Positions 1-53,030 of a stretch of DNA of 53,030 nt are shown in pieces. Within the stretch, counting starts at the first letter, position 1. Every line of letters begins with the position of its first letter. Position numbers and translations under genes: made by a program. This DNA comes from Thermoleophilaceae bacterium (GTDB lineage: Bacteria > Actinomycetota > Thermoleophilia > Solirubrobacterales > Thermoleophilaceae): NCBI GenBank assembly GCA_036378175.1, contig DASUWY010000004.1, positions 1-53,030 on the forward strand, written 5' to 3'. The notes below the pieces were generated by a model. The model did not search any database. It saw only the letters and a list, made by a program, of their open reading frames with translations, and had not been told where the DNA came from.

Positions 1-859
1 ACGACGTCGCGGACTTCCCCGAGCTCGCGATGCGCCTGTTCGCCACGGATTCGATGGCGCATGTGGTCTTCTCGAACTGCGTGGGCGAGGTGACGCTGAA
101 GGACAGGGACGCGGTGCACAAGGACATCGAGCGCCTGAAAACGCGCTCGGTGACACGGACCCATCCGACGCGTTCATGGGGGCGGTGAGCCCAGGGCAGA
201 TCGCGTTCAACTATCCGGACCAGCACTACGGCTCCCACGAGAAGTATCTCGGCGCCCTGGCGGACGCTCTCTCATACGAGTACGACGCGATCGTCGACGC
301 CGGGTTCAACCTGCAGATCGACTCGCCGGACTGCGCCATGGCGGCGCACTGCCGCTCCGTGGGCAGCAGCGTGGGCGACTGGCACACCCACCTGCCGCTG
401 GCGATCGAGGCACTGAACGCGGCGCTCGATGGGATCCCGCCGGAGAAGGTGCGCTTCCACGTGTGCTGGGGCAACTACGGCGGCCCGCACCACAAGGACG
501 TGCCGCTGCGCGAGATCATCGAGCAGGTGTACAAGGTGAACGCGCACGCGATCTACCCGGAGGGGGCGAACCCGCGGCACGAGCACGAGTACCGCGTGTT
601 CGAGGAGGTGCCGCTGCCAGATGACAAGATCGTGATCCTCGGGACGATCGACGTGAAGTCGAACTACGTCGAGCACCCGCAGGTTGTGGCCGATCGCCTG
701 CTGCGCGTCGCTCGGATCGTGGGCAAGGACCGCGTGATGGGCGGCACCGACTGCGGCTTCGACACCTTCATCCGCTTCTCGCTCGTGGACCCGAAGGTGG
801 CGTGGCTGAAGCTGCAGTCGCTGGCCGAGGGCGCGGAGCTGGCCTCGCAGCAGGCCTGA
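1..859 (+). CDS. MetE-like zinc methyltransferase (COG0620 C-terminal-type), 5' end outside window, apparent frameshift
   Basis: This is the distal part of a protein resembling the C-terminal catalytic half of cobalamin-independent methionine synthase, without room for the usual N-terminal half in its paralogue next door. The zinc ligands of the family are visible: HVC in the stretch FHVCWGNYGG and the distal Cys in GGTDCGF. Reading starts in the frame beginning at base 3 (DVADFPELAMRLF...). Homology to the paralogue then jumps to the frame beginning at base 2 around bases 138-142, where the text reads CTGAAAACGC. One extra A would join DIERLK to ALGDTDPSDAFMGAV. Unrepaired, the first frame stops at 186-188 and only the ATG at 176 could restart. 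It is therefore either a fresh pseudogene or a sequence error. The methyl or alkyl substrate is unknown; this half-size family also includes epoxyalkane:coenzyme M transferase. Confidence 0.8.
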   Translation, partial: RRRGLPRARDAPVRHGFDGACGLLELRGRGDAEGQGRGAQGHRAPENALGDTDPSDAFMGAVSPGQIAFNYPDQHYGSHEKYLGALADALSYEYDAIVDAGFNLQIDSPDCAMAAHCRSVGSSVGDWHTHLPLAIEALNAALDGIPPEKVRFHVCWGNYGGPHHKDVPLREIIEQVYKVNAHAIYPEGANPRHEHEYRVFEEVPLPDDKIVILGTIDVKSNYVEHPQVVADRLLRVARIVGKDRVMGGTDCGFDTFIRFSLVDPKVAWLKLQSLAEGAELASQQA

Positions 860-882
860 GCAGCGACGGAAGGCCTGGATCG

Positions 883-900
883 AGCCCCATATCCGGGGCT
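883..900. terminator. Short GC hairpin after the first MetE-like gene
   Basis: AGCCCC (883-888) pairs with GGGGCT (895-900) around a six-base loop, 24 bases after the stop codon at 857-859. There is no T-run behind it, so it is at best a weak terminator or an mRNA 3'-end stabiliser. The rest of 860-950 shows nothing recognisable. Confidence 0.3.
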
Positions 901-953
901 GAGCCAGGAACCTTCGCGGTATCCGGCGGTGGCCGGGCTGCCTATCAACTCTT

Positions 954-975
954 TTGTTGACAAGATCGGTGACGA
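954..975 (+). promoter_or_regulatory. Candidate GntR operator and promoter -35 region before the second MetE-like gene
   Basis: The palindrome TTGT-TG-ACAA occupies 954-963 and continues as GAT and then GACGA. The same arrangement recurs at 3419-3440, between gntR and the transporter operon, with 19 of 22 bases identical. TTGACA at 957-962 could serve as the -35 box, with only a weak -10 some 17-18 bases downstream. TTGT...ACAA palindromes are the kind of site bound by FadR/FCD-type GntR proteins. Assignment to the GntR protein encoded at 2705-3391 is inferred from the duplicated site. Confidence 0.6.
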
Positions 976-1020
976 GTGCAAGAGTCGCGCTCGCTCTGCC
1001 GCTGATCGAAGGGAGGACAG

Positions 1021-2238
1021 GTGGACAGGATTCTCACCACGCACACGGGGAGCCTGATCCGGCCGCCGGAGCTGCTCGCATTTCTTGCCGCGCAGGCCAC
1101 TGGTGGGGAGGTCGACGACGCCGCCTACCAGCAGGCTCTCCAGGAGGCGGTGAAGGACACCGTCCGCAAGCAGGTGGAGGCCGGCGTCGACGTGATCAAC
1201 GACGGCGAGATGGGCAAGTCCAACTGGATCATCTACCTGTACGAGCGCGTGACCGGGCTCGAGGCGCGCGACATCCCGCTCGAGGGAAGCAGCGTCCTGC
1301 CGCCGAGTCGCGACCGCCAGGCGTTCCCGGGCTTCTACGCCGAGCACGACGCGGAGTTCGAGAAGGCCAACCGCGAGAGCCTCGGTGCGAAGGAAGAGGA
1401 GGAGACGGACGAGGAGCCGGTGGGCAAGGTATGGGTGTGCACGGCGCCGATCGAGTACGACACCACCTCTCTCGAGCGCGACATCGCCAACCTCACCGAG
1501 GCCGCGGCCGGCCTCGAGGTCACCGACCTGTTCCTGCCGGTGGTGGCGCCGGCCAGTGCGTACTGGCTGGAGAACGAGCACTACTCAAGCGAGGAGGAGT
1601 TCGTATACGCGCTCGCTGACGCGCTGCACGAGGAGTACAAGACGATCGTCGACGCCGGGCTGATGCTCCAGGTGGACGACGCGGTGCTGATGCACGAGGC
1701 GGACTCGATCATGTCGCTCGGCGGCTCGTGGGAGGACTACCGCAAGTGGGCGGAGCTGCGCGTGGACGCCTTGAACCACGCGCTGCGCGGGCTACCCGAG
1801 GAGCGCGTGCGCTACCACGTGTGCTGGGGAAGCTGGCACGGGCCGCACGCGTATGACCCACCGCTGAAGGACGTGGTGGACCTCATCCTGCGCGTGAACG
1901 CCGGCGCCTACCTGATGGAGCAGGCCAATGCTCGGCACGAGCACGAGTGGCAGGTGTGGGAGGACGTGAAGTTCCCGGAGGGCAAGAAGCTGATTCCGGG
2001 CGTGGTCACGCACCACACCAACGTGGTGGAGCACCCCGAGCTGGTGGCGCAGCGGCTAACGCGGCTGGCAAAGATCGTGGGGCGCGAGAACGTGATGGGC
2101 GGCACCGACTGCGGCTTCGCTCAGGGCGCCTTCATCCGCCGCGTGCATCCCGAGATCCAGTGGGCCAAGCTGGCGGCGCTGGCCGAGGGCGCGCGGATCG
2201 CTTCGCGCGAGTTGTGGGGCGCGAAGGCGGCCGTCTGA
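1021..2238 (+). CDS. MetE-like zinc-dependent methyl/alkyltransferase family protein
   Basis: The 405-residue product belongs to the cobalamin-independent methionine synthase II superfamily, a TIM-barrel zinc thiol-alkyltransferase fold. Zinc ligands are visible as His266 and Cys268 (YHVCWGSWHG) and Cys364 (GGTDCGF). The N-terminal RILTTHTGSL motif is also typical of half-size members. At about 400 residues it lacks the duplicated N-terminal half of true MetE (about 750 residues), so housekeeping methionine synthesis is unlikely. The GTG start is supported by GGGAGG at 1011-1016. It is a paralogue of the gene ending at 859, lies behind a candidate GntR operator, and is followed by a deazaflavin-type oxidoreductase. 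Context suggests methyl or alkyl transfer during breakdown of an imported compound. The substrate cannot be read from the sequence. Confidence 0.85.
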   Translation: MDRILTTHTGSLIRPPELLAFLAAQATGGEVDDAAYQQALQEAVKDTVRKQVEAGVDVINDGEMGKSNWIIYLYERVTGLEARDIPLEGSSVLPPSRDRQAFPGFYAEHDAEFEKANRESLGAKEEEETDEEPVGKVWVCTAPIEYDTTSLERDIANLTEAAAGLEVTDLFLPVVAPASAYWLENEHYSSEEEFVYALADALHEEYKTIVDAGLMLQVDDAVLMHEADSIMSLGGSWEDYRKWAELRVDALNHALRGLPEERVRYHVCWGSWHGPHAYDPPLKDVVDLILRVNAGAYLMEQANARHEHEWQVWEDVKFPEGKKLIPGVVTHHTNVVEHPELVAQRLTRLAKIVGRENVMGGTDCGFAQGAFIRRVHPEIQWAKLAALAEGARIASRELWGAKAAV

Positions 2239-2259
2239 CCTCGACCGGTCGCGGAAACC

Positions 2260-2745
2260 GTGGCTGAGCGCTACCAGCGTCCGGGCTGGTTCACCACACA
2301 CGTCTTCAACCCCATCGTCGCCGGGCTCACGCGCGTGGGCTTGAGCGTGTACGGATCGCGCGTGCTCGAGGTGAAGGGCCGCAAGTCGGGCGAGTGGCGA
2401 CAGGTTCCGGTCAACCTGCTGCGCCACGAGGGCGTGGATTACCTGGTGGCCCCGCGAGGCCAAACGCAGTGGGTGAAGAACCTGCGGGCGAGTGGTGAGG
2501 CGAGGCTGCGGGTGGGGCGCCGTACGCAGACGTTCAGCGCCCTGGAGCTCACAGACGACGAGAAGCCACCGCTGCTGCGCGCGTACCTGAAGAAGTGGAA
2601 GTTCGAGGTGGGCGTGTTCTTCGAGGGTGTGGGGCCCGATTCACCGGAGGAGGAGCTGCGCCGGATCGCGCCGGGTTATCCGGTGTTCCGCCTCGCCGCC
2701 GGCGCTAGCTCTGCGAGCGCTCGAGCGCCTTCGCCACGTTCGTGA
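2260..2745 (+). CDS. Deazaflavin (F420)-dependent nitroreductase-family oxidoreductase
   Basis: The 161-residue product has the length and layout of the Ddn/Rv3547-like split beta-barrel family, F420H2-dependent reductases typical of actinobacteria. Recognisable features are an amphipathic N-terminus (WFTTHVFNPIVAGL), the family motif VKGRKSGEWRQVPVNLL, and QTQWVKNLRASGEARLRVG. It probably uses F420 (or flavin) to reduce a quinone, enone or nitro compound. It follows the MetE-like gene by 21 bases with a GTG start and is likely co-transcribed. Its last 41 bases overlap the convergent gntR gene. The last dozen residues (SSASARAPSPRS) are low-complexity and lie in that overlap. The substrate is unknown. 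Confidence 0.82.
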   Translation: MAERYQRPGWFTTHVFNPIVAGLTRVGLSVYGSRVLEVKGRKSGEWRQVPVNLLRHEGVDYLVAPRGQTQWVKNLRASGEARLRVGRRTQTFSALELTDDEKPPLLRAYLKKWKFEVGVFFEGVGPDSPEEELRRIAPGYPVFRLAAGASSASARAPSPRS

Positions 2746-3391
2746 GGTGGCGCTTCATCGCGCGTTCGGCCTTGTCCGCTTCCCCGGAGGCCACCGCGTC
2801 CACGATCGCGCCGTGCTCCTCGAGCGACTGGGACGGCCGGCCCGGGATCAGGATCGTCCTGAACTGGAAGCGCACCATCTGCGAGTTGAGAGAGCGGATC
2901 AGCCGCTGCGCGGTGGCGTGGCCGGACAGCTCCACGATCTTCGCGTGAAGCTCCGCGTTCACGTCCGAGGCGCCGATCAGGTCCTCTCCGGCGAGCGCGG
3001 CGCGCTGGCGCGCCAGCACCTCCCGCACCTCGGCCGCCGTGGCGGGCGTGATCCGCAGCGCCGCCTGCCGCGCCGCCAGCCCCTCGAGGGCCGCCCGCGC
3101 CTGCAGGATCTCCACGGCCTCCTGCTCGGTGACGAGGCGCACGCGCGCGCCGCGATGGGGCTGCCGCTCCACGAGTCCCTCGTGCTCCAGCCGCACGAGT
3201 GCCGTGCGCACGGCGGCACGGGGCATCCGGAAGGCGCTGCTCATGTCGGCCTCCACGAGCCGCTGGTTGGGGGCGAGCTCGCCCCGGATGATCGCTTCGC
3301 GCAGGCGCAGGTAGCCGTCGTCCTCGCGGGCGCGGCGGCGGCGTGCGCCGCCGTCGTCGGGGCCGATTTGGGTGGTCATCTTCCGAGCCAT
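2705..3391 (-). CDS. GntR family transcriptional regulator, FCD (FadR-type) ligand domain
   Basis: The 228-residue protein has an N-terminal winged helix-turn-helix (about residues 24-88, including GELAPNQRLVEADMSSAF) and a C-terminal FCD domain (about 95-222). Asp143, His149, His193 and His215 fit the metal-binding ligand site of FCD regulators, which usually sense small carboxylates. The start used is the ATG at 3391; an internal ATG at residue 5 is a near alternative. It is transcribed away from the transporter/catabolic operon. The palindrome at 3419-3428 lies 28 bases upstream of its start and recurs at 954, so it probably represses itself, the operon and the MetE-like gene until a pathway acid is present. 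Confidence 0.9.
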   Translation of the reverse strand: MARKMTTQIGPDDGGARRRRAREDDGYLRLREAIIRGELAPNQRLVEADMSSAFRMPRAAVRTALVRLEHEGLVERQPHRGARVRLVTEQEAVEILQARAALEGLAARQAALRITPATAAEVREVLARQRAALAGEDLIGASDVNAELHAKIVELSGHATAQRLIRSLNSQMVRFQFRTILIPGRPSQSLEEHGAIVDAVASGEADKAERAMKRHLTNVAKALERSQS

Positions 3392-3418
3392 TCTGCCTGA
3401 CCTTAACCGTCACAAATA

Positions 3419-3440
3419 TTGTTGACAAGATAGACGACGA
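3419..3440 (+). promoter_or_regulatory. Candidate GntR operator in the gntR / transporter divergent promoter
   Basis: TTGT-TG-ACAA lies at 3419-3428 and continues GAT...GACGA, matching the site at 954-975. A second imperfect palindrome, ACAA-ATA-TTGT, overlaps it at 3412-3422. TTGACA at 3422-3427 followed after 18 bases by TTAAAT (3446-3451) makes a plausible sigma-70 promoter for the rightward operon, with the -35 box inside the operator. Repression by occlusion is the obvious reading. Regulator identity is inferred from proximity. Confidence 0.65.
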
Positions 3441-3526
3441 TACGGTTAAATCCTCGCGGGTTGAGCGGGGACGGCTGGGCATCTCCGTCCCGGTTCGAGT
3501 CTTCGATTCGAGGGATTGGAGGGGCA

Positions 3527-4867
3527 GTGAGTTCGAAGCGTCGAATGACCGGCTTCGGGGCTGCCGCAGTAGTGGGTCTGGCCCTGGTGGCAGCAGGGTG
3601 CGGCGGCAGCGGCTCGAGCACCAGCACGAGCGCCGGCACCACCCCCGCGTCCACCGCCGGAGGCAGCTCCACGCAGGCGGCTGGCGGAGCGGGAACCGGA
3701 GGAGCCGGGCAGAAGTCCGTAACGGACTATCAGGCCTACATCGGGGGCAAGCCGGGCAAGGCTGACCCCTCCAAGTCGCCCATCTACATCGGCTGGGTGA
3801 ACCAGCAGGGCGGCCAGCAGGTGATCGGCGCGGCCGCCACCGACGGCGCGGACCTCGCCGTGAAGTACGTGAACGACCAGCTCGGCGGCATCGCGGGCCA
3901 TCCGGTGAAGCTCAAGACGTGCTTCATCAAGTCGGCCGAGGAGGAGGGCACCTCGTGCGCCCAGAAGCTCGGCAACGACAAGACGGTCCCCGTCATCGAC
4001 ATGGGCGCCGTTGCGATCGGCATCCAGCCCTTCTACTCGACCATCGCCGGCAAGAAGCCGATCATCACCGGCGTGGGCGTGACGCCGGTGAACTCGGTGC
4101 AGAAGAACTCGGTGATCCTGTTCGGCGACGTGACGAAGGTGCTGGGTCCGTTCGGCACGTACGCGAAGGACATCCTGCACGCGAAGACCGCGGCACTCGT
4201 CTACCCGAACATCGCGGGTATCACGGACGGCGCGGCCGCGATCGCCAAGGGCCTCACCGCGGCGGGCGTGAAGGTGAAGAAGGTGGGCTACTCGCAGGGG
4301 CAGACCGACCTGATCGGGCCGCTCACGGCGGCCGGCGCGCAGAGCGCCGACATGGTGATCCCGTACAGCGACGCGTCGGGGTGCGTGAACCAGGCGAAGG
4401 GCCTCAAGCAGCTCGGAATCACCGACGCGAAGAAGATCGTGTCGGCCCCGCTGTGCCTCAACCCGACGGTCTCGGCCGGTCTGGGCGGCGACTATCCGAT
4501 CTGGACCTACGCGATCGCCAGCTCGCTCTACGGCGACCCCACGGACCCGGGGATGCCGCCGTACATGAAGGTCACGCAGCAGTACAAGGTGAAGGACGCG
4601 CCCGATCCGTGGGTGATCGTGACCTTCTCGCAGGTGCTCACCACGATCAAGTTCCTGAACGAGCTCGGGCCGAGCAACCTCAGCTCGAGCGCGATCCTGA
4701 ACAAGGCGAAGAGCTTCACGGGCCCGGTGGCCCTCGGAGCTCCCGAGCTGCAGTGCGGGAAGTACCCGGACGCTCCGGCGGTCTGCAACGACCGCACCCA
4801 GTTCTTCACCTACCACGGGAAGAACGACTTCAAGAAGGCGGCGTCCTGGTTGCAGCCGCCGCAGTGA
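3527..4867 (+). CDS. Branched-chain amino acid-type ABC transporter substrate-binding lipoprotein
   Basis: The start is set at GTG 3527 because GGAGGGG (3518-3524) precedes it and it opens a proper lipoprotein signal (SSKRRMTGFGAAAVVGLALVAAGC). A longer frame from TTG 3461 would place 22 polar residues ahead of the signal. The lipobox Ala-Ala-Gly-Cys puts the lipidated Cys at residue 25, followed by a Gly/Ser/Thr-rich linker to about residue 60. The rest is a type I periplasmic-binding fold of the LivK/Peripla_BP_6 group, beginning PIYIGWVNQQGG. It captures the ligand outside the membrane for the permease and ATPases encoded just downstream. Related proteins in catabolic clusters often bind aromatic acids rather than amino acids; that is an inference here. 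Confidence 0.9.
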   Translation: MSSKRRMTGFGAAAVVGLALVAAGCGGSGSSTSTSAGTTPASTAGGSSTQAAGGAGTGGAGQKSVTDYQAYIGGKPGKADPSKSPIYIGWVNQQGGQQVIGAAATDGADLAVKYVNDQLGGIAGHPVKLKTCFIKSAEEEGTSCAQKLGNDKTVPVIDMGAVAIGIQPFYSTIAGKKPIITGVGVTPVNSVQKNSVILFGDVTKVLGPFGTYAKDILHAKTAALVYPNIAGITDGAAAIAKGLTAAGVKVKKVGYSQGQTDLIGPLTAAGAQSADMVIPYSDASGCVNQAKGLKQLGITDAKKIVSAPLCLNPTVSAGLGGDYPIWTYAIASSLYGDPTDPGMPPYMKVTQQYKVKDAPDPWVIVTFSQVLTTIKFLNELGPSNLSSSAILNKAKSFTGPVALGAPELQCGKYPDAPAVCNDRTQFFTYHGKNDFKKAASWLQPPQ

Positions 4868-4877
4868 GATGACCCGA

Positions 4878-4909
4878 CCGGGCGGGGCCTCGCTCGAGGT
4901 CCCGCCCGG
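4878..4909 (+). promoter_or_regulatory. Strong intercistronic hairpin between binding protein and permease genes
   Basis: A 15-base stem (4878-4892 with 4895-4909) has one G-T position, which would be a G-U pair in RNA, and a two-base loop. No T-run follows, so it is unlikely to be a full terminator. Such hairpins between the binding-protein gene and the membrane genes commonly stabilise the upstream message or partly terminate transcription, so that binding protein is made in excess. That role is inferred from position. Confidence 0.6.
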
Positions 4910-4928
4910 CTGACCCCGCGGGAGATCG

Positions 4929-6926
4929 ATGCAACAGGTACTCCTATTCGTACTGCTGGGCCTCGGCTCGGGCGCGCTGATAGCGGGCATTGCGCTCGCG
5001 GTCGTGCTCACCTACCGAGGCTCGGGGATCATCAACCTCGCCACCGGCGCGATAGCGATGCTGTCGGGCTACGCGTACTGGTCTCTGAAGACGGGCGAGT
5101 ACGGCGGCGTGCACTTCGCCACCGCGCCGGCGCTCCTGCTCACGCTGCTCATCACGCTCGCGATCGGGGTGCTGATCGAGTTCGTGGCGTTCAGGCCGCT
5201 GCGCACGGCGTCCCCGCTCGCCAAGCTCGTGTCCTCGCTTGGGGTGCTGCTCGTGGCGCAGGCGTCGATGCTTCTCGCCTTCGGCACCGACCAGAAGCCG
5301 CAGCCGTCAATTCTCCCGCAGGGCACGGTGAAGGTGTTCGGCAACACCGTGCCTGAGGACCGCTTCATCCTGGCGGGCATCGTTGTGGGCATCGCGATCG
5401 TGCTGGCGGTGCTCTACCGCTGGACGCGCTTCGGTCTCGCCACGCGTGCGGCGTCGGAGAACGAGCTGAACGCGCAGATCGCCGGTCTGTCAGCCAACCA
5501 GCTGTCGCTCGGCAACACGCTCTTGGCGAGCGTTGTGGCCGGCGGCGTGGGCGTGCTCGCGGCCTCGGTCACGCAGCTCGACACGGTGTCGCTGCCGCTC
5601 CAGGTGGTGCCGGCGCTGGCGGCGGCGCTGCTCGCGCGGCTCACGTCGTTCGGAATCGCCTGCGCGGCCGGACTCGGCATCGGGATCCTCAACTCGCTGA
5701 TCGACTACTTCTCGACCAAGTCCTGGTTCCCCACGGACCAGGGCGTGCCCCTGCCGGGGACGAAGGAGCTGATCGCGTTCCTGATCATCGTGCTGGCGAT
5801 GTTCCTGCGCGGCGCGGCGCTGCCGGGGCGTGGCGAGCTGGTGGAGCAGCGGCTGCCGGAGGTGCCGCGGCCGAACAGGCTGGCGGCGCCGGCGATCGGG
5901 TTCGCGCTCGTGTGCGCGGTGGCCCTGGTGGTGCTGCCCTTCGACTTCAGGCAGGCGCTCGTGAACACTCTCATCGGCACGGTGATGGCGCTGTCGCTCG
6001 TGGTGATCACCGGCTTCGTCGGCCAGATTTCGGTGGTGCAGCTGAGCCTGGCGGGCGCGTCGGGGTTCGTGGTGTCGCACATGGCCGTTGACGCCGGTAT
6101 CGGCTTCCCGCTGGCGCCGATCTGCGGCTCGATCATGGCGGTCACGCTCGGCCTGCTCACCGCGGTGTCGGCGCTGCGCGTGCGCGGGGTGAGCCTCGCG
6201 GTGGTCACGCTGGGCGCGGCCGTGGCGATAGTGAACTTCGGATTCATCAACTCCACCTGGGGCGGCGGCGACACCGGCTCGCCCGTGCCAGAGCCGCACC
6301 TCTTCGGGCTCGATCTCGGCCCGCGTTCCGCCTTCCGTGGGCTCGACGGCAGCCTGCCGAGCCCTGTGTTCGGCTGGGTGGCGCTGGGCGTGACGGTGGT
6401 GATGTGCCTGTTCGTGGCGGCGATCCGGCGCGGCAATCTCGGCGAGCGCATGCTCGCGGTGCGCTCCAATGAGCGCGCCGCCGCGGCGGCGGCCGTGAAC
6501 GTCCGCAACGTCAAGCTGCTCGCGTTCGGGATCAGCTCGTTCATCGCGGGCGTTGCCGGTTCGCTCTACGCGTACAACTTCGGCTCGGTGAGCGCGGACC
6601 GCTTCGACGCCGTCACCGCGCTTGCGCTCATCGCCTTCGCGTACGCCGGCGGCATCACGCTCGTGTCCGGCGCCGTGTTCGCCGGTCTCATCTCCACGGA
6701 GGGGCTCGTGCCGCACGCGCTCGACAAGTGGTTCGGCATCAACGGCAACTGGTTCCTGCTCTTCGGCGGCGTGATCCTCCTGTTCACGCTGATCCAGCAT
6801 CCGGAGGGCGTGGCGGGCGCGTTCTACAAGCGGCTGCACCGCTCGCGAAGGCCGGGCGGGCGCGGCGAGCGCGGGTCGCTCTTCACCGCCAAGACTCCGG
6901 CACCCACCGCGGCGGCCGAGCGATGA
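4929..6926 (+). CDS. Fused LivH-LivM branched-chain-type ABC transporter permease
   Basis: The 665-residue integral membrane protein joins the two permeases that are separate in E. coli. Residues 1 to about 295 are LivH-like (ATG at 4929 behind GGGAG; YRGSGIINLATGAIAML is the typical N-terminal region). After a charged linker (LPEVPRPNRLAAPAIG, about 308-325) the LivM-like half continues to about residue 640. It contains GFVGQISVVQLSLAGASGFV and the cytoplasmic loop GERMLAVRSNERAAAAAAVN that contacts the ATPase. A basic tail ends the protein. It forms the translocation path with the lipoprotein and the two ATPases. Its stop overlaps the livG start by four bases. Confidence 0.93.
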   Translation: MQQVLLFVLLGLGSGALIAGIALAVVLTYRGSGIINLATGAIAMLSGYAYWSLKTGEYGGVHFATAPALLLTLLITLAIGVLIEFVAFRPLRTASPLAKLVSSLGVLLVAQASMLLAFGTDQKPQPSILPQGTVKVFGNTVPEDRFILAGIVVGIAIVLAVLYRWTRFGLATRAASENELNAQIAGLSANQLSLGNTLLASVVAGGVGVLAASVTQLDTVSLPLQVVPALAAALLARLTSFGIACAAGLGIGILNSLIDYFSTKSWFPTDQGVPLPGTKELIAFLIIVLAMFLRGAALPGRGELVEQRLPEVPRPNRLAAPAIGFALVCAVALVVLPFDFRQALVNTLIGTVMALSLVVITGFVGQISVVQLSLAGASGFVVSHMAVDAGIGFPLAPICGSIMAVTLGLLTAVSALRVRGVSLAVVTLGAAVAIVNFGFINSTWGGGDTGSPVPEPHLFGLDLGPRSAFRGLDGSLPSPVFGWVALGVTVVMCLFVAAIRRGNLGERMLAVRSNERAAAAAAVNVRNVKLLAFGISSFIAGVAGSLYAYNFGSVSADRFDAVTALALIAFAYAGGITLVSGAVFAGLISTEGLVPHALDKWFGINGNWFLLFGGVILLFTLIQHPEGVAGAFYKRLHRSRRPGGRGERGSLFTAKTPAPTAAAER

Positions 6927-7684
6927 GCGCGGTTCTCGACGCCAGGCAGGTATCGGTGCAGTTCGGCGGCGTTCGCGCGCTCGCGGGCATCGACCTCGAC
7001 GTTGGTGAGGGCGAGCTCGTCGGGCTCATAGGCCCAAACGGCGCGGGCAAGACGACCTTCGTCGACGCCATCACCGGCTTCGTGAGCTGCGCGGGGAGCA
7101 TCTCGCTCGACGGCTTTGACCTGGCGGGACTCTCGCCCCACGAGCGGGCGGTCCGCGGGCTGGCGCGCACCTGGCAGAGCACCGAGCTCTTCGACGACCT
7201 GACCGTGCGGGAGAACCTGGCGGTGGCGTCGCGGCGACCGTCACTGTGGCAGGTGGCGAAGGAGATGTTCGGCGACTCCGCCGCCACGAGCTCGGAGGTC
7301 GAGCAGGCGCTCGAGCTGCTCGACCTCGCCTGGGCGGAGGACCTGATGCCCGGCGACCTGTCGCAGGGGCAGCGCAAGCTCGTGGGGGTGGCACGCGCGA
7401 TCGTCACCGAGCCGCGCCTGCTCTGCCTCGACGAGCCGGCGGCGGGGCTCGACACCGGTGAGAGCGAGGAGCTCGGGCGGCGGCTTCGGGGCCTTGCCGA
7501 CAAGGGGCAGTCGATGCTGCTGATCGACCACGACATGGGGCTTGTGCTGAGCGTGTGCGACCGCATATTCGTGCTCGAGTTCGGCAAGCTGATCGCTGCC
7601 GGGGCCCCGCAGGACGTGCGCAACGATCAGCGCGTGGTGAGCGCGTACCTCGGCGGGGCCGCGGCCGAGGTGTCGGGGGCCTGA
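6923..7684 (+). CDS. livG: Branched-chain-type ABC transporter ATP-binding protein LivG
   Basis: The 253-residue ATPase starts at ATG 6923, inside the ATGA overlap with the permease stop; the open frame upstream belongs to the permease region. Walker A is GPNGAGKTT (37-45), the signature is LSQGQ (146-150, a mild variant of LSGGQ), and Walker B is LLCLDEP (166-172), followed by the H-loop region IDHDMGL. The long insertion between Q-loop and signature is typical of LivG. It pairs with LivF on the cytoplasmic face of the fused permease. Confidence 0.92.
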   Translation: MSAVLDARQVSVQFGGVRALAGIDLDVGEGELVGLIGPNGAGKTTFVDAITGFVSCAGSISLDGFDLAGLSPHERAVRGLARTWQSTELFDDLTVRENLAVASRRPSLWQVAKEMFGDSAATSSEVEQALELLDLAWAEDLMPGDLSQGQRKLVGVARAIVTEPRLLCLDEPAAGLDTGESEELGRRLRGLADKGQSMLLIDHDMGLVLSVCDRIFVLEFGKLIAAGAPQDVRNDQRVVSAYLGGAAAEVSGA

Positions 7685-8418
7685 TGGCCACAGCGGTCCT
7701 CGATATCGAGAGCCTCACCGCCGGCTACGAGGACGCCGCCGTGGTGAGGGACCTGAACGTCACGGTGGGCGAGGGCGAGGTGGTCGCGCTTCTCGGCGCG
7801 AATGGCGCCGGCAAGACCACCACGCTGCGCGCGATCTCCGGCATCGTCCACCCGATGGCGGGCCGCGTCATGCTCGCCGGCCAGGACCTCGCGGGGAGCT
7901 CGATCAGCGCACGGGCGCGGATGGGCATCGCGCACGTGCCCGAGAACCGCGGTCTGTTCTTCGGGCTGACCGTGGCCGAGCACTTCCGCCTCGGCCACCG
8001 GACCGAGCGCCTGGACGAGGACGCCGCCTACCGCCACTTCCCGGCGCTCGCCGATTTGCGCGACCGCCGCTGCGGACTGCTCTCCGGCGGGGAGCAGCAG
8101 ATGCTGGCGGTGGGACGAGCCCTGGCGCGGCATCCGAGGCTGCTCCTGCTCGACGAGCTGAGCCTCGGGCTCGCCCCGCTGATCGTGGAGCGCCTGCTGC
8201 CGGTGGTGCGCGAGTACGCGACCGAGAGCGGCTGCGGCGTCCTGCTCGTCGAGCAGCACATCCAGCTCGCGCTCAGCGTTGCGGACCGCGGCTACGTGCT
8301 CTCGCACGGGGAGCTCGTGCTGCACGATCGGGCGGACGCGCTCCGGGGTAACAGGGACCTCCTGATGGCGAGCTACTTTGGCGAGCGCGCCACGGCTGCT
8401 CTCGAAACCGACGCATAG
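7684..8418 (+). CDS. livF: Branched-chain-type ABC transporter ATP-binding protein LivF
   Basis: The 244-residue ATPase starts at ATG 7684, sharing one base with the livG stop (TGATG). Walker A is GANGAGKTT (38-46), the signature LSGGE is at 133-137 and Walker B LLLLDE is at 153-158. VEQHIQLALSVADRGYVL is the typical LivF C-terminal region. It completes a full Liv-type importer (lipoprotein, fused permease, LivG, LivF). The catabolic genes begin only 11 bases downstream, so transport and breakdown are probably on one transcript. Confidence 0.92.
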   Translation: MATAVLDIESLTAGYEDAAVVRDLNVTVGEGEVVALLGANGAGKTTTLRAISGIVHPMAGRVMLAGQDLAGSSISARARMGIAHVPENRGLFFGLTVAEHFRLGHRTERLDEDAAYRHFPALADLRDRRCGLLSGGEQQMLAVGRALARHPRLLLLDELSLGLAPLIVERLLPVVREYATESGCGVLLVEQHIQLALSVADRGYVLSHGELVLHDRADALRGNRDLLMASYFGERATAALETDA

Positions 8419-8429
8419 GATGCGACCGA

Positions 8430-9368
8430 ATGTCTGACAGTCACCCCGTTCCCTCGGAGCGTGCGCGCGAGCTCGTTCGCGGCGGCTACGACCCCCACAT
8501 CCACATCGCGCCCGACGTGGTGGACCGCCGGATCAGCGACGTGCAGCTGGCGCGGCGCTTCCTCGAGCTTGGGCTCGACGGCTTCGGCCTCAAGTCGCAC
8601 TACACCTCCACCGCGGAGCGCGCGCGGGTGGTGTCCGAGGCGGTGCCCGGCATCCATGTGATCGGGGCCATCACGCTCAACCGCGCCGTGGGCGGATTGA
8701 ATCCCACCGCGCTGGAGATCGCCGCTCGCGAGGGTGCGCGAATCGTCTGGTTCCCCACGGTGAGCTCGGAGAACGAACAGCACGAGGTGCTCGCCGCCGA
8801 TCCGAACGGCAAGGTGCCGGTGTGGGTGAAGTTCGAGCTGTCGCTCCGCGAGGCGGGCGTGGTGCCGGAACCCGTGCCGGTGGTGGACGCGGCGGGAGAG
8901 CTTGTGCCCGAGGCGCGTGCCGTGCTCGACGTGATCGCTCGACACGAGATGGTGCTGGCCACCGGTCACCTCGCGCGCGACGAGATCTTCACGCTCGTTG
9001 ACGGCGCGGTGGAGGCCGGAGTGCGGGACATCGTGGTCACCCATCCCGAGTTCCCCTCGCAGCGCATCTCGCCGGAGGACCAGGTGGCCCTGGCCGACAA
9101 GGGGGCGCTGATGGAGCGTGCGTTCACCACGCCCCACACCGGCAAGTGCTCGTGGCAGCAGATCTTCGACGCCACCCGTGCCGTGGGCGCGGAGCGGACC
9201 GTCTGGGCCACGGATCTCGGCCAGGTTTTCAACCCGCCGGTGGAGGACGGGCTCGCGCTGATGGCGGACCAGTTCCTTGGCGCCGGCTTCAGCGAGGAGG
9301 AGGTCCGGATCATGGCTGTGGAGAACACCCGGAGGCTTGCGGGCGTACCCACCGAGGTGCGCGGTTGA
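8430..9368 (+). CDS. DUF6282 family amidohydrolase-like protein
   Basis: The 312-residue protein begins with DPHIHIAPD (residues 21-29), which marks the DUF6282 family. Residues fit an amidohydrolase-type TIM barrel: His23 and His25 (HxH), Lys55 and His57 after strand 2, His180 (ATGH), His205 (VTHPEFP) and Asp262 (WATDLG). The biochemical role of the family is not established to my knowledge. Placed directly before a GalB-like hydratase and a GalC-like aldolase, it is a candidate for an earlier hydrolytic step, such as opening a pyrone lactone as LigI does. That is inference from fold and position. The ATG at 8430 lies 11 bases after livF. Confidence 0.8.
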   Translation: MSDSHPVPSERARELVRGGYDPHIHIAPDVVDRRISDVQLARRFLELGLDGFGLKSHYTSTAERARVVSEAVPGIHVIGAITLNRAVGGLNPTALEIAAREGARIVWFPTVSSENEQHEVLAADPNGKVPVWVKFELSLREAGVVPEPVPVVDAAGELVPEARAVLDVIARHEMVLATGHLARDEIFTLVDGAVEAGVRDIVVTHPEFPSQRISPEDQVALADKGALMERAFTTPHTGKCSWQQIFDATRAVGAERTVWATDLGQVFNPPVEDGLALMADQFLGAGFSEEEVRIMAVENTRRLAGVPTEVRG

Positions 9369-10078
9369 GCAAGCGAGTGCAGGTGATCGGCGCCCATTCC
9401 GCCGACTTCGTCTGGCGCGCGGGTGGCGCGGTGGCGATGGCGGTGGAGAACGGGGGAGAGGCCGAGGTGATCGCGCTCTCGTACGGCGAGCGAGGCGAGT
9501 CCGGCGAGCTCTGGAAGGAGGAGGGCCAGACGATCGAGAACGTGAAGGAGATCCGCCACGGGGAGGCCGAGCGCGCGGCCGCCTCGCTGGGCGCGAGCTT
9601 CCGCTGCCTCGATCTCGGCGATTACCCGCTGCAGATCGACTACGAGGCGCTCATGCGCATCGCTGACGCGATCCGCGAGTTCGCCCCCGACGTGCTCATC
9701 ACACACACGGACCGCGACCCGTTCAACCCCGACCATCCCGTGGCGTATGCCGCCGTCGATCGCGCGCGCAGCCTCGCGGCGGGCGCCGGCGTGTCGAGCG
9801 CGTTCCCCACGATCAAGCCGCCCGCGCTGTTCCTGTTCGAACCGCACCAGCCAGAGCTCTGCAACTTCACGCCGACCGTGTTCGTGGACATCACGCCCGT
9901 GATCGAGCGAAAGCGCGCGGCGATGGCCGAGATGAAGGCGCAGCAGTACCTGCAGACCTACTACGCCCAGCGGGCCGAGCAGCGTGGCAACCACGCGCGG
10001 CGCGCTTCCGGCAACCAGGAGGTGCGCTTCGCCGAGGCGTTCCAGCGCGTGATCCCGCAGGTGGTCACGGAGCTGTGA
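9365..10078 (+). CDS. galB: PIG-L family protein, GalB-like (4-oxalomesaconate hydratase type)
   Basis: The 237-residue product belongs to the PIG-L/LmbE metal-dependent fold, but has the GalB variant GAHSADFVWRAGG instead of AHPDDE. Likely zinc ligands are His11, Asp14 and His124 (FNPDHP). SYGERGESGELW and the region FEPHQPELCNFTPTVFVDITP also recall GalB, which hydrates 4-oxalomesaconate in gallate/protocatechuate meta-cleavage. The start is placed at TTG 9365, overlapping the previous stop (TTGA); GTG 9377 is an alternative. The next gene encodes the matching aldolase, which strengthens the assignment beyond deacetylase. Confidence 0.8.
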   Translation: MSKRVQVIGAHSADFVWRAGGAVAMAVENGGEAEVIALSYGERGESGELWKEEGQTIENVKEIRHGEAERAAASLGASFRCLDLGDYPLQIDYEALMRIADAIREFAPDVLITHTDRDPFNPDHPVAYAAVDRARSLAAGAGVSSAFPTIKPPALFLFEPHQPELCNFTPTVFVDITPVIERKRAAMAEMKAQQYLQTYYAQRAEQRGNHARRASGNQEVRFAEAFQRVIPQVVTEL

Positions 10079-10701
10079 GCGCCGCCCAGACGCTCTCCGA
10101 GCTGGCGCGCCTGGGCAGCGCGACCGTGTACGAGGCCGGCGGGCGCGGCGGCTTCGTGGACTTTCCCCTGACTCAGGTGGTCCCGGGGTCCCGCGCCGCG
10201 GGGCCCGCGCGCACCGCGATGTGCGGGCAGGACGACAACCTCATGGTGCACGCGGCGATGTCGCGCCTTCAGCCGGGCGAGGTGCTCGTGCTGACGATGC
10301 CCGACCCGGCGCCCGTGGCGCTCGTGGGCGAGCTGCTCGCCACGCAGGCTCAGGCGCGCGGCGCGGCGGCAATCCTGGTGGACGGCGCCGTTCGCGACGT
10401 GGAGGAGCTGGCCGAGATGGGCCTGCCGATCTGGGCACGCTGGGTGCGCGTGCATGGCGCGGACAAGAAGACGGTGGGGACGCTTGACGAGCCGGTGACG
10501 GTTGGTGGCGCGCTCATCCGCACGGGCGACGTGATGGTGCTCGATGCCGACGGCGCCGCCGTGGTGGAGGCCGAGCGGGTGGACGAGGTGCTCGAGGCGT
10601 CGCTCGCGCGCGAGGAGAAGGAGCGCGTGAAGCGGGCGAAGCTCGAGGCGGGGGAGCTGTCCTACGACCTCGACGGCCTTCGTGCCATCGTTGAGGGATG
10701 A
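10075..10701 (+). CDS. galC: RraA-like 4-carboxy-4-hydroxy-2-oxoadipate aldolase / oxaloacetate decarboxylase
   Basis: The 208-residue protein is of the RraA/HMG-CHA aldolase fold. It carries VGELLATQAQARGAAA and the metal/substrate segment ILVDGAVRDVEEL, where the conserved DG..RD motif is complete. In the gallate and protocatechuate 4,5-cleavage pathways this enzyme (GalC/LigK) splits the GalB product into pyruvate and oxaloacetate. GTG 10075 overlaps the galB stop by four bases, and its own stop overlaps the dioxygenase start. True RraA RNase E inhibitors are shorter (about 160 residues) and are not expected next to GalB. Confidence 0.83.
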   Translation: MSAAQTLSELARLGSATVYEAGGRGGFVDFPLTQVVPGSRAAGPARTAMCGQDDNLMVHAAMSRLQPGEVLVLTMPDPAPVALVGELLATQAQARGAAAILVDGAVRDVEELAEMGLPIWARWVRVHGADKKTVGTLDEPVTVGGALIRTGDVMVLDADGAAVVEAERVDEVLEASLAREEKERVKRAKLEAGELSYDLDGLRAIVEG

Positions 10702-11654
10702 CGGACCTCGCGCATCTGGGCCCAGTCGAGATCCTCACCCCCAAGGGTGAGGAGAGCCTGCACTTCTTCGTCGACGTCATGGGGATGGAGATCGAGGCGC
10801 AGGAGGGGCAGTCGTATTACCTGCGCGGGTGGGGCGATTACCAGCGCTGGTCGACCAAGCTCACCGAGTCGTCCACGTCGGGCATGGCGTGCCTGGGGCT
10901 CCGGGCGTGGGATCCGGATGCCCTGGAGCGGCTCGTCTCCCGCGTCGAGGCGAGTGGACTCGGCGAGGGCTGGACCGAGGGCGACCTCGGCCGCGGTCCC
11001 TCGTACCGCTTCCGCGACCCGGACGGCCACGTGTTCGAGCTCTACTACGAGGTGGAGCGCTACGACCCGCCGGAGCACCTTCGGCCCGCGCATAAGAACG
11101 TGCCCGGCCGCTACACGGGCCGCGGCTGCGCGGTGAAGCGCCTCGACCACATCAACATCCTCGCGGCCGACGTGCGTGCCAACCGCGAGTTCTGCGTGGA
11201 CACCCTCGGCTACCGCTTGTACGAGCGCATCGAGCTCGACGACGGCACCGAGACGGGCGCCTGGATGAGCGCTTCCATCGCCGCTCACGAGCTCATCTAC
11301 ACGGCGGACGCGTACGGCGCCCACGGCCGCCTTCACCACGTGGCGTTCTGGGTGGACACCCGCGAGGAGTGCCTGCGCGCGGCGGACATCTGGCTGGAGA
11401 ACGACGTCTACATCGAGGCCGCTCCCTCCAAGCACACGATCGCCCAGGGCATGTTCCTGTACGGCTACGAGCCGGGCGGGAACAGGGTGGAGGTGACGAG
11501 CGGTGGCCGCCTCGTGTACGCGCCCGACGAGCCGGTGGTGGTGTGGACGGAGGCCGAGCGCGCCAAGGGCCAGGCGTGGGGCGTGAAGACGATCGACGCA
11601 TTCCACACCTACGGCACACCGCCGGTGGAAGAGGCGGTGGGGCAGCGCTCGTGA
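10698..11654 (+). CDS. Type I extradiol (catechol 2,3-dioxygenase-like) ring-cleavage dioxygenase, VOC fold
   Basis: The 318-residue protein has two vicinal-oxygen-chelate modules. Iron(II) ligands are visible in the second: His151 (LDHINIL), His214 (LHHVAFW) and Glu265 (NRVEV), at almost the positions seen in XylE. The first module (residues 1-130) is structural and retains YRFRDPDGHVFELYYEVE. It should cleave a catechol-type ring next to the hydroxyl pair. Its place after GalB and GalC suggests it opens the ring whose product they finish. Canonical gallate and protocatechuate 4,5-dioxygenases belong to the unrelated LigB fold, so this pairing is unusual. The ATGA start overlaps galC. Confidence 0.88.
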   Translation: MTDLAHLGPVEILTPKGEESLHFFVDVMGMEIEAQEGQSYYLRGWGDYQRWSTKLTESSTSGMACLGLRAWDPDALERLVSRVEASGLGEGWTEGDLGRGPSYRFRDPDGHVFELYYEVERYDPPEHLRPAHKNVPGRYTGRGCAVKRLDHINILAADVRANREFCVDTLGYRLYERIELDDGTETGAWMSASIAAHELIYTADAYGAHGRLHHVAFWVDTREECLRAADIWLENDVYIEAAPSKHTIAQGMFLYGYEPGGNRVEVTSGGRLVYAPDEPVVVWTEAERAKGQAWGVKTIDAFHTYGTPPVEEAVGQRS

Positions 11655-11998
11655 AGCCGGTGGTGGTGCGGCCGGGCGAGGGGCACCGGCTCGGCAACGT
11701 GGAATTCCTCGCCCGCACGGCGGACACCCCGCGCTTCAACTTCGGGATCATCGAGATCGTGGCGGGGCGCGAGCTGGAGGCGCACGTGCACCGCGAGGAG
11801 GACGACGCCTTCTACATCATCGAGGGCGAGCTCACGTTCTTCTTCGGCGACGAGGAGGTGGTCGCTCCGCCCGGCACGTTCGTCTTGGTGCCGCCCGGTG
11901 TGGAGCACGGATTCCGCAACCACGGCGACGTGCCCGTCCGGATGTTCAACATCCACGCGCCGGCAGGATTCGACCGGCGCATCGGGCTGCCCGACTAG
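11651..11998 (+). CDS. Small single-domain cupin protein
   Basis: The 115-residue cupin starts at GTG 11651 in the GTGA overlap with the dioxygenase. Motif 1 (AHVHREEDDAFYIIEGE, His45 and His47) and motif 2 (PPGVEHGFRNHG, His86) are intact, so a metal is probably bound. Members act as isomerases, dioxygenases or ligand sensors, and sequence alone does not choose between them. As the last gene of the operon it could tautomerise or isomerise a ring-cleavage product, since no separate tautomerase is visible. It faces the convergent GNAT gene, with stops overlapping at 11995-11998. Confidence 0.8.
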   Translation: MKPVVVRPGEGHRLGNVEFLARTADTPRFNFGIIEIVAGRELEAHVHREEDDAFYIIEGELTFFFGDEEVVAPPGTFVLVPPGVEHGFRNHGDVPVRMFNIHAPAGFDRRIGLPD

Positions 11999-12444
11999 AG
12001 CTGCTTGCGCATGTACACGCGCGCGAGGCCAAGCCGCACGCGCCTGGCGTACTCCACGTAGCCGATCTTCGTGTAGAGCGCCTGGTTCTCGGTCATCTCC
12101 TCGTTCGTGTAGAGGTAGATCGAGTCGTAGCCCGCGGAGCGAGCCTCGTGCTCGGCATGTTCGAGCAGCGCGCGGCCTATGCCGGTGCCCTGCTTGCCGG
12201 GGTGCACAGCCACGTTGTCGATGAGGAAGCCGTGGTCGGTGGGGCCGACGACGATGAGACCGGCGATCCCGTCGTCGTCCTCCGCGACGGTCACCTGCCT
12301 CTCCTCGATCACATCGCGGTAGTCCTTCGTCATCGGCCCCGGCTCGCGCCCGATGCGCTCGACGTAATGCACGTACGCGTCGTGGACCAGCGCGGCGAGC
12401 GCATCTGCATCCTGAGGAGCGGCTGGGCGTAGCGTGACCGGCAC
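11995..12444 (-). CDS. GNAT family N-acetyltransferase
   Basis: The protein has the GNAT layout: N-terminal VTLRPAAPQDADALAALV, acetyl-CoA-binding motif A VAVHPGKQGTGIGRALLEHAE and C-terminal ENQALYTKIGYVE. I start it at GTG 12444 (149 residues). The longer frame begins at a TTG inside the hairpin at 12463-12497 and adds only a proline/arginine-rich stretch. It transfers an acetyl group from acetyl-CoA to an unidentified amine. It is not part of the catabolic operon it faces. Confidence 0.85.
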   Translation of the reverse strand: MPVTLRPAAPQDADALAALVHDAYVHYVERIGREPGPMTKDYRDVIEERQVTVAEDDDGIAGLIVVGPTDHGFLIDNVAVHPGKQGTGIGRALLEHAEHEARSAGYDSIYLYTNEEMTENQALYTKIGYVEYARRVRLGLARVYMRKQL

Positions 12445-12462
12445 GAATCCGACCCTACCCGT

Positions 12463-12497
12463 CCGGAGTTTTGGGGGCAGGACGCCCAAAACTCCGG
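12463..12497. repeat. Perfect 13-base inverted repeat (hairpin 1)
   Basis: CCGGAGTTTTGGG (12463-12475) is perfectly complementary to CCCAAAACTCCGG (12485-12497), with a nine-base loop GGCAGGACG. It lies upstream of the GNAT gene on the minus strand and 22 bases before a second hairpin whose loop also contains CAGGA. No T-run follows in either direction beyond the stem itself. It may be a bidirectional terminator, a small dispersed palindromic repeat or an RNA element. Confidence 0.7.
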
Positions 12498-12519
12498 ATT
12501 GCTGACGGCAGACACCTAA

Positions 12520-12562
12520 CGGTGTGGACTTCTAGGGCCAGGAGCCCTAAAAAACCACACCG
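12520..12562. repeat. Two-tier inverted repeat (hairpin 2) ending at the lipoprotein start codon
   Basis: Outer arms CGGTGTGG (12520-12527) and CCACACCG (12555-12562) enclose inner arms TAGGGC (12533-12538) and GCCCTA (12544-12549), with loop CAGGA. The last base of the outer stem is the first base of the GTG start of the lipoprotein gene. No Shine-Dalgarno sequence lies in between. If the region is transcribed, the stem would sit against the start codon. Confidence 0.65.
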
Positions 12563-12828
12563 TGCCCTCCCTCCACCGCTCGAGCCGCCCCTTATTGCTG
12601 CTGTTGCTGTCGGCCCTCGTCGCGGGCTGCGGAGGTCACCACCATCAGGAAACGGCCAGCGACGTGGCGGAGCGCCTGATGCACACGAAGGCGGGTCCGC
12701 TTGCCAACCCCGCCAGCGTCTCCTGCCCCCGCGCTAACGCGAAGTGGTGGCGGTGTGAGGTGACGCAGAAGAGCCACCCGGACTCGCTCGGCACCTCCAC
12801 GGCAGAGGTGGAAGTCCGCGCGCGCTAG
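12562..12828 (+). CDS. Small hypothetical lipoprotein
   Basis: The 88-residue protein has a short basic N-terminus, a run of leucines (residues 11-16) and a lipobox Leu-Val-Ala-Gly-Cys with Cys23. After export and lipidation about 65 residues remain. The mature part contains a His cluster (GGHHHQ) and two Cys (SCPRANAKWWRCEVTQ) that could form a disulphide. I recognise no family. The GTG start has no clear ribosome-binding site and abuts hairpin 2, so a leaderless or structured start is possible. Its TAG stop lies in a CTAG shared with the convergent ligase gene. Confidence 0.6.
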   Translation: MPSLHRSSRPLLLLLLSALVAGCGGHHHQETASDVAERLMHTKAGPLANPASVSCPRANAKWWRCEVTQKSHPDSLGTSTAEVEVRAR

Positions 12829-14795
12829 GCCGGCGCACGCGTTCCCGCGTACGCCACGAAAGCCTCGATCGAGCTCGGGTCCGAGAGCGCGTCCAGCCGC
12901 ACCACGTCGTCGCGGTCCGCGCCCTGCAGGATCCGCTTCACCGGCAGCTCCAGCTTCTTACCGGTCAACGTCCGCGGAATCGACGACACCGCCTCGATCG
13001 TGTCCGGCACGTGCCGCGGCGACAGAGCCGACCGCAACGAGCGCGCGATCGACCCGCGCAGCTCGTCGTCCAGCTCAACCCCCTCCCTCAGCTGCACGAA
13101 CAGCACGAGCTCGCCGGCGCCGCCCTCCCGGTCCTCGAGGTGAACGATCAGCGAATCGAGAATCTCCGGGATGTCCTCGATCACGGCGTACAGCTCACCC
13201 GTGCCGAGCCGCACGCCGCCGCGGTTCAACGTTGCATCCGAGCGGCCGGTAATCACGCACGACCCGCGCTCGGTGAACATGATCCAGTCGCCCTGGCGCC
13301 ACATGCCGGGGTACATGTCGAAGTACGTGCCGCGATAGCGCTCGTCGCCCGGGTCGTTCCAGAAGCCCACAGGCATCGACGGCATCGGCTTGCGGATGAC
13401 CATCTCGCCCAGCTCGCCGACCACAGGATTGCCGTTCACGTCCAAGGCCGCGGCGTCCACGCCGAGCAAGCACCCCGTCATCTCGCCCGCATACACCGGC
13501 TGCAGCGGCATGCCGGCCACGTACCCGCTGCACACGTCGGTGCCGCCGCTGCCCACGTTCAGCATGGCGTCGCGCGTCACGCTCTCGTAGATCCAGGCGA
13601 ACCCCTCGGTGGGCATGGGGGAGCCCGCCACCTCGATCTGCTTCACGCGCGACAGGTCGAACTCGCGCAGCGGCTCGATCCCCTGCTTGCGGCATGACAT
13701 CGCATACGCGGGCGCCATCCCGATGATCGTGGCCTGCTCGGCCTCGATGATCCGCCACTGCTCACGCAGGTCCGGGTAGAGCGGATTGCCGTCGATCATC
13801 ACGACGGACGAGCGGCACAGCAGGCCGGACATCAGCGCGTTCCAGATCATCCACGCGGTGGTGCTGAACCAGAAGATGCGGTCATCCGGCCCCATGTCCC
13901 AGGACAGGCCGAGGTTCTTCAGGTGCTCGATCAGGATGCCGCCGTGGCAGTGCACGATCGCCTTGGGCAGCCCGGTGGTGCCGGACGAGAACAGCACGTA
14001 CAGCGGGTGCGAGAACGGCACCGCCTCGAACTCCAACGGGCCCGCCTCGGACACCAGCGAGTCCCACGGCAGCGCGTCCGGCAGCGAGCCCTCGCCGTAC
14101 GGCACCTCCACCACGTGCTCGAGCGAAGGAAGCTGCGAGCGCACCTCCGCCACCTCGGAGCGCCGGTCCACCGGCTTGTCGCCGTACCTGTAGCCCGCGA
14201 TCGCGAGCAGCACCTTCGGCTCGATCTGACCGAAGCGCGACACCACGCTGCGCGCGCCGAACTCCGGCGCGCAGCTCGCCCACACGGCGCCGAGGCTCGT
14301 GGTGGCGAGCATGGCGGCGAGCGTCTCGGGGATGTTCGGCAGGTACGCCACCACCCGGTCGCCGCGCTGCACCCCGAGGCGAACGAGCCCCGCGCGGACG
14401 CGCGCGACCATGTCACGCAGCTCGCCGAAGGTCACCTCGCGGCGGCCGCGCGTCTGCGAGTGCGACACGAGCGCCACCCGATCCGTGTCCTCATCGAGCC
14501 CGAGCATGTGCTCGGCGTAGTTGAGGGTCGCGCCGGGAAACCACTCGGCGCCGGGCATCTCCTGCGACCCGAGCACGCGCGAGGGCGGCGTATGGGCCCG
14601 GATCGAGAAGAAGTCCCAGACCGAGCCCCAGAAGCCCTCGAGGTCGTCCACCGACCAGCGCCGGAGGTCCTCGTACTCGGCGAAGTCGCGGCCGCGCTCA
14701 TCCCGCAGGAAGTCCATGTAGCGGCCCAGCACCGTGGTGGTACGGGCGTCGGCCGGAGGAGTCCACAGCACGTCGCCCTGTCGCGGCGTCCCCAT
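12825..14795 (-). CDS. Acetoacetate-CoA ligase (acetoacetyl-CoA synthetase)
   Basis: The 656-residue length and motifs match acetoacetyl-CoA synthetases of the ANL superfamily. The N-terminal domain includes WFPGATLNYAEHML, the P-loop region is SSGTTGLPKAIVHCHGG, the adenylate-binding core includes GSGGTDVCSGYV, and the C-terminal catalytic lysine region is PRTLTGKKLELPVKRIL. It activates acetoacetate with ATP and CoA in the cytoplasm, allowing ketone-body or leucine/tyrosine breakdown products to enter the acetyl-CoA pool. It lies 11 bases downstream of an Lrp-type regulator on the same strand and is probably its operon partner. Confidence 0.92.
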   Translation of the reverse strand: MGTPRQGDVLWTPPADARTTTVLGRYMDFLRDERGRDFAEYEDLRRWSVDDLEGFWGSVWDFFSIRAHTPPSRVLGSQEMPGAEWFPGATLNYAEHMLGLDEDTDRVALVSHSQTRGRREVTFGELRDMVARVRAGLVRLGVQRGDRVVAYLPNIPETLAAMLATTSLGAVWASCAPEFGARSVVSRFGQIEPKVLLAIAGYRYGDKPVDRRSEVAEVRSQLPSLEHVVEVPYGEGSLPDALPWDSLVSEAGPLEFEAVPFSHPLYVLFSSGTTGLPKAIVHCHGGILIEHLKNLGLSWDMGPDDRIFWFSTTAWMIWNALMSGLLCRSSVVMIDGNPLYPDLREQWRIIEAEQATIIGMAPAYAMSCRKQGIEPLREFDLSRVKQIEVAGSPMPTEGFAWIYESVTRDAMLNVGSGGTDVCSGYVAGMPLQPVYAGEMTGCLLGVDAAALDVNGNPVVGELGEMVIRKPMPSMPVGFWNDPGDERYRGTYFDMYPGMWRQGDWIMFTERGSCVITGRSDATLNRGGVRLGTGELYAVIEDIPEILDSLIVHLEDREGGAGELVLFVQLREGVELDDELRGSIARSLRSALSPRHVPDTIEAVSSIPRTLTGKKLELPVKRILQGADRDDVVRLDALSDPSSIEAFVAYAGTRAPA

Positions 14796-14806
14796 TATCA
14801 GGAAGG

Positions 14807-15271
14807 CTAACTCAGCTCGGCGGAGCGGTCCAGGATCGTGGACAGCACGAGCATCGTGCGTGTGCGAACCACGTTGGGATCTCGGCGCACGCGCTCCACG
14901 ATCTCCTCGAGATGGGCGACGCTGTCCACGCGCAGCCGGAGCAGCACGTCGGGCTCGCCGGAGACGGTGAACGCGGTCACCACCTCGTCCAGGTGCTCGA
15001 ACGACGGTCGGATGTCGGCCGGCGAGGTGCGGTCCGCGCAGTACACCTCCATCACCACCTCGATCGCGTCTCCCAGCATCGAGGTGTCGATGCGCGCGGT
15101 GTAGCCCGCGATCACGCCGTCGCGCTCGAGTCGCTCCACGCGCCGCTTCACCGCGGCCACCGACAGCGACACGTGAGTGCCGATGTCCGCGAGCGTGCGC
15201 CGCGAATTCTCGCGCAGCAGCGCAAGGATTTTGCGATCAACGTCGTCCAGAGGGCGCATTTGTTGCGTCAC
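14807..15271 (-). CDS. Lrp/AsnC family transcriptional regulator
   Basis: The 154-residue protein has the Lrp layout: a helix-turn-helix at about residues 8-55 (DDVDRKILALLRENSRRTLADIG, then VSLSVAAVKRRVERLERDG) and a C-terminal RAM effector domain from about residue 70. GTG 15271 is the long start. ATG at residue 5 (15259) is also plausible, because the predicted -10 box ends only four bases before the GTG and no Shine-Dalgarno is visible. It is transcribed divergently from the ammonia-lyase with overlapping -35 boxes. It probably senses an amino acid and controls the lyase, itself and the ligase gene. Confidence 0.9.
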   Translation of the reverse strand: MTQQMRPLDDVDRKILALLRENSRRTLADIGTHVSLSVAAVKRRVERLERDGVIAGYTARIDTSMLGDAIEVVMEVYCADRTSPADIRPSFEHLDEVVTAFTVSGEPDVLLRLRVDSVAHLEEIVERVRRDPNVVRTRTMLVLSTILDRSAELS

Positions 15272-15274
15272 GGA

Positions 15275-15323
15275 GGCTAAATGTTGCCCCCAGGTTGTGT
15301 CAACGGGGTCCCTTTCCTAATTT
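15275..15323. promoter_or_regulatory. Overlapping divergent promoters of lrp and the ammonia-lyase gene
   Basis: On the plus strand TTGTGT (15295-15300), a 17-base spacer and TAATTT (15318-15323) point to the lyase gene. On the minus strand TTGACA (15303-15298), a 17-base spacer and TTAGCC (15280-15275) point to the lrp gene. The two -35 boxes overlap, so one bound regulator could control both directions. The boxes are seen in the sequence; use by the housekeeping sigma factor is inferred. Confidence 0.55.
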
Positions 15324-15363
15324 CAGGCGCGAGGGGAAGTCGAAACGAGGGAGAGGTAGCGCG

Positions 15364-16986
15364 ATGACGAGTGTCCTGCCGCGGACGGAGCTGCAGCTGG
15401 AGATCGACGGTGGATCGCTGACGATCGAAGACCTTGTGGCCGTGGCCCGCGGAGGACTCGAGACCGGACTGGCGACCCACGCGGTCCCTCGCATCGAGGC
15501 AGCTCGCGAGCTGAAGTGCGAACTGATCGAGCACGAGGTGCCGATCTACGGCGTGACCACCGGCTTCGGCGACAGCGCTCACCGTCAGATCGCCCCCGCG
15601 AAGACGGCCGCTCTCCAGCACAACCTGCTGCGGGACCTCGGCTGCGGCACCGGCCCCACCGCCAAGCCGGACGTGACCCGCGGCACGATGCTGCTGCGCG
15701 CCAACTGCCTCGCCAAGGGCAACTCCGGCGTGCGCGTGGAGCTGATCGAGCGCCTGCTCGCACTGCTCAACGCGGACGTTCTTCCCCTCATCCCCGAGCG
15801 CGGCTCCTGTGGCGCGAGCGGCGACCTCGTACCGCTCTCCTACATCGGCTCGGCTCTCGTGGGAGAGGTGGAGGTGCTCCACCGCGGCCAGCCGCGCCCG
15901 GCGGCCGACGTGCTCGCAGAGCTCGGCTTCGATCCCTTCGAGCTCGAGGCCAAGGAGGGGCTGGGCCTGGTGAATGGAACGTCGTTCATCACCGCCTTCT
16001 CCGCACTCGCGGTTGCCGACGCCCGCGACCTCGCCGACGTGGCGGATCTGTGCACCGCCATGGCATCCGAGTCGCTGCTCGGCAACCGCGGCCACTTCAA
16101 CGCCTTCCTGTTCGAGGCGAAGGCGCACCCCGGCATGATCGAGAGCGCGCGCGTGATCCGCGGCCTGCTCGAGCAGTCGCAGCTCGCGCTCGACAGCGAG
16201 GAGATCTTCGCCGGCCAGGACCTCGACGGCCGCGAATACCTCGAGCTCCATCGCCAGGTGCAGGACAAGTACTCGATCCGCTGCGCGCCGCATATCAACG
16301 GCATGCTGCGCGACACGCTGGAGTGGGCGTCGCGCTGGGTGGAGATCGAGATGAACTCCTCAGACGACAACCCGCTGTTCGACACACACAGCGGGCGCGT
16401 GCAGAGCGGCGGCAACTTCTACGGCGGCCACATGGGGCAGGCGATGGACTCGCTGAAGGTCGCGCTCGCGAACCTGTGCGATCTGATGGATCGCCAGCTC
16501 GAGCTCGTGGTGGACGAGAAGTTCAACGCGGGGCTCACGCCGAACCTGATCCCGTTCTTCGGCCCCGAGCACCCGGAAGCCGGCCTGCACCATGGCTTCA
16601 AGGGCATGCAGCTCTGCTGCTCGGCGATGACGGCCGAGGCACTCAAGCTCTCGAATCCCGCCACCGTTCACTCGCGTTCCACCGAGGCCCACAACCAGGA
16701 CAAGGTGTCCATGGCCACCATCGCGGCGCGCGACGCGCGCTCGATCGTGGAGCTGGCCCAGAACATCGCCGCAATCCACCTCCTCGCCGTGACTCAGGCC
16801 CTCGACCTTCGCGGGCCTGAGAAGGCGAGTCCGGTCACCCGCGCCGCGCACGACCTCGTGCGCGCGCGGGTGCCATTTATGGACGGCGACCGCCGCATGG
16901 ACGAGGACATCCGCGCCGTGACCGACCTGATCCGCTCGGGCGAGCTCTCGCGTCTCGCCCGGGCGGGCGCGGCGCCGCTGAGCTAG
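15364..16986 (+). CDS. Aromatic amino acid ammonia-lyase (HAL/PAL/TAL family), substrate unclear
   Basis: The 540-residue protein has the MIO-forming triad Ala151-Ser152-Gly153 in GSCGASGDLVPLSY, catalytic Tyr62 in IYGVTTGFG, and the distal STEAHNQDKVSM region. The start ATG follows GGGAGAGG (15349-15356). The substrate-selectivity pair, Ser-His in histidine lyases, His-Leu in bacterial tyrosine lyases and Phe-Leu in plant phenylalanine lyases, is Asp91-Leu92 here (LLRDLGCG). Histidine specificity is therefore doubtful, and no hutU, hutI or hutG neighbours exist. The product would be an arylacrylate such as cinnamate or coumarate. That would suit the feruloyl-CoA synthase-like ligase encoded 13 kb away. 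Aminomutase activity is another possibility. Confidence 0.85.
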   Translation: MTSVLPRTELQLEIDGGSLTIEDLVAVARGGLETGLATHAVPRIEAARELKCELIEHEVPIYGVTTGFGDSAHRQIAPAKTAALQHNLLRDLGCGTGPTAKPDVTRGTMLLRANCLAKGNSGVRVELIERLLALLNADVLPLIPERGSCGASGDLVPLSYIGSALVGEVEVLHRGQPRPAADVLAELGFDPFELEAKEGLGLVNGTSFITAFSALAVADARDLADVADLCTAMASESLLGNRGHFNAFLFEAKAHPGMIESARVIRGLLEQSQLALDSEEIFAGQDLDGREYLELHRQVQDKYSIRCAPHINGMLRDTLEWASRWVEIEMNSSDDNPLFDTHSGRVQSGGNFYGGHMGQAMDSLKVALANLCDLMDRQLELVVDEKFNAGLTPNLIPFFGPEHPEAGLHHGFKGMQLCCSAMTAEALKLSNPATVHSRSTEAHNQDKVSMATIAARDARSIVELAQNIAAIHLLAVTQALDLRGPEKASPVTRAAHDLVRARVPFMDGDRRMDEDIRAVTDLIRSGELSRLARAGAAPLS

Positions 16987-16989
16987 CCA

Positions 16990-18717
16990 CTAGCCCTTCT
17001 TCTTGTGCCGCTTCGGCGGCGGCGCCTTGATGGTGAAGCTCTTGCTCACCACACGTCCGACGCCGCCCGCGCTGTGCGGCTCGGCGAGCAGGCGGTAGTT
17101 GCCGGGCTTGAGCGTGCGGTGGTGCAGCCGGCCGGTGAAGCGGAAGCGCACGCGGCCCGCGGCGTCCTTGTGCGTGAAGCTGCCCGCGGTCACGTAGAGA
17201 GTGCACGGCCGCGCCCTGCGGTTGCGGCGGGTGCGCTTCACGCAGCTCCTGCCCCGGTGGCGACCCTGCACCTGATGCTCGATCGTGAAGCGCGTGGTGG
17301 CGGGCTGGCTGCCCGTGTAGCTGATGAGCGCGCCGGGCGCGCGGGCCGAGCGAACGGTGGGCCCGCTCTTCGCGGCCACGAAGGTCTTCGGCCGCAGGGT
17401 CATGCGAGTGATCCGGTCCGCCGGCGGGCCGGTAGTGAAGGTCACGAAGCCACCGGGCGTGGTGTCGGTGCCGTTCACGCTGACCATGCGCGCCTGGTAG
17501 GTGGTGTTCGGCCGCAGCCTGCTCAGGCCGAGCGTCACGTGTGTGGGCCCGATGGTCACGCCGAGGCCGTGTGTGCCGGTGGCGGAGAGCGATCCTCCGA
17601 GCGCGCCGTACTCCACGTAGTAGCGGGTGGCCTGTGCGTGCCCGTCCACGATCCCGAGCACGGCGGCGGTGGTTGCGCCGGTGGCGCTGGCGCTGACGGT
17701 GGTGGTGGCGGGCGGCGTGGTGATCGTGCCGATCGCGGGATTGGTGCTGCTGTCGTCGGCGAACCACACGTTCCCGTCAGGCCCCGGGGCGATGCCGGAG
17801 GGCTTGCTGCCGCTCGGCAGCCCGATGTTGAACTCCGCGATCGCGCCGCTCGTGAGGGCGCGCCCAATTGCCGGCTTCACGCCCTGGTCGCTGAACCAGA
17901 GCGCGCCGTCGGGCCCGCTGACGATGTCGACGGGATCGGAGCCGCCGGCGAGTCCAGTGGTGAACTCGGTGATCGAGCCGGCGGGGGTGATGCGGCCGAT
18001 GGCCGGCGTCGTTCCCTGGTCGGTGAACCAGAGGTTGCCGTCCGGGCCGGCGGCGATCTGCGCCGGAGCGCTCCCCGGCGCGAGGCCGGCCGCGAAGTCG
18101 TGGACCGCGCCCGTGGGCGTGATTCGCCCGATGCCGGGGGTGCCGCCGGCGTCGGTGAACCAGACGTTTCCATCGGGGCCGCCGGCCACGCCCGCCGGGG
18201 ACGATCCGGCCGGCAGCGTGAACTCGTGGATCGCCCCTGTGGGCGTTACGCGGCCGATGGCGGGCGTGGGGCCGTGGTCGGCGAACCACACGTTTCCGTC
18301 AGGGCCCGCCGCGATCCCGTCGAGCGCGCTGTTCGAGTGGAGCCCTGCGGTGAACTCGTGGATCCCCCCCGACGCGTCCACCCGTCCGATCGCGGGGGGA
18401 GAGCCCGCGTCCGTGAACCAGAGGTTGCCGTCCGGCGCAGCGGTGATCGAGAGCGGCGAACTGGCGCCGCCGAGCCCGGCCGTGACCTTCGTGATCTGCC
18501 CGGCGGGGGTGATCCGACCGATCGCGCGCCCCGTTCCCGTGTCCGTGAACCACAGGTTCGCGTCGGCGCCGCTCACGATGTCGAACGGGTTGTCGCTCGG
18601 GGTCAGGCCTGCGGAGAACTCGCTGATCGTGGGGGTGATGGCCGCCGCAGGCGAGGCGAACGCGAGCGCGAGCGCGAGGAGCGCGCCGATCAGCCCGATT
18701 CCCGCACGAGGGCGCAT
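16990..18717 (-). CDS. Secreted Vgb-like beta-propeller protein with fibronectin-like C-terminal region
   Basis: I start it at the ATG at 18717, which opens a signal peptide (MRPRAGIGLIGALLALALAFASPAAA); the longer frame adds a polar N-terminus. Nearly identical units follow from about residue 30 to 350, each with GPDGNLWFTD, a PAIGRITPAG-like segment and EFTTGL. These are blades of the virginiamycin-B-lyase/streptogramin-lyase-type propeller. From about residue 360 a fibronectin-III-like segment (ATTAAVLGIVDGHAQATRYY) leads to a basic C-terminus. True Vgb has one seven-blade domain of about 290 residues and is cytoplasmic, so lyase activity should not be assumed. It is probably an exported binding or structural protein. 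Confidence 0.8.
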   Translation of the reverse strand: MRPRAGIGLIGALLALALAFASPAAAITPTISEFSAGLTPSDNPFDIVSGADANLWFTDTGTGRAIGRITPAGQITKVTAGLGGASSPLSITAAPDGNLWFTDAGSPPAIGRVDASGGIHEFTAGLHSNSALDGIAAGPDGNVWFADHGPTPAIGRVTPTGAIHEFTLPAGSSPAGVAGGPDGNVWFTDAGGTPGIGRITPTGAVHDFAAGLAPGSAPAQIAAGPDGNLWFTDQGTTPAIGRITPAGSITEFTTGLAGGSDPVDIVSGPDGALWFSDQGVKPAIGRALTSGAIAEFNIGLPSGSKPSGIAPGPDGNVWFADDSSTNPAIGTITTPPATTTVSASATGATTAAVLGIVDGHAQATRYYVEYGALGGSLSATGTHGLGVTIGPTHVTLGLSRLRPNTTYQARMVSVNGTDTTPGGFVTFTTGPPADRITRMTLRPKTFVAAKSGPTVRSARAPGALISYTGSQPATTRFTIEHQVQGRHRGRSCVKRTRRNRRARPCTLYVTAGSFTHKDAAGRVRFRFTGRLHHRTLKPGNYRLLAEPHSAGGVGRVVSKSFTIKAPPPKRHKKKG

Positions 18718-18745
18718 CCGCCCAAGATACGACCCGCCGGTGGGC

Positions 18746-18895
18746 TCAGCCTTCCTCGAAATCGTCCCGGACGGCCTCGAAATGCGTGCGGCACGCGTCG
18801 CAGTGCCACTGTGCGGTGATGATTTGGCCACCGAAGAGAGACACGAGCACGACGCTGTTGTTGCGGCCGCAGTTCGGACAGGCCGGCTTGCTCAC
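18746..18895 (-). CDS. Stand-alone zinc-ribbon mini-protein (detached PaaD C-terminal domain)
   Basis: This 49-residue protein starts at GTG 18895 in a GTGA overlap with the paaC stop, so it is the last gene of the paa operon. Two CxxC pairs are visible: Cys6/Cys9 (CPNCG) and Cys32/Cys35 (CDACR), spaced like a zinc beta-ribbon, with a CRTHFEAVRD ending. In usual PaaD proteins a ribbon of this kind is fused behind the DUF59 domain. Here the DUF59 protein (19772-20089) ends without one, which suggests that PaaD has been split into two genes. A role in iron or zinc insertion into the oxygenase is inferred from that. Confidence 0.75.
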   Translation of the reverse strand: MSKPACPNCGRNNSVVLVSLFGGQIITAQWHCDACRTHFEAVRDDFEEG

Positions 18896-19593
18896 ACGCG
18901 CTCCTCGGGGTTCCAGCCGTCCCAGTCGCGCGGCTCGGGCAGCGCGAGGCGGGGGAGACCTGTGTCCTCGAGCGCCTCGCCGATGACGCTGCGAAGCGAT
19001 CCCCGGAGCGCATCCGGGCCGTCGGACAGGTAGCCGCCGCTCACGAGCGCGGCGAACTCCTGGCCGTCGGGCGGGCCGGCCCAGCGGGCAGCCTGCCACC
19101 AGGCCTCGCCAAGGGCGGCGGCGAACGGGTCGCGCTGAACCTCATCACGCGCGAGCCTGCGGGCCCACGCGCGCGCGTGAACACCATGCGAGCGCTCCTC
19201 CTGAAGGATCTTCCGAGCCCGCTGCGCCAGCCCCACGAAAGCGGATTGCTCGCACGCCCGCACGAACGCGGTGAGCATCCCGTCCACAGCGAAATTGACG
19301 GCCACAAACCACGGCCAGCTCGGAAGCTCGGCGGCAAGCACGGGCATGCACCCTGCGACCTGCGACCCGCGACCTGCGACCTCGAGCTGCTTCAGCAGCG
19401 GATACGTCGCCCGTGCATGCCCGAGCTCGTCCTGGGCCATGGCGGCGGCCGCCACTGCGGATTCGAGGGTGGGCGCGCTCACCGCCCACTCGCCGTAGCG
19501 GCGCCCGAGTGCGGCCTTGTTGTCCGCCAGCGAGAGCACCAGGTGGCCGAGCGCCTCCCGCTCGGGCGACTGGATCTCCACGGTGGCTGTCAC
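18892..19593 (-). CDS. paaC: PaaC-like subunit of a phenylacetyl-CoA epoxidase-type oxygenase
   Basis: The 233-residue four-helix-bundle protein belongs to the PaaA/PaaC (PF05138) family. It starts at GTG 19593, overlapping the paaB stop. Unlike E. coli PaaC, which has lost its metal ligands, it shows a complete diiron-type set: Glu35 (YGEWA), Glu56-x-x-His59 (DELGHAR), Glu115 (ACEQSA) and Glu133-x-x-His136 (EERSHG). It may therefore be a second iron-binding subunit rather than a passive partner of PaaA. It is encoded with paaA, paaD, paaB and the zinc ribbon. No paaE reductase is seen nearby. Confidence 0.85.
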   Translation of the reverse strand: MTATVEIQSPEREALGHLVLSLADNKAALGRRYGEWAVSAPTLESAVAAAAMAQDELGHARATYPLLKQLEVAGRGSQVAGCMPVLAAELPSWPWFVAVNFAVDGMLTAFVRACEQSAFVGLAQRARKILQEERSHGVHARAWARRLARDEVQRDPFAAALGEAWWQAARWAGPPDGQEFAALVSGGYLSDGPDALRGSLRSVIGEALEDTGLPRLALPEPRDWDGWNPEERV

Positions 19594-19775
19594 GCTGAGA
19601 TCGCCTCCCGTACCTCGTCGCGCGGCACGATGATCATCTCGATCCAGGGCTGCTCGTCGTAGATCGAGCGGGCGGACACGAGGGCCAGGTCCTCGTCGTC
19701 CTCGCGCACGGCGCCCACGTGGTGGAGCGGCTCCTCGTAGGACTGCCGCGCGAACACCTCCCAGGCTCTGCTCAT
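19590..19775 (-). CDS. paaB: PaaB-like small subunit of the aryl-CoA oxygenase
   Basis: I start it at the ATG at 19775, which overlaps the paaD stop (ATGA) and gives 61 residues: SRAWEVFARQSYEEPLHHVG, then a region ending in PWIEMIIVPRDEVREAIS. WEVF.R and the LHHVG segment are PaaB family features (PF06243). The usual length is about 90-95 residues, so this is a shortened version. PaaB is thought to bridge or stabilise the PaaAC complex. The order A-D-B-C-ribbon differs from the usual A-B-C-D-E. Confidence 0.82.
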   Translation of the reverse strand: MSRAWEVFARQSYEEPLHHVGAVREDDEDLALVSARSIYDEQPWIEMIIVPRDEVREAISA

Positions 19776-20089
19776 ACCGCGATCCCGAGCTCTCGCATGG
19801 TTGCGCGCGCCTCGTCGCGGATGCGGTCCTTCGTCCACACCGGATCCCACACGACCTCGATCTCCACGGAGTCGATGTCCGGATCGGCTACCAACGCCTC
19901 ACGGATGTCGTCCTGGATGAAGTCCATCGCCGGGCAGCCCATGGCGGTGTAGGTGATCTCGAGGTCGGCACGGCGCTCCGCCGCGTCATACGCCACTGAG
20001 ACGATCAAGCCCATCCCGAGCACCGACACCGGGATCTCCGGGTCCTCCACATGGCGGAGCGCCTCCCAAATGCGCGCTTCAACACTCAT
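19772..20089 (-). CDS. paaD: PaaD-like DUF59/MIP18 metal-cluster assembly protein, lacking the zinc ribbon
   Basis: The 105-residue protein is a single DUF59 domain: HVEDPEIPVSVLGMGLIVSV, then TYTAMGCPAMDFIQDDI with the conserved Cys, and VEIEVVWDPVWTKDRI. It resembles SufT/PaaD factors that help assemble metal centres. Typical PaaD proteins run to about 160 residues with a C-terminal four-Cys ribbon; this one ends at LGIAV. The missing ribbon is plausibly the separate gene at 18746-18895. The paaA stop overlaps its start by 11 bases. Confidence 0.85.
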   Translation of the reverse strand: MSVEARIWEALRHVEDPEIPVSVLGMGLIVSVAYDAAERRADLEITYTAMGCPAMDFIQDDIREALVADPDIDSVEIEVVWDPVWTKDRIRDEARATMRELGIAV

Positions 20090-21038
20090 GCATGGTCCGG
20101 TAGCCGCGCTGCATCGTCCGCACGTACACCGAGTTCATCTCCCCGCGGCCCTTCCAGCGTTCGAGCACCTCGTCCCAGGACACCGTGCCCACCGACAGGT
20201 CCCACTCGCGCTTCTCGGGGTCGAAGCGCGCGGGGAAGGGGCAGTCGATCACGTACATGCCGGACTCCTCATCGAGATGCGCCGGCACGCGTATCCCGAC
20301 CTCCTCCATGAACGGCACCACCTCACGCATCCAGTCCTGGCGAAGCTCGTCGTTGGTCTTCCCCTTGAAGCCGTACTCGAGCTGGATCCCGTGCCGCTTG
20401 CGCGTGTCCGGCAGACCGAACCACTCGAGGGTGAGGATGAACATCCAGTCCACCGCCGCCTGAACCTCGGCCTTGCCGGCCGGGTCGGCCACGAGCTTCT
20501 TGATCCAGGTGCGGCCGTGGCGCAGATGGAAGGTCTCCTCCTTGTCCACCTTCTTCAGCGCACGCTTCCACGGCCCGAAGGTGGAGGACTGATGGATGTC
20601 GCTGAGCAGCACGAAGCCCGCCTGGTCGTAGAGCGCGTTGGCGCACACCAGCTCGACCCACGAGTTCAGCGGCACGTCGAACGCGTACGGGTACTTGAAC
20701 TCCTCCGCGGGCCGCTCGTACATGAGCCAATCCATGTCCACGCCGCAGTCGCCGAGCAGGCGGAAGGCGATGTGCGCGTGCGCGAGCTCGTCCTGGATGA
20801 TCGACATCGCGGAGCCGAAGTTGTTGAGCGCGGGGGCGTGCTGTGCGGCCCGGAGATAGGAGGGCGCGCTCACCCACTCGGTGTCCGCCGACACGGTGAG
20901 GATGCGCCGGATCCCGCGCAGGTACTCGGGCGACATGTGCTCGAGGCCCTCCACGAGCTTGCCCGCCGCGAGATGCTCGCGCACCTCGTCCTCCGAGCGC
21001 CTCGCGAGCTGGTCGATATCGGTCTCGACGTATGACAC
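20079..21038 (-). CDS. paaA: PaaA-like catalytic subunit of an aryl-CoA epoxidase-type oxygenase
   Basis: I start it at GTG 21038 (319 residues); the open frame further upstream runs antisense through the divergent gene. Diiron ligands are visible: Glu54, Glu84-x-x-His87 (QDELAHAH) and Glu168-x-x-His171 (KEETFHLRHG), with Asp138 as a further candidate. It should use O2 to epoxidise the ring of an aryl-CoA thioester. The usual substrate in this family is phenylacetyl-CoA. However, no phenylacetate-CoA ligase is present, while benzoate-type and feruloyl-type CoA ligases are. The substrate could therefore be benzoyl-CoA-like, which is an inference. The start codon lies inside a 27-base element shared with the E1 gene at 31001. 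Confidence 0.88.
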   Translation of the reverse strand: MSYVETDIDQLARRSEDEVREHLAAGKLVEGLEHMSPEYLRGIRRILTVSADTEWVSAPSYLRAAQHAPALNNFGSAMSIIQDELAHAHIAFRLLGDCGVDMDWLMYERPAEEFKYPYAFDVPLNSWVELVCANALYDQAGFVLLSDIHQSSTFGPWKRALKKVDKEETFHLRHGRTWIKKLVADPAGKAEVQAAVDWMFILTLEWFGLPDTRKRHGIQLEYGFKGKTNDELRQDWMREVVPFMEEVGIRVPAHLDEESGMYVIDCPFPARFDPEKREWDLSVGTVSWDEVLERWKGRGEMNSVYVRTMQRGYRTMHEC

Positions 21039-21064
21039 TTGACTTACGAGCGTGAGTCTATAGT
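21029..21064. promoter_or_regulatory. paaA / gamma-CA divergent control region with palindromic operator
   Basis: ACTTACG-AG-CGTGAGT (21042-21057) is an inverted repeat with one mismatch, the size bound by TetR-type repressors. TATAGT (21059-21064) next to it is a likely -10 box for the rightward operon; no good -35 box is visible. Read on the minus strand, bases 21055-21029 match 22 of 27 positions in the plus-strand bases 30979-31005, including an exact GTCAAGTGTCAT. This suggests common control of paaA and the AceE-like gene. No TetR gene lies in the window; PaaX at 27448 is the nearest candidate regulator. Confidence 0.6.
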
Positions 21065-21072
21065 CTCCCCCC

Positions 21073-21654
21073 GTGCCGTCAAGCGGTCCCTTGATCGTCG
21101 AGCTCGATGGTGTGCGCCCGACCATCGGGCGCGACGTGTTCATCGCTCCCACGGCGGTCCTGATCGGCGACGTGCGCGTGGCGGATCGCGCGAACATCTG
21201 GTTCGGCGCGGTGCTGCGCGGGGACTTCTCGTACATCGAGATCGGCGAGGGCAGCTCGATCCAGGACAACACCGTGATCCACTGCGCGGGCGACCTGCCG
21301 ACGGTGGTGGGGCGCGACGTGACCGTGGGTCACGGATCGATCCTCGAGGGCTGCGTGGTGGAGGACGGCGCGCTGGTGGGAATGGGGGCGATTCTCTGCC
21401 AGCGCTCACGCCTTGGGGCGGGAGCGATGCTCGCGGCGGGCGCGGTGCTCTCCGAGCGCACCGAGGTCGGCCCGGGGATGCTCGCCGCCGGCGTTCCCGC
21501 GCGCGAGAAGAAGGAGCTCACCGGCTCCGCCAAGAGCTGGACCGAATTCGCGGCGGCGGACTATCAGCAGCTCCGCGTGCGCTACATCGACAACCTGGAG
21601 GAAGCCAGTGCCACAGATGCTGATCGGCGGCGAGCAGCGAGCGGCAGCCGCTGA
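21073..21654 (+). CDS. Gamma carbonic anhydrase / PaaY-like hexapeptide-repeat protein
   Basis: The 193-residue protein is a left-handed beta-helix of the gamma-CA family, starting at GTG 21073. Ordinary members coordinate zinc with three His. Here His70 (TVIHCAG) and His87 (VTVGHGS) are present, but the third, normally in a HGC motif, is Glu92 (ILEGC). Carbonic anhydrase activity is therefore uncertain. PaaY relatives in paa clusters are thioesterases that rescue CoA from dead-end intermediates, which is the best contextual role. The last 47 bases overlap the downstream aldehyde dehydrogenase, whose Shine-Dalgarno lies inside this gene. Confidence 0.82.
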   Translation: MPSSGPLIVELDGVRPTIGRDVFIAPTAVLIGDVRVADRANIWFGAVLRGDFSYIEIGEGSSIQDNTVIHCAGDLPTVVGRDVTVGHGSILEGCVVEDGALVGMGAILCQRSRLGAGAMLAAGAVLSERTEVGPGMLAAGVPAREKKELTGSAKSWTEFAAADYQQLRVRYIDNLEEASATDADRRRAASGSR

Positions 21655-23041
21655 GCTCGAGGTCGTAAACCCGGCGACCGAGGAGGTGGTGGACACCGTC
21701 CCGGCCGGCTCGGCGGCGGACGTGAACACGGCCGTGGAGGCCGCGGCGCGGGCGTTTCCCGACTGGTCGAAGACCGATGTGGAGAAGCGCGCGGCGATCC
21801 TCACCGCCGCCGCCGACCTCATCCAGGAGAACGCGAAGGAGCTCGCCGCGCTGCTCACCGCCGAGCAGGGCAAGCCGATCGCGGAGGCGCTGGGCGAGGT
21901 CACACACCTCGTGCACGGCGTGCACTACTACGCCGAGGCCGCCACGAAGGTGCGCGGCGTGCACCAGGAGCTGCCGTCCGCGTTCGGTCCCGCGTACGGG
22001 ATGGTGATCCGCAGGCCGATGGGCGTATGTGCCGCCATCACGCCCTACAACTTCCCGCTCACGCTGCTCGGCACCAAGGTCGCCCCCGCGCTTGCGATGG
22101 GGAACACCGTGGTGGCGAAGCCGGCGGCCACCACGCCGCTCGCCACGCTGCGGGTGGCCGAGCTCTTCGCCGAGGCGGGCACGCCCGACGGAGTGCTCAA
22201 TGTGGTGACCGGCCGCGGCTCTGAGATCGGCGACGCGCTCGTGTCGCATCCAGACGTGCGGCGCGTGGCGTTCACCGGCTCGACCGAGGTGGGCAAGCAC
22301 GTGGCGCGGCTTGCCGTGCCCGACCTCAAGCGCGTGACCCTCGAGCTCGGCGGGAGCGATCCCGTGATCGTGTGCGAGGACGCGGACGTGGAGGCCGCGG
22401 TGAAGGCGGTGATCATCGGCCGCTACTGGAACGCGGGCCAGGCGTGCCTGGGCTGCAAGCGCGTGTACGTGCACGAGTCGGCGTACGACGACTTCGTCGG
22501 GCAGCTCGTGGAGCGCGTGGGGCGCTACGAGCCGGGCGACGGCACCGTGAAGGCCGAGAAGCCGAAGCTGCGGATGGGGCCGATCCACACGCAGCGCGGC
22601 CGCGACGAACTGGTGGAGCAGATCGAGGACGGCGGCGGCGAGGTGCTGATCGGCGGCGGCACCGGCGGCCACGAGCGCGGCTGGTTCCTCGAGCCGGCGG
22701 TGATCGCCGAGCCGCGCGAGGACTCGCGACTCGTGCGGGAGGAGGTGTTCGGGCCGGTGCTGCCGGTGTTCCGCTACTCCGACTTCGACGACGCCATCCG
22801 CCGCGCCAACGACACCCGCTACGGGCTCGGCTCCTCGATCTGGACACACGACGTGCGCAAGATCCACCGTGCGGCGCAGGACATCGACTCCGGCATGACC
22901 TGGGTGAACCAGATCCACTACGGCTACGACGAGCTGCCCTTCGGCGGGATGAAGGACAGCGGGTTCGGCAAGGAGCACGGCCTTGAGGCGCTCGACCACT
23001 ACGTCGAGCTCAAGTCCGTGGTGGTGGGAGGGCTCGCCTGA
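21608..23041 (+). CDS. NAD(P)-dependent aldehyde dehydrogenase (first of two)
   Basis: The 477-residue enzyme starts at GTG 21608 behind GGAGG (21597-21601). Catalytic residues are Cys280 (NAGQACLG), Glu246 (TLELGG) and Asn148 (PYNFP); the nucleotide-binding FTGSTEVG is at 223-230. It oxidises an aldehyde to an acid or CoA ester in the cytoplasm. Its place with an enoyl-CoA hydratase and a benzoate-CoA ligase fits an aromatic aldehyde such as benzaldehyde or vanillin, or a ring-opened semialdehyde. The sequence does not decide between them. The next gene starts in the TGATG of its stop. Confidence 0.88.
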   Translation: MPQMLIGGEQRAAAAELEVVNPATEEVVDTVPAGSAADVNTAVEAAARAFPDWSKTDVEKRAAILTAAADLIQENAKELAALLTAEQGKPIAEALGEVTHLVHGVHYYAEAATKVRGVHQELPSAFGPAYGMVIRRPMGVCAAITPYNFPLTLLGTKVAPALAMGNTVVAKPAATTPLATLRVAELFAEAGTPDGVLNVVTGRGSEIGDALVSHPDVRRVAFTGSTEVGKHVARLAVPDLKRVTLELGGSDPVIVCEDADVEAAVKAVIIGRYWNAGQACLGCKRVYVHESAYDDFVGQLVERVGRYEPGDGTVKAEKPKLRMGPIHTQRGRDELVEQIEDGGGEVLIGGGTGGHERGWFLEPAVIAEPREDSRLVREEVFGPVLPVFRYSDFDDAIRRANDTRYGLGSSIWTHDVRKIHRAAQDIDSGMTWVNQIHYGYDELPFGGMKDSGFGKEHGLEALDHYVELKSVVVGGLA

Positions 23042-23793
23042 TGGCGGTGACCTACGCCGGCGGCCGCATCGTGCTCGACGCACCGCCGGCCAATTCGTAT
23101 GAGATCGAGTTCATGCGTGAGCTGGGCGCATCGGTGGAAGCCGCGACCGCGGACCCGGATTGCCGCGTGGTGGTGGTGGAGAGCGCCAGCGAGAGGTTCT
23201 TCTGCGCGGGAGCCGACATCAAGACGTTCCTCGCGAACGACGCCGACACGAACATGGAGATGATCCGGGTGGCGCACGCGGCGCTCAGCTCGATGGCGGC
23301 ATCGCCCAAGCTGTTCGTGGCCTGGATCGCCGGCCACGCGCTCGGCGGCGGGCTCGAGATCGCGCTGGCCTGCGACCTCCGCTACGGGCTGGACTCCGGC
23401 TACCGCGTGGGCACGCCCGAGGTCTCGCTGGGGCTCCTGCCCGGCAACGGGGGCACCCAGCGGCTGCCGCGCCTGATCGGGCTGGGCCCGGCGCTCGACC
23501 TGCTGCTCACGGGCCGCCAGATCGAACCGCAGGAGGCACGCGCAATGGGACTGCTGAGCGGGCTGTTCGGGAGCAGGGAGGAGTTCGAGGTGCACGCGGA
23601 GCGGCTCGGCAAGGGACCGCCGCTCGCCATCGCGAACATCAAGCGCGCCGCGTATCTCGGCACGCAGCTCGCGCTCGAGGACGGGCTCAAGCTGGAGCGA
23701 GACCTGATCGAGGAGCTGTTCCGCTCGAACGACGCGCGCGAGGGCCTCACGGCGTTCACCGAGAAGCGGGCCGCCTCCTTCATGGGCGCATGA
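23041..23793 (+). CDS. Enoyl-CoA hydratase/isomerase (crotonase) family protein
   Basis: The 250-residue crotonase has the oxyanion motif FFCAGADIK (54-61) and both catalytic glutamates of true hydratases: Glu106 (GHALGGGLEIA) and Glu127 (PEVSLGLLPGNGGTQ). It could hydrate a 2-enoyl-CoA in side-chain shortening of a cinnamoyl-CoA-type thioester, or act on the ring-opened product of the aryl-CoA oxygenase. It does not obviously carry feruloyl-CoA hydratase/lyase-specific features. Overlaps with the aldehyde dehydrogenases on both sides (TGATG and ATGA) indicate translational coupling. Confidence 0.87.
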   Translation: MAVTYAGGRIVLDAPPANSYEIEFMRELGASVEAATADPDCRVVVVESASERFFCAGADIKTFLANDADTNMEMIRVAHAALSSMAASPKLFVAWIAGHALGGGLEIALACDLRYGLDSGYRVGTPEVSLGLLPGNGGTQRLPRLIGLGPALDLLLTGRQIEPQEARAMGLLSGLFGSREEFEVHAERLGKGPPLAIANIKRAAYLGTQLALEDGLKLERDLIEELFRSNDAREGLTAFTEKRAASFMGA

Positions 23794-25226
23794 GGGCGCA
23801 GGCCACAGCGGAGGCCGGCGCGTTCATCGCCGGCGCGGCGCACCACAACGCCGGCGCGCCGCTGCCGATCACCAACCCCGCTGACGGGCGCGTGTTCACC
23901 GAGGTGGCGTCCGCCACGGCGGCGGACGTGGATGCCGCGGTAAGCGCCGCGCGCGAGGCGTTCGGCGAGTGGTCGGCGCTTGCCGTGTCGAAGCGCGGCG
24001 AGCTGCTCGCAGCGGGCGCCCAAAGCGTCCGCGAGCACATCGACGAGCTGGTGCCCCTGCTCACTCGCGAGCAGGGCAAGACGCTGCGCGACTCGCGTAT
24101 CGAGCTGAATCGCGCGGTGGAGACGCTCGAGCACTACGCGGGGCTGTCCAAGGCGCTGCGCGGCGGCTTCGCCCCGCACCTCGACCCGGGTACGGACGGC
24201 ATGGTGCTGCGCCGGCCACTCGGCGTGGTGGCGGCGATCGTGCCGTGGAACTTCCCCACCACGCTGCTCTGCAACAAACTCGGCCCCGCCCTCATCGCGG
24301 GCAACACGGTGGTGGCCAAGCCGGCGGACACCACGCCGCTCACCACGCTGCGGTTCGTGGAGTTGCTCGGGCTGCCGCCGGGCGTGGTGAACGTGGTCAC
24401 CGGCACCGGCGCGGAAGCCGGGGAGGCGCTCGTCACGCACCCCGATGTGCGCAAGGTCGCGTTCACCGGTTCCACCAAGACGGGCGAGCGGATCATGCAG
24501 CTCGCGGCGTCCGGCACCAAGCGGCTCACGCTCGAGCTGGGAGGCTCCGACCCGCTGATCATCTGCGAGGACGCCGACCTTGCGAAGGCCGCGAGCGCGG
24601 CATCGATGGGTCGCTTCTACAACTGCGGCCAGGCCTGCCTTGCGGTGAAGCGCGTGTACGTGGTGGACTCGGTGGCAGACGAGGTGATCGAGGCGATCAC
24701 CGCGAAGGCGAAGAAGCTGCGGATCGGGCCCGGGGATGCCGATGGCGTCCAGATCGGGCCGCTGCACACCGCCCAGCAGCGGGACCTCGTCTCGGACCAG
24801 GTGTTGCGCAGCGGGGGCGAGCTGCTCTGCGGCGGCGGGCCGCCGGATGACCCGGAGCTGGCGAATGGCTTCTTCTACTCGCCCACGGTGGTGCTCGACC
24901 CACCGCAGGACTCGCCGTTTGCCACCGAGGAGGTGTTCGGTCCGGCCTTGCCGATCTGGCGGGTGCGCGACCTGGACGAGGCGATAGAGCTCTCGAACGC
25001 GTCGCAGTACGGCCTCGGGTCGAGCATCTGGACCGCCGACCTCGACCGCGCGCGCGAGGCGGCCGAGCGGCTCGAGTGCGGCTACACCTGGATCAACTCG
25101 CCCACGAAGGTCTACGACGAGCTGCCGTTCGGCGGGGTGAAGTCGAGCGGCTTCGGCAAGGAGCACGGAGAGGAAGCGTTTGACTACTACACGGACAGCA
25201 AATCGGTCGTTGTCCGGAGCGGCTGA
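23790..25226 (+). CDS. NAD(P)-dependent aldehyde dehydrogenase (second of two)
   Basis: The 478-residue enzyme starts at ATG 23790 inside the ATGA overlap; the longer frame upstream is antisense-like and GC-driven. Catalytic Cys283 (NCGQACLA), Glu249 (TLELGG) and Asn154 (PWNFP) are intact. It is a diverged paralogue of the dehydrogenase at 21608. Two such enzymes around one crotonase suggest two successive aldehydes, for example an aryl aldehyde from side-chain cleavage and a semialdehyde from ring opening, like BoxD in the benzoyl-CoA epoxidase pathway. The exact split is inference. Its end overlaps the ligase gene by 47 bases. Confidence 0.88.
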   Translation: MRAQATAEAGAFIAGAAHHNAGAPLPITNPADGRVFTEVASATAADVDAAVSAAREAFGEWSALAVSKRGELLAAGAQSVREHIDELVPLLTREQGKTLRDSRIELNRAVETLEHYAGLSKALRGGFAPHLDPGTDGMVLRRPLGVVAAIVPWNFPTTLLCNKLGPALIAGNTVVAKPADTTPLTTLRFVELLGLPPGVVNVVTGTGAEAGEALVTHPDVRKVAFTGSTKTGERIMQLAASGTKRLTLELGGSDPLIICEDADLAKAASAASMGRFYNCGQACLAVKRVYVVDSVADEVIEAITAKAKKLRIGPGDADGVQIGPLHTAQQRDLVSDQVLRSGGELLCGGGPPDDPELANGFFYSPTVVLDPPQDSPFATEEVFGPALPIWRVRDLDEAIELSNASQYGLGSSIWTADLDRAREAAERLECGYTWINSPTKVYDELPFGGVKSSGFGKEHGEEAFDYYTDSKSVVVRSG

Positions 25227-26712
25227 GCGCTACAACGCCAGCCTGATCCTCGACCACAACCTGGCGGCCGGCCGGGGCGAGAAGCTCGCGATCCGCACGG
25301 CCGATGGCGAGGAGATCACATACGCGGAGCTGGCCGCGCGCGCGGCGCGGGTGGGCAACCTGCTGAAGGACCTCGGGGTGCAACCCGAGCAGCGCGTGCT
25401 GCTCGTGCTCGACGACACGCCGGCGTTCCCCGCCGCGTTCCTCGGCGCGATGCGCATGGGTGCAGTGCCCGTGCCGGTGAACCCGCTCGACAGGCTCGAG
25501 CACTTCCGCCACTACCTGCAGGACTCCGAGGCGAAGGTGGCGATCGCCGACGCGTTGCTCATGCCGGCGATCGTCGAGGCGCGCGGGAGCGGCTCGGCGG
25601 TGCTGCTCGTGGCCAATGGCGAGGCGGAGGGCGCGATGCCGCTCGAGGAGGCGATGGCGGAGCTGCCCGCGGAGCTCGACCCGCTCGACACCCACCGCGA
25701 CGACCCCGCCTTCTGGCTCTACAGCTCCGGCTCCACCGGCCTGCCGAAGGGCGTGGTGCACCTGCACCACGACATCGCCTACACGTGCGACACCTACGCG
25801 CGCGAGATCCTCCAGATCAGCGAGGGCGACATCACGTTCTCCACCACCAAGCTCTTCCACGCCTACGGGCTCGGCAACAACCTGTCGTTCCCCTACAGCG
25901 TGGGGGCCACCACGGTGCTCACGAGCGGCCGCACCACGCCACCGCGAGCGCTCGAGCTCGCGGAGAAGTTCAAGCCCACGCTGTTCTTCTCCGTGCCCGC
26001 CCTCTACCGAGCGATGCTCGACCAGCCCGCGGCCGACCTGTCGTCGGTGCGCATGTGCGTGTCCGCCGCGGAGCCGCTTCACCCCTCCATCGAGGAGCGC
26101 TGGGAGGAGCGCTACGGGGTGCCGATCGTGGATGGCATCGGCTCCACCGAGATGCTGCACATCTACTGCTCGAATCGCTTCGGCGACGTGCGGCGCGGCA
26201 CGAGCGGAAAGCCAGTGCAGGGATACGAGCTCAGGCTCGACGAGGACACCGGCGAACTGTTCGTGCGCGGCGACAGCTGCGCCGCGTACTACTGGCGCCA
26301 GCACGAGAAGACGAAGCGCTGCATGGTGGGGGAGTGGTTCGCCACGGGCGACCGCTATCGCGTGGACGAGCACGGCTACTACATCTACGAGGGCCGCATG
26401 GACGACATGCTGAAGATCGGCGGCCTGTGGGTCTCGCCCACCGACATGGAGACCGCGCTGATGCAGCACCCGGCCGTGAGCGAGGCCGTGGTGATCGGCG
26501 TGGAGGTGGAGGAGATGAGCCGCATCAAGGCGGTGGTGATCGCGGCCGAGGGGGAGCAGCGCGGCGACGCTCTGGCCGACGCGCTGCGCGCGTGGTGCAA
26601 GGAGCGCCTGCGCCGCTACGAGTACCCGCACCTCGTGGAGTTCGTGGACGAGCTGCCGCGCACAGTTACGGGCAAGGTGCAGCGGTTCAAGCTGCGCGAA
26701 TCGTCGAAATGA
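25180..26712 (+). CDS. Benzoate-CoA ligase family (aryl-CoA synthetase)
   Basis: The 510-residue ANL enzyme has the P-loop SSGSTGLPKGVV (182-193), DGIGSTEMLHIY, the hinge region EGRMDDMLKIGGLWVSP and catalytic Lys499 (TVTGKVQR). Sequence and length fit the BadA/BclA benzoate-CoA ligase family rather than the shorter phenylacetate-CoA ligase (PaaK). It should make (hydroxy)benzoyl-CoA from benzoate, ATP and CoA. The TTG start at 25180 is preferred because GGAGAGG sits just upstream inside the dehydrogenase gene; TTG 25210 is an alternative. It is the last gene of the rightward operon. Confidence 0.87.
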   Translation: MTTTRTANRSLSGAAERYNASLILDHNLAAGRGEKLAIRTADGEEITYAELAARAARVGNLLKDLGVQPEQRVLLVLDDTPAFPAAFLGAMRMGAVPVPVNPLDRLEHFRHYLQDSEAKVAIADALLMPAIVEARGSGSAVLLVANGEAEGAMPLEEAMAELPAELDPLDTHRDDPAFWLYSSGSTGLPKGVVHLHHDIAYTCDTYAREILQISEGDITFSTTKLFHAYGLGNNLSFPYSVGATTVLTSGRTTPPRALELAEKFKPTLFFSVPALYRAMLDQPAADLSSVRMCVSAAEPLHPSIEERWEERYGVPIVDGIGSTEMLHIYCSNRFGDVRRGTSGKPVQGYELRLDEDTGELFVRGDSCAAYYWRQHEKTKRCMVGEWFATGDRYRVDEHGYYIYEGRMDDMLKIGGLWVSPTDMETALMQHPAVSEAVVIGVEVEEMSRIKAVVIAAEGEQRGDALADALRAWCKERLRRYEYPHLVEFVDELPRTVTGKVQRFKLRESSK

Positions 26713-27436
26713 ATGCCGCGATGGCGGCGGGCGCCTCGTCGGGGTGCTCGAGGTGAGGCGAATGGCCGCCGCTCACGATCAGGCGCTCGCTCGGTCCCCC
26801 GAGGCGGGACTCGATCGCGTCGATCTGCGCGAGAGTGCCGTACTCGTCGTCGCGGCCCTGTATCAACAGCGTGGGTGCCGCGATGCGCGGCAGGAGCTCC
26901 TCCAGGTTCCAGCTGAGGAACTCGGGGTCGAGCCAGACGTCGCACCAGCCGAAGAAGGCGGCGTCGGGGTCGCGGTGGTGGCGCGCCATGCGGTCGCGCA
27001 GCCCGCCGCTCTCGAAGGTCTCGCGCACCGCGCTGATCGCATCCACGCAGATCTGCTCCACGAACACATGCGGCGCCATCAGCACGAGTCCAGCCACCGG
27101 ATACGCGGACGCGTGGATCAGCGCGATGGAGGCGCCGTCGCTGTGGCCCACGAGCACTGGGCGCTCGATGCCTGTGTCGCGCAGCACCGCTGGAAGGACC
27201 TCCAGCGCCTCCTCGTGCATGAAGCTCGGCGTCCGCGGCCGCGGCGGCGGGTCCGACTGGCCGTGGCCGTAGCGGGAGAACGCGAATACGCGGGAGCCCG
27301 TGAGCCGGTGCAGCGTGTCGGGCAGGCCTCGCCAGAGCCCCACCGAGCCGAGTCCTTCGTGCAGCAGGACAAGGGCTGGGTCGCCTCCTTCGATGAGCTG
27401 AGCCTCGAGGCGGCCGTCCGGCAGATCCACAAACAT
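26687..27436 (-). CDS. Alpha/beta hydrolase
   Basis: The 249-residue hydrolase has nucleophile Ser99 in GHSDG, an acid at Asp196/Asp197 (GRDDEYG) and His225 (SGGHSPH), a complete triad. ATG 27436 is preferred over TTG 27445. The stop region overlaps the end of the benzoate-CoA ligase gene by 26 bases, and the start lies 11 bases from divergent paaX, so both are probably driven from one short control region. It may cleave an ester, a thioester or a ring-fission product (meta-cleavage-product hydrolase type). The substrate is unknown. Confidence 0.85.
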   Translation of the reverse strand: MFVDLPDGRLEAQLIEGGDPALVLLHEGLGSVGLWRGLPDTLHRLTGSRVFAFSRYGHGQSDPPPRPRTPSFMHEEALEVLPAVLRDTGIERPVLVGHSDGASIALIHASAYPVAGLVLMAPHVFVEQICVDAISAVRETFESGGLRDRMARHHRDPDAAFFGWCDVWLDPEFLSWNLEELLPRIAAPTLLIQGRDDEYGTLAQIDAIESRLGGPSERLIVSGGHSPHLEHPDEAPAAIAAFISTIRAA

Positions 27437-27447
27437 CGCGGTCAACG

Positions 27448-28293
27448 ATGAACGACCAGCTCAGAAGGCGCTCGCTGGGCGCGCCGGCCGCCCGCTCGAT
27501 CCTGCTCACGGTCCTTGGCGAGTACGTGCTGCCGCGTGGGGAGCCCGTGTGGCAGGAGACGCTGGTGGCCGCCCTCGGGGCGCTCGACTATGGCGAGCAC
27601 GCCGCGCGGCAGGCGCTCGCGCGCAGCGTGCGCGAGGGCTGGCTCGTGAGCGAGCGCCACGGCCGCCGGGCACGGGTGCACCTCAGCGCATCCACGGCCG
27701 AGCTGCTGCGTAGCGGCGCCGAGCGCATCTACGGGTTCGGCGAGCCGTGGGACTGGGACGGCGAGTGGCTCATGCTCGTGCTGCGCGTGCCGGAGGCGCG
27801 GCGCGAGGTGCGCCACCAGCTGCGCACCCAGCTCGCGTGGGCCGGGCTCGGCTCACTCGGGGGCGGCGTGTGGCTCACTCCCCATGTGGAACGCGAGGCC
27901 GAGCTCGAGGCGCTCGTGCGCGCGGAGCCGGAAGCGGAGGTGGTGTCGTTCCACGGCCGGATCGGCAGTTTTGGGGAGCCGCGCCGGGTGGCTGACGCCG
28001 CGTGGGATCTCGCGGCGGTGATCGAGGAGTACAAGCGCTTCATCGCCCGCTTCAGCCGGCTTCGGCCCGCCTCACCCGCGGCCGTGTTCCGTGCGCAGAC
28101 CGAGCTCGTGCACGAGTGGCGTCGCTTCCCGTTCGTGGACCCTGATCTGCCGGCCGAGCTGCTCGCCCGGGACTGGCCGCGCCGCCGCGCCCATGACCTG
28201 TTCAGGGAGCGCCATGACCGCTGGGCCGCCGCCGCACGCTCATACTTCGAGTCTCTGGAGGAGGAAGTGATCGCACCGGGAGCAGCCGCTTGA
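27448..28293 (+). CDS. paaX: PaaX family transcriptional repressor
   Basis: The 281-residue protein has the PaaX layout: an N-terminal winged helix (about residues 12-85, RSILLTVLGEYVLPRGEPVW and ARQALARSVREGWL), a central domain (GFGEPWDWDGEWLMLVL) and a C-terminal domain (RFPFVDPDLPAELLARDWP). PaaX senses phenylacetyl-CoA in E. coli and releases paa promoters; here the effector may be another aryl-CoA. It sits between the oxygenase/ligase island and the intradiol dioxygenase, which starts in the TGATG of its stop. It is the most likely local regulator of the aryl-CoA genes. Confidence 0.9.
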   Translation: MNDQLRRRSLGAPAARSILLTVLGEYVLPRGEPVWQETLVAALGALDYGEHAARQALARSVREGWLVSERHGRRARVHLSASTAELLRSGAERIYGFGEPWDWDGEWLMLVLRVPEARREVRHQLRTQLAWAGLGSLGGGVWLTPHVEREAELEALVRAEPEAEVVSFHGRIGSFGEPRRVADAAWDLAAVIEEYKRFIARFSRLRPASPAAVFRAQTELVHEWRRFPFVDPDLPAELLARDWPRRRAHDLFRERHDRWAAAARSYFESLEEEVIAPGAAA

Positions 28294-29204
28294 TGGACCA
28301 CACCGCTTCACGCACAACGCCGGAAGACATAACGGCAGCCGTCGTCGCCAGCTTCGAGGGCTGCCACGACGAGCGCCTGCGGGAAGTCATGCAGGCGCTG
28401 GCAAGGCACCTGCACGCCTTCGCCAGCGAGGTCGGGCTCAGCGAGCGCGAGTGGGAGGAGGCGATCCGCGTGCTCACCGCCACCGGCCACATCACCGACG
28501 AGCGCCGGCAGGAGTTCATCCTCTGGTCGGACTCGATGGGTCTGTCGATGCTCGTGGACGCTCTCGCCAATCCCTTGCCCACGGGCGCCACGGAGTCCAC
28601 GGTGCTCGGCCCGTTCTATGTGCCCGGCTCACCCCCGCGCGAGTACGGCGAGAGCATGGCCGCGGAGCCGGCCGGTGTGCCAGCGTGGGTGCACGGGCGG
28701 GTGCTCGGCGTGGACGGCTCGCCGATCGCGGGCGCCGAACTCGACGTGTGGCAGAACGGCGACGACCGCCTCTACGCGGTGCAGCGCCCGGAGGTGCCGG
28801 AGGACCACCTCCGCGGCCGATATTCCACGCGCGAGGACGGGAGCTACGCGTTCCTGGCCGTCCGCCCGGTGCCATATCCGATCCCGTACGACGGGCCTGT
28901 GGGCGCGATGCTCGACGCCACCGGGCGGCATCCCTGGCGCCCCGCGCACATCCACATGATCGTGCGCGCGCCGGGCTACAGGTCCGTGACCACGCACATC
29001 TTCGATCGCGAGAGCGAATACCTCGACTCGGACGCCGTGTTCGCTGTGAAGCCGTCGCTGATGCGGGACTTCGTGAAGCACAGCGCGGACGATCCGGACA
29101 CGCCGCCGGGTGTGGAGGGGGAGTGGGTATCGGTGGAGAACGACATCGTGCTCGCGCCTGGGGAGGACGCGCGGGAGATCAGCGACCCCGGGCGGACGGG
29201 CTGA
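28293..29204 (+). CDS. Intradiol ring-cleavage dioxygenase (hydroxyquinol 1,2-dioxygenase-like)
   Basis: The 303-residue protein starts at ATG 28293 in a TGATG junction with paaX. It has the helical N-terminal dimerisation domain (about residues 1-95), then TESTVLGPFYVPGSPPREYG and a beta-sandwich core. Non-haem iron(III) ligands are Tyr161 (LYAVQRPE), Tyr195 (VPYPIPYDG), His219 and His221 (RPAHIHM). The VPYPIPYDGPVG and HPWRPAHIH segments resemble hydroxyquinol and chlorocatechol dioxygenases more than plain catechol ones. It cleaves between the hydroxyls to give a muconate or maleylacetate. No muconate cycloisomerase or maleylacetate reductase is in the window. Confidence 0.88.
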   Translation: MDHTASRTTPEDITAAVVASFEGCHDERLREVMQALARHLHAFASEVGLSEREWEEAIRVLTATGHITDERRQEFILWSDSMGLSMLVDALANPLPTGATESTVLGPFYVPGSPPREYGESMAAEPAGVPAWVHGRVLGVDGSPIAGAELDVWQNGDDRLYAVQRPEVPEDHLRGRYSTREDGSYAFLAVRPVPYPIPYDGPVGAMLDATGRHPWRPAHIHMIVRAPGYRSVTTHIFDRESEYLDSDAVFAVKPSLMRDFVKHSADDPDTPPGVEGEWVSVENDIVLAPGEDAREISDPGRTG

Positions 29205-29207
29205 CCC

Positions 29208-30956
29208 TCAGGCCGGCACGATCACTGACGGATCCGCGGGCTCGGCGTAGAGCCGCGCCACCTGGTCCGCGCGCCGGTCGAGCACGGCGCGCTGGTTCAC
29301 GTAGCCCTTGTCCGTGATCTCGCCGGCGTCCATGCTCGGCGGCTCGTCGAGCAGGAGGAGTCGCTCGATCCGCCGCGCTGAGCCGGCGTCCGCGTTCATC
29401 CGTCCGAGAGCGCCGGCCAGGTGCGCACGCAGGGTCTCGGGCTCCTCGCCGCACACCCGCTTCGCCTCATCCTGGTTCACCCACGCGAGCGCGCTTGCGT
29501 AGGGCTCGTCGTGCCCGGCGATCACGGCGTCCGACAGCACGCCGCCGCACGCGGACACCAGGGCACCTCGCAGCGCACCAACGCGCACGAACGTTCCGTT
29601 CGACAGCTTGAAGTCCTCCGCCAGACGGCCGTCGAACATCAGGCCCTGATTCGGGTCGTTCTCGTCGACCAGCCGGCCGGCGTCGCCCGTTCGGTAGAAG
29701 CCCTCTTTGTCGAACGCCGTGGCCGTGGCCGCGGGATCGTTGAAGTAGCCGGGCGTGATGTTCGGCCCAGACACGCGCATCTCCAGCTTGTCGCCCATCG
29801 GCGCGAGCTTGAGCGTCACCCCCGGGATCGGCACGCCGATGCAGCCGCAGCGCGCGGAGGCGAAGTGCGCTGTGGTGGCGCCGGGCGCGGTCTCGGTGGT
29901 GCCCCAGGAGGCGGTGAGCGGGATGTGGTCGGGCGTGAGCGCACGCAACCTGTCCCACAGCGCCTGCGGGAGTGCGGCCGCGGCGTAGAACACGAAGCGC
30001 AGCCGAGAGAAGAACGTGGCGGCGAACTCGGCGTCGCGCTCCAGCTCCGGCACGAGCAGCGCGTATCCCGCGGGCACGTTGTAGTAGACGGTGGGCGGGT
30101 GCTCGCGCAGCGCAGCGAGCGTGCGGCCGAACAGCGCCGGCACCGGCTTGCCGTCGTCGATGTGGATCGTCCCGCCATGGACGAGCACCTGGTTCACGTT
30201 GTGATTGCCGCCGAAGGTGTGGCTCCACGGCAGCCAGTCCACCAGCACGGGCGGCTCGTGCGCGAGGAACGGCCACGTCTGCAGCAGCATCTGCTGGTTC
30301 GAGCAGAGCATCCGGTGCGTGTTGATCACGCCCTTGGGCGCACCGGTGGAGCCGGACGTGAAGAGCAGCTTCGCCACCGTGTCCGGCCCCACCGCGTCGA
30401 GTGCCTCGTCCACAGCCGCGCCCGGCGTGCAGGCCACCAGCTCGGCGAAGGTGGGTGCGCGCGGCACGAGCGGTTCGAGCGCGCCGAGAGCGGGGCCGAA
30501 CTGCTCTGCGTCCTCCGCCCATACGAGCCCGGGGGAGCAGAGCTCGGCGAGGGAACGTATTCGCTGATGGTCCTTCGACATGAGCGAGTACGCCACGCTC
30601 ACCGGCATCACCGGTACCCCCGCGGTGAAGCAGCCGAGCATCATCACGAGGTGCTCGATCGAGTTGCCGGACAGCACCATCAGCGGGCGCTCCGCGCTCA
30701 GGCCGAGGTCGAGCAGTGACTGGGCCACAGCGTCCGCCTGGGCGCGCGCCTCACCGAAGGTGAGCGACCGCCCGTCCGGCTGGGTGGCGAGGATCCGCTC
30801 CGGATGCTCCTCCGCCCGCCGTCTCACAACATGCGCGATGCTCCGCTCATGCTCGCCGAGCGGCTCCTCCGACCTCAGCAGGATCGCACCGTCGTCACGC
30901 CTCTCCAGGGTGATCCTGGGGCGCGCGAAAAGCTGCGTCTGCGCCGGCGTGGTCAC
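29208..30956 (-). CDS. fcs: Feruloyl-CoA synthase-like aryl-CoA ligase
   Basis: The 582-residue ANL enzyme has the P-loop TSGSTGAPKGVINTH (200-214), SWGTTETAPGATTAHF, and the segments GDKLEMRVSGPNITPGY and FDGRLAEDFKLSNGTFVRVG that are characteristic of feruloyl-CoA synthases. It should activate ferulate, coumarate or caffeate with ATP and CoA as the first step of side-chain shortening. The start is placed at GTG 30956; the longer frame from TTG 30995 would cover the palindrome at 30960-30982. It is convergent with the intradiol dioxygenase and divergent from the E1 gene. A dedicated hydratase-lyase is absent unless the crotonase at 23041 serves. Confidence 0.8.
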   Translation of the reverse strand: MTTPAQTQLFARPRITLERRDDGAILLRSEEPLGEHERSIAHVVRRRAEEHPERILATQPDGRSLTFGEARAQADAVAQSLLDLGLSAERPLMVLSGNSIEHLVMMLGCFTAGVPVMPVSVAYSLMSKDHQRIRSLAELCSPGLVWAEDAEQFGPALGALEPLVPRAPTFAELVACTPGAAVDEALDAVGPDTVAKLLFTSGSTGAPKGVINTHRMLCSNQQMLLQTWPFLAHEPPVLVDWLPWSHTFGGNHNVNQVLVHGGTIHIDDGKPVPALFGRTLAALREHPPTVYYNVPAGYALLVPELERDAEFAATFFSRLRFVFYAAAALPQALWDRLRALTPDHIPLTASWGTTETAPGATTAHFASARCGCIGVPIPGVTLKLAPMGDKLEMRVSGPNITPGYFNDPAATATAFDKEGFYRTGDAGRLVDENDPNQGLMFDGRLAEDFKLSNGTFVRVGALRGALVSACGGVLSDAVIAGHDEPYASALAWVNQDEAKRVCGEEPETLRAHLAGALGRMNADAGSARRIERLLLLDEPPSMDAGEITDKGYVNQRAVLDRRADQVARLYAEPADPSVIVPA

Positions 30957-30959
30957 GTG

Positions 30960-31005
30960 GTGACAGGAGACTAACCTGTCACGGGCGTTCGTCAAGTGTC
31001 ATGCG
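30960..31005. promoter_or_regulatory. fcs / E1 divergent control region with perfect 8-7-8 palindrome
   Basis: GTGACAGG (30960-30967) and CCTGTCAC (30975-30982) form a perfect inverted repeat with a 7-base spacer directly upstream of the fcs-like GTG. From 30979 the plus strand matches the paaA start region in 22 of 27 positions, including GTCAAGTGTCAT (30991-31002). No Shine-Dalgarno precedes either start here. One regulator probably controls fcs, the E1 gene and the paaA operon; its identity is unknown. Confidence 0.6.
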
Positions 31006-33310
31006 AGCAACTAGCGAAATAGCGGCCACCGACCTCTCCACGCTGGAGGCGGTGCAGGACCGCGTGCTGTGGCTCGCCACGAGCATCGTGCACCACGCCA
31101 ACCGCGTGAGGACGACCGAATCGGGCGTGAAGGTGGGCGGGCACCAGGCGTCGTCGGCCTCGATGGTCTCGATCATGTCCGCGCTCTGGTTCGAGCACCT
31201 GCGCGCGCCCGACCGCGTGTCCGTGAAGCCGCACGCGTCGCCCGTGCTGCACGCGATCGAGTACCTGCTCGGCAAGCTCGACCGCGACTACCTCACCACG
31301 CTGCGCGCGTTCGGCGGCCTGCAGAGCTACCCCAGCCGGCTGAAGGATCCCGTGCCGGCGGACTTCTCAACCGGCTCGGTGGGCATCGGCGCCACCGCCC
31401 CGGTGTGGAGCGCGATCGCGCACCGCTACGTGGCCGGCCACTTCGAGGTGCCGCGCGGCGGGCGCCAGATCGCGCTGCTCGGTGACGCCGAGCTTGATGA
31501 GGGAGCCTGCTGGGAGGCGATCGTGGACCCGGTGGTGCCGCACCTCGGCGAGGTGTTGTGGATCGTCGACCTGAACCGCCAGTCGCTCGACCGCATCGTG
31601 CCGGACATCGCCGCCGGGCGGATCGCCTCGATGTTCGAGGCGGCGGGCTGGCACACGATCACAGTGAAGTACGGGCGCAGGCTGCAGGCGCTGTTCGAGC
31701 GCGATGGCGGAGCGGCGCTGCGGGCGCGCATCGACGCGATGCCGAACGAGGAGTACCAGCGCCTCCTGCGCGCCACGCCGAGCGAGCTGCGTGAACGGCT
31801 GCCCGGCAGCGGCCGCGGCGCGCGCGAGGTGGCGGCGCTGATCGGCGACCTCGACGACGCCGAGCTTGCCCGCGCCCTGCGCGACCTCGGCGGCCACGAC
31901 CTCGCCGAGCTGCTCGCCGCCTTCGCGGAGGCGGACGCCGTGACCGACCGGCCGTCCGTGATCTTCGCCTACACGATCAAGGCCTGGCGGCTCGCCACCG
32001 AGGGACATCCCGGCAACCACTCCGCGCTGCTCACGGTCGACCAGTGGGAGGAGCTGGCGGCCGATCTCGGAGCGGACCCGCGGCACCCCTGGGCGCCATT
32101 CGAGCCGGGCAGCCCGCAGGCGGAGCTGTGCCGAGGGGCGGCCGAGCGCCTGGAGCGTCCGCCGGTGGAGCTCGCCCGCGCCCCGAAGGTGCCCGCCGAC
32201 CTGGGACGCAAGCACGCCGGCAAGGAGTCCACCCAGCAGGCGTTCGGCCGCTTCTTCGTGGACCTGGCGCACGAGGCGCCGGACGTGGCCTCCCACGTGG
32301 TCACCGTCAGCCCGGACGTGGCGTCCTCCACCAACCTCGGCGGCTGGATCAACCGCGTGGGGGTGTGGCAGCTCGGCGAGCGGATCGACTGGTTCGCGGA
32401 CGACACGGACACGCTGGTGCGCTGGCGGGAGTCCGAGCACGGCCAGCACATCGAGCTCGGCATCGCCGAGGGCAACCTCGTGGGGCTGCTCGGCGAGCTC
32501 GGCCTCACATGGTCGCGCGACGGGCAGGCCCTGCTGCCGATCGGCACGCTGTACGACCCGTTCGTGAACCGCGCGCTCGAGCCGTGGTCATTCGGCATGT
32601 ACGCGGGCGCGCAGTCGATACTGATCGGCACGCCGTCCGGCGTCACGCTCGCGCCTGAGGGTGGGGCGCACCAGTCGATCACCACGCCGTCGGTGGGGCT
32701 CGAACAGCCGCGCTGCGTCGCGTGGGAGCCCGCCTTCGGCAAGGACCTGGAGTGGACGCTCCTGCACGCGCTGTCGCTGCTCGGCCACCCGGGCGGCAGC
32801 TCGTCCTACTTCCGCCTGAGCACCCGGCCCATCGACCAGGCGCTGGCGGGCAAGCCAGACGAGCACAGGCGCACGCTCGCCCTCGCCGGCGGGTATCCAC
32901 TCCGCCAATCTGCGCAACCTCCACAGGTAACGCTTGTTGGAACGGGCGCGATCATGCCCGAGGTCATTGCCGCCGCAGACGAGCTCGACGCCGCCGGAAT
33001 GCCCTGCGACGTGGTGTGCCTCACCTCCGCGGACCTCGTCTTCCGTGCGCTGCAGGCGCGCCAGGGCCTGGCGGACGGCGATCACGCGATCCTCGACCAG
33101 CTCTTCCCAGCCGAGCGCGCGGCGCCGATGGTGACGGCGCTCGACGGCCATCCGCACACCCTGAGCTTCCTGTCCGCGATCAGGCGGGTGCCGATCGCCT
33201 CGCTGGGGGTCGACGACTTCGGGCAGTCCGGCGACGTGCCCGACCTCTACCGGGCGTTCGGGATCGACACCGACACCATCATCGGCGCGGCTAGCGACCT
33301 CGTCGAATGA
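31001..33310 (+). CDS. AceE-like pyruvate dehydrogenase E1 / transketolase-family protein
   Basis: The 769-residue ThDP enzyme resembles homodimeric pyruvate dehydrogenase E1. The ThDP motif runs from GDAELDEGACWEA (Gly161-Asp162) to Asn192 (VDLNRQSLD), followed by a middle domain (about 400-620) and a transketolase C-terminal domain (about 640-769). It is over 100 residues shorter than classical AceE (about 890). No E2 or E3 gene is nearby, so it may use a distant complex or be a specialised 2-oxo acid enzyme. The ATG at 31001 has no Shine-Dalgarno and lies within the element shared with paaA, which links it to aryl-CoA metabolism. Confidence 0.8.
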   Translation: MRATSEIAATDLSTLEAVQDRVLWLATSIVHHANRVRTTESGVKVGGHQASSASMVSIMSALWFEHLRAPDRVSVKPHASPVLHAIEYLLGKLDRDYLTTLRAFGGLQSYPSRLKDPVPADFSTGSVGIGATAPVWSAIAHRYVAGHFEVPRGGRQIALLGDAELDEGACWEAIVDPVVPHLGEVLWIVDLNRQSLDRIVPDIAAGRIASMFEAAGWHTITVKYGRRLQALFERDGGAALRARIDAMPNEEYQRLLRATPSELRERLPGSGRGAREVAALIGDLDDAELARALRDLGGHDLAELLAAFAEADAVTDRPSVIFAYTIKAWRLATEGHPGNHSALLTVDQWEELAADLGADPRHPWAPFEPGSPQAELCRGAAERLERPPVELARAPKVPADLGRKHAGKESTQQAFGRFFVDLAHEAPDVASHVVTVSPDVASSTNLGGWINRVGVWQLGERIDWFADDTDTLVRWRESEHGQHIELGIAEGNLVGLLGELGLTWSRDGQALLPIGTLYDPFVNRALEPWSFGMYAGAQSILIGTPSGVTLAPEGGAHQSITTPSVGLEQPRCVAWEPAFGKDLEWTLLHALSLLGHPGGSSSYFRLSTRPIDQALAGKPDEHRRTLALAGGYPLRQSAQPPQVTLVGTGAIMPEVIAAADELDAAGMPCDVVCLTSADLVFRALQARQGLADGDHAILDQLFPAERAAPMVTALDGHPHTLSFLSAIRRVPIASLGVDDFGQSGDVPDLYRAFGIDTDTIIGAASDLVE

Positions 33311-34122
33311 GGCGCGGCCTGGCGAGTCTCGTCGTGCTCGGCACGCTCCTGCTGAGCTCGGGCACCGGCGCGGGTCAAACTCCGCCACCGCTGCCTCCGA
33401 ACCCGTGCCAGGACCCGCTGGAGGAGCTGCTCTGCCCCGACCTCGTGATGTCTGCGCCGTACGACATCACGATCGACCGGAAGACCGAGCGCGGCCACGT
33501 GCTCCTGCGTGCCACCAGCTCGATCAACAACCACGGCACCGGCCCGCTCGAGCTGCGCGGGCACCGCCGCAGCGCGCGCTCGATGAGCGTCACGCAGATC
33601 ATCTACCGAGCGAATGGCACGCGGAAGTTCCTTGCCACGAAGGCGCTGCTCGGCTTCAAGTTCGTGTCCGGCCGCCGCTACGGCTTCACGTTCCCGAACT
33701 TTCGCTACTGGAAGTTTCGCGGCGCAGCCCGGTTCCAGCTCTGGTCGCTCGACAGCGAGGACAAGGCGGTGAAGCTGATCCGCATCGGGCCGAAGCTCTT
33801 CTACTGCTTCCGCGACCTCACTCGCACGAAGCCGTCTCGCCACTCGCCCCGGCAGCCCGTCTACCCGGCATGCAGCCAGAACCCGAATCAGCGCCGCGTA
33901 ACACTCGGCACCTCCGTGGGCTGGTCGGACGTGTACCCGTACACCTACCCGGAGCAGTACGTCGACGTGACCGGCCTCCGCGGCCGCTTCGCGTATGTGA
34001 TGGTGGCGGATCCGTTCAACCGTCTCGTCGAGTCGAACGAGCTGAACAACGTGTCCGAGACCTTCGTGCAGCTGCCGTCCGGGCGCGTTCTCGGCACCCG
34101 CGTGGGCGTGGCGGCGCCCTAG
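33307..34122 (+). CDS. Secreted lysyl-oxidase-like protein lacking copper ligands
   Basis: The 271-residue protein has a signal peptide (residues 1-23, MRRGLASLVVLGTLLLSSGTGAG). Lysyl-oxidase-family landmarks follow: LRATSSINNHGTGPLELRG, SVGWSDVYPYTYPEQYVDVTG (containing the region of the cofactor Tyr), and DPFNRLVESNELNN near the end. The copper-binding His cluster (usually HNHWH-like) is absent; the equivalent segment reads FPNFRYWKFRGAARFQLW. Amine oxidase activity is therefore unlikely, and a structural or binding role is more plausible. It starts in the ATGA overlap with the E1 gene but looks functionally unrelated. Confidence 0.75.
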   Translation: MRRGLASLVVLGTLLLSSGTGAGQTPPPLPPNPCQDPLEELLCPDLVMSAPYDITIDRKTERGHVLLRATSSINNHGTGPLELRGHRRSARSMSVTQIIYRANGTRKFLATKALLGFKFVSGRRYGFTFPNFRYWKFRGAARFQLWSLDSEDKAVKLIRIGPKLFYCFRDLTRTKPSRHSPRQPVYPACSQNPNQRRVTLGTSVGWSDVYPYTYPEQYVDVTGLRGRFAYVMVADPFNRLVESNELNNVSETFVQLPSGRVLGTRVGVAAP

Positions 34123-35075
34123 TCCGCCCGGCCCCGGCGCATGTGCACGCGCACCACGCTGCCGGTGGGGAAGGTGCGCATCTGGATGAGGTCGCAGAGC
34201 TGGTTCACGAGCCAGAGTCCGTGCCCGCCGATCTGATCGGACCGCGGCGGCTCGCGGCCCGCCAGCGGTTGGTCGATGTGCCCGCTGTCGCGCACTTCGG
34301 CGAGCACCGCGTCGTCGTCGGTCCACATCGTCAGCACACCGCCGCCACCACCGTGGCGGATGCTGTTGGTGGCGAGCTCGTGCACCGCCAGCACGAGGTC
34401 CTCGCATCGCTGGAGATCGAGGCCCGCCGCGGTGGCGTTAGCGGTCACGAACACCCGCACGCCCTCGAGCGTGCCGGCGTCGAACCGCAGCAGATGCGCG
34501 TCTGGCGGCGGATCCGGCAGCGGCTGCGCGAACGGCTTCGCGATCGTGTGGGTGCCCACGTACGTGGAGCAGTCGAGGAAGCTCCCGCGCTCGTCGAGCA
34601 GCACCGGATGGGTGCGATACGCCTCTTCGATCACTGCGGGCTCGAGCGCGTTCTCGTCGTAGGGGCAGACCAGGTCCATCGCGGTGGCGCCCTCGAACGC
34701 CACGTTGATGAGCGCCTCGTGGCGCTGGCATTCCACGAGCTCGGCGGGCGTGCGGTCGGACCAGATGGGCTCACCGATGCCGCGCATCCTCCGCCCGGAA
34801 GCCGCGTGGTCCGCCGCGAACTCTCCCCACACGGGGATGATGCGTGCCGGATTCGCGCCCACCTCGGTCATGTCGGCGAACCGCACCTCGTCCGCGTCGG
34901 ATCCGAGCGCATCGCGCAGCAGCTCGACCTTGCGCCCGGGCACCATCACGAGTACCGGCTCGTCGGCCTCGAGGCCCGCGCGGATGAACGGCGTAAGGGC
35001 CTCCGCGTACGAGCTGTCGTCGGCGTACAGAAGCGCCGCATGGTGAAAGTCCTGCGGGTGCTCGTGCCTGGTCAT
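34119..35075 (-). CDS. MEDS-domain sensor with histidine-kinase-like ATPase domain (anti-sigma type)
   Basis: The 318-residue protein begins at ATG 35075 (MTRHEHPQDFHHAALLYADD). Residues 1 to about 180 are a MEDS domain, a sensing module found with methanogen/methylotroph-type and stress regulators (IPVWGEFAADHAASGRRMRGIGE, ALINVAFEGATAMDLVCPYD). Residues from about 200 form a GHKL ATPase (EDLVLAVHELATNSIRHGGGG, GGHGLWLVNQLCD). There is no phosphoacceptor His domain, so it resembles RsbW-type serine kinases and anti-sigma factors. A SigB-type sigma factor gene lies 3 kb away, which makes partnership possible but unproven. Its stop overlaps the lysyl-oxidase-like gene. Confidence 0.85.
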   Translation of the reverse strand: MTRHEHPQDFHHAALLYADDSSYAEALTPFIRAGLEADEPVLVMVPGRKVELLRDALGSDADEVRFADMTEVGANPARIIPVWGEFAADHAASGRRMRGIGEPIWSDRTPAELVECQRHEALINVAFEGATAMDLVCPYDENALEPAVIEEAYRTHPVLLDERGSFLDCSTYVGTHTIAKPFAQPLPDPPPDAHLLRFDAGTLEGVRVFVTANATAAGLDLQRCEDLVLAVHELATNSIRHGGGGGVLTMWTDDDAVLAEVRDSGHIDQPLAGREPPRSDQIGGHGLWLVNQLCDLIQMRTFPTGSVVRVHMRRGRAD

Positions 35076-35256
35076 TGGCGAGGTCGCGCGAGACAAGCGG
35101 GGTCGGCCGCACACGACCAGATTTGTCACTACCCGGGAGACACAACATCCAGTCGTCCGATCGACGGATCGTCGAGGGGAGGTCTCGAACCACGAGATCG
35201 CGGACACTCTCGCGGTGGCAGAGATAGGTCTGATCCAAACGGGTATCCCGTAGCCC

Positions 35257-36456
35257 GTGGAGATCGCGGACATCCGGGCCGAGCGGGTGCAGGAGATCGC
35301 GCGCGGCGTGCTCGAGCGCAACTGGCGCGAGGGCGAGCGCCAGGGCGTTCGCTTCGCCTACACCGAGCCGAGCCCGGGGCGCTACCCCTGGCAGTGGTAC
35401 TGGGACTCCTGCTTCGCCGCGATCGCCTGGCGTCATTTCGATCCGGCGCGCTCGCGTGCCGAGCTCGAGACCCTGCTCGCGGCGGCCGAGCCGGACGGCT
35501 TCATCGGGCACACGATCTTCTGGCGGCGGCCGGTGAGCTGGAAGCGCTTCCTCTTCTACAACGTGATCGAGCGCGGCGACTTCATGACCCGCACGATCCA
35601 GCCGCCTTTGATCGCGTACGCGTGGCGGATCGCGGTGGGCGACCCCGCCGAGGTGCCGGGCATCGTGGCGCACCAGGACTGGGTGGAGCGCGAGCGCGAT
35701 CTCGAGGGCGACGGTCTCCTGTGGGTGCTCCAGCCGGACGAGACGGGCCTCGACGCCTCGCCGCAGTTCGACCCGGTGTGGGGAAACCGCGCCCACGGCC
35801 TGCCGCTGTTCCCGCTCCTCGTGCGCCGCAACCGCCGCCTCGCCTTCGACATCAGGCGGGTGCGGGACGCAGGCGGCCCGATCCTGTGCGGAACGATGAC
35901 GAACGTCCTCCACGGGCTCTCGCGCCTGGCGCTGGGCCGAGAGTCGATCACTCCCGCGCTGGTGGACCGGCTGTGGGATGAGCGCGCGGGCCTCTTCCGC
36001 GACGAGGCGTGGCCAAGCGTCTCCGGCCACGTGCCGGTCACCTGGGCGGCCCTGTCCCCCCTCGCGCTCCCCGACCTGCCGGAGGCGATCGGGCGCCGCC
36101 TCGTGGAGGAGCACCTGCTCGACGATGAGCGCTTCTGGCTGCCCGTGCCGGTGCCATCCGTGGCGGCTGACGAGCCCATCTTCTCACGCAAGGACACCTT
36201 CCTCGGGCTGCGGCGGTACTGGCGCGGCCCGACCTGGATCAACTCGGCATGGCTCCTCTGGATGGGGCTCCTGCGGCTCGGCTATCGCGACAGGGCCGAC
36301 GAGCTCGTGGGCCGGCTCGCGCCCGTGATCGAACGGGAGGGGCTGCGCGAGTACTACGACCCGTACACGGGCCGTGGAATGGGCGCTGAGGCCTTCGCCT
36401 GGTCGGCGCTTGCGGTGGACATGATGCGCGGGGAGCCACCGCCGCTCGACCTTTAA
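35257..36456 (+). CDS. MGH1/GH63-like glycoside hydrolase
   Basis: The 399-residue protein is an (alpha/alpha)6-barrel of the GH63/MGH1-like group. YPWQWYWDSCFAAIAWRHF (about 43-62, with the likely catalytic Asp), WRGPTWINSAWLLWMGLLRLG, and the C-terminal YYDPYTGRGMGAEAFAWSALA with the likely catalytic Glu are all present. Relatives hydrolyse mannosylglycerate, glucosylglycerate or related alpha-linked solutes. No signal peptide is seen, so it acts in the cytoplasm on a compatible solute or storage sugar, which would suit the stress-regulator neighbourhood. The GTG start at 35257 has only a weak Shine-Dalgarno. GGGTAT at 35240-35245 resembles a SigB/SigF -10 box, but no matching -35 is clear. 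Confidence 0.83.
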   Translation: MEIADIRAERVQEIARGVLERNWREGERQGVRFAYTEPSPGRYPWQWYWDSCFAAIAWRHFDPARSRAELETLLAAAEPDGFIGHTIFWRRPVSWKRFLFYNVIERGDFMTRTIQPPLIAYAWRIAVGDPAEVPGIVAHQDWVERERDLEGDGLLWVLQPDETGLDASPQFDPVWGNRAHGLPLFPLLVRRNRRLAFDIRRVRDAGGPILCGTMTNVLHGLSRLALGRESITPALVDRLWDERAGLFRDEAWPSVSGHVPVTWAALSPLALPDLPEAIGRRLVEEHLLDDERFWLPVPVPSVAADEPIFSRKDTFLGLRRYWRGPTWINSAWLLWMGLLRLGYRDRADELVGRLAPVIEREGLREYYDPYTGRGMGAEAFAWSALAVDMMRGEPPPLDL

Positions 36457-36482
36457 GGGGCATAGCCCCGCCGCAGTCGGGG
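36457..36482 (+). terminator. Overlapping alternative hairpins after the GH63-like gene
   Basis: GGGGC (36457-36461) pairs with GCCCC (36465-36469), directly after the TAA stop. The same CCCC also pairs as CCCCG (36466-36470) with CGGGG (36478-36482). The two stems exclude each other. No T-run follows, so this is a weak terminator or spacer structure before the crp-type gene. Confidence 0.35.
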
Positions 36483-36497
36483 TAGCAATGCGGGCGT

Positions 36498-37268
36498 ATG
36501 CCACGAACGGTTGAAGTTGTTCGCGTGCTCGATTTCGACCCCGGGCTCGCGGAGGGGCTCGACCCGGAGACAGAGGCCCTGGCCAGGGCCGCTGCCGTGG
36601 CACGCGTGGACATGATCGAGCCCGGCGAGTGGCGCGGCGACGAGGACTACCCCGACAGCGCCGGCCACCTCGGCCTTCTGATCCTCGACGGTCTGCTCGC
36701 GCGCGAGGTTCACGTGGGCAACAGGACCTGCGCGGAGCTGCTCGGGCCCGGGGACATCCTCAGGCCGTGGGTGGCCATCGCGGGGCACTCCTCGGTGCCG
36801 CTGGAGTCGCATTGGACCGCGGTCGACACGGTGCGTGTGGCGGTGCTCGACCGGCGCTTCATGAATACGATGGTGCGCTACCCGGAGGTGGTGGGGGCGA
36901 TTCTCGACCGCGTGATGGTCCGCTCCCGCTGGCTCAGCTTCCATCTCGCGGTGTGTCATCTCAAGCGGATCGAGACGCGCCTGCTCGTCGTGCTCTGGCA
37001 TTTCGCGGACCGCTGGGGACGCGTGGGCCCCAACGGCGTGACAGTTCCGATCCGGATCACGCACCAGCTCCTCGCCGGCGTGGTGGGGGCTCAGCGGCCA
37101 TCGGTGACCACGGCTCTCTCGGCGCTGCGGCGCAGCGGCGAGGTGGAGCGCCTACCGGACGGCAGCTGGCGCCTGCACGGCGACCCGCCGCAGGAGTTCG
37201 GTGATGTGCACAGCGCCGCCGCCGGGCGCCCCTACCGCGACAAGGAGGACGGCGCGGACAGCGCCTGA
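36498..37268 (+). CDS. Crp/Fnr family transcriptional regulator
   Basis: The 256-residue protein has a cyclic-nucleotide-binding-type beta roll (about residues 35-135, GLLILDGLLAREVHVGNRTC and LGPGDILRPW), a long dimer helix (about 145-175, with MVRSRWLSFHLAVCHLKRIETRLLVVLWHFADRWG) and a C-terminal winged HTH (RITHQLLAGVVGAQRPSVTTALSALRRSGEVE). The effector is not evident; the phosphate-binding pattern of true cAMP receptors is not clear. The gene is convergent with the sigma factor gene, ends overlapping by 37 bases. It probably regulates stress or energy genes elsewhere. Confidence 0.88.
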   Translation: MPRTVEVVRVLDFDPGLAEGLDPETEALARAAAVARVDMIEPGEWRGDEDYPDSAGHLGLLILDGLLAREVHVGNRTCAELLGPGDILRPWVAIAGHSSVPLESHWTAVDTVRVAVLDRRFMNTMVRYPEVVGAILDRVMVRSRWLSFHLAVCHLKRIETRLLVVLWHFADRWGRVGPNGVTVPIRITHQLLAGVVGAQRPSVTTALSALRRSGEVERLPDGSWRLHGDPPQEFGDVHSAAAGRPYRDKEDGADSA

Positions 37269-38080
37269 TCGCGCACCTGCTCGAGCGCCTGCCGGATCAG
37301 CCGCGACACGTGCATCTGGGAGATGCCCGTGCGCTCGGCGATCTCGCGCTGTGTGAGGTCCTCGGCGAAGCGCAGATGCAGGATCACGCGCTGGCGCTCG
37401 GGAAGAGTTCGCAGCGCGCGGTTCACCGTCATGCTGTCCTCCACGAGCTCGAAGCCGCTGTCCTCGCGGCCGAGTGAGTCGCCGAGCGTCACGGCGGCGT
37501 CGTCGCTCCACGCCACCGGCGAGTCGAGCGACGCCGTCTCGTGAGCGGCGCGCGCCTCCATCGCCTCGAGCACCTCCTCCACGGTGAGCCCGACCTCCGC
37601 GGCCACCGCCTGCACGGGTGGCGACTCGCCAAGCTGGGTGGAGAGATAGTCGATCGCCTCGTTCACCCGTAGCGTGCGCTCCTGGATTCCGCGCGGCACG
37701 TGGATCGACCACGTGGTGTTGCGGAAATGCCTCCGCAGCTCGCCCAGGATGGTGGGCACCGCGTAGCTCGAGAAGCGCAGACCACGGCTCGGATCGAAGC
37801 CGTCCACCGCCTTCACGAGGCCCAGGCTGGCCACCTGAGCGAGATCGTCGAGCGGCTCGCCGCCGCCCTGGTAGCGGGCGGCCAGGCGCCTGGCCAGCGG
37901 GAGAAAGCGTTCGATCAGCTCGCGTCGCGCGGCCGGGTCGCCGTCACGGCGGTAGCGCGCGAACAGTCTGGCCTCGGGATCTTCTCGAGCGGCCTCACAA
38001 CGAGCGCGAGTGGGAATGGGAGTGGAATGGCGGCCGGCGCCGGGGGAGCGGCGACGTGCCGGGATTGTCTGAGTCGCCAA
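37232..38080 (-). CDS. SigB/SigF-type RNA polymerase sigma factor
   Basis: The start is set at TTG 38080 because AGGAGGAT lies five bases upstream on the coding strand; this gives 282 residues. Region 2 is at about 45-125 (LARRLAARYQGGGEPLDDLAQVASLGLVKAVDGFD, then FSSYAVPTILGELRRHF). Region 3 (HVPRGIQERTLRVNEAIDYL) and region 4 (LPERQRVILHLRFAEDLTQREIAERTGISQMHVSRLI) follow. It belongs to the SigB/SigF/SigG group that is usually held by an RsbW-like anti-sigma factor. The MEDS/ATPase gene at 34119 could fill that role. The 209-base gap upstream (38081-38289) presumably carries its promoter; I see no clear boxes there. Confidence 0.92.
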   Translation of the reverse strand: MATQTIPARRRSPGAGRHSTPIPTRARCEAAREDPEARLFARYRRDGDPAARRELIERFLPLARRLAARYQGGGEPLDDLAQVASLGLVKAVDGFDPSRGLRFSSYAVPTILGELRRHFRNTTWSIHVPRGIQERTLRVNEAIDYLSTQLGESPPVQAVAAEVGLTVEEVLEAMEARAAHETASLDSPVAWSDDAAVTLGDSLGREDSGFELVEDSMTVNRALRTLPERQRVILHLRFAEDLTQREIAERTGISQMHVSRLIRQALEQVRDQALSAPSSLSR

Positions 38081-38244
38081 GGGGATCCTCCTCGTGTCGA
38101 GGGTTTCGCGCAGGAAGATCCGCGTACAGCCCAGAAAGCCGATTTCGTCTCTTCGTACTGCTGTGGGCAGACCCGGCCGCCTCCCGAAATCAGCGGGTGG
38201 GCGCCGGTCCAAAGCCCCTGCAAGCACAGTGCCCGGGAGCGGTT

Positions 38245-38258
38245 GGGGCTAGCGCCCC
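38245..38258 (-). terminator. Short GC hairpin downstream of the class II amidotransferase
   Basis: GGGGC (38245-38249) and GCCCC (38254-38258) enclose a four-base loop, 32 bases beyond the amidotransferase stop on the minus strand. There is no T-run. It is a candidate weak terminator separating this gene from the sigma factor gene downstream. Confidence 0.3.
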
Positions 38259-38289
38259 GTGGTATGAGGCGTTACACGGAGGTGCGGAG

Positions 38290-39141
38290 TCAGACAGTGG
38301 CCGCCGCGAGCTCCGGTGGGTGCACCTCGAAGGGCATGAGAGCGGATTCGCCCTGTCCCACGACCCCATAGCTGGCCTCGGGCAGCTCGTGCCACGCACC
38401 CGGAAGATCGCCGATCGGCTCCGATACCACCAGCCGGGCGTCATCCGACAGTTGCCGGAGGATCTCCCGCTGCGGATAGAGCTCCCTGAGTGTGCGGACG
38501 TCCCGCGAGAAGAACAGCGAGCGCGACTTCCCCTCGCTCGAATAGCGGAACGCCCACAGGCGGCGGCCGTTGCTCGTGGCGATCGTGCCCTGGAACGGGA
38601 ACTCCACGCCGTGTTTGCGGCCAACCGCCTCCACCACCCCGATCGCGCGTCCCACGGCCGTGGGCGGATCCTGATCGAGCCCGAGGCTGAGGGCTATGTG
38701 GAAGAGCACCTCGCTGTCCGTCGAGCCCCTGATCTCTGGGAAGAGCTCCTCGTCCACCGCGAGCACGAGGTCGCGCTTGAGCTCCGGGAACTCCGCGATG
38801 AAGCCGTTGTGCATCCACAGCCAGCGGTCGTGGCGGAAGGGATGGCAGTTCGTCTGCTGCACCGGCGATCCGATGGCCGCGCGGATGTGCGCGAAGAAGA
38901 GAGGCGATCGCACATGGCCCGTGAGCTCGCGGAGATTCGCGTCGTTCCACGCGGGCTCCACGCTGTGGAACACGCCGGGCGTGGGCTCCGCGTCGTACCA
39001 GCCGATCCCGAAGCCGTCGCCGTTCGTGGTCTCGGCCCCGAGCCGCGAGTGCAGGCTCTGATCGATCAGCGAGTGCTTCGGCGTGTAGAGGGCCTGCTCG
39101 ATGAGGACGGGCGAGCCGATGTAGGCAAGCCAGCGGCACAT
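38290..39141 (-). CDS. Class II glutamine amidotransferase (YafJ/EgtC-like)
   Basis: The protein begins MCRWLAYIGSP at ATG 39141, so Cys2 becomes the N-terminal nucleophile after Met removal; total 283 residues. NGDGFGIGWYD, PLFFAHIRAA and HPFRHDRWLWMHNG are standard Ntn-amidotransferase motifs. It should release ammonia from a gamma-glutamyl amide. EgtC, which trims the gamma-glutamyl group in ergothioneine synthesis, is the closest named type, but no egt genes are nearby. It starts head to head with the PolX-like gene. Confidence 0.87.
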   Translation of the reverse strand: MCRWLAYIGSPVLIEQALYTPKHSLIDQSLHSRLGAETTNGDGFGIGWYDAEPTPGVFHSVEPAWNDANLRELTGHVRSPLFFAHIRAAIGSPVQQTNCHPFRHDRWLWMHNGFIAEFPELKRDLVLAVDEELFPEIRGSTDSEVLFHIALSLGLDQDPPTAVGRAIGVVEAVGRKHGVEFPFQGTIATSNGRRLWAFRYSSEGKSRSLFFSRDVRTLRELYPQREILRQLSDDARLVVSEPIGDLPGAWHELPEASYGVVGQGESALMPFEVHPPELAAATV

Positions 39142-39205
39142 GAACGAAGCATCGCCGTCGAGGCGGGCGGCCGGCAAGGGTGCGGGCATGCCGCACACTA
39201 GGCGG

Positions 39206-40825
39206 GTGGACAACCCCGCAATCGCGGACCAGCTCGACGCGTTCGCCTCTCTGCTCGAGCTCGCGGACGCCAATCCCTACACCGCGCGGGCGTACCGGCG
39301 TGCCGCGGCCACGATCCGTGGAGTCGCCGTGCCGGTGGCCGACCTGGTGCGCTCCGGCCGCGTGCGGGAGCTGCGCGGCATCGGCCCGGGGATAGAAGCG
39401 CGGCTGCGCGAGCTCGTGGAGACCGGCCAGATCGCCGAGCTGGAGGAGCTCGAGCGAGAGCTGGCGCCGGACCTGATCGGGCTCGGCCGCTTCCTGGGAC
39501 TCGGCGCGAAGCGCTCGCTCGACCTCGCACGCGCGCTCGACGTTCGCACGGCCGATGAGCTGCGCGAAGCCGCGGCGGCGGGACGGCTTCGAAGCGTTCC
39601 CGGCATCGGCCCGAAGACCGAGGCGCGGCTGCTCGAGGCGCTCGACCGTGAACCCGACAAGCGCACCGCGCGCGGGCTCCTGATCAACCGCGCGTGGGAG
39701 CTTGTTGGCGGCATCGCCGCCGCGCTGGGCGGGGAGGTGGCGGGCGACCCGCGCCGCTGGCGCGACTCGTGCGAGCGCCTGGCCGTGGTGTGTGCGGCCG
39801 ATGATCCCGCTCCGCTGCTGGCACGCTTCATCGAGCTCCCGCAGATCGTGGCCCTCGTGGACCAGAGCGATGGTCGCGCGCTCGGCGTGACGGTGGACGG
39901 CGTGCCGGTCGAGCTGTGCGTGGCTTCGCCCGCCGCGTTCGGCTCCGCGCTGCTGCGCGCCACGGGTTCGTCCGAGTATGTAGCCGCCCTCGGGGACGTG
40001 CCGGACGCGCCGGACGAACACGGCGCATACCGGCTGCTCGGCATTCCGTGGTGCCCGCCGGAGCTGCGCGAGCAACCATTCGCGGGCACGCCTCCGCCGC
40101 TCCTGGAGCCGGGCGACATCCGCGGTGATCTGCACTGCCACTCCACCTGGTCCGACGGGCGGGCGAGCGTGGGGGAGATGGGCCGCGCCGCCCGCGAGCG
40201 CGGCTATGAGTACCTGGCGATCTGCGACCACACGCCTGCCGTGGGCGCGGTGCGCGGGCTCACTCCAGACGACGTGCGGCGCCAGGCGGAGGAGGTGGCA
40301 GCGGCGAACGAGGAGCTCGCGCCGTTCCGCGTGCTGCGCGGAATCGAATGCGACATCCTGCCGGACGGGCGGCTCGACCTTCCGGACGACGTGCTGGCCG
40401 AGCTCGACTGGGTGCAGGCGAGCGTGCACGGCGGTCAGCGCCGCCCGAGGACCGAGCTCACGAAGCGGGTGGAGGAGGCTCTCCGCAACCCGCACGTTCG
40501 CTGCCTCAGCCACCCGAAGGGCAGGCTGATCAACCACCGGCCGGAGAACGCCCTCGATCTCGAGCGCACCTTCGAGCTCGCTCTCGAGCAGGGCGTGGCG
40601 CTCGAGGTGAACGGCCTGCCGGATCGCCTCGACCTGTCCGGCGAGCACGTTCGCGACGCGCTGCGGGCGGGGGTGAAGATCGTCTGCTCGACCGACGCCC
40701 ACTCCACGCGCGGGCTCGGAAACATGAGTCTCTCGGTGGCCACGGCACGCCGCGGCTGGGCAACGGCTGAGGACGTTCTCAACACGCGGCCACTCGCCGA
40801 GATCCTCGAGTGGCGGCGGGGCTAG
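39206..40825 (+). CDS. polX: PolX-family protein with degenerate polymerase site and intact PHP domain
   Basis: The GTG at 39206 (VDNPAIADQLDAFASLLELA) matches where PolX proteins begin, giving 539 residues; ATG 39188 or 39140 would add a few residues. Two helix-hairpin-helix motifs are at 56-69 (LRGIGPGIEARLRE) and 131-142 (VPGIGPKTEARL). The polymerase palm should read GS-RR-x-DxD, but reads AGDPRRWRDSCERLAVV (179-195) with both Asp missing; the third Asp is Glu236. DNA synthesis is therefore unlikely. The C-terminal PHP domain keeps all its metal ligands: His310, His312, His342, Glu381, His408, His436, Asp497 and His499. It may be a DNA-binding 3' exonuclease or phosphatase for repair ends. 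Confidence 0.87.
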   Translation: MDNPAIADQLDAFASLLELADANPYTARAYRRAAATIRGVAVPVADLVRSGRVRELRGIGPGIEARLRELVETGQIAELEELERELAPDLIGLGRFLGLGAKRSLDLARALDVRTADELREAAAAGRLRSVPGIGPKTEARLLEALDREPDKRTARGLLINRAWELVGGIAAALGGEVAGDPRRWRDSCERLAVVCAADDPAPLLARFIELPQIVALVDQSDGRALGVTVDGVPVELCVASPAAFGSALLRATGSSEYVAALGDVPDAPDEHGAYRLLGIPWCPPELREQPFAGTPPPLLEPGDIRGDLHCHSTWSDGRASVGEMGRAARERGYEYLAICDHTPAVGAVRGLTPDDVRRQAEEVAAANEELAPFRVLRGIECDILPDGRLDLPDDVLAELDWVQASVHGGQRRPRTELTKRVEEALRNPHVRCLSHPKGRLINHRPENALDLERTFELALEQGVALEVNGLPDRLDLSGEHVRDALRAGVKIVCSTDAHSTRGLGNMSLSVATARRGWATAEDVLNTRPLAEILEWRRG

Positions 40826-41256
40826 TCCTCCTCCGGCTCGTCCTCCTCCGAGCTCTCGCGAATGTCCTCTGCCACCAGGTCCTTCAGCGGCTTGAGCTTC
40901 TTGAAGAAGCGCTCGGGCGGCACCGCCTTCTGAGGCTCGCTCTCGCCGAGCAGCCACGGAGCGGCATCCACGGCGGTGCGCCATGCGGCCTCGTCAGGGT
41001 CGGTATCGGCGCCCGGCTGCTCGTCGCCCTCGGGAGCGGGCTCGATCGAATCGAGATAGACGTTGTGGAAGTTGCCTCGCTGCGCCTCGTGGTAGGTGAT
41101 GTGCGCGCGCCGGCCTCGGTACTTCGCGGCATCCGCGCCGATCTGTGGCCGGAAGGTCGTGTACTCGTTTCCCTCCGAGTCGCGAACCACGTAGCGCGTG
41201 TTGCCTGAGCGCGAGGGCACCTCCTCGACTTCCTTGACGAGCACCGTGGCATCCAT
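40822..41256 (-). CDS. Conserved-looking small protein with acidic tail
   Basis: The 144-residue protein starts at ATG 41256. Residues 1-70 are beta-rich (ATVLVKEVEEVPSRSGNTRYVV, FRPQIGADAAKYRGRRAHITYH) and could be an OB-like fold. The middle is proline- and glutamate-rich, and the C-terminus ends in an acidic run (SSEEDEPEED). An acidic tail after a small beta domain recalls single-strand-binding proteins, but I recognise no family. Its TAG stop shares a CTAG with the convergent PolX-like gene, which may hint at a DNA-repair link. Function is unknown. Confidence 0.65.
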   Translation of the reverse strand: MDATVLVKEVEEVPSRSGNTRYVVRDSEGNEYTTFRPQIGADAAKYRGRRAHITYHEAQRGNFHNVYLDSIEPAPEGDEQPGADTDPDEAAWRTAVDAAPWLLGESEPQKAVPPERFFKKLKPLKDLVAEDIRESSEEDEPEED

Positions 41257-41328
41257 GCCTCCTGGATACCCGGAACTTCGGTCTCCTCTCAGCGGCTCCT
41301 TACGAGGCGCTTAAGCACAGCACCCACC

Positions 41329-43266
41329 ATGGCCTCAGCCGTGTTCAGGGTTGAGCGCCACGAACTCGGTCCGCGCCTCTATGTGCTCGGACGCAGGGTC
41401 CACGAGTGTCATGCAGGGATCGTCCTGGTCGGCCTTGCCGCCACGAGCCTGGTCCTGGGCTGGTCGCTGCCCGCAGCGCTCCCCCTGACGGTGCTGGCGA
41501 TCGGCAGCTGGTTCCTCTGGAAGGACTGGCACGACCTCTTCCCGAGCCTGCGCGACACCACCGCCTGGAGCACCGGCGTTCACCGCGCGCCCACTCCGCT
41601 GCGCACGCGCGCCCGCGCGCATGGGCTCGCCACGCTCGCCGGCATCGCCACCGTGGCGATGGGGCTTGTGAACCTCACCTCCGCGCTCACTCCCGGCGTG
41701 CATTCGCGGATGCACCTGCTGCTGCAGCTCGTGCCGCGCGAGGTGCCGGTTGCCGCGCACGCGCTCGCGCTGTCCGCCGGCATCTCGCTCACGATCCTCG
41801 GCGTATTCCTCATGCGCCGGCGCCGGGGCGCCTGGGCGCTCGCCGTGACCGTGCTCGCCGCGGCCGGGCTGGTGAACCTGTTCAAGGGCCTGGACGTGGA
41901 GGAGGCCCTCGCGAACTGGGCGCTGGCCGGTGTGCTCGTGTGGGGCAGAGGGGCATTTCACGTTCTTCACCGCAGCAGCGGCTGGCGCGAGCCTCTTCTG
42001 CGCAGCGCCGCGGTGGTGGCGGGCGTGGTTGGCACGTGCGCTGTCACCCTCGTGGCCGCGTCGCACTGGGGCTCGCCCGGGCTCACGGGCGGCCGAGCGC
42101 TGGCGGAGGTGAAGGCCTCGCTGAGCCTTTCTGGCTCGCCGATCCACTACCGCGATCCGTTTGACTGGGTGCCGGTGGGTCTCGACATGATGTGGATCGG
42201 CGGCGCGCTGGTGGTCGCCTGGCTGCTCTTCCGCCCGCTGGCGGCGCCCCGCGGCCTGCCGCCCGCCGAGCTGCGCCCTCTCGCGCGCGACCTCGTGCAG
42301 CGCCACGGCAGCGACACGCTCAGCTTCTTCAAGCTGCGCGCGGACAAGCACCACTTCTTCGACAGCTCGCGGCGCGCGTTCGCGGGCTACCGGATCGAGG
42401 CGGGCGTGCTGCTCGTTTCAGGCGACCCCATCGGTCCGGCGGATGCGTTGCCCGGCCTCGTGCGGGAGCTCTGCGGCTTCGCGGAGGCGCGCGGCCTTGC
42501 CGTGGGAGTGGTGGGAGCCAGCGAGGAGTTCGCGACTCTCGCCTCCGATGCAGGCCTCAGCTCGTTCTACATCGGCGATGAGGCGATCGTCGAGCTCGCC
42601 GCCTTCTCGCTGGAGGGCCGCCCGATCAGGAAGGTGCGGCAGGCCGTCACCCGCGCGCGGAAGGCCGGCTTCACGGCCACGCTGCAACGGATGGACGAGC
42701 TGTCCGAGGCGGAGCTCCGCGAGCTCGAGGAGCTGTCCAACCGCTGGCGTGGCGACGAGCCGGAACGCGGCTTCTCCATGGCGATCGACAGCCTTCGCGG
42801 CGACTACCTCGAAGGCAGCTCCGTGCTGGTCGCGCGAGACGCGGATGGCGCGGCGCGCGGCTTCCTCCATTTCGCCCCGTGCTATGGACGGCCCGCGGTG
42901 TCGCTCGGGCTGATGCGGCGCGACCGCGACAGCGTCAACGGCCTCATGGAGTACCTGGTGGTGAGCGCGATCGTGCTGCTGCGCGAGCGCGGAGTGGAGG
43001 AGATGTCCCTCAACTTCGCGGCGTTCGCCCGCCTGCTACGTGCGCCGAACGGGCGGCGCGAGCGGCTGCTCGGGAGGCTGGTGGCACTCGCCAATCCGTA
43101 CTTCCAGATCGAGAGCCTGTACCGCTTCAACGCGAAGTTCTCGCCGCGCTGGCAACCGCGCTACCTGCTGTACGAGCGCCGCCTCCTCGGGTTCACGCGC
43201 ACCGGCCTGGCGGCGATGTGGGCCGAGGGCCAGCTCCCGCGGCCGATCCCGCGGATCGCCCGCTGA
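41329..43266 (+). CDS. MprF-like phosphatidylglycerol lysyltransferase-domain membrane protein
   Basis: The 645-residue protein has an N-terminal membrane part (about residues 25-305) with several helices, such as GIVLVGLAATSLVLGWSLPAALPLTVLAIG. From about residue 315 a cytosolic DUF2156 domain follows, including LSFFKLRADKHHFF, GVLLVSGDPIG, KVRQAVTRARKAGF and NFAAFARLL. In MprF and LysX this domain transfers lysine or alanine from aminoacyl-tRNA to phosphatidylglycerol, lowering surface charge and giving resistance to cationic peptides. The membrane part is shorter than the 14-helix MprF flippase. The ATG start has no good Shine-Dalgarno. Confidence 0.85.
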   Translation: MASAVFRVERHELGPRLYVLGRRVHECHAGIVLVGLAATSLVLGWSLPAALPLTVLAIGSWFLWKDWHDLFPSLRDTTAWSTGVHRAPTPLRTRARAHGLATLAGIATVAMGLVNLTSALTPGVHSRMHLLLQLVPREVPVAAHALALSAGISLTILGVFLMRRRRGAWALAVTVLAAAGLVNLFKGLDVEEALANWALAGVLVWGRGAFHVLHRSSGWREPLLRSAAVVAGVVGTCAVTLVAASHWGSPGLTGGRALAEVKASLSLSGSPIHYRDPFDWVPVGLDMMWIGGALVVAWLLFRPLAAPRGLPPAELRPLARDLVQRHGSDTLSFFKLRADKHHFFDSSRRAFAGYRIEAGVLLVSGDPIGPADALPGLVRELCGFAEARGLAVGVVGASEEFATLASDAGLSSFYIGDEAIVELAAFSLEGRPIRKVRQAVTRARKAGFTATLQRMDELSEAELRELEELSNRWRGDEPERGFSMAIDSLRGDYLEGSSVLVARDADGAARGFLHFAPCYGRPAVSLGLMRRDRDSVNGLMEYLVVSAIVLLRERGVEEMSLNFAAFARLLRAPNGRRERLLGRLVALANPYFQIESLYRFNAKFSPRWQPRYLLYERRLLGFTRTGLAAMWAEGQLPRPIPRIAR

Positions 43267-43302
43267 TAGCGCGATCGCGCCCAGCCGTGGCAGGATCGGC
43301 GG

Positions 43303-44094
43303 ATGGAGCTGGCTTTCACCGACGCCGGTAACGGGACCCCGGTCGTGCTGCTGCATGGCCAGCCTGGCAACGCCGGTGACTGGGCTCCTGTGATCGCTCG
43401 GCTGGAGAAGAGGGTGCGGGCGATCGCGCCGGACCGCCCGGGATACGGCCGCACCGCCGGGAGAGCCGTGGGCTTTCGCGAGAACGCGAAAGCGGTGGCG
43501 GAGCTGCTCGACCGCCTCGGGATCGACTCCGCCGTGCTCGCGGGCCACAGCTGGGCCACCGCGGTGGCGCTTGCCGCGGCGGTGGATTTTCCAGAGCGCG
43601 TGCGGGCGCTCGTGCTGGCCGCTCCGGTGGCCCCGGGTGTCCCGCCGAGCCTCGCCGACCGGGCTCTGGCGCATCCGGTCTTCGGTCCCGCCGTGGCGCG
43701 GGTGGGGTTCCGGGCGAGCGGATGGGGGCTCGCGGCGGCTCCCGTTAGGAAGCTGGCGCGTGGCGCGGTGCCCCAGCTCGAGCTGAGCCAGATCGCCACG
43801 AGCGCCGAACAGTGGCGGCGGGACGGCGTCTGGAGGAGCTTCTACCTCGAGCAGCGCGCGCTGATCGAGGAGCTGGGGTCGCTCGAACCCTCACTCGACA
43901 CGATCCAGCAACGCGCGCTCATCCTTCACGGTCCGCGCGACTGGATCACTCCGCCCTCTCACGCCGCCCGGCTCGCCGAGGTGCTGCCGGAAGCGGAGCT
44001 CCTGACCGTCGAGCGCGCCGGCCACATGCTGCCGCAGCAGCGTCCCGACGCCGTTGCCGAAGCGATCCTCAGAGCGGCCGAAGCGCGCCGCTAA
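43303..44094 (+). CDS. Alpha/beta hydrolase
   Basis: The 263-residue hydrolase has an oxyanion region LLHGQPGNAGDW (16-27), nucleophile Ser83 in AGHSWAT, Asp213 (HGPRDWITP) and His241 (ERAGHMLPQQ), a complete triad. No signal peptide is visible. It resembles haloalkane dehalogenase/epoxide hydrolase/esterase-type enzymes, but a Ser nucleophile favours an esterase or lactonase. The substrate is unknown. It is spaced 36 bases from the lysyltransferase gene and 9 from the next gene. Confidence 0.85.
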   Translation: MELAFTDAGNGTPVVLLHGQPGNAGDWAPVIARLEKRVRAIAPDRPGYGRTAGRAVGFRENAKAVAELLDRLGIDSAVLAGHSWATAVALAAAVDFPERVRALVLAAPVAPGVPPSLADRALAHPVFGPAVARVGFRASGWGLAAAPVRKLARGAVPQLELSQIATSAEQWRRDGVWRSFYLEQRALIEELGSLEPSLDTIQQRALILHGPRDWITPPSHAARLAEVLPEAELLTVERAGHMLPQQRPDAVAEAILRAAEARR

Positions 44095-44103
44095 GCTCGC
44101 CCC

Positions 44104-44562
44104 ATGTCCTACGTAGCAGGCGAAGCCAGGCAGGAGATGCTCGACACGCTAGGGGACGCGATCGATGACCTGGCCGCCGCCCTGGCGGCGCTGGGCGGGG
44201 CCTACGAACAGCTCACCACCGTCCCCGCGGACCGGCTCGAGGAGCAGCTCTTCGGCCCTGTGCAGGCGGCGTACGGGCGCGCCAAGCGGACCCACAGCGG
44301 CTTCGCCCAGCGGCACGGGCTGCCCGGCCGGACCTTCAACCCGGCCCCTGAGGGCCTGCCGTCCACCGGCGTCAGAGGGTTCCTCGACAACGCCCTCGCC
44401 TCGGTGGCCGAGGCCGACACCGAGCTCTCCGAGCTGCAGGACTCGATGATGCCGGTGGAGGTGGGGGACGCCGAGCTCCGCGCGGGCCTGGCCGAGGTGC
44501 GCGAGCTGCTCGCCGACCTTCCCGCCCGCGCGCGCGAGTTCACTCGGACCCTCGGCCGCTAG
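44104..44562 (+). CDS. Hypothetical helical protein
   Basis: The 152-residue protein is predicted to be almost wholly helical, with long Ala/Leu/Glu-rich stretches (DAIDDLAAALAALGGAYEQL and DAELRAGLAEVRELLADLPARAREF). A more variable centre contains KRTHSGFAQRHGLPGRTFN. There is no signal peptide, membrane segment or Cys. I recognise no family. It follows the hydrolase closely and may be co-transcribed; its end overlaps the convergent YrhK-like gene by four bases. Confidence 0.65.
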   Translation: MSYVAGEARQEMLDTLGDAIDDLAAALAALGGAYEQLTTVPADRLEEQLFGPVQAAYGRAKRTHSGFAQRHGLPGRTFNPAPEGLPSTGVRGFLDNALASVAEADTELSELQDSMMPVEVGDAELRAGLAEVRELLADLPARAREFTRTLGR

Positions 44563-45221
44563 GCCGCCTCCTTCAGTTCGCGCTCGAGCGTGCGGAGCCG
44601 CCGCAGCCGGGGCGACTTCGTGGTGCGGCCGGTCCACAGCGTGGCGAGCGCGCAGCCGAGGAAGCAGGCCGCGCCGAGGGCCGTGTTCCAGTTCGCCGCC
44701 GCCAGGTCGAGCACGTTCCCCTTGGACGGGACCACGTATCCGGCGATCGCCGAGATCCCGAAGAACACGCATCCCAGCAGGTTCACCGCCGGCTCCCACC
44801 AGCCCCGACCCGTGCGGGCGGGGAGCGCGCCGCGGCGATCCGAGGCCGCGTACGCGATCGAGCCGGACACGAGAAAGAGGACCGAGCCGCGCGCGTCCGG
44901 ACGCCACACGAGCGCGTTGTAGCTCGGATTGGACACGGCCGTGTGCATCGCCTGGTAGGTGCTCACGTTGAAGAACAGGGTGCCGGCGGACTGCACGGTG
45001 GCCGTCCACCACGCCGCGCGTCCCGCACCGGGTGAATGGCGGTGCGGGAACGCCAGCCACGTCTGGATCGCGCCGCCGCTCGTGAAGAAGATCGAGCCGA
45101 CGAAGAACGTGATCCCGTCGGCTTCCGAGCCCACCAGCTGCTCATAGCCGGGAAACGGTCCGATCAGAAAGCACGCCGATCCCACGGCGAAGCACAGCGC
45201 CATCCACTTCTCGCGGGTCAT
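44559..45221 (-). CDS. YrhK-domain membrane protein
   Basis: The 220-residue protein has at least five hydrophobic segments: ALCFAVGSACFLIGPFPGY, GITFFVGSIFFTSGGAIQTW, SVLFLVSGSIAYAA, PAVNLLGCVFFGISAIAGYVV and ALGAACFLGCALATLW. The pattern of alternating FLIG/FFVGS turns matches the YrhK-like family, whose function is not known. The C-terminus is basic and cytoplasmic (SPRLRRLRTLERELKEAA). It is divergent from the MFS exporter; the roughly 90 bases between them presumably hold both promoters. Confidence 0.75.
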   Translation of the reverse strand: MTREKWMALCFAVGSACFLIGPFPGYEQLVGSEADGITFFVGSIFFTSGGAIQTWLAFPHRHSPGAGRAAWWTATVQSAGTLFFNVSTYQAMHTAVSNPSYNALVWRPDARGSVLFLVSGSIAYAASDRRGALPARTGRGWWEPAVNLLGCVFFGISAIAGYVVPSKGNVLDLAAANWNTALGAACFLGCALATLWTGRTTKSPRLRRLRTLERELKEAA

Positions 45222-45313
45222 GTCCGGTCCACATCGTCGAGAGCGCCAGGCGCCCGGACATCACCTGATCGGGATGAGGTGCGGTGGCGACGGGCTTCCG
45301 AACATTGGTGGGC

Positions 45314-46945
45314 ATGACCGCCACGCACGATCAGGGCTCGCCCCTGCCTCGCGACGCCGGGCTGGTACTTACGGCGCTGATCCTCGTCGCGGCGGTGGCG
45401 AACCTCAATCTCTCGGTCGCGAACGTGGCGCTGCCGTCGATCGGCAAGCACTTCGACTCAAGCCAGACGATGCTCGACCTGATCGCGGTGGGCTACTCGC
45501 TCGGCCTCGCCTGCTCGGTGCTGTGGCTGGGCGCGCTCGGCGACCGCTACGGGCGCAAGCTGATGCTCGTCTGGGGCACGGTTCTCGCGGTGCCGATGTC
45601 GCTGCTCGCGGCATTCGCGCCGTCCGACGTGGTGCTCGTGATCGCGCGGCTCGGCGGCGGCCTCTGTGCCGGCATGGCGTACCCCACCACGCTTGCGCTG
45701 ATCACGGCGCTGTGGGCGCCCGGAGCCGGACGCACGAAGTCGATCGCGCTGTGGTCCGGCGTGGGCGGCGCGATCGCGGCGCTCGGGCCACTCTTCTCCG
45801 GCCTGCTGCTCGAGCATCACTCCTGGGGCTCCGTCTTCCTGCTCACGCTGCCGCTGGCCGTTGTGGCCATCTACATGGCCATCCGCTACGTGCCCGCCCA
45901 TGTGAACGAGGGAACCGAGCCGGTGGACAACGCCGGTGGCATCCTCTCGCTGGTGCTCGTGGGCGCCCTGATCCTGGCGATCAACTTCGCGCCGGTGCCG
46001 AACGCCACCACGCTCACCCTCGTGCTCGCCGGGGTCGCCGTGCTCGCGCTCGCGCTCTTCTACCTGCGCCAGCGCCGGGCGAAGAACCCGCTCTACGACC
46101 TGGAGGTGGCCGCGCGGCCCACGTTCTGGGTGGCCGCATGCGCGGGGATCATCGTGTTCGGCTCGCTCATGGGAGCGATGTTCGTGGGACAGCAGTTCCT
46201 GCAGAACGTGCTCAACTACTCGACACTCGACGCCGGGCTGGCGATCCTTCCCGCGGCGTTCTGCATGGTGCTGGTGGCTCCGCGGTCCGCCAAGATCGTC
46301 GACGCGCGCGGCGCGCGCTTCACGCTGCTGTGCGGGTACGTGTTCGTGCTGCTCGGCTTCCTGGCGATGCTCCTCCTGTGGAAGGAGGGCATCTCGTACT
46401 GGAAGGTCGGGCTCGCGTACGCGCTCGTGGGAATCGGCGTCGGACTCGCGGGCACGCCGGCGTCCCATTCGCTCACCGGCTCGGTTCCGGTGAAGCGGGT
46501 GGGCATGGCGTCCGGCACGGCCGACCTCCAGCGCGACCTGGGCGGCGCCGTGATGCAGTCGATCTTCGGCGCGCTGCTCACGGCCGGCTACGCGGCGTCG
46601 GCCGGAGCGCAGATAGTGGCGTCCGGCAAGAACGTGAGCAGCAGCGTGCAGGCCGAGCTCACGAAGTCGTTCTCGAGTGCCGCCGACACCGCGCAGCGCT
46701 ACTCGGGGTCGGTCCAGCAGAACATCATCGCGGGGGCGAAGACGGCGTTTCTGCAGGGCGACCAGTGGGCCTACCTGGCGGGCATCATCGCCGTGCTGCT
46801 CGGGGCGGTGCTCGTGTTTTTCATGTTCCCGCGCAACGCCCGCGAGAAGGAGCTGCTGGCCGAGTACCAGCGCGAGGACACGCAGCCCGGCGCTGCCCCG
46901 GCCGTGCCGGCTGGTCAGCCGCCGAGCTCCACCGCCATCTCGTAG
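45314..46945 (+). CDS. MFS transporter, DHA2 (14-helix drug:H+ antiporter) type
   Basis: The 543-residue protein has about 14 membrane segments and the MFS motif A region LGALGDRYGRKLML after helix 2. ATG 45314 with GGTGGG just upstream is preferred; GTG 45284 would add ten residues. A soluble loop near residues 440-480 (SGKNVSSSVQAELTKSFSSA) precedes the last helix, as in EmrB/QacA-type proteins. It probably exports drugs or toxic organics using the proton gradient. No adjacent TetR or MarR regulator is present. Its end overlaps the convergent acylase gene by 31 bases. Confidence 0.88.
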   Translation: MTATHDQGSPLPRDAGLVLTALILVAAVANLNLSVANVALPSIGKHFDSSQTMLDLIAVGYSLGLACSVLWLGALGDRYGRKLMLVWGTVLAVPMSLLAAFAPSDVVLVIARLGGGLCAGMAYPTTLALITALWAPGAGRTKSIALWSGVGGAIAALGPLFSGLLLEHHSWGSVFLLTLPLAVVAIYMAIRYVPAHVNEGTEPVDNAGGILSLVLVGALILAINFAPVPNATTLTLVLAGVAVLALALFYLRQRRAKNPLYDLEVAARPTFWVAACAGIIVFGSLMGAMFVGQQFLQNVLNYSTLDAGLAILPAAFCMVLVAPRSAKIVDARGARFTLLCGYVFVLLGFLAMLLLWKEGISYWKVGLAYALVGIGVGLAGTPASHSLTGSVPVKRVGMASGTADLQRDLGGAVMQSIFGALLTAGYAASAGAQIVASGKNVSSSVQAELTKSFSSAADTAQRYSGSVQQNIIAGAKTAFLQGDQWAYLAGIIAVLLGAVLVFFMFPRNAREKELLAEYQREDTQPGAAPAVPAGQPPSSTAIS

Positions 46946-49251
46946 GTGCCGCGGTTCTGAAGCGGCGTGGGCGGTGCGCTCGCCAGGCCCTGGCTCTGGG
47001 CCGTGAGCAACGGACGCTTCATCCGCCAGGCGGCTGGTTCGGGCGAGCCGTAGGTCTTCGTCAGCTCGGCGGCCGCATTGGCCGCGGCGATACGCAGCTT
47101 TGCGAGGGACAGCTTCCGCAGCGCGATCGTCTCCCCGAGTGAGGATTCGATGAAGCCCTCGCTGCCGGGCGCCTCGATCAGGGAGTCGGTGCCGGGCGAG
47201 ACGTGGCTGCCGAACATCACCACCTCGGCCGCGGCCTTGAATGCCTGCCAGGTGGCGGCGCCCGGATCCATCGTCCCGGCGGCGTCGGTGCGGGTGAAGT
47301 TGCCGTCCCATGCGAGCAGCGTCTGCAGCACGCTCGCGGCCGGGCCGGTTGCGCCGGCAGCCGCGCGTTCGAGCAGCCGCTGCGCGGTCGGCCTCTGCGT
47401 GGCCGTGGAAGAGGTCTTCCTGAGGATGTCGATCGTGCCCGCGTCGAAGGAATTGAGCGGCCCGGCCGCGGCCTGGGAGACGAAGGTCTGCATCATCGCC
47501 ACGCGGTGATAGGGGCCGCGAAGCTGCTCGCGAGCCGGAGCGTCGCCCGAGCTCCAGCCCTTGGCGGGCACGTTGTTCCAGTTCACGAGCCAGTTGCGTC
47601 CACGCGGGTTGATCACGTGCGGGTCCTTCCTGCGCGGAAGCAGGCCGTTCCACTCGGCACGACCATCGCCGGGCAGCGGAAGACGCTCGTCCCAGCGCAC
47701 GTTGCGCAGCGGATAGAGACCCGGATGCCAGAAGCCGATGTTGCCCTTGTCGTCGGCGGCGAGGATGTTCTCGGTCCACGTGGTCTTCAGCAGTGCCCGG
47801 TCCACCTGGTGGAGGTTGGTCGCGTCGGCGATCCCGGCGAGCGCGGTGAACGTCTCGAGCTCGCGGCCCCAGATCGCGTACCGGCGGGCGAACGCGTAAC
47901 GGCCGGCGCGTGCCTGCACGGGTCCGTGGACCGTGCGGCAGAAGCGCTGCCGCGTGAACTTCAGCTTGGTGCCCACTCGATAGCCGAAGCGCTCGTTGCG
48001 GCACGACATTCGCCGCACCTTGCCGCGGAACATGTAGCGGTAGCGGCCCACGAGCCGCTCGACGAACAGGTCGTCGTCATCCGACAGACCGCTCGTCACG
48101 CCCCACGCCACGTGCTGGTTGTAGCCGTTCGAGTTGACGGGGACCCCGGGCGCCGTGGCCGTATGCAGATCGTGGCCCGGCGTGTGCACATCGAGCTCGA
48201 CGAACGTGTTGGGCGACTGGTAGCCGAGCTGCGGACCGTTGAAGAAGAAGGTGTGCTTGTCGGACGGGCGCCGGATCGCCCACATGAACGATCCCTGCAC
48301 GCCGCCGAGTCCGACGCGGATCCCGCTGGGCGTCTCGAGCCCGGTGGGCACGCGGGCCGCGCTCGCGCGGAACAGGTTCTTCGGCAGGGGAATGCGCCGC
48401 AGCCAGCGCCGCGAGCGGGCGTAGGCGGCGCGCTCCTCCTTGCGCGTACGACCTGGCCGCGAGGGGAACACGCCGGAGCTCGCCGGAATGGTGCGGACCT
48501 CCCCGGGCACGCCGCGCACCGGCAGGTACTCGTTGAAGCGCTTCGACCCGAGGGCGCGCAGGGCGGCGAGGTTCTGCAGCTCGTTCCCGTCGCCGCTCGG
48601 GATCGTCCGCGCCAGCAGCACGCCTATCCGCAGGCTGTCGACGAGCTTCCACTTGCGGAGCGGCACCTTGAGCAGCAGGAACTCGTTCGGCATGTCAGCC
48701 GGGGTCTTGCGCACATGCGCGATCCAGGCGTTCACACCGGCCACGTAGGCGTTCAGCCGGGCGCGCATCCTTGCGGGCAGGCGCCGGAACATCCGCATGA
48801 GCTCGGCGCGCGTGTAGTAGTCGCGCCTCGCCACGAAGTCGGCCGCGAGCGAGCCCTTGCCGAGCACCTCGGCCAGCGTGCCCGCCGCCTGGCGCCGGAA
48901 GAGCTCGAGCTCCCCGAGCCGGTCCTGCGCCACCGCGTAGCCGGCGGCCCACCATGCGAGGTTCTCGTTCGGTGCCGAGATGGCTGGCACGTCGAAGGCG
49001 TCCCGGCTGATCGTGACCCCTGGGCGCGGCGTTTCGGTGCCGACGCTCGGGGCGCCTCCGAGCGGCTCCGGCTTGAACGTGAGGGACTCGAACAGAGGCA
49101 GCTGGTCGGTGGCGTGCGGCGATTGCCCACCCGGCCCGACGAAGCCGCTCTGGCCGGGCGGCAGGATCGTCTCCGCCTGGATCACGCGCGCCGCAGCGGG
49201 TCCCGCGAGGAGCATGAGTCCCATCACGGCGATCGCGACGGCACGGTGCAT
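46915..49251 (-). CDS. Secreted penicillin acylase family (Ntn) amidohydrolase
   Basis: The 778-residue precursor starts at ATG 49251 with a signal peptide (MHRAVAIAVMGLMLLAGPAAA). The alpha-chain region (about 75-250) includes DVPAISAPNENLAWWAAGYAVAQDRL. The autocleavage site and N-terminal nucleophile of the beta chain are Gly320-Ser321 (VQGSFMWAI), and VNSNGYNQHVAWGVTSG and LVNWNNVPAKGW carry the expected oxyanion/Asn regions. It is exported, self-processed and cleaves an amide, possibly an acyl-homoserine lactone or acylated peptide. It is followed on the same strand side by other secreted proteins. Confidence 0.88.
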   Translation of the reverse strand: MHRAVAIAVMGLMLLAGPAAARVIQAETILPPGQSGFVGPGGQSPHATDQLPLFESLTFKPEPLGGAPSVGTETPRPGVTISRDAFDVPAISAPNENLAWWAAGYAVAQDRLGELELFRRQAAGTLAEVLGKGSLAADFVARRDYYTRAELMRMFRRLPARMRARLNAYVAGVNAWIAHVRKTPADMPNEFLLLKVPLRKWKLVDSLRIGVLLARTIPSGDGNELQNLAALRALGSKRFNEYLPVRGVPGEVRTIPASSGVFPSRPGRTRKEERAAYARSRRWLRRIPLPKNLFRASAARVPTGLETPSGIRVGLGGVQGSFMWAIRRPSDKHTFFFNGPQLGYQSPNTFVELDVHTPGHDLHTATAPGVPVNSNGYNQHVAWGVTSGLSDDDDLFVERLVGRYRYMFRGKVRRMSCRNERFGYRVGTKLKFTRQRFCRTVHGPVQARAGRYAFARRYAIWGRELETFTALAGIADATNLHQVDRALLKTTWTENILAADDKGNIGFWHPGLYPLRNVRWDERLPLPGDGRAEWNGLLPRRKDPHVINPRGRNWLVNWNNVPAKGWSSGDAPAREQLRGPYHRVAMMQTFVSQAAAGPLNSFDAGTIDILRKTSSTATQRPTAQRLLERAAAGATGPAASVLQTLLAWDGNFTRTDAAGTMDPGAATWQAFKAAAEVVMFGSHVSPGTDSLIEAPGSEGFIESSLGETIALRKLSLAKLRIAAANAAAELTKTYGSPEPAAWRMKRPLLTAQSQGLASAPPTPLQNRGTYEMAVELGG

Positions 49252-49350
49252 GGCCCCGAACTCAACACGAGGGTCCGTGCTTTCGCAAGTGCTCGTCCGA
49301 GAGATGTGGGCCTCAGGAGAGCTGGAATTCAATGACCCAGGCGCGGATGT

Positions 49351-49893
49351 TCAGATGATGTGAGCCTTCCAGGTGACCTTCCCGGTCGTGCATGTGTCGA
49401 CGGTCTGGCCCGCGCTCGGATCGGTGACCGTCACCCGTACGCTCCACGTGCCGTGCGGCTGCCCCCTGCCCGGTATGTGCCCTGAGCTGGTGAGCGTGAC
49501 GGCGAACTTCAGCTTGCGGCCGTTCGCGGCGCTGTAGCCCGGGTCCACTCGGGTGTAGGAGTACTTCGCATTGCGGTTGAGCCAGCCGAAGTTGCGGCGG
49601 TTGAAGGCGATGTGGGGGTTGCCGGTCTCGGTGAGGATCGTGGCACCGCTCGTGCAGTCCGCCTTCCAGTGGATCGAGAACTTCGTGACGGCGCTGAAGG
49701 AGTACGGAATGTTGAACCTCAGACTCAACCCCTGGCTCGTGGTGCCGCGAAAGTGGAACGGTCCGTGGGCGGCTAGCGCTGGGGCGGGTGCGACCCAGGT
49801 GGAGCCTGCGATCACGCCCAGAGTGCCCGCCAGGCACAGAAAGCCGCTCTTCGCGTGCGCGGCGAGCCGTGGACGGCGTGAGATACCCGCCAT
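49351..49893 (-). CDS. Hypothetical secreted protein
   Basis: The 180-residue protein starts at ATG 49893 behind AAGGAGG. It has a long twin-charged signal region (SRRPRLAAHAKSGFLCLAG, then a hydrophobic run to APALAAHG at about residue 43). The mature part is beta-rich and Tyr/Phe/Thr-rich, with two Cys (KADCTSG and VDTCTTG) that could pair. It resembles no family I know. The strong Shine-Dalgarno suggests good expression. The 99-base gap to the acylase gene shows nothing clear. Confidence 0.7.
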   Translation of the reverse strand: MAGISRRPRLAAHAKSGFLCLAGTLGVIAGSTWVAPAPALAAHGPFHFRGTTSQGLSLRFNIPYSFSAVTKFSIHWKADCTSGATILTETGNPHIAFNRRNFGWLNRNAKYSYTRVDPGYSAANGRKLKFAVTLTSSGHIPGRGQPHGTWSVRVTVTDPSAGQTVDTCTTGKVTWKAHII

Positions 49894-50020
49894 AGTGCCC
49901 TCCTTGTCAGCGGGATGACCAGTGTGCGCACGCTACACCCGCGGGACGTACCGCGCACGGATCAGGCGCGGATGCCCTCGCGGACCCGTTCCGTCCCAAT
50001 GCTTGGGACTGCCCGCCGCG

Positions 50021-50983
50021 TCAAGCCGGTCCGTGAACCTGGAACAGCGAGGAGTAGCCGTAGAACTTGCCGTTCCGCAGCCATGGGTAGCGGCCGAAGA
50101 AGAGCGTCGTCCCGCCCCCGGGCGCCGGTGCGGCGAACAGGGAGCCGGTGTCATCACCGTGCGGCAAGGTGAGCAGCACCCGCTGCTTGCCGCCGAGCGG
50201 CTGCACCATGATCTGGTTGACCGCGCGCTGGGTGTTGTGCACGCGGCTCTGGCAGCCGCGCCCCGAGCAAGGCCGCTGCCGAGTGAAGAAGACGGTTCCC
50301 TGCGGGGTGACCGCGGGGGTGTATTCGTAGAGCTCGCCGCGCGGGCGCTTCAGCGCAGTTGTCTTGCCGGTCGAAATCTGTGTGAGGAAGAGCGCGTCCG
50401 TTTGCCTTCGCTTGCCGTAGTGGAGCACGTTTCCCCACACCGCGTGGTCGCCGTTCACCTGACCGGGATAGACATAGCCGTCGCGCGCCGGGCCCGTGCC
50501 CAGGATGCGGTTCTCGCCGGTCTGGATGTTGTAGAGCTGCACGGTCGAGCGGTGGCTCGCCGTCTCACCCCAGTAGAGCACCCAGGGCCCGGAGACGGTG
50601 GGGTGCAACCCGGCCGCCGGCTTCCCCGTGACCGGCAGCGGCGTGTATTGGCCGGTGGCTATGTCGTACAGCGTGAGCGTTGTACCGGCGTGCGAGCCCT
50701 CGGAGTAGATGACGGTGTTGCCCTCAATGCCGCCCGCCTCGCCGGTGGTGCCTGGACGGTTCACCTGGATCGTCTGCCCTGACGGGGCGCGGAGGAACAC
50801 GTCGTAGTGGTTGCGGTGGGCGACGCTGTTCTCCTGAAATCCAACGTAGCCGCCGGCCCCGAAGGGCCGTAGCGCATCCTGACCGTTCTTGCTCTGGATG
50901 CGGGTCGCGTGGGATGCGGCGAGCGCGGTGGCCGCGAGCGCAAACAGGACGAGCAGCGCAAACGGAAGGGCCAGACGAGGCAT
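50021..50983 (-). CDS. Secreted beta-propeller-like protein (TolB/DPP-like repeats)
   Basis: The 320-residue protein starts at ATG 50983 behind AAGGAGG and has a signal peptide (MPRLALPFALLVLFALAATALA). About six blade-like units follow, each with a strand such as GNTVIYSEG, WVLYWGET, HAVWGNVL or TVFFTRQ and a LYDIATGQ/LYNIQTGE turn, typical of TolB-like propellers. Cys at about 262 and 267 (RPCSGRGCQ) could pair. It probably binds a ligand or protein outside the cell. No enzyme motif is evident. Confidence 0.75.
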   Translation of the reverse strand: MPRLALPFALLVLFALAATALAASHATRIQSKNGQDALRPFGAGGYVGFQENSVAHRNHYDVFLRAPSGQTIQVNRPGTTGEAGGIEGNTVIYSEGSHAGTTLTLYDIATGQYTPLPVTGKPAAGLHPTVSGPWVLYWGETASHRSTVQLYNIQTGENRILGTGPARDGYVYPGQVNGDHAVWGNVLHYGKRRQTDALFLTQISTGKTTALKRPRGELYEYTPAVTPQGTVFFTRQRPCSGRGCQSRVHNTQRAVNQIMVQPLGGKQRVLLTLPHGDDTGSLFAAPAPGGGTTLFFGRYPWLRNGKFYGYSSLFQVHGPA

Positions 50984-51040
50984 GCGCGACCTCCTTGTGC
51001 GACGGACGGGAGTGGGCTGGCGTCCGGCTCAGCTGTGCTG

Positions 51041-51070
51041 CTTATAGCCGGGGCTGGCTGACCCTGTCAA
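51041..51070 (-). promoter_or_regulatory. Near-consensus sigma-70 promoter for the secreted propeller gene
   Basis: On the minus strand TTGACA (51070-51065) is followed after 18 bases by TATAAG (51046-51041). Transcription would begin near 51034, about 50 bases before the ATG at 50983. It is the best match to a housekeeping promoter in the window. Confidence 0.65.
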
Positions 51071-51161
51071 GGATGTCTCTGGCGGGGCCGCAGTGCGAGC
51101 GCGTCCGCGCGGTCCGCGCTAGGCCACGTAGGAGTCGCGCTCGCGATCGAGCCGCCAACGA

Positions 51162-51199
51162 GCGCGCCCGGCAGGATTCGAACCTGCGACTTCTGCCTC
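51162..51199 (-). repeat. tRNA 3'-end fragment, copy 1 (38-base direct repeat)
   Basis: The minus strand contains a complete T arm, GCAGG-TTCGAAT-CCTGC, followed by CGGGCGC, as at the 3' end of a tRNA. The 38 bases are identical to 52674-52711 in the same orientation. No matching 5' acceptor, D arm or anticodon stem exists at 51200-51240, so this is not a functional tRNA. Such fragments mark tRNA-directed integration or excision. Within 50984-51299 the only other recognisable element is the promoter at 51041-51070. Confidence 0.7.
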
Positions 51200-51299
51200 G
51201 CCTGGCATGGTCTTGAGGTCCTCGTCGGCGAGGAACGCAGGATGCGGCGCCTATATCGGCGACCGGCAGGAGGGGGCGGGAGCGCTATGACGCCGGCAG

Positions 51300-52127
51300 T
51301 CATGCCTCGCTCGCAGCGCTGAACGCGGCCTGAGCCTCCACATCGGTCTCGAGCGCGGAGTGATCGCTGAGCCCCCGCTCTCGCCACTCGTGGTGGTACT
51401 GGCAGGCGCGAGGAAGCAGGGGAGGGGAGACGAACGTGTGATCAAGGCGCCAGCCGCCGTTGTGGCCGGCGATCGTCTTCCACGTCCAGCTCGGCGACCG
51501 CGCCTCGTATCCATGCAGCGTCCGATATGCGTCGCGGTACCCCAGCTCACGGAGACCCGGGACCACGCCGAGCTCGGCTTCGTCCCACTCGGGGCCGCGG
51601 TCCGGACGCAGACGCCCGCGGGAGTCGCACGCGAACGAGATCGTTGAGCCGTCGGACCGCTCGCGCCGCGGGGTGTTGAGATCGCCGCACAGCACGCGTG
51701 GCGCACGACTCGGTGTCTCGAGCCCGCGGCGCAATGCCTGAAGGGTCTCGACCTTGACCCATCCGTTTGCGGCATTGGGGACATGAACGCAGTGGACCTC
51801 CAGCGCTCCCAGGGGAGTGCGCGCGAGTGCGCTGAGCGCGCTTTCCCGCCGCGGAACGCGCAGCGGCTCCACATCCTCGAGCACGGCCCGCGACGCGATC
51901 ATCACGAGCGTTCGTCCGCCCAGATCGCCGCTCGCCTCGCCGCCCACGGCTGAGGCGCGGACATGTGCCAGCCCGATCAGTTCGAACGCATGACGCCACA
52001 GGGGCAGGGTCTTTCGAGTGACCTCCTGCAGCGCGACGATGTCCGGCTCCCGCCCCGCCAGCGCCGTGGCCTGGTCCGGTAGCCGGGTCGAGCGGCGCGC
52101 GACGTTCCAGGTGATCAAGCGAATCAC
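51300..52127 (-). CDS. Endonuclease/exonuclease/phosphatase (EEP) family protein
   Basis: The 275-residue protein starts at GTG 52127. EEP landmarks are present in order: ITWNVARRS (4-12), IVALQEV with the metal-binding Glu (30-36), LCGDLNTPRRE (the GDxN motif), WRLDHTFVS and GLSDHSALE at the end. It should be a Mg-dependent phosphodiesterase or nuclease. The sequence cannot separate DNase, phosphatase and lipid-type activities. It lies between the two tRNA fragments and so may belong to an integrated or rearranged segment. Confidence 0.85.
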   Translation of the reverse strand: MIRLITWNVARRSTRLPDQATALAGREPDIVALQEVTRKTLPLWRHAFELIGLAHVRASAVGGEASGDLGGRTLVMIASRAVLEDVEPLRVPRRESALSALARTPLGALEVHCVHVPNAANGWVKVETLQALRRGLETPSRAPRVLCGDLNTPRRERSDGSTISFACDSRGRLRPDRGPEWDEAELGVVPGLRELGYRDAYRTLHGYEARSPSWTWKTIAGHNGGWRLDHTFVSPPLLPRACQYHHEWRERGLSDHSALETDVEAQAAFSAASEA

Positions 52128-52390
52128 GCCGACCGACCTTAGCTTTGGCGCGGAGCTACCTCGACAGCACTGGTTACGGGCTTCGCGGGAGGCGGAGCAA
52201 AGGAGCGCAGGGAGACTGGTTCTGATGGTGGTTCAGGGCTCGGTGGAGTACCCAATTTGGATAGCCCGCGCCTCGCCCGCAGACGCACGCGCGGCGGGCG
52301 CGCCGGGTCTTCGCGCCAGCGAGCGGCTCGAGCTTGCGCACGGGAGCACTCTCCCGGCGTAGGGTGGCCGGTTTCGGGTAGCTCCTGCAC

Positions 52391-52612
52391 GTGGCGGCTC
52401 TTATCTTCCTCCTCTTCATGCTGGTGCTGTTCTTCGCGCTGGCCAGCGCGCTCGGCCGCGCGGCGCGGCGGCGGCGCATGCTCAAGGCGCTCTGCCAGGA
52501 AGCCGCGCTTGCCGCAATGCTCCGCGGAGCCGACGCCCGGATCACGCAAGAGGACTTCGACACGGGCCTCGAGCGCGTCAAACCGCCGGCGCGAGAACTC
52601 GCGCCGCTCTAA
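52391..52612 (+). CDS. Small membrane-anchored hypothetical protein
   Basis: The 73-residue protein has one N-terminal hydrophobic helix (AALIFLLFMLVLFFALASALG), a basic patch (RAARRRR) that would face the cytoplasm, and a soluble tail (ITQEDFDTGLERVKPP). The GTG start at 52391 lacks an obvious Shine-Dalgarno. I recognise no family; the hydrophobic-then-basic layout argues for a real protein. It lies between the tRNA fragments. The 263 bases before it (52128-52390) show no gene. Confidence 0.5.
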   Translation: MAALIFLLFMLVLFFALASALGRAARRRRMLKALCQEAALAAMLRGADARITQEDFDTGLERVKPPARELAPL

Positions 52613-52673
52613 GCAGAACGCTCGGCCAGGAACCGGTGGCCGAGCGCCTCGACGAGAGAGCGGAACCTAAAAG

Positions 52674-52711
52674 GCGCGCCCGGCAGGATTCGAACCTGCG
52701 ACTTCTGCCTC
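52674..52711 (-). repeat. tRNA 3'-end fragment, copy 2 (38-base direct repeat)
   Basis: These 38 bases are identical to 51162-51199. On the minus strand the tRNA likeness extends five bases further upstream, giving a CTCCGGA stretch like an Arg(CCG) anticodon loop, then GGCAG, AAGTC, the T arm and CGGGCGC. The pairing 5' half of the anticodon stem (CTGCC expected) is missing. It looks like an attL/attR-type remnant of a tyrosine-recombinase target. The integrase, if any, is outside the window. Confidence 0.7.
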
Positions 52712-52739
52712 CGGAGTTCAACTTCTTGAGGCATCGGAG

Positions 52740-52773
52740 GGCCGGAATCCGCTCTAGACGGCGGATTCCGGCC
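52740..52773. repeat. Perfect 13-base inverted repeat next to the tRNA fragment
   Basis: GGCCGGAATCCGC (52740-52752) is perfectly complementary to GCGGATTCCGGCC (52761-52773) with loop TCTAGACG. It lies 28 bases beyond the tRNA fragment, where recombinase arm sites or a bidirectional terminator could be expected. No gene is seen between 52613 and 52876 besides these repeats. Confidence 0.6.
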
Positions 52774-52876
52774 AGCCTTGGGTGGGCGGTTTGGGCCGGT
52801 TTCGGGTCATTCTGGTCGCAATCCGGTCGCAAAAGGCGCCCGAAGCCGTGTGGCAAATGGTGTTCGGTCTGGCGAC

Positions 52877-53030
52877 CTAAGCCGAGTGATGAGCGGCGTC
52901 GACGAGCCGGTGGATGCGCGGAAGCACGATCTCGTCGACGCGGCCCTGACTACCAGCGTCGGGGGGCAGGCCACCGGCTACGCCGTCTTCGAATCGCGCG
53001 TCTTTCATCAAGCGGTTGAATTCGGTGGCG
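52877..53030 (-). CDS. C-terminal end of an unidentified protein (continues beyond window)
   Basis: An open minus-strand frame enters at the window edge and ends at the TAG at 52879-52877. It gives about 51 residues: EFNRLMKDARFEDGVAGGLP, then DAGSQGRVDEIVLPRIHRLV and a short DAAHHSA end. Composition and the charged, helical ending look protein-like, but I recognise no family. Position beside the tRNA fragment would suit an element-encoded protein. That is only a guess. Confidence 0.4.
   Translation of the reverse strand, partial: ATEFNRLMKDARFEDGVAGGLPPDAGSQGRVDEIVLPRIHRLVDAAHHSA

Follow-up and report, generated by a model that had tools for sequence, protein, structure and literature searches.

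The window, i.e., the whole 53,030-nucleotide stretch of DNA analysed here, comes from a soil bacterium and carries on its forward strand a four-gene Liv-type importer (3461-8418) that runs on into a five-gene catabolic block (8430-11998), with 11 bp between the LivF gene and the DUF6282 start. The importer comprises a substrate-binding protein (3461..4867; Pfam Peripla_BP_6, 83.6 bits) whose real start probably lies downstream of 3461, a 665-aa permease of the LivH-LivM type (4929..6926; BPD_transp_2 in two stretches, 134.5 bits), a LivG-type ATPase (6923..7684; ABC_tran and BCA_ABC_TP_C) and a LivF-type ATPase (7684..8418; ABC_tran, 100 bits), with the two ATPase genes entered through ATGA and TGATG junctions, respectively. 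The catabolic block then encodes a DUF6282 protein (8430..9368), a GalB-type hydratase (9365..10078), a GalC-type aldolase (10075..10701), a type I (VOC) extradiol dioxygenase (10698..11654) and a small single-domain cupin (11651..11998; Pfam Cupin_2), and neighbouring genes share 4-bp overlaps that read TTGA, GTGA, ATGA and GTGA in gene order. Pfam, NCBIfam and alignment place all five genes where a preliminary description of this DNA had put them. Divergent from these genes lies a GntR/FCD regulator on the reverse strand (2705..3391; Pfam FCD 105 bits, GntR 48 bits), a family also present in the Thermus and Rubrobacter clusters described below, and an 8-bp perfect inverted repeat found by repeat search between regulator and importer, TTAACCGT...ACGGTTAA (3403..3449), is a candidate operator. 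Scanning for sigma-70 promoters and terminators gave no signal exceeding chance. MetE-like genes at 176-2238 were considered as O-demethylation partners and dropped; proximity was their sole support and a LigM-type partner was not found.

The PIG-L-family gene downstream of DUF6282 (Pfam PIG-L, 73.5 bits) starts with TTG and aligns at 203 bits to 5cgz, a solved 4-oxalomesaconate hydratase, while the next PDB chain scores 25 bits; on these scores, we rejected its reading as a deacetylase. It also stays well under the deacetylase equivalog cut-offs of NCBIfam, and H11, D14 and H124 of its metal site are unchanged across 20 homologues. By sequence, this protein is thus nearer to characterised GalB than to PIG-L deacetylases and belongs with the 4-oxalomesaconate/KCH hydratases. 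The next gene (Pfam RraA-like, 116 bits) falls among the GalC/LigK-type CHA aldolases/oxaloacetate decarboxylases by equivalog score and catalytic residues: it passes the CHA aldolase equivalog NF006731 barely (180.3 bits, cut-off 179), scores under the cut-off of TIGR02798 and aligns to 3noj at 145 bits. R107, D108, R179 and E183 are invariant in the alignment, and R107, D108 and E183 correspond, at an offset of 16, to Arg123, Asp124 and Glu199 of the Pseudomonas putida CHA aldolase (PMC5065237). The GalB and GalC identities proposed earlier are therefore borne out by the 5cgz and 3noj matches and the retained catalytic residues.

The predicted ring opener shows two Pfam Glyoxalase domains and reaches 307 bits against TIGR03211 (catechol 2,3-dioxygenase), slightly short of the cut-off of 320. 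Alignment confirms the previously named iron-site residues His151, His214 and Glu265, and the rest of the XylE set is present as His197, His246 and Tyr255, so that a 2-His-1-carboxylate site and equivalents of XylE His199, His246 and Tyr255 make this protein a type I extradiol enzyme on alignment evidence. Among PDB chains, 9wgj aligns to it at 366 bits, 3lm4 at 236 bits and 1mpy at 128 bits. In the clade of the window's enzyme, the residue aligned with XylE His199 is His, and in the tree this clade branches apart from 24 cluster-linked or related VOC proteins that carry Tyr preceded by Lys at this position; since most cluster-linked enzymes have Tyr where the window's retains the catalytic His, its substrate may differ from theirs. 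A LigB-fold dioxygenase (PF02900), in whose stead the preliminary description had named the VOC enzyme, was not found in the whole 4.29-Mb genome (ca. 95% complete). In the open-access literature searched, outside which most subscription papers lie, we found neither a precedent for a VOC gallate dioxygenase nor a structure paper for 9wgj. In another genome of the sample (G108), a LigB-fold gene was considered as the local ring opener and rejected; by eye, it is a Memo/AmmeMemoRadiSam-B-like frame near tRNA-modification-like genes and not LigAB-like.

DUF6282 (Pfam, 217 bits) has no convincing relative among PDB sequences, with no match at E<=1. Its AlphaFold2 model, built from only 5 sequences (pLDDT 79), is an amidohydrolase-like TIM barrel in which HxH follows strand 1, a His follows each of strands 5 and 6, and Asp follows strand 8, and fold matches to amidohydrolases reach Z scores of about 20; as modelled, the protein is a member of the amidohydrolase superfamily. 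Its conserved residues are H23, H25, K55, H57, H180, H205, E229, D262 and Q265, of which the metal-site set H23, H25, H180, H205 and D262 is kept in 24 homologues. This barrel places it outside the GalD/LigU family (PF04303) with its PrpF/DapF-like fold, though it may act like GalD. Such a fold would be no less natural for a hydrolase or a decarboxylase than for an isomerase, which counts against the isomerase role proposed below. No DUF6282 was found in viral contigs, and the open-access literature searched, which leaves out most subscription papers, held no report on this family.

DUF6282, GalB, GalC and the VOC enzyme occur together in 12 sampled loci from Solirubrobacterales-type MAGs, Rubrobacteraceae and a Thermus plasmid, in identical order in the 11 actinobacterial loci and with the VOC gene first in Thermus. 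When homologues in 296 actinobacterial genomes were split at 50% identity, DUF6282 at or above this value was present in eight genomes (the window's own included) with adjacent GalB and GalC in all eight and the VOC gene in seven, while none of nine examined loci with weaker DUF6282 had GalB, GalC or VOC nearby. The seven four-gene loci sampled for GalB and GalC trees form one 100/100 clade in each, Thermus included. The conserved synteny that the preliminary description had proposed to look for is thus real for these four families. The analysis also supports its view of a single pathway with a dedicated Liv-type importer in which a VOC ring opener would feed GalB and GalC. The cupin has no part in this: it is linked only in the window and a same-genus relative (G001), so it is a genus-restricted accessory gene rather than core, and its suggested role as a replacement pathway enzyme was dropped. 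DesA/LigM-like O-demethylases adjoin the module in Rubrobacter and one GalD-type module (G368), and the Thermus cluster includes a gene annotated as 4-hydroxybenzoate 3-monooxygenase. A DUF1932 dehydrogenase is linked to the module in 9 of the 12 loci and is not near it in the window, G001 and L030; the window's genome encodes one, on another contig. The pathway proposed below leaves this co-occurrence unexplained, which counts against it.

A sister arrangement, in which GalD accompanies GalC and the VOC enzyme, was found at 14 loci (GalB detected in 13), one of which ends in a tannase gene; it would place the VOC enzyme in gallate-type catabolism. PF04303, the PrpF/GalD family, has no match in the window's genome, is absent from 11 DUF6282-side genomes and is present in all seven GalD-type genomes, which in turn lack DUF6282. 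Within the sampled genomes, DUF6282 thus appears to occupy the GalD slot, with genomes that have one being without the other, as expected from the earlier remark that DUF6282 stands where a tautomerase is missing. Two actinobacterial genomes (G111 and G134) encode LigAB, GalB and GalC with neither GalD nor DUF6282, so that absence of GalD alone need not imply replacement. The polyhydroxylated or methoxylated aromatic acid suggested earlier as substrate agrees with the GalD, tannase and LigM/DesA-type demethylase genes of sister clusters; the substrate in the window may differ, given the retained His of the VOC enzyme and a genome in which no LigM-type demethylase was found at E 1e-20.

We lean, by a narrow preference, towards reading 3461-11998 as a single operon that would import a gallate-type aromatic acid, with three hydroxyl groups and perhaps methoxylated to begin with, and degrade it by meta-cleavage. 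Just as guardedly, we favour an oxalomesaconate-forming route in which the ring opener is non-orthologous to the usual one and DUF6282 is the putative isomerase. The importer would take up the gallate-like acid of plant origin, and extradiol cleavage by the VOC enzyme would yield 4-oxalomesaconate (OMA) or its direct precursor. DUF6282 would isomerise OMA to the substrate of GalB, a step done elsewhere by GalD/LigU, GalB would hydrate the product to CHA, and GalC would split CHA into pyruvate and oxaloacetate. Gene order, overlaps, family assignments, catalytic residues, synteny and the GalD/DUF6282 exclusion in the sampled genomes are read from sequence; which acid is used, where its ring is cut and what DUF6282 catalyses are inferred.

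The main rival to an isomerase is a PDC-like lactonase, as part of a protocatechuate or 3-O-methylgallate version of the pathway that we consider rather unlikely. Here, the ring opened by the VOC enzyme would need oxidation or removal of an ester or lactone, with DUF1932 acting like LigC (CHMS to PDC) and DUF6282 like LigI (as PDC or CHMOD hydrolase) to supply OMA to GalB and GalC. LigI shares the amidohydrolase superfamily, and the PDC hydrolase structures 4di8/4dia are among the Foldseek matches of the DUF6282 model; however, they are one hit among many, and numerous unrelated amidohydrolases fit equally well. The linkage of DUF1932 in 9 of 12 loci would be accounted for, but not its absence from the vicinity of the module in the other three, including the window. 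While the monooxygenase annotation in Thermus and the catechol-type catalytic His of the window's enzyme also fit, OMA isomerisation would be left uncatalysed because no GalD-family gene was found.

Two further readings seem improbable to us. The VOC enzyme could simply be a catechol 2,3-dioxygenase of the usual kind, with its product exiting by another route and GalB and GalC as incidental neighbours, as its near-cut-off TIGR03211 score and full XylE catalytic set might suggest. Yet its gene overlaps GalC by four bases, the linkage is kept in the 12 loci and, in other order, in the 14 GalD-type loci, and genes for the semialdehyde hydrolase, dehydrogenase and decarboxylase of the catechol route are absent from 8430-11998. 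An equally doubtful proposal has DUF6282 act before ring opening as a decarboxylase or hydrolase, with isomerisation being spontaneous or catalysed by GalB. The metal site of DUF6282 (HxH, H, H, D) looks mononuclear and resembles that of the superfamily's aromatic-acid decarboxylases, LigW (4l6d) is among the fold matches, and neither GalD nor DUF6282 accompanies GalB-GalC in G111 and G134. Against this, DUF6282 takes the place of GalD in clusters that are otherwise equivalent, and where it is present, GalB and GalC fall into a clade of their own; this suggests that it is coupled to the late steps.

Compared with known systems, the operon would be a familiar pathway in altered form, with ring opener and DUF6282 drawn from families other than those of the textbook version. 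The gal pathway of P. putida (GalA, GalB, GalC and GalD) shares the hydratase and aldolase steps and the expected end products. Its opener is the LigB-fold GalA, for which PF02900 finds no counterpart in the window's genome, whereas the window has a type I VOC enzyme, DUF6282 in the slot of a GalD not found in the genome, and a Liv-type ABC importer within the operon. The protocatechuate 4,5-cleavage/syringate pathway of Sphingobium SYK-6 (LigAB/DesB, LigC, LigI, LigU, LigJ and LigK) resembles it in the expected OMA and CHA intermediates, in LigK as counterpart of GalC and in the DesA/LigM relatives adjoining the Rubrobacter module; by contrast, the window has no LigAB/DesB, its hydratase is of GalB and not LigJ type, and a LigM-type demethylase was not found. 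XylE-type catechol 2,3-dioxygenases (1mpy, 3lm4) share fold, metal ligands and catalytic residues with the window's enzyme and differ in gene context and by low scores (128 and 236 bits). Also comparable are the GalD-type clusters of Agrobacterium, Rhizobium and Thioclava plasmids (GalB-VOC-GalC-GalD, in part with tannase) and of large-genome actinomycetes and Nonomuraea (GalB-GalC-GalD-VOC), known to us from database annotations, with no experimental report in the open-access literature searched. They combine a VOC opener with GalB and GalC, and several in Rhizobiaceae have a Liv importer; unlike the window, they carry GalD for DUF6282, Tyr at the XylE His199 position, and GalB and GalC from other clades.

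The literature consulted assigns gallate dioxygenases to the LigB-fold superfamily, e.g., in AromaDeg (PMC4250580). A bolder reading, which we rate at clearly less than even odds, is that DUF6282 is an unrecognised metal-dependent class of the amidohydrolase fold replacing the GalD/LigU isomerase and, jointly, that the VOC lineage, in which Tyr mostly substitutes for the catalytic His, represents a second family of gallate-type dioxygenases that evolved independently and is used in Actinomycetota, Alphaproteobacteria and Deinococcota. Databases currently call the VOC proteins of these clusters catechol 2,3-dioxygenase or VOC family protein, and the GalB proteins PIG-L deacetylase; if this reading is true, the annotation of tannin and lignin-monomer catabolism would therefore need correcting in Rubrobacteraceae, Solirubrobacterales, actinomycetes, Rhizobiaceae and Thermus. 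The comparison points to a specific ring-opener lineage and to a specific step for DUF6282.

The five genes that the preliminary description had placed at 8430-11998 on the forward strand are all present by Pfam, NCBIfam and junction inspection, and encode a DUF6282 protein, a PIG-L protein of GalB type (hydratase), an RraA-like CHA aldolase/oxaloacetate decarboxylase (GalC), a two-domain glyoxalase-fold extradiol dioxygenase (VOC) and a single cupin. Each junction is a four-base overlap (TTGA, GTGA, ATGA and GTGA). The boundaries, however, had been drawn too narrowly because the four genes of a Liv-type importer (3461-8418) run into the DUF6282 gene, which starts 11 bases past the second importer ATPase, and the unit therefore spans 3461-11998. 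A GntR/FCD regulator is encoded divergently (2705-3391), and an 8-bp perfect inverted repeat between it and the importer genes (3403-3449) is a candidate operator.

Searching 296 actinobacterial genomes for DUF6282 gave matches in 18. At 50% identity or more, GalB and GalC were adjacent in 8/8 genomes and VOC in seven of these, the exception being G108 with DUF6282-GalB-GalC-DUF1932 and no VOC, while none of these three partners occurred near weaker DUF6282 matches (0/9 loci examined). With named MAG contigs and a Thermus oshimai plasmid added, the synteny check suggested in the preliminary description found the four genes together in 12 loci (the window, its same-genus relative G001, G046, L030, L033, six Rubrobacteraceae and Thermus), in the identical order DUF6282-GalB-GalC-VOC in all but Thermus, where VOC comes first. 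This confirms the module as real and recurrent, though without the cupin, which among the 12 loci is found only in the window and G001. A plasmid of Alicyclobacillus dauci (L055, 8989-10575) carries DUF6282 followed by a PIG-L/GalB gene, matched in two pieces near the record end, with no GalC or VOC annotated beyond the circular join.

The pathway class, GalB/GalC of the 4-oxalomesaconate (OMA) type, is well supported. GalB scores 203 bits against the solved 4-oxalomesaconate hydratase 5cgz versus 25 bits for the next solved chain, and none of its residues H11, D14 and H124 varies across 20 homologues. GalC lies narrowly above the NCBIfam CHA aldolase equivalog NF006731 (180.3 versus a cut-off of 179) and fails TIGR02798; its R107, D108 and E183, likewise invariant in 20 homologues, align (offset 16 to 3noj) with Arg-123, Asp-124 and Glu-199 of the Pseudomonas putida enzyme, which are reported as essential or metal-binding (PMC5065237). 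GalB and GalC of seven sampled four-gene loci, Thermus included, each form one 100/100 clade apart from GalD- or LigAB-linked homologues and from those of G108, a pattern that a co-inherited DUF6282-GalB-GalC unit would give.

By linkage, the assignment of VOC as ring opener of this pathway is also well supported; our reading is least secure on which substrate the window enzyme itself cleaves. Alignment recovers the H151, H214 and E265 named previously as well as H197, H246 and Y255, which we take to be the XylE His199/His246/Tyr255 set. The depositors of the nearest solved chain, 9wgj (366 bits), call it a catechol 1,2-dioxygenase, and our literature search, with most subscription journals outside its scope, found no paper on it. 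Where XylE has His199 (window residue 197, within 10698-11654), a Tyr in the context K-[S/T/G]-Y-D is found in 9wgj, in two Roseomonas/Methylobacterium relatives and in the VOCs of Rubrobacteraceae, of Thermus and of every GalD-type cluster. Altogether, 24 VOCs that are cluster-linked or related, 9wgj among them, have such a Tyr in place of the catalytic His. The window clade (window, G001, L030, L033 and G046) keeps His like ordinary catechol enzymes, and the two forms could mark two substrate classes. The VOC tree sets the window clade and a clade of Rubrobacteraceae apart from each other and from all remaining sequences, with deeper branches weakly supported and the catechol 2,3-dioxygenase 1mpy on a long branch. 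By the retained His and this split, the ring opener has thus diverged more than DUF6282, GalB and GalC. Two Rubrobacteraceae encode a second, His-type VOC paralogue (L110 8239-9177 and L111 7936-8874), by eye in a classical catechol meta pathway setting, which is a natural internal comparison for the two forms. A Roseomonas gilardii plasmid (L056) combines both ring-opener types in one cluster, with a Tyr-form cluster-type VOC beside a LigA/LigB-like dioxygenase, a LigI-like hydrolase, DUF1932 and a distant GalC.

For DUF6282, no convincing solved relative was found by sequence, and no naming paper in the literature searched, outside which lie most subscription journals; prior reports are possible. 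Across 24 diverse members, D21, H23, H25, K55, H57, H180, H205, E229, D262 and Q265 are conserved in at least 90%, and an AlphaFold2 model built from five usable sequences (mean pLDDT 79, pTM 0.83) is a TIM barrel with these residues at strand ends. Because this model matches dipeptidases, dihydroorotase and phosphotriesterase-type amidohydrolases (Z about 20) and, among many other Foldseek hits, LigI (4di8, 4dia) and LigW (4l6d), the predicted fold places DUF6282 in the amidohydrolase superfamily without singling out a particular reaction. Module-linked members share, for example, S56, Y58, N115, E116, R183, P209, K239 and W242, which are rare or absent in distant DUF6282 proteins.

In the pathway we propose, with the compound names OMA, KCH and CHA and the enzyme equivalences GalD/LigU, GalB/LigJ and GalC/LigK as in PMC12314914, the importer would take up the substrate, VOC would open the ring to OMA or a precursor, DUF6282 would isomerise the product, GalB would hydrate it to CHA, and GalC would cleave CHA to pyruvate and oxaloacetate. 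We infer OMA isomerisation for DUF6282 in place of the tautomerase GalD (PF04303). PF04303 was found in 0/11 genomes on the DUF6282 side (G000, the window's own, G001, G046, G071, G086, G101, G146, G167, G177, G108 and G352, where a short contig encodes a related VOC), single-contig Rubrobacteraceae genomes included; conversely, all seven GalD-type genomes have PF04303 and none has DUF6282. Such genomic subtraction alone cannot prove DUF6282 to be the isomerase because two control genomes with LigAB-type clusters and GalB-GalC (G111 and G134) have neither family.

In the main rival reading, DUF6282 would hydrolyse PDC or CHMOD, and DUF1932, a 6-phosphogluconate-dehydrogenase-like protein, would be a LigC analogue. 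DUF1932 is possibly a LigC-like enzyme and adjoins the module in nine of the 12 loci, the window, G001 and L030 being those without it. Gallate opening is established to yield OMA directly without a dehydrogenase (PMC8431788), which explains why the pathway we propose would do without LigC. Gallate dioxygenases and the vicinal oxygen chelate family occur together in only two papers of the literature covered, one of which (PMC4250580) assigns the gallate dioxygenases to the LigB superfamily. DUF1932 recurs beside both DUF6282 and GalD cluster forms (L033, L034-L039, L051, L054 and L040; also L058, L059, L116, L118, L119 and L121), and the window's genome has one elsewhere (G000:C8:27966-28172).

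Other genes in the window include tandem relatives of the cobalamin-independent methionine synthase catalytic domain, far under equivalog cut-offs (176-859 and 1021-2238), a gene of the HAL/PAL-type aromatic amino acid lyase family (15295-16986, 557 bits) and, as a second aromatic pathway, a PaaA/PaaC-type phenylacetate catabolism gene (18892-20089) with an adjoining small ORF that is PaaD-like by eye. An intradiol dioxygenase of catechol/chlorocatechol 1,2-type (28290-29204) shares 38% identity with one beside a Rubrobacteraceae module.

In 14 sampled loci, relatives of the window VOC (48-54% identity) occur with GalC and GalD, and a GalB was detected in 13 of these. The loci belong to large-genome actinomycetes, to Nonomuraea and to plasmids from Agrobacterium vitis, A. 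tumefaciens, Rhizobium and Thioclava. A LigM-like demethylase gene lies divergent from the GalD-type set of G368, and DesA/LigM-like genes flank the DUF6282 module in Rubrobacteraceae, scoring 617 bits against the DesA model and 464 bits against LigM structures; the window's genome has no LigM-type demethylase at E 1e-20. Together with a tannase neighbour, the demethylase genes of these clusters make gallate, acids derived from syringate or compounds like them the candidate substrates. The tannase/feruloyl esterase gene follows GalD in A. tumefaciens 186, isolated from walnut, where a Liv-type importer is divergent, whereas the GalB-GalC-GalD set of Azospirillum is accompanied by LigI and LigAB.
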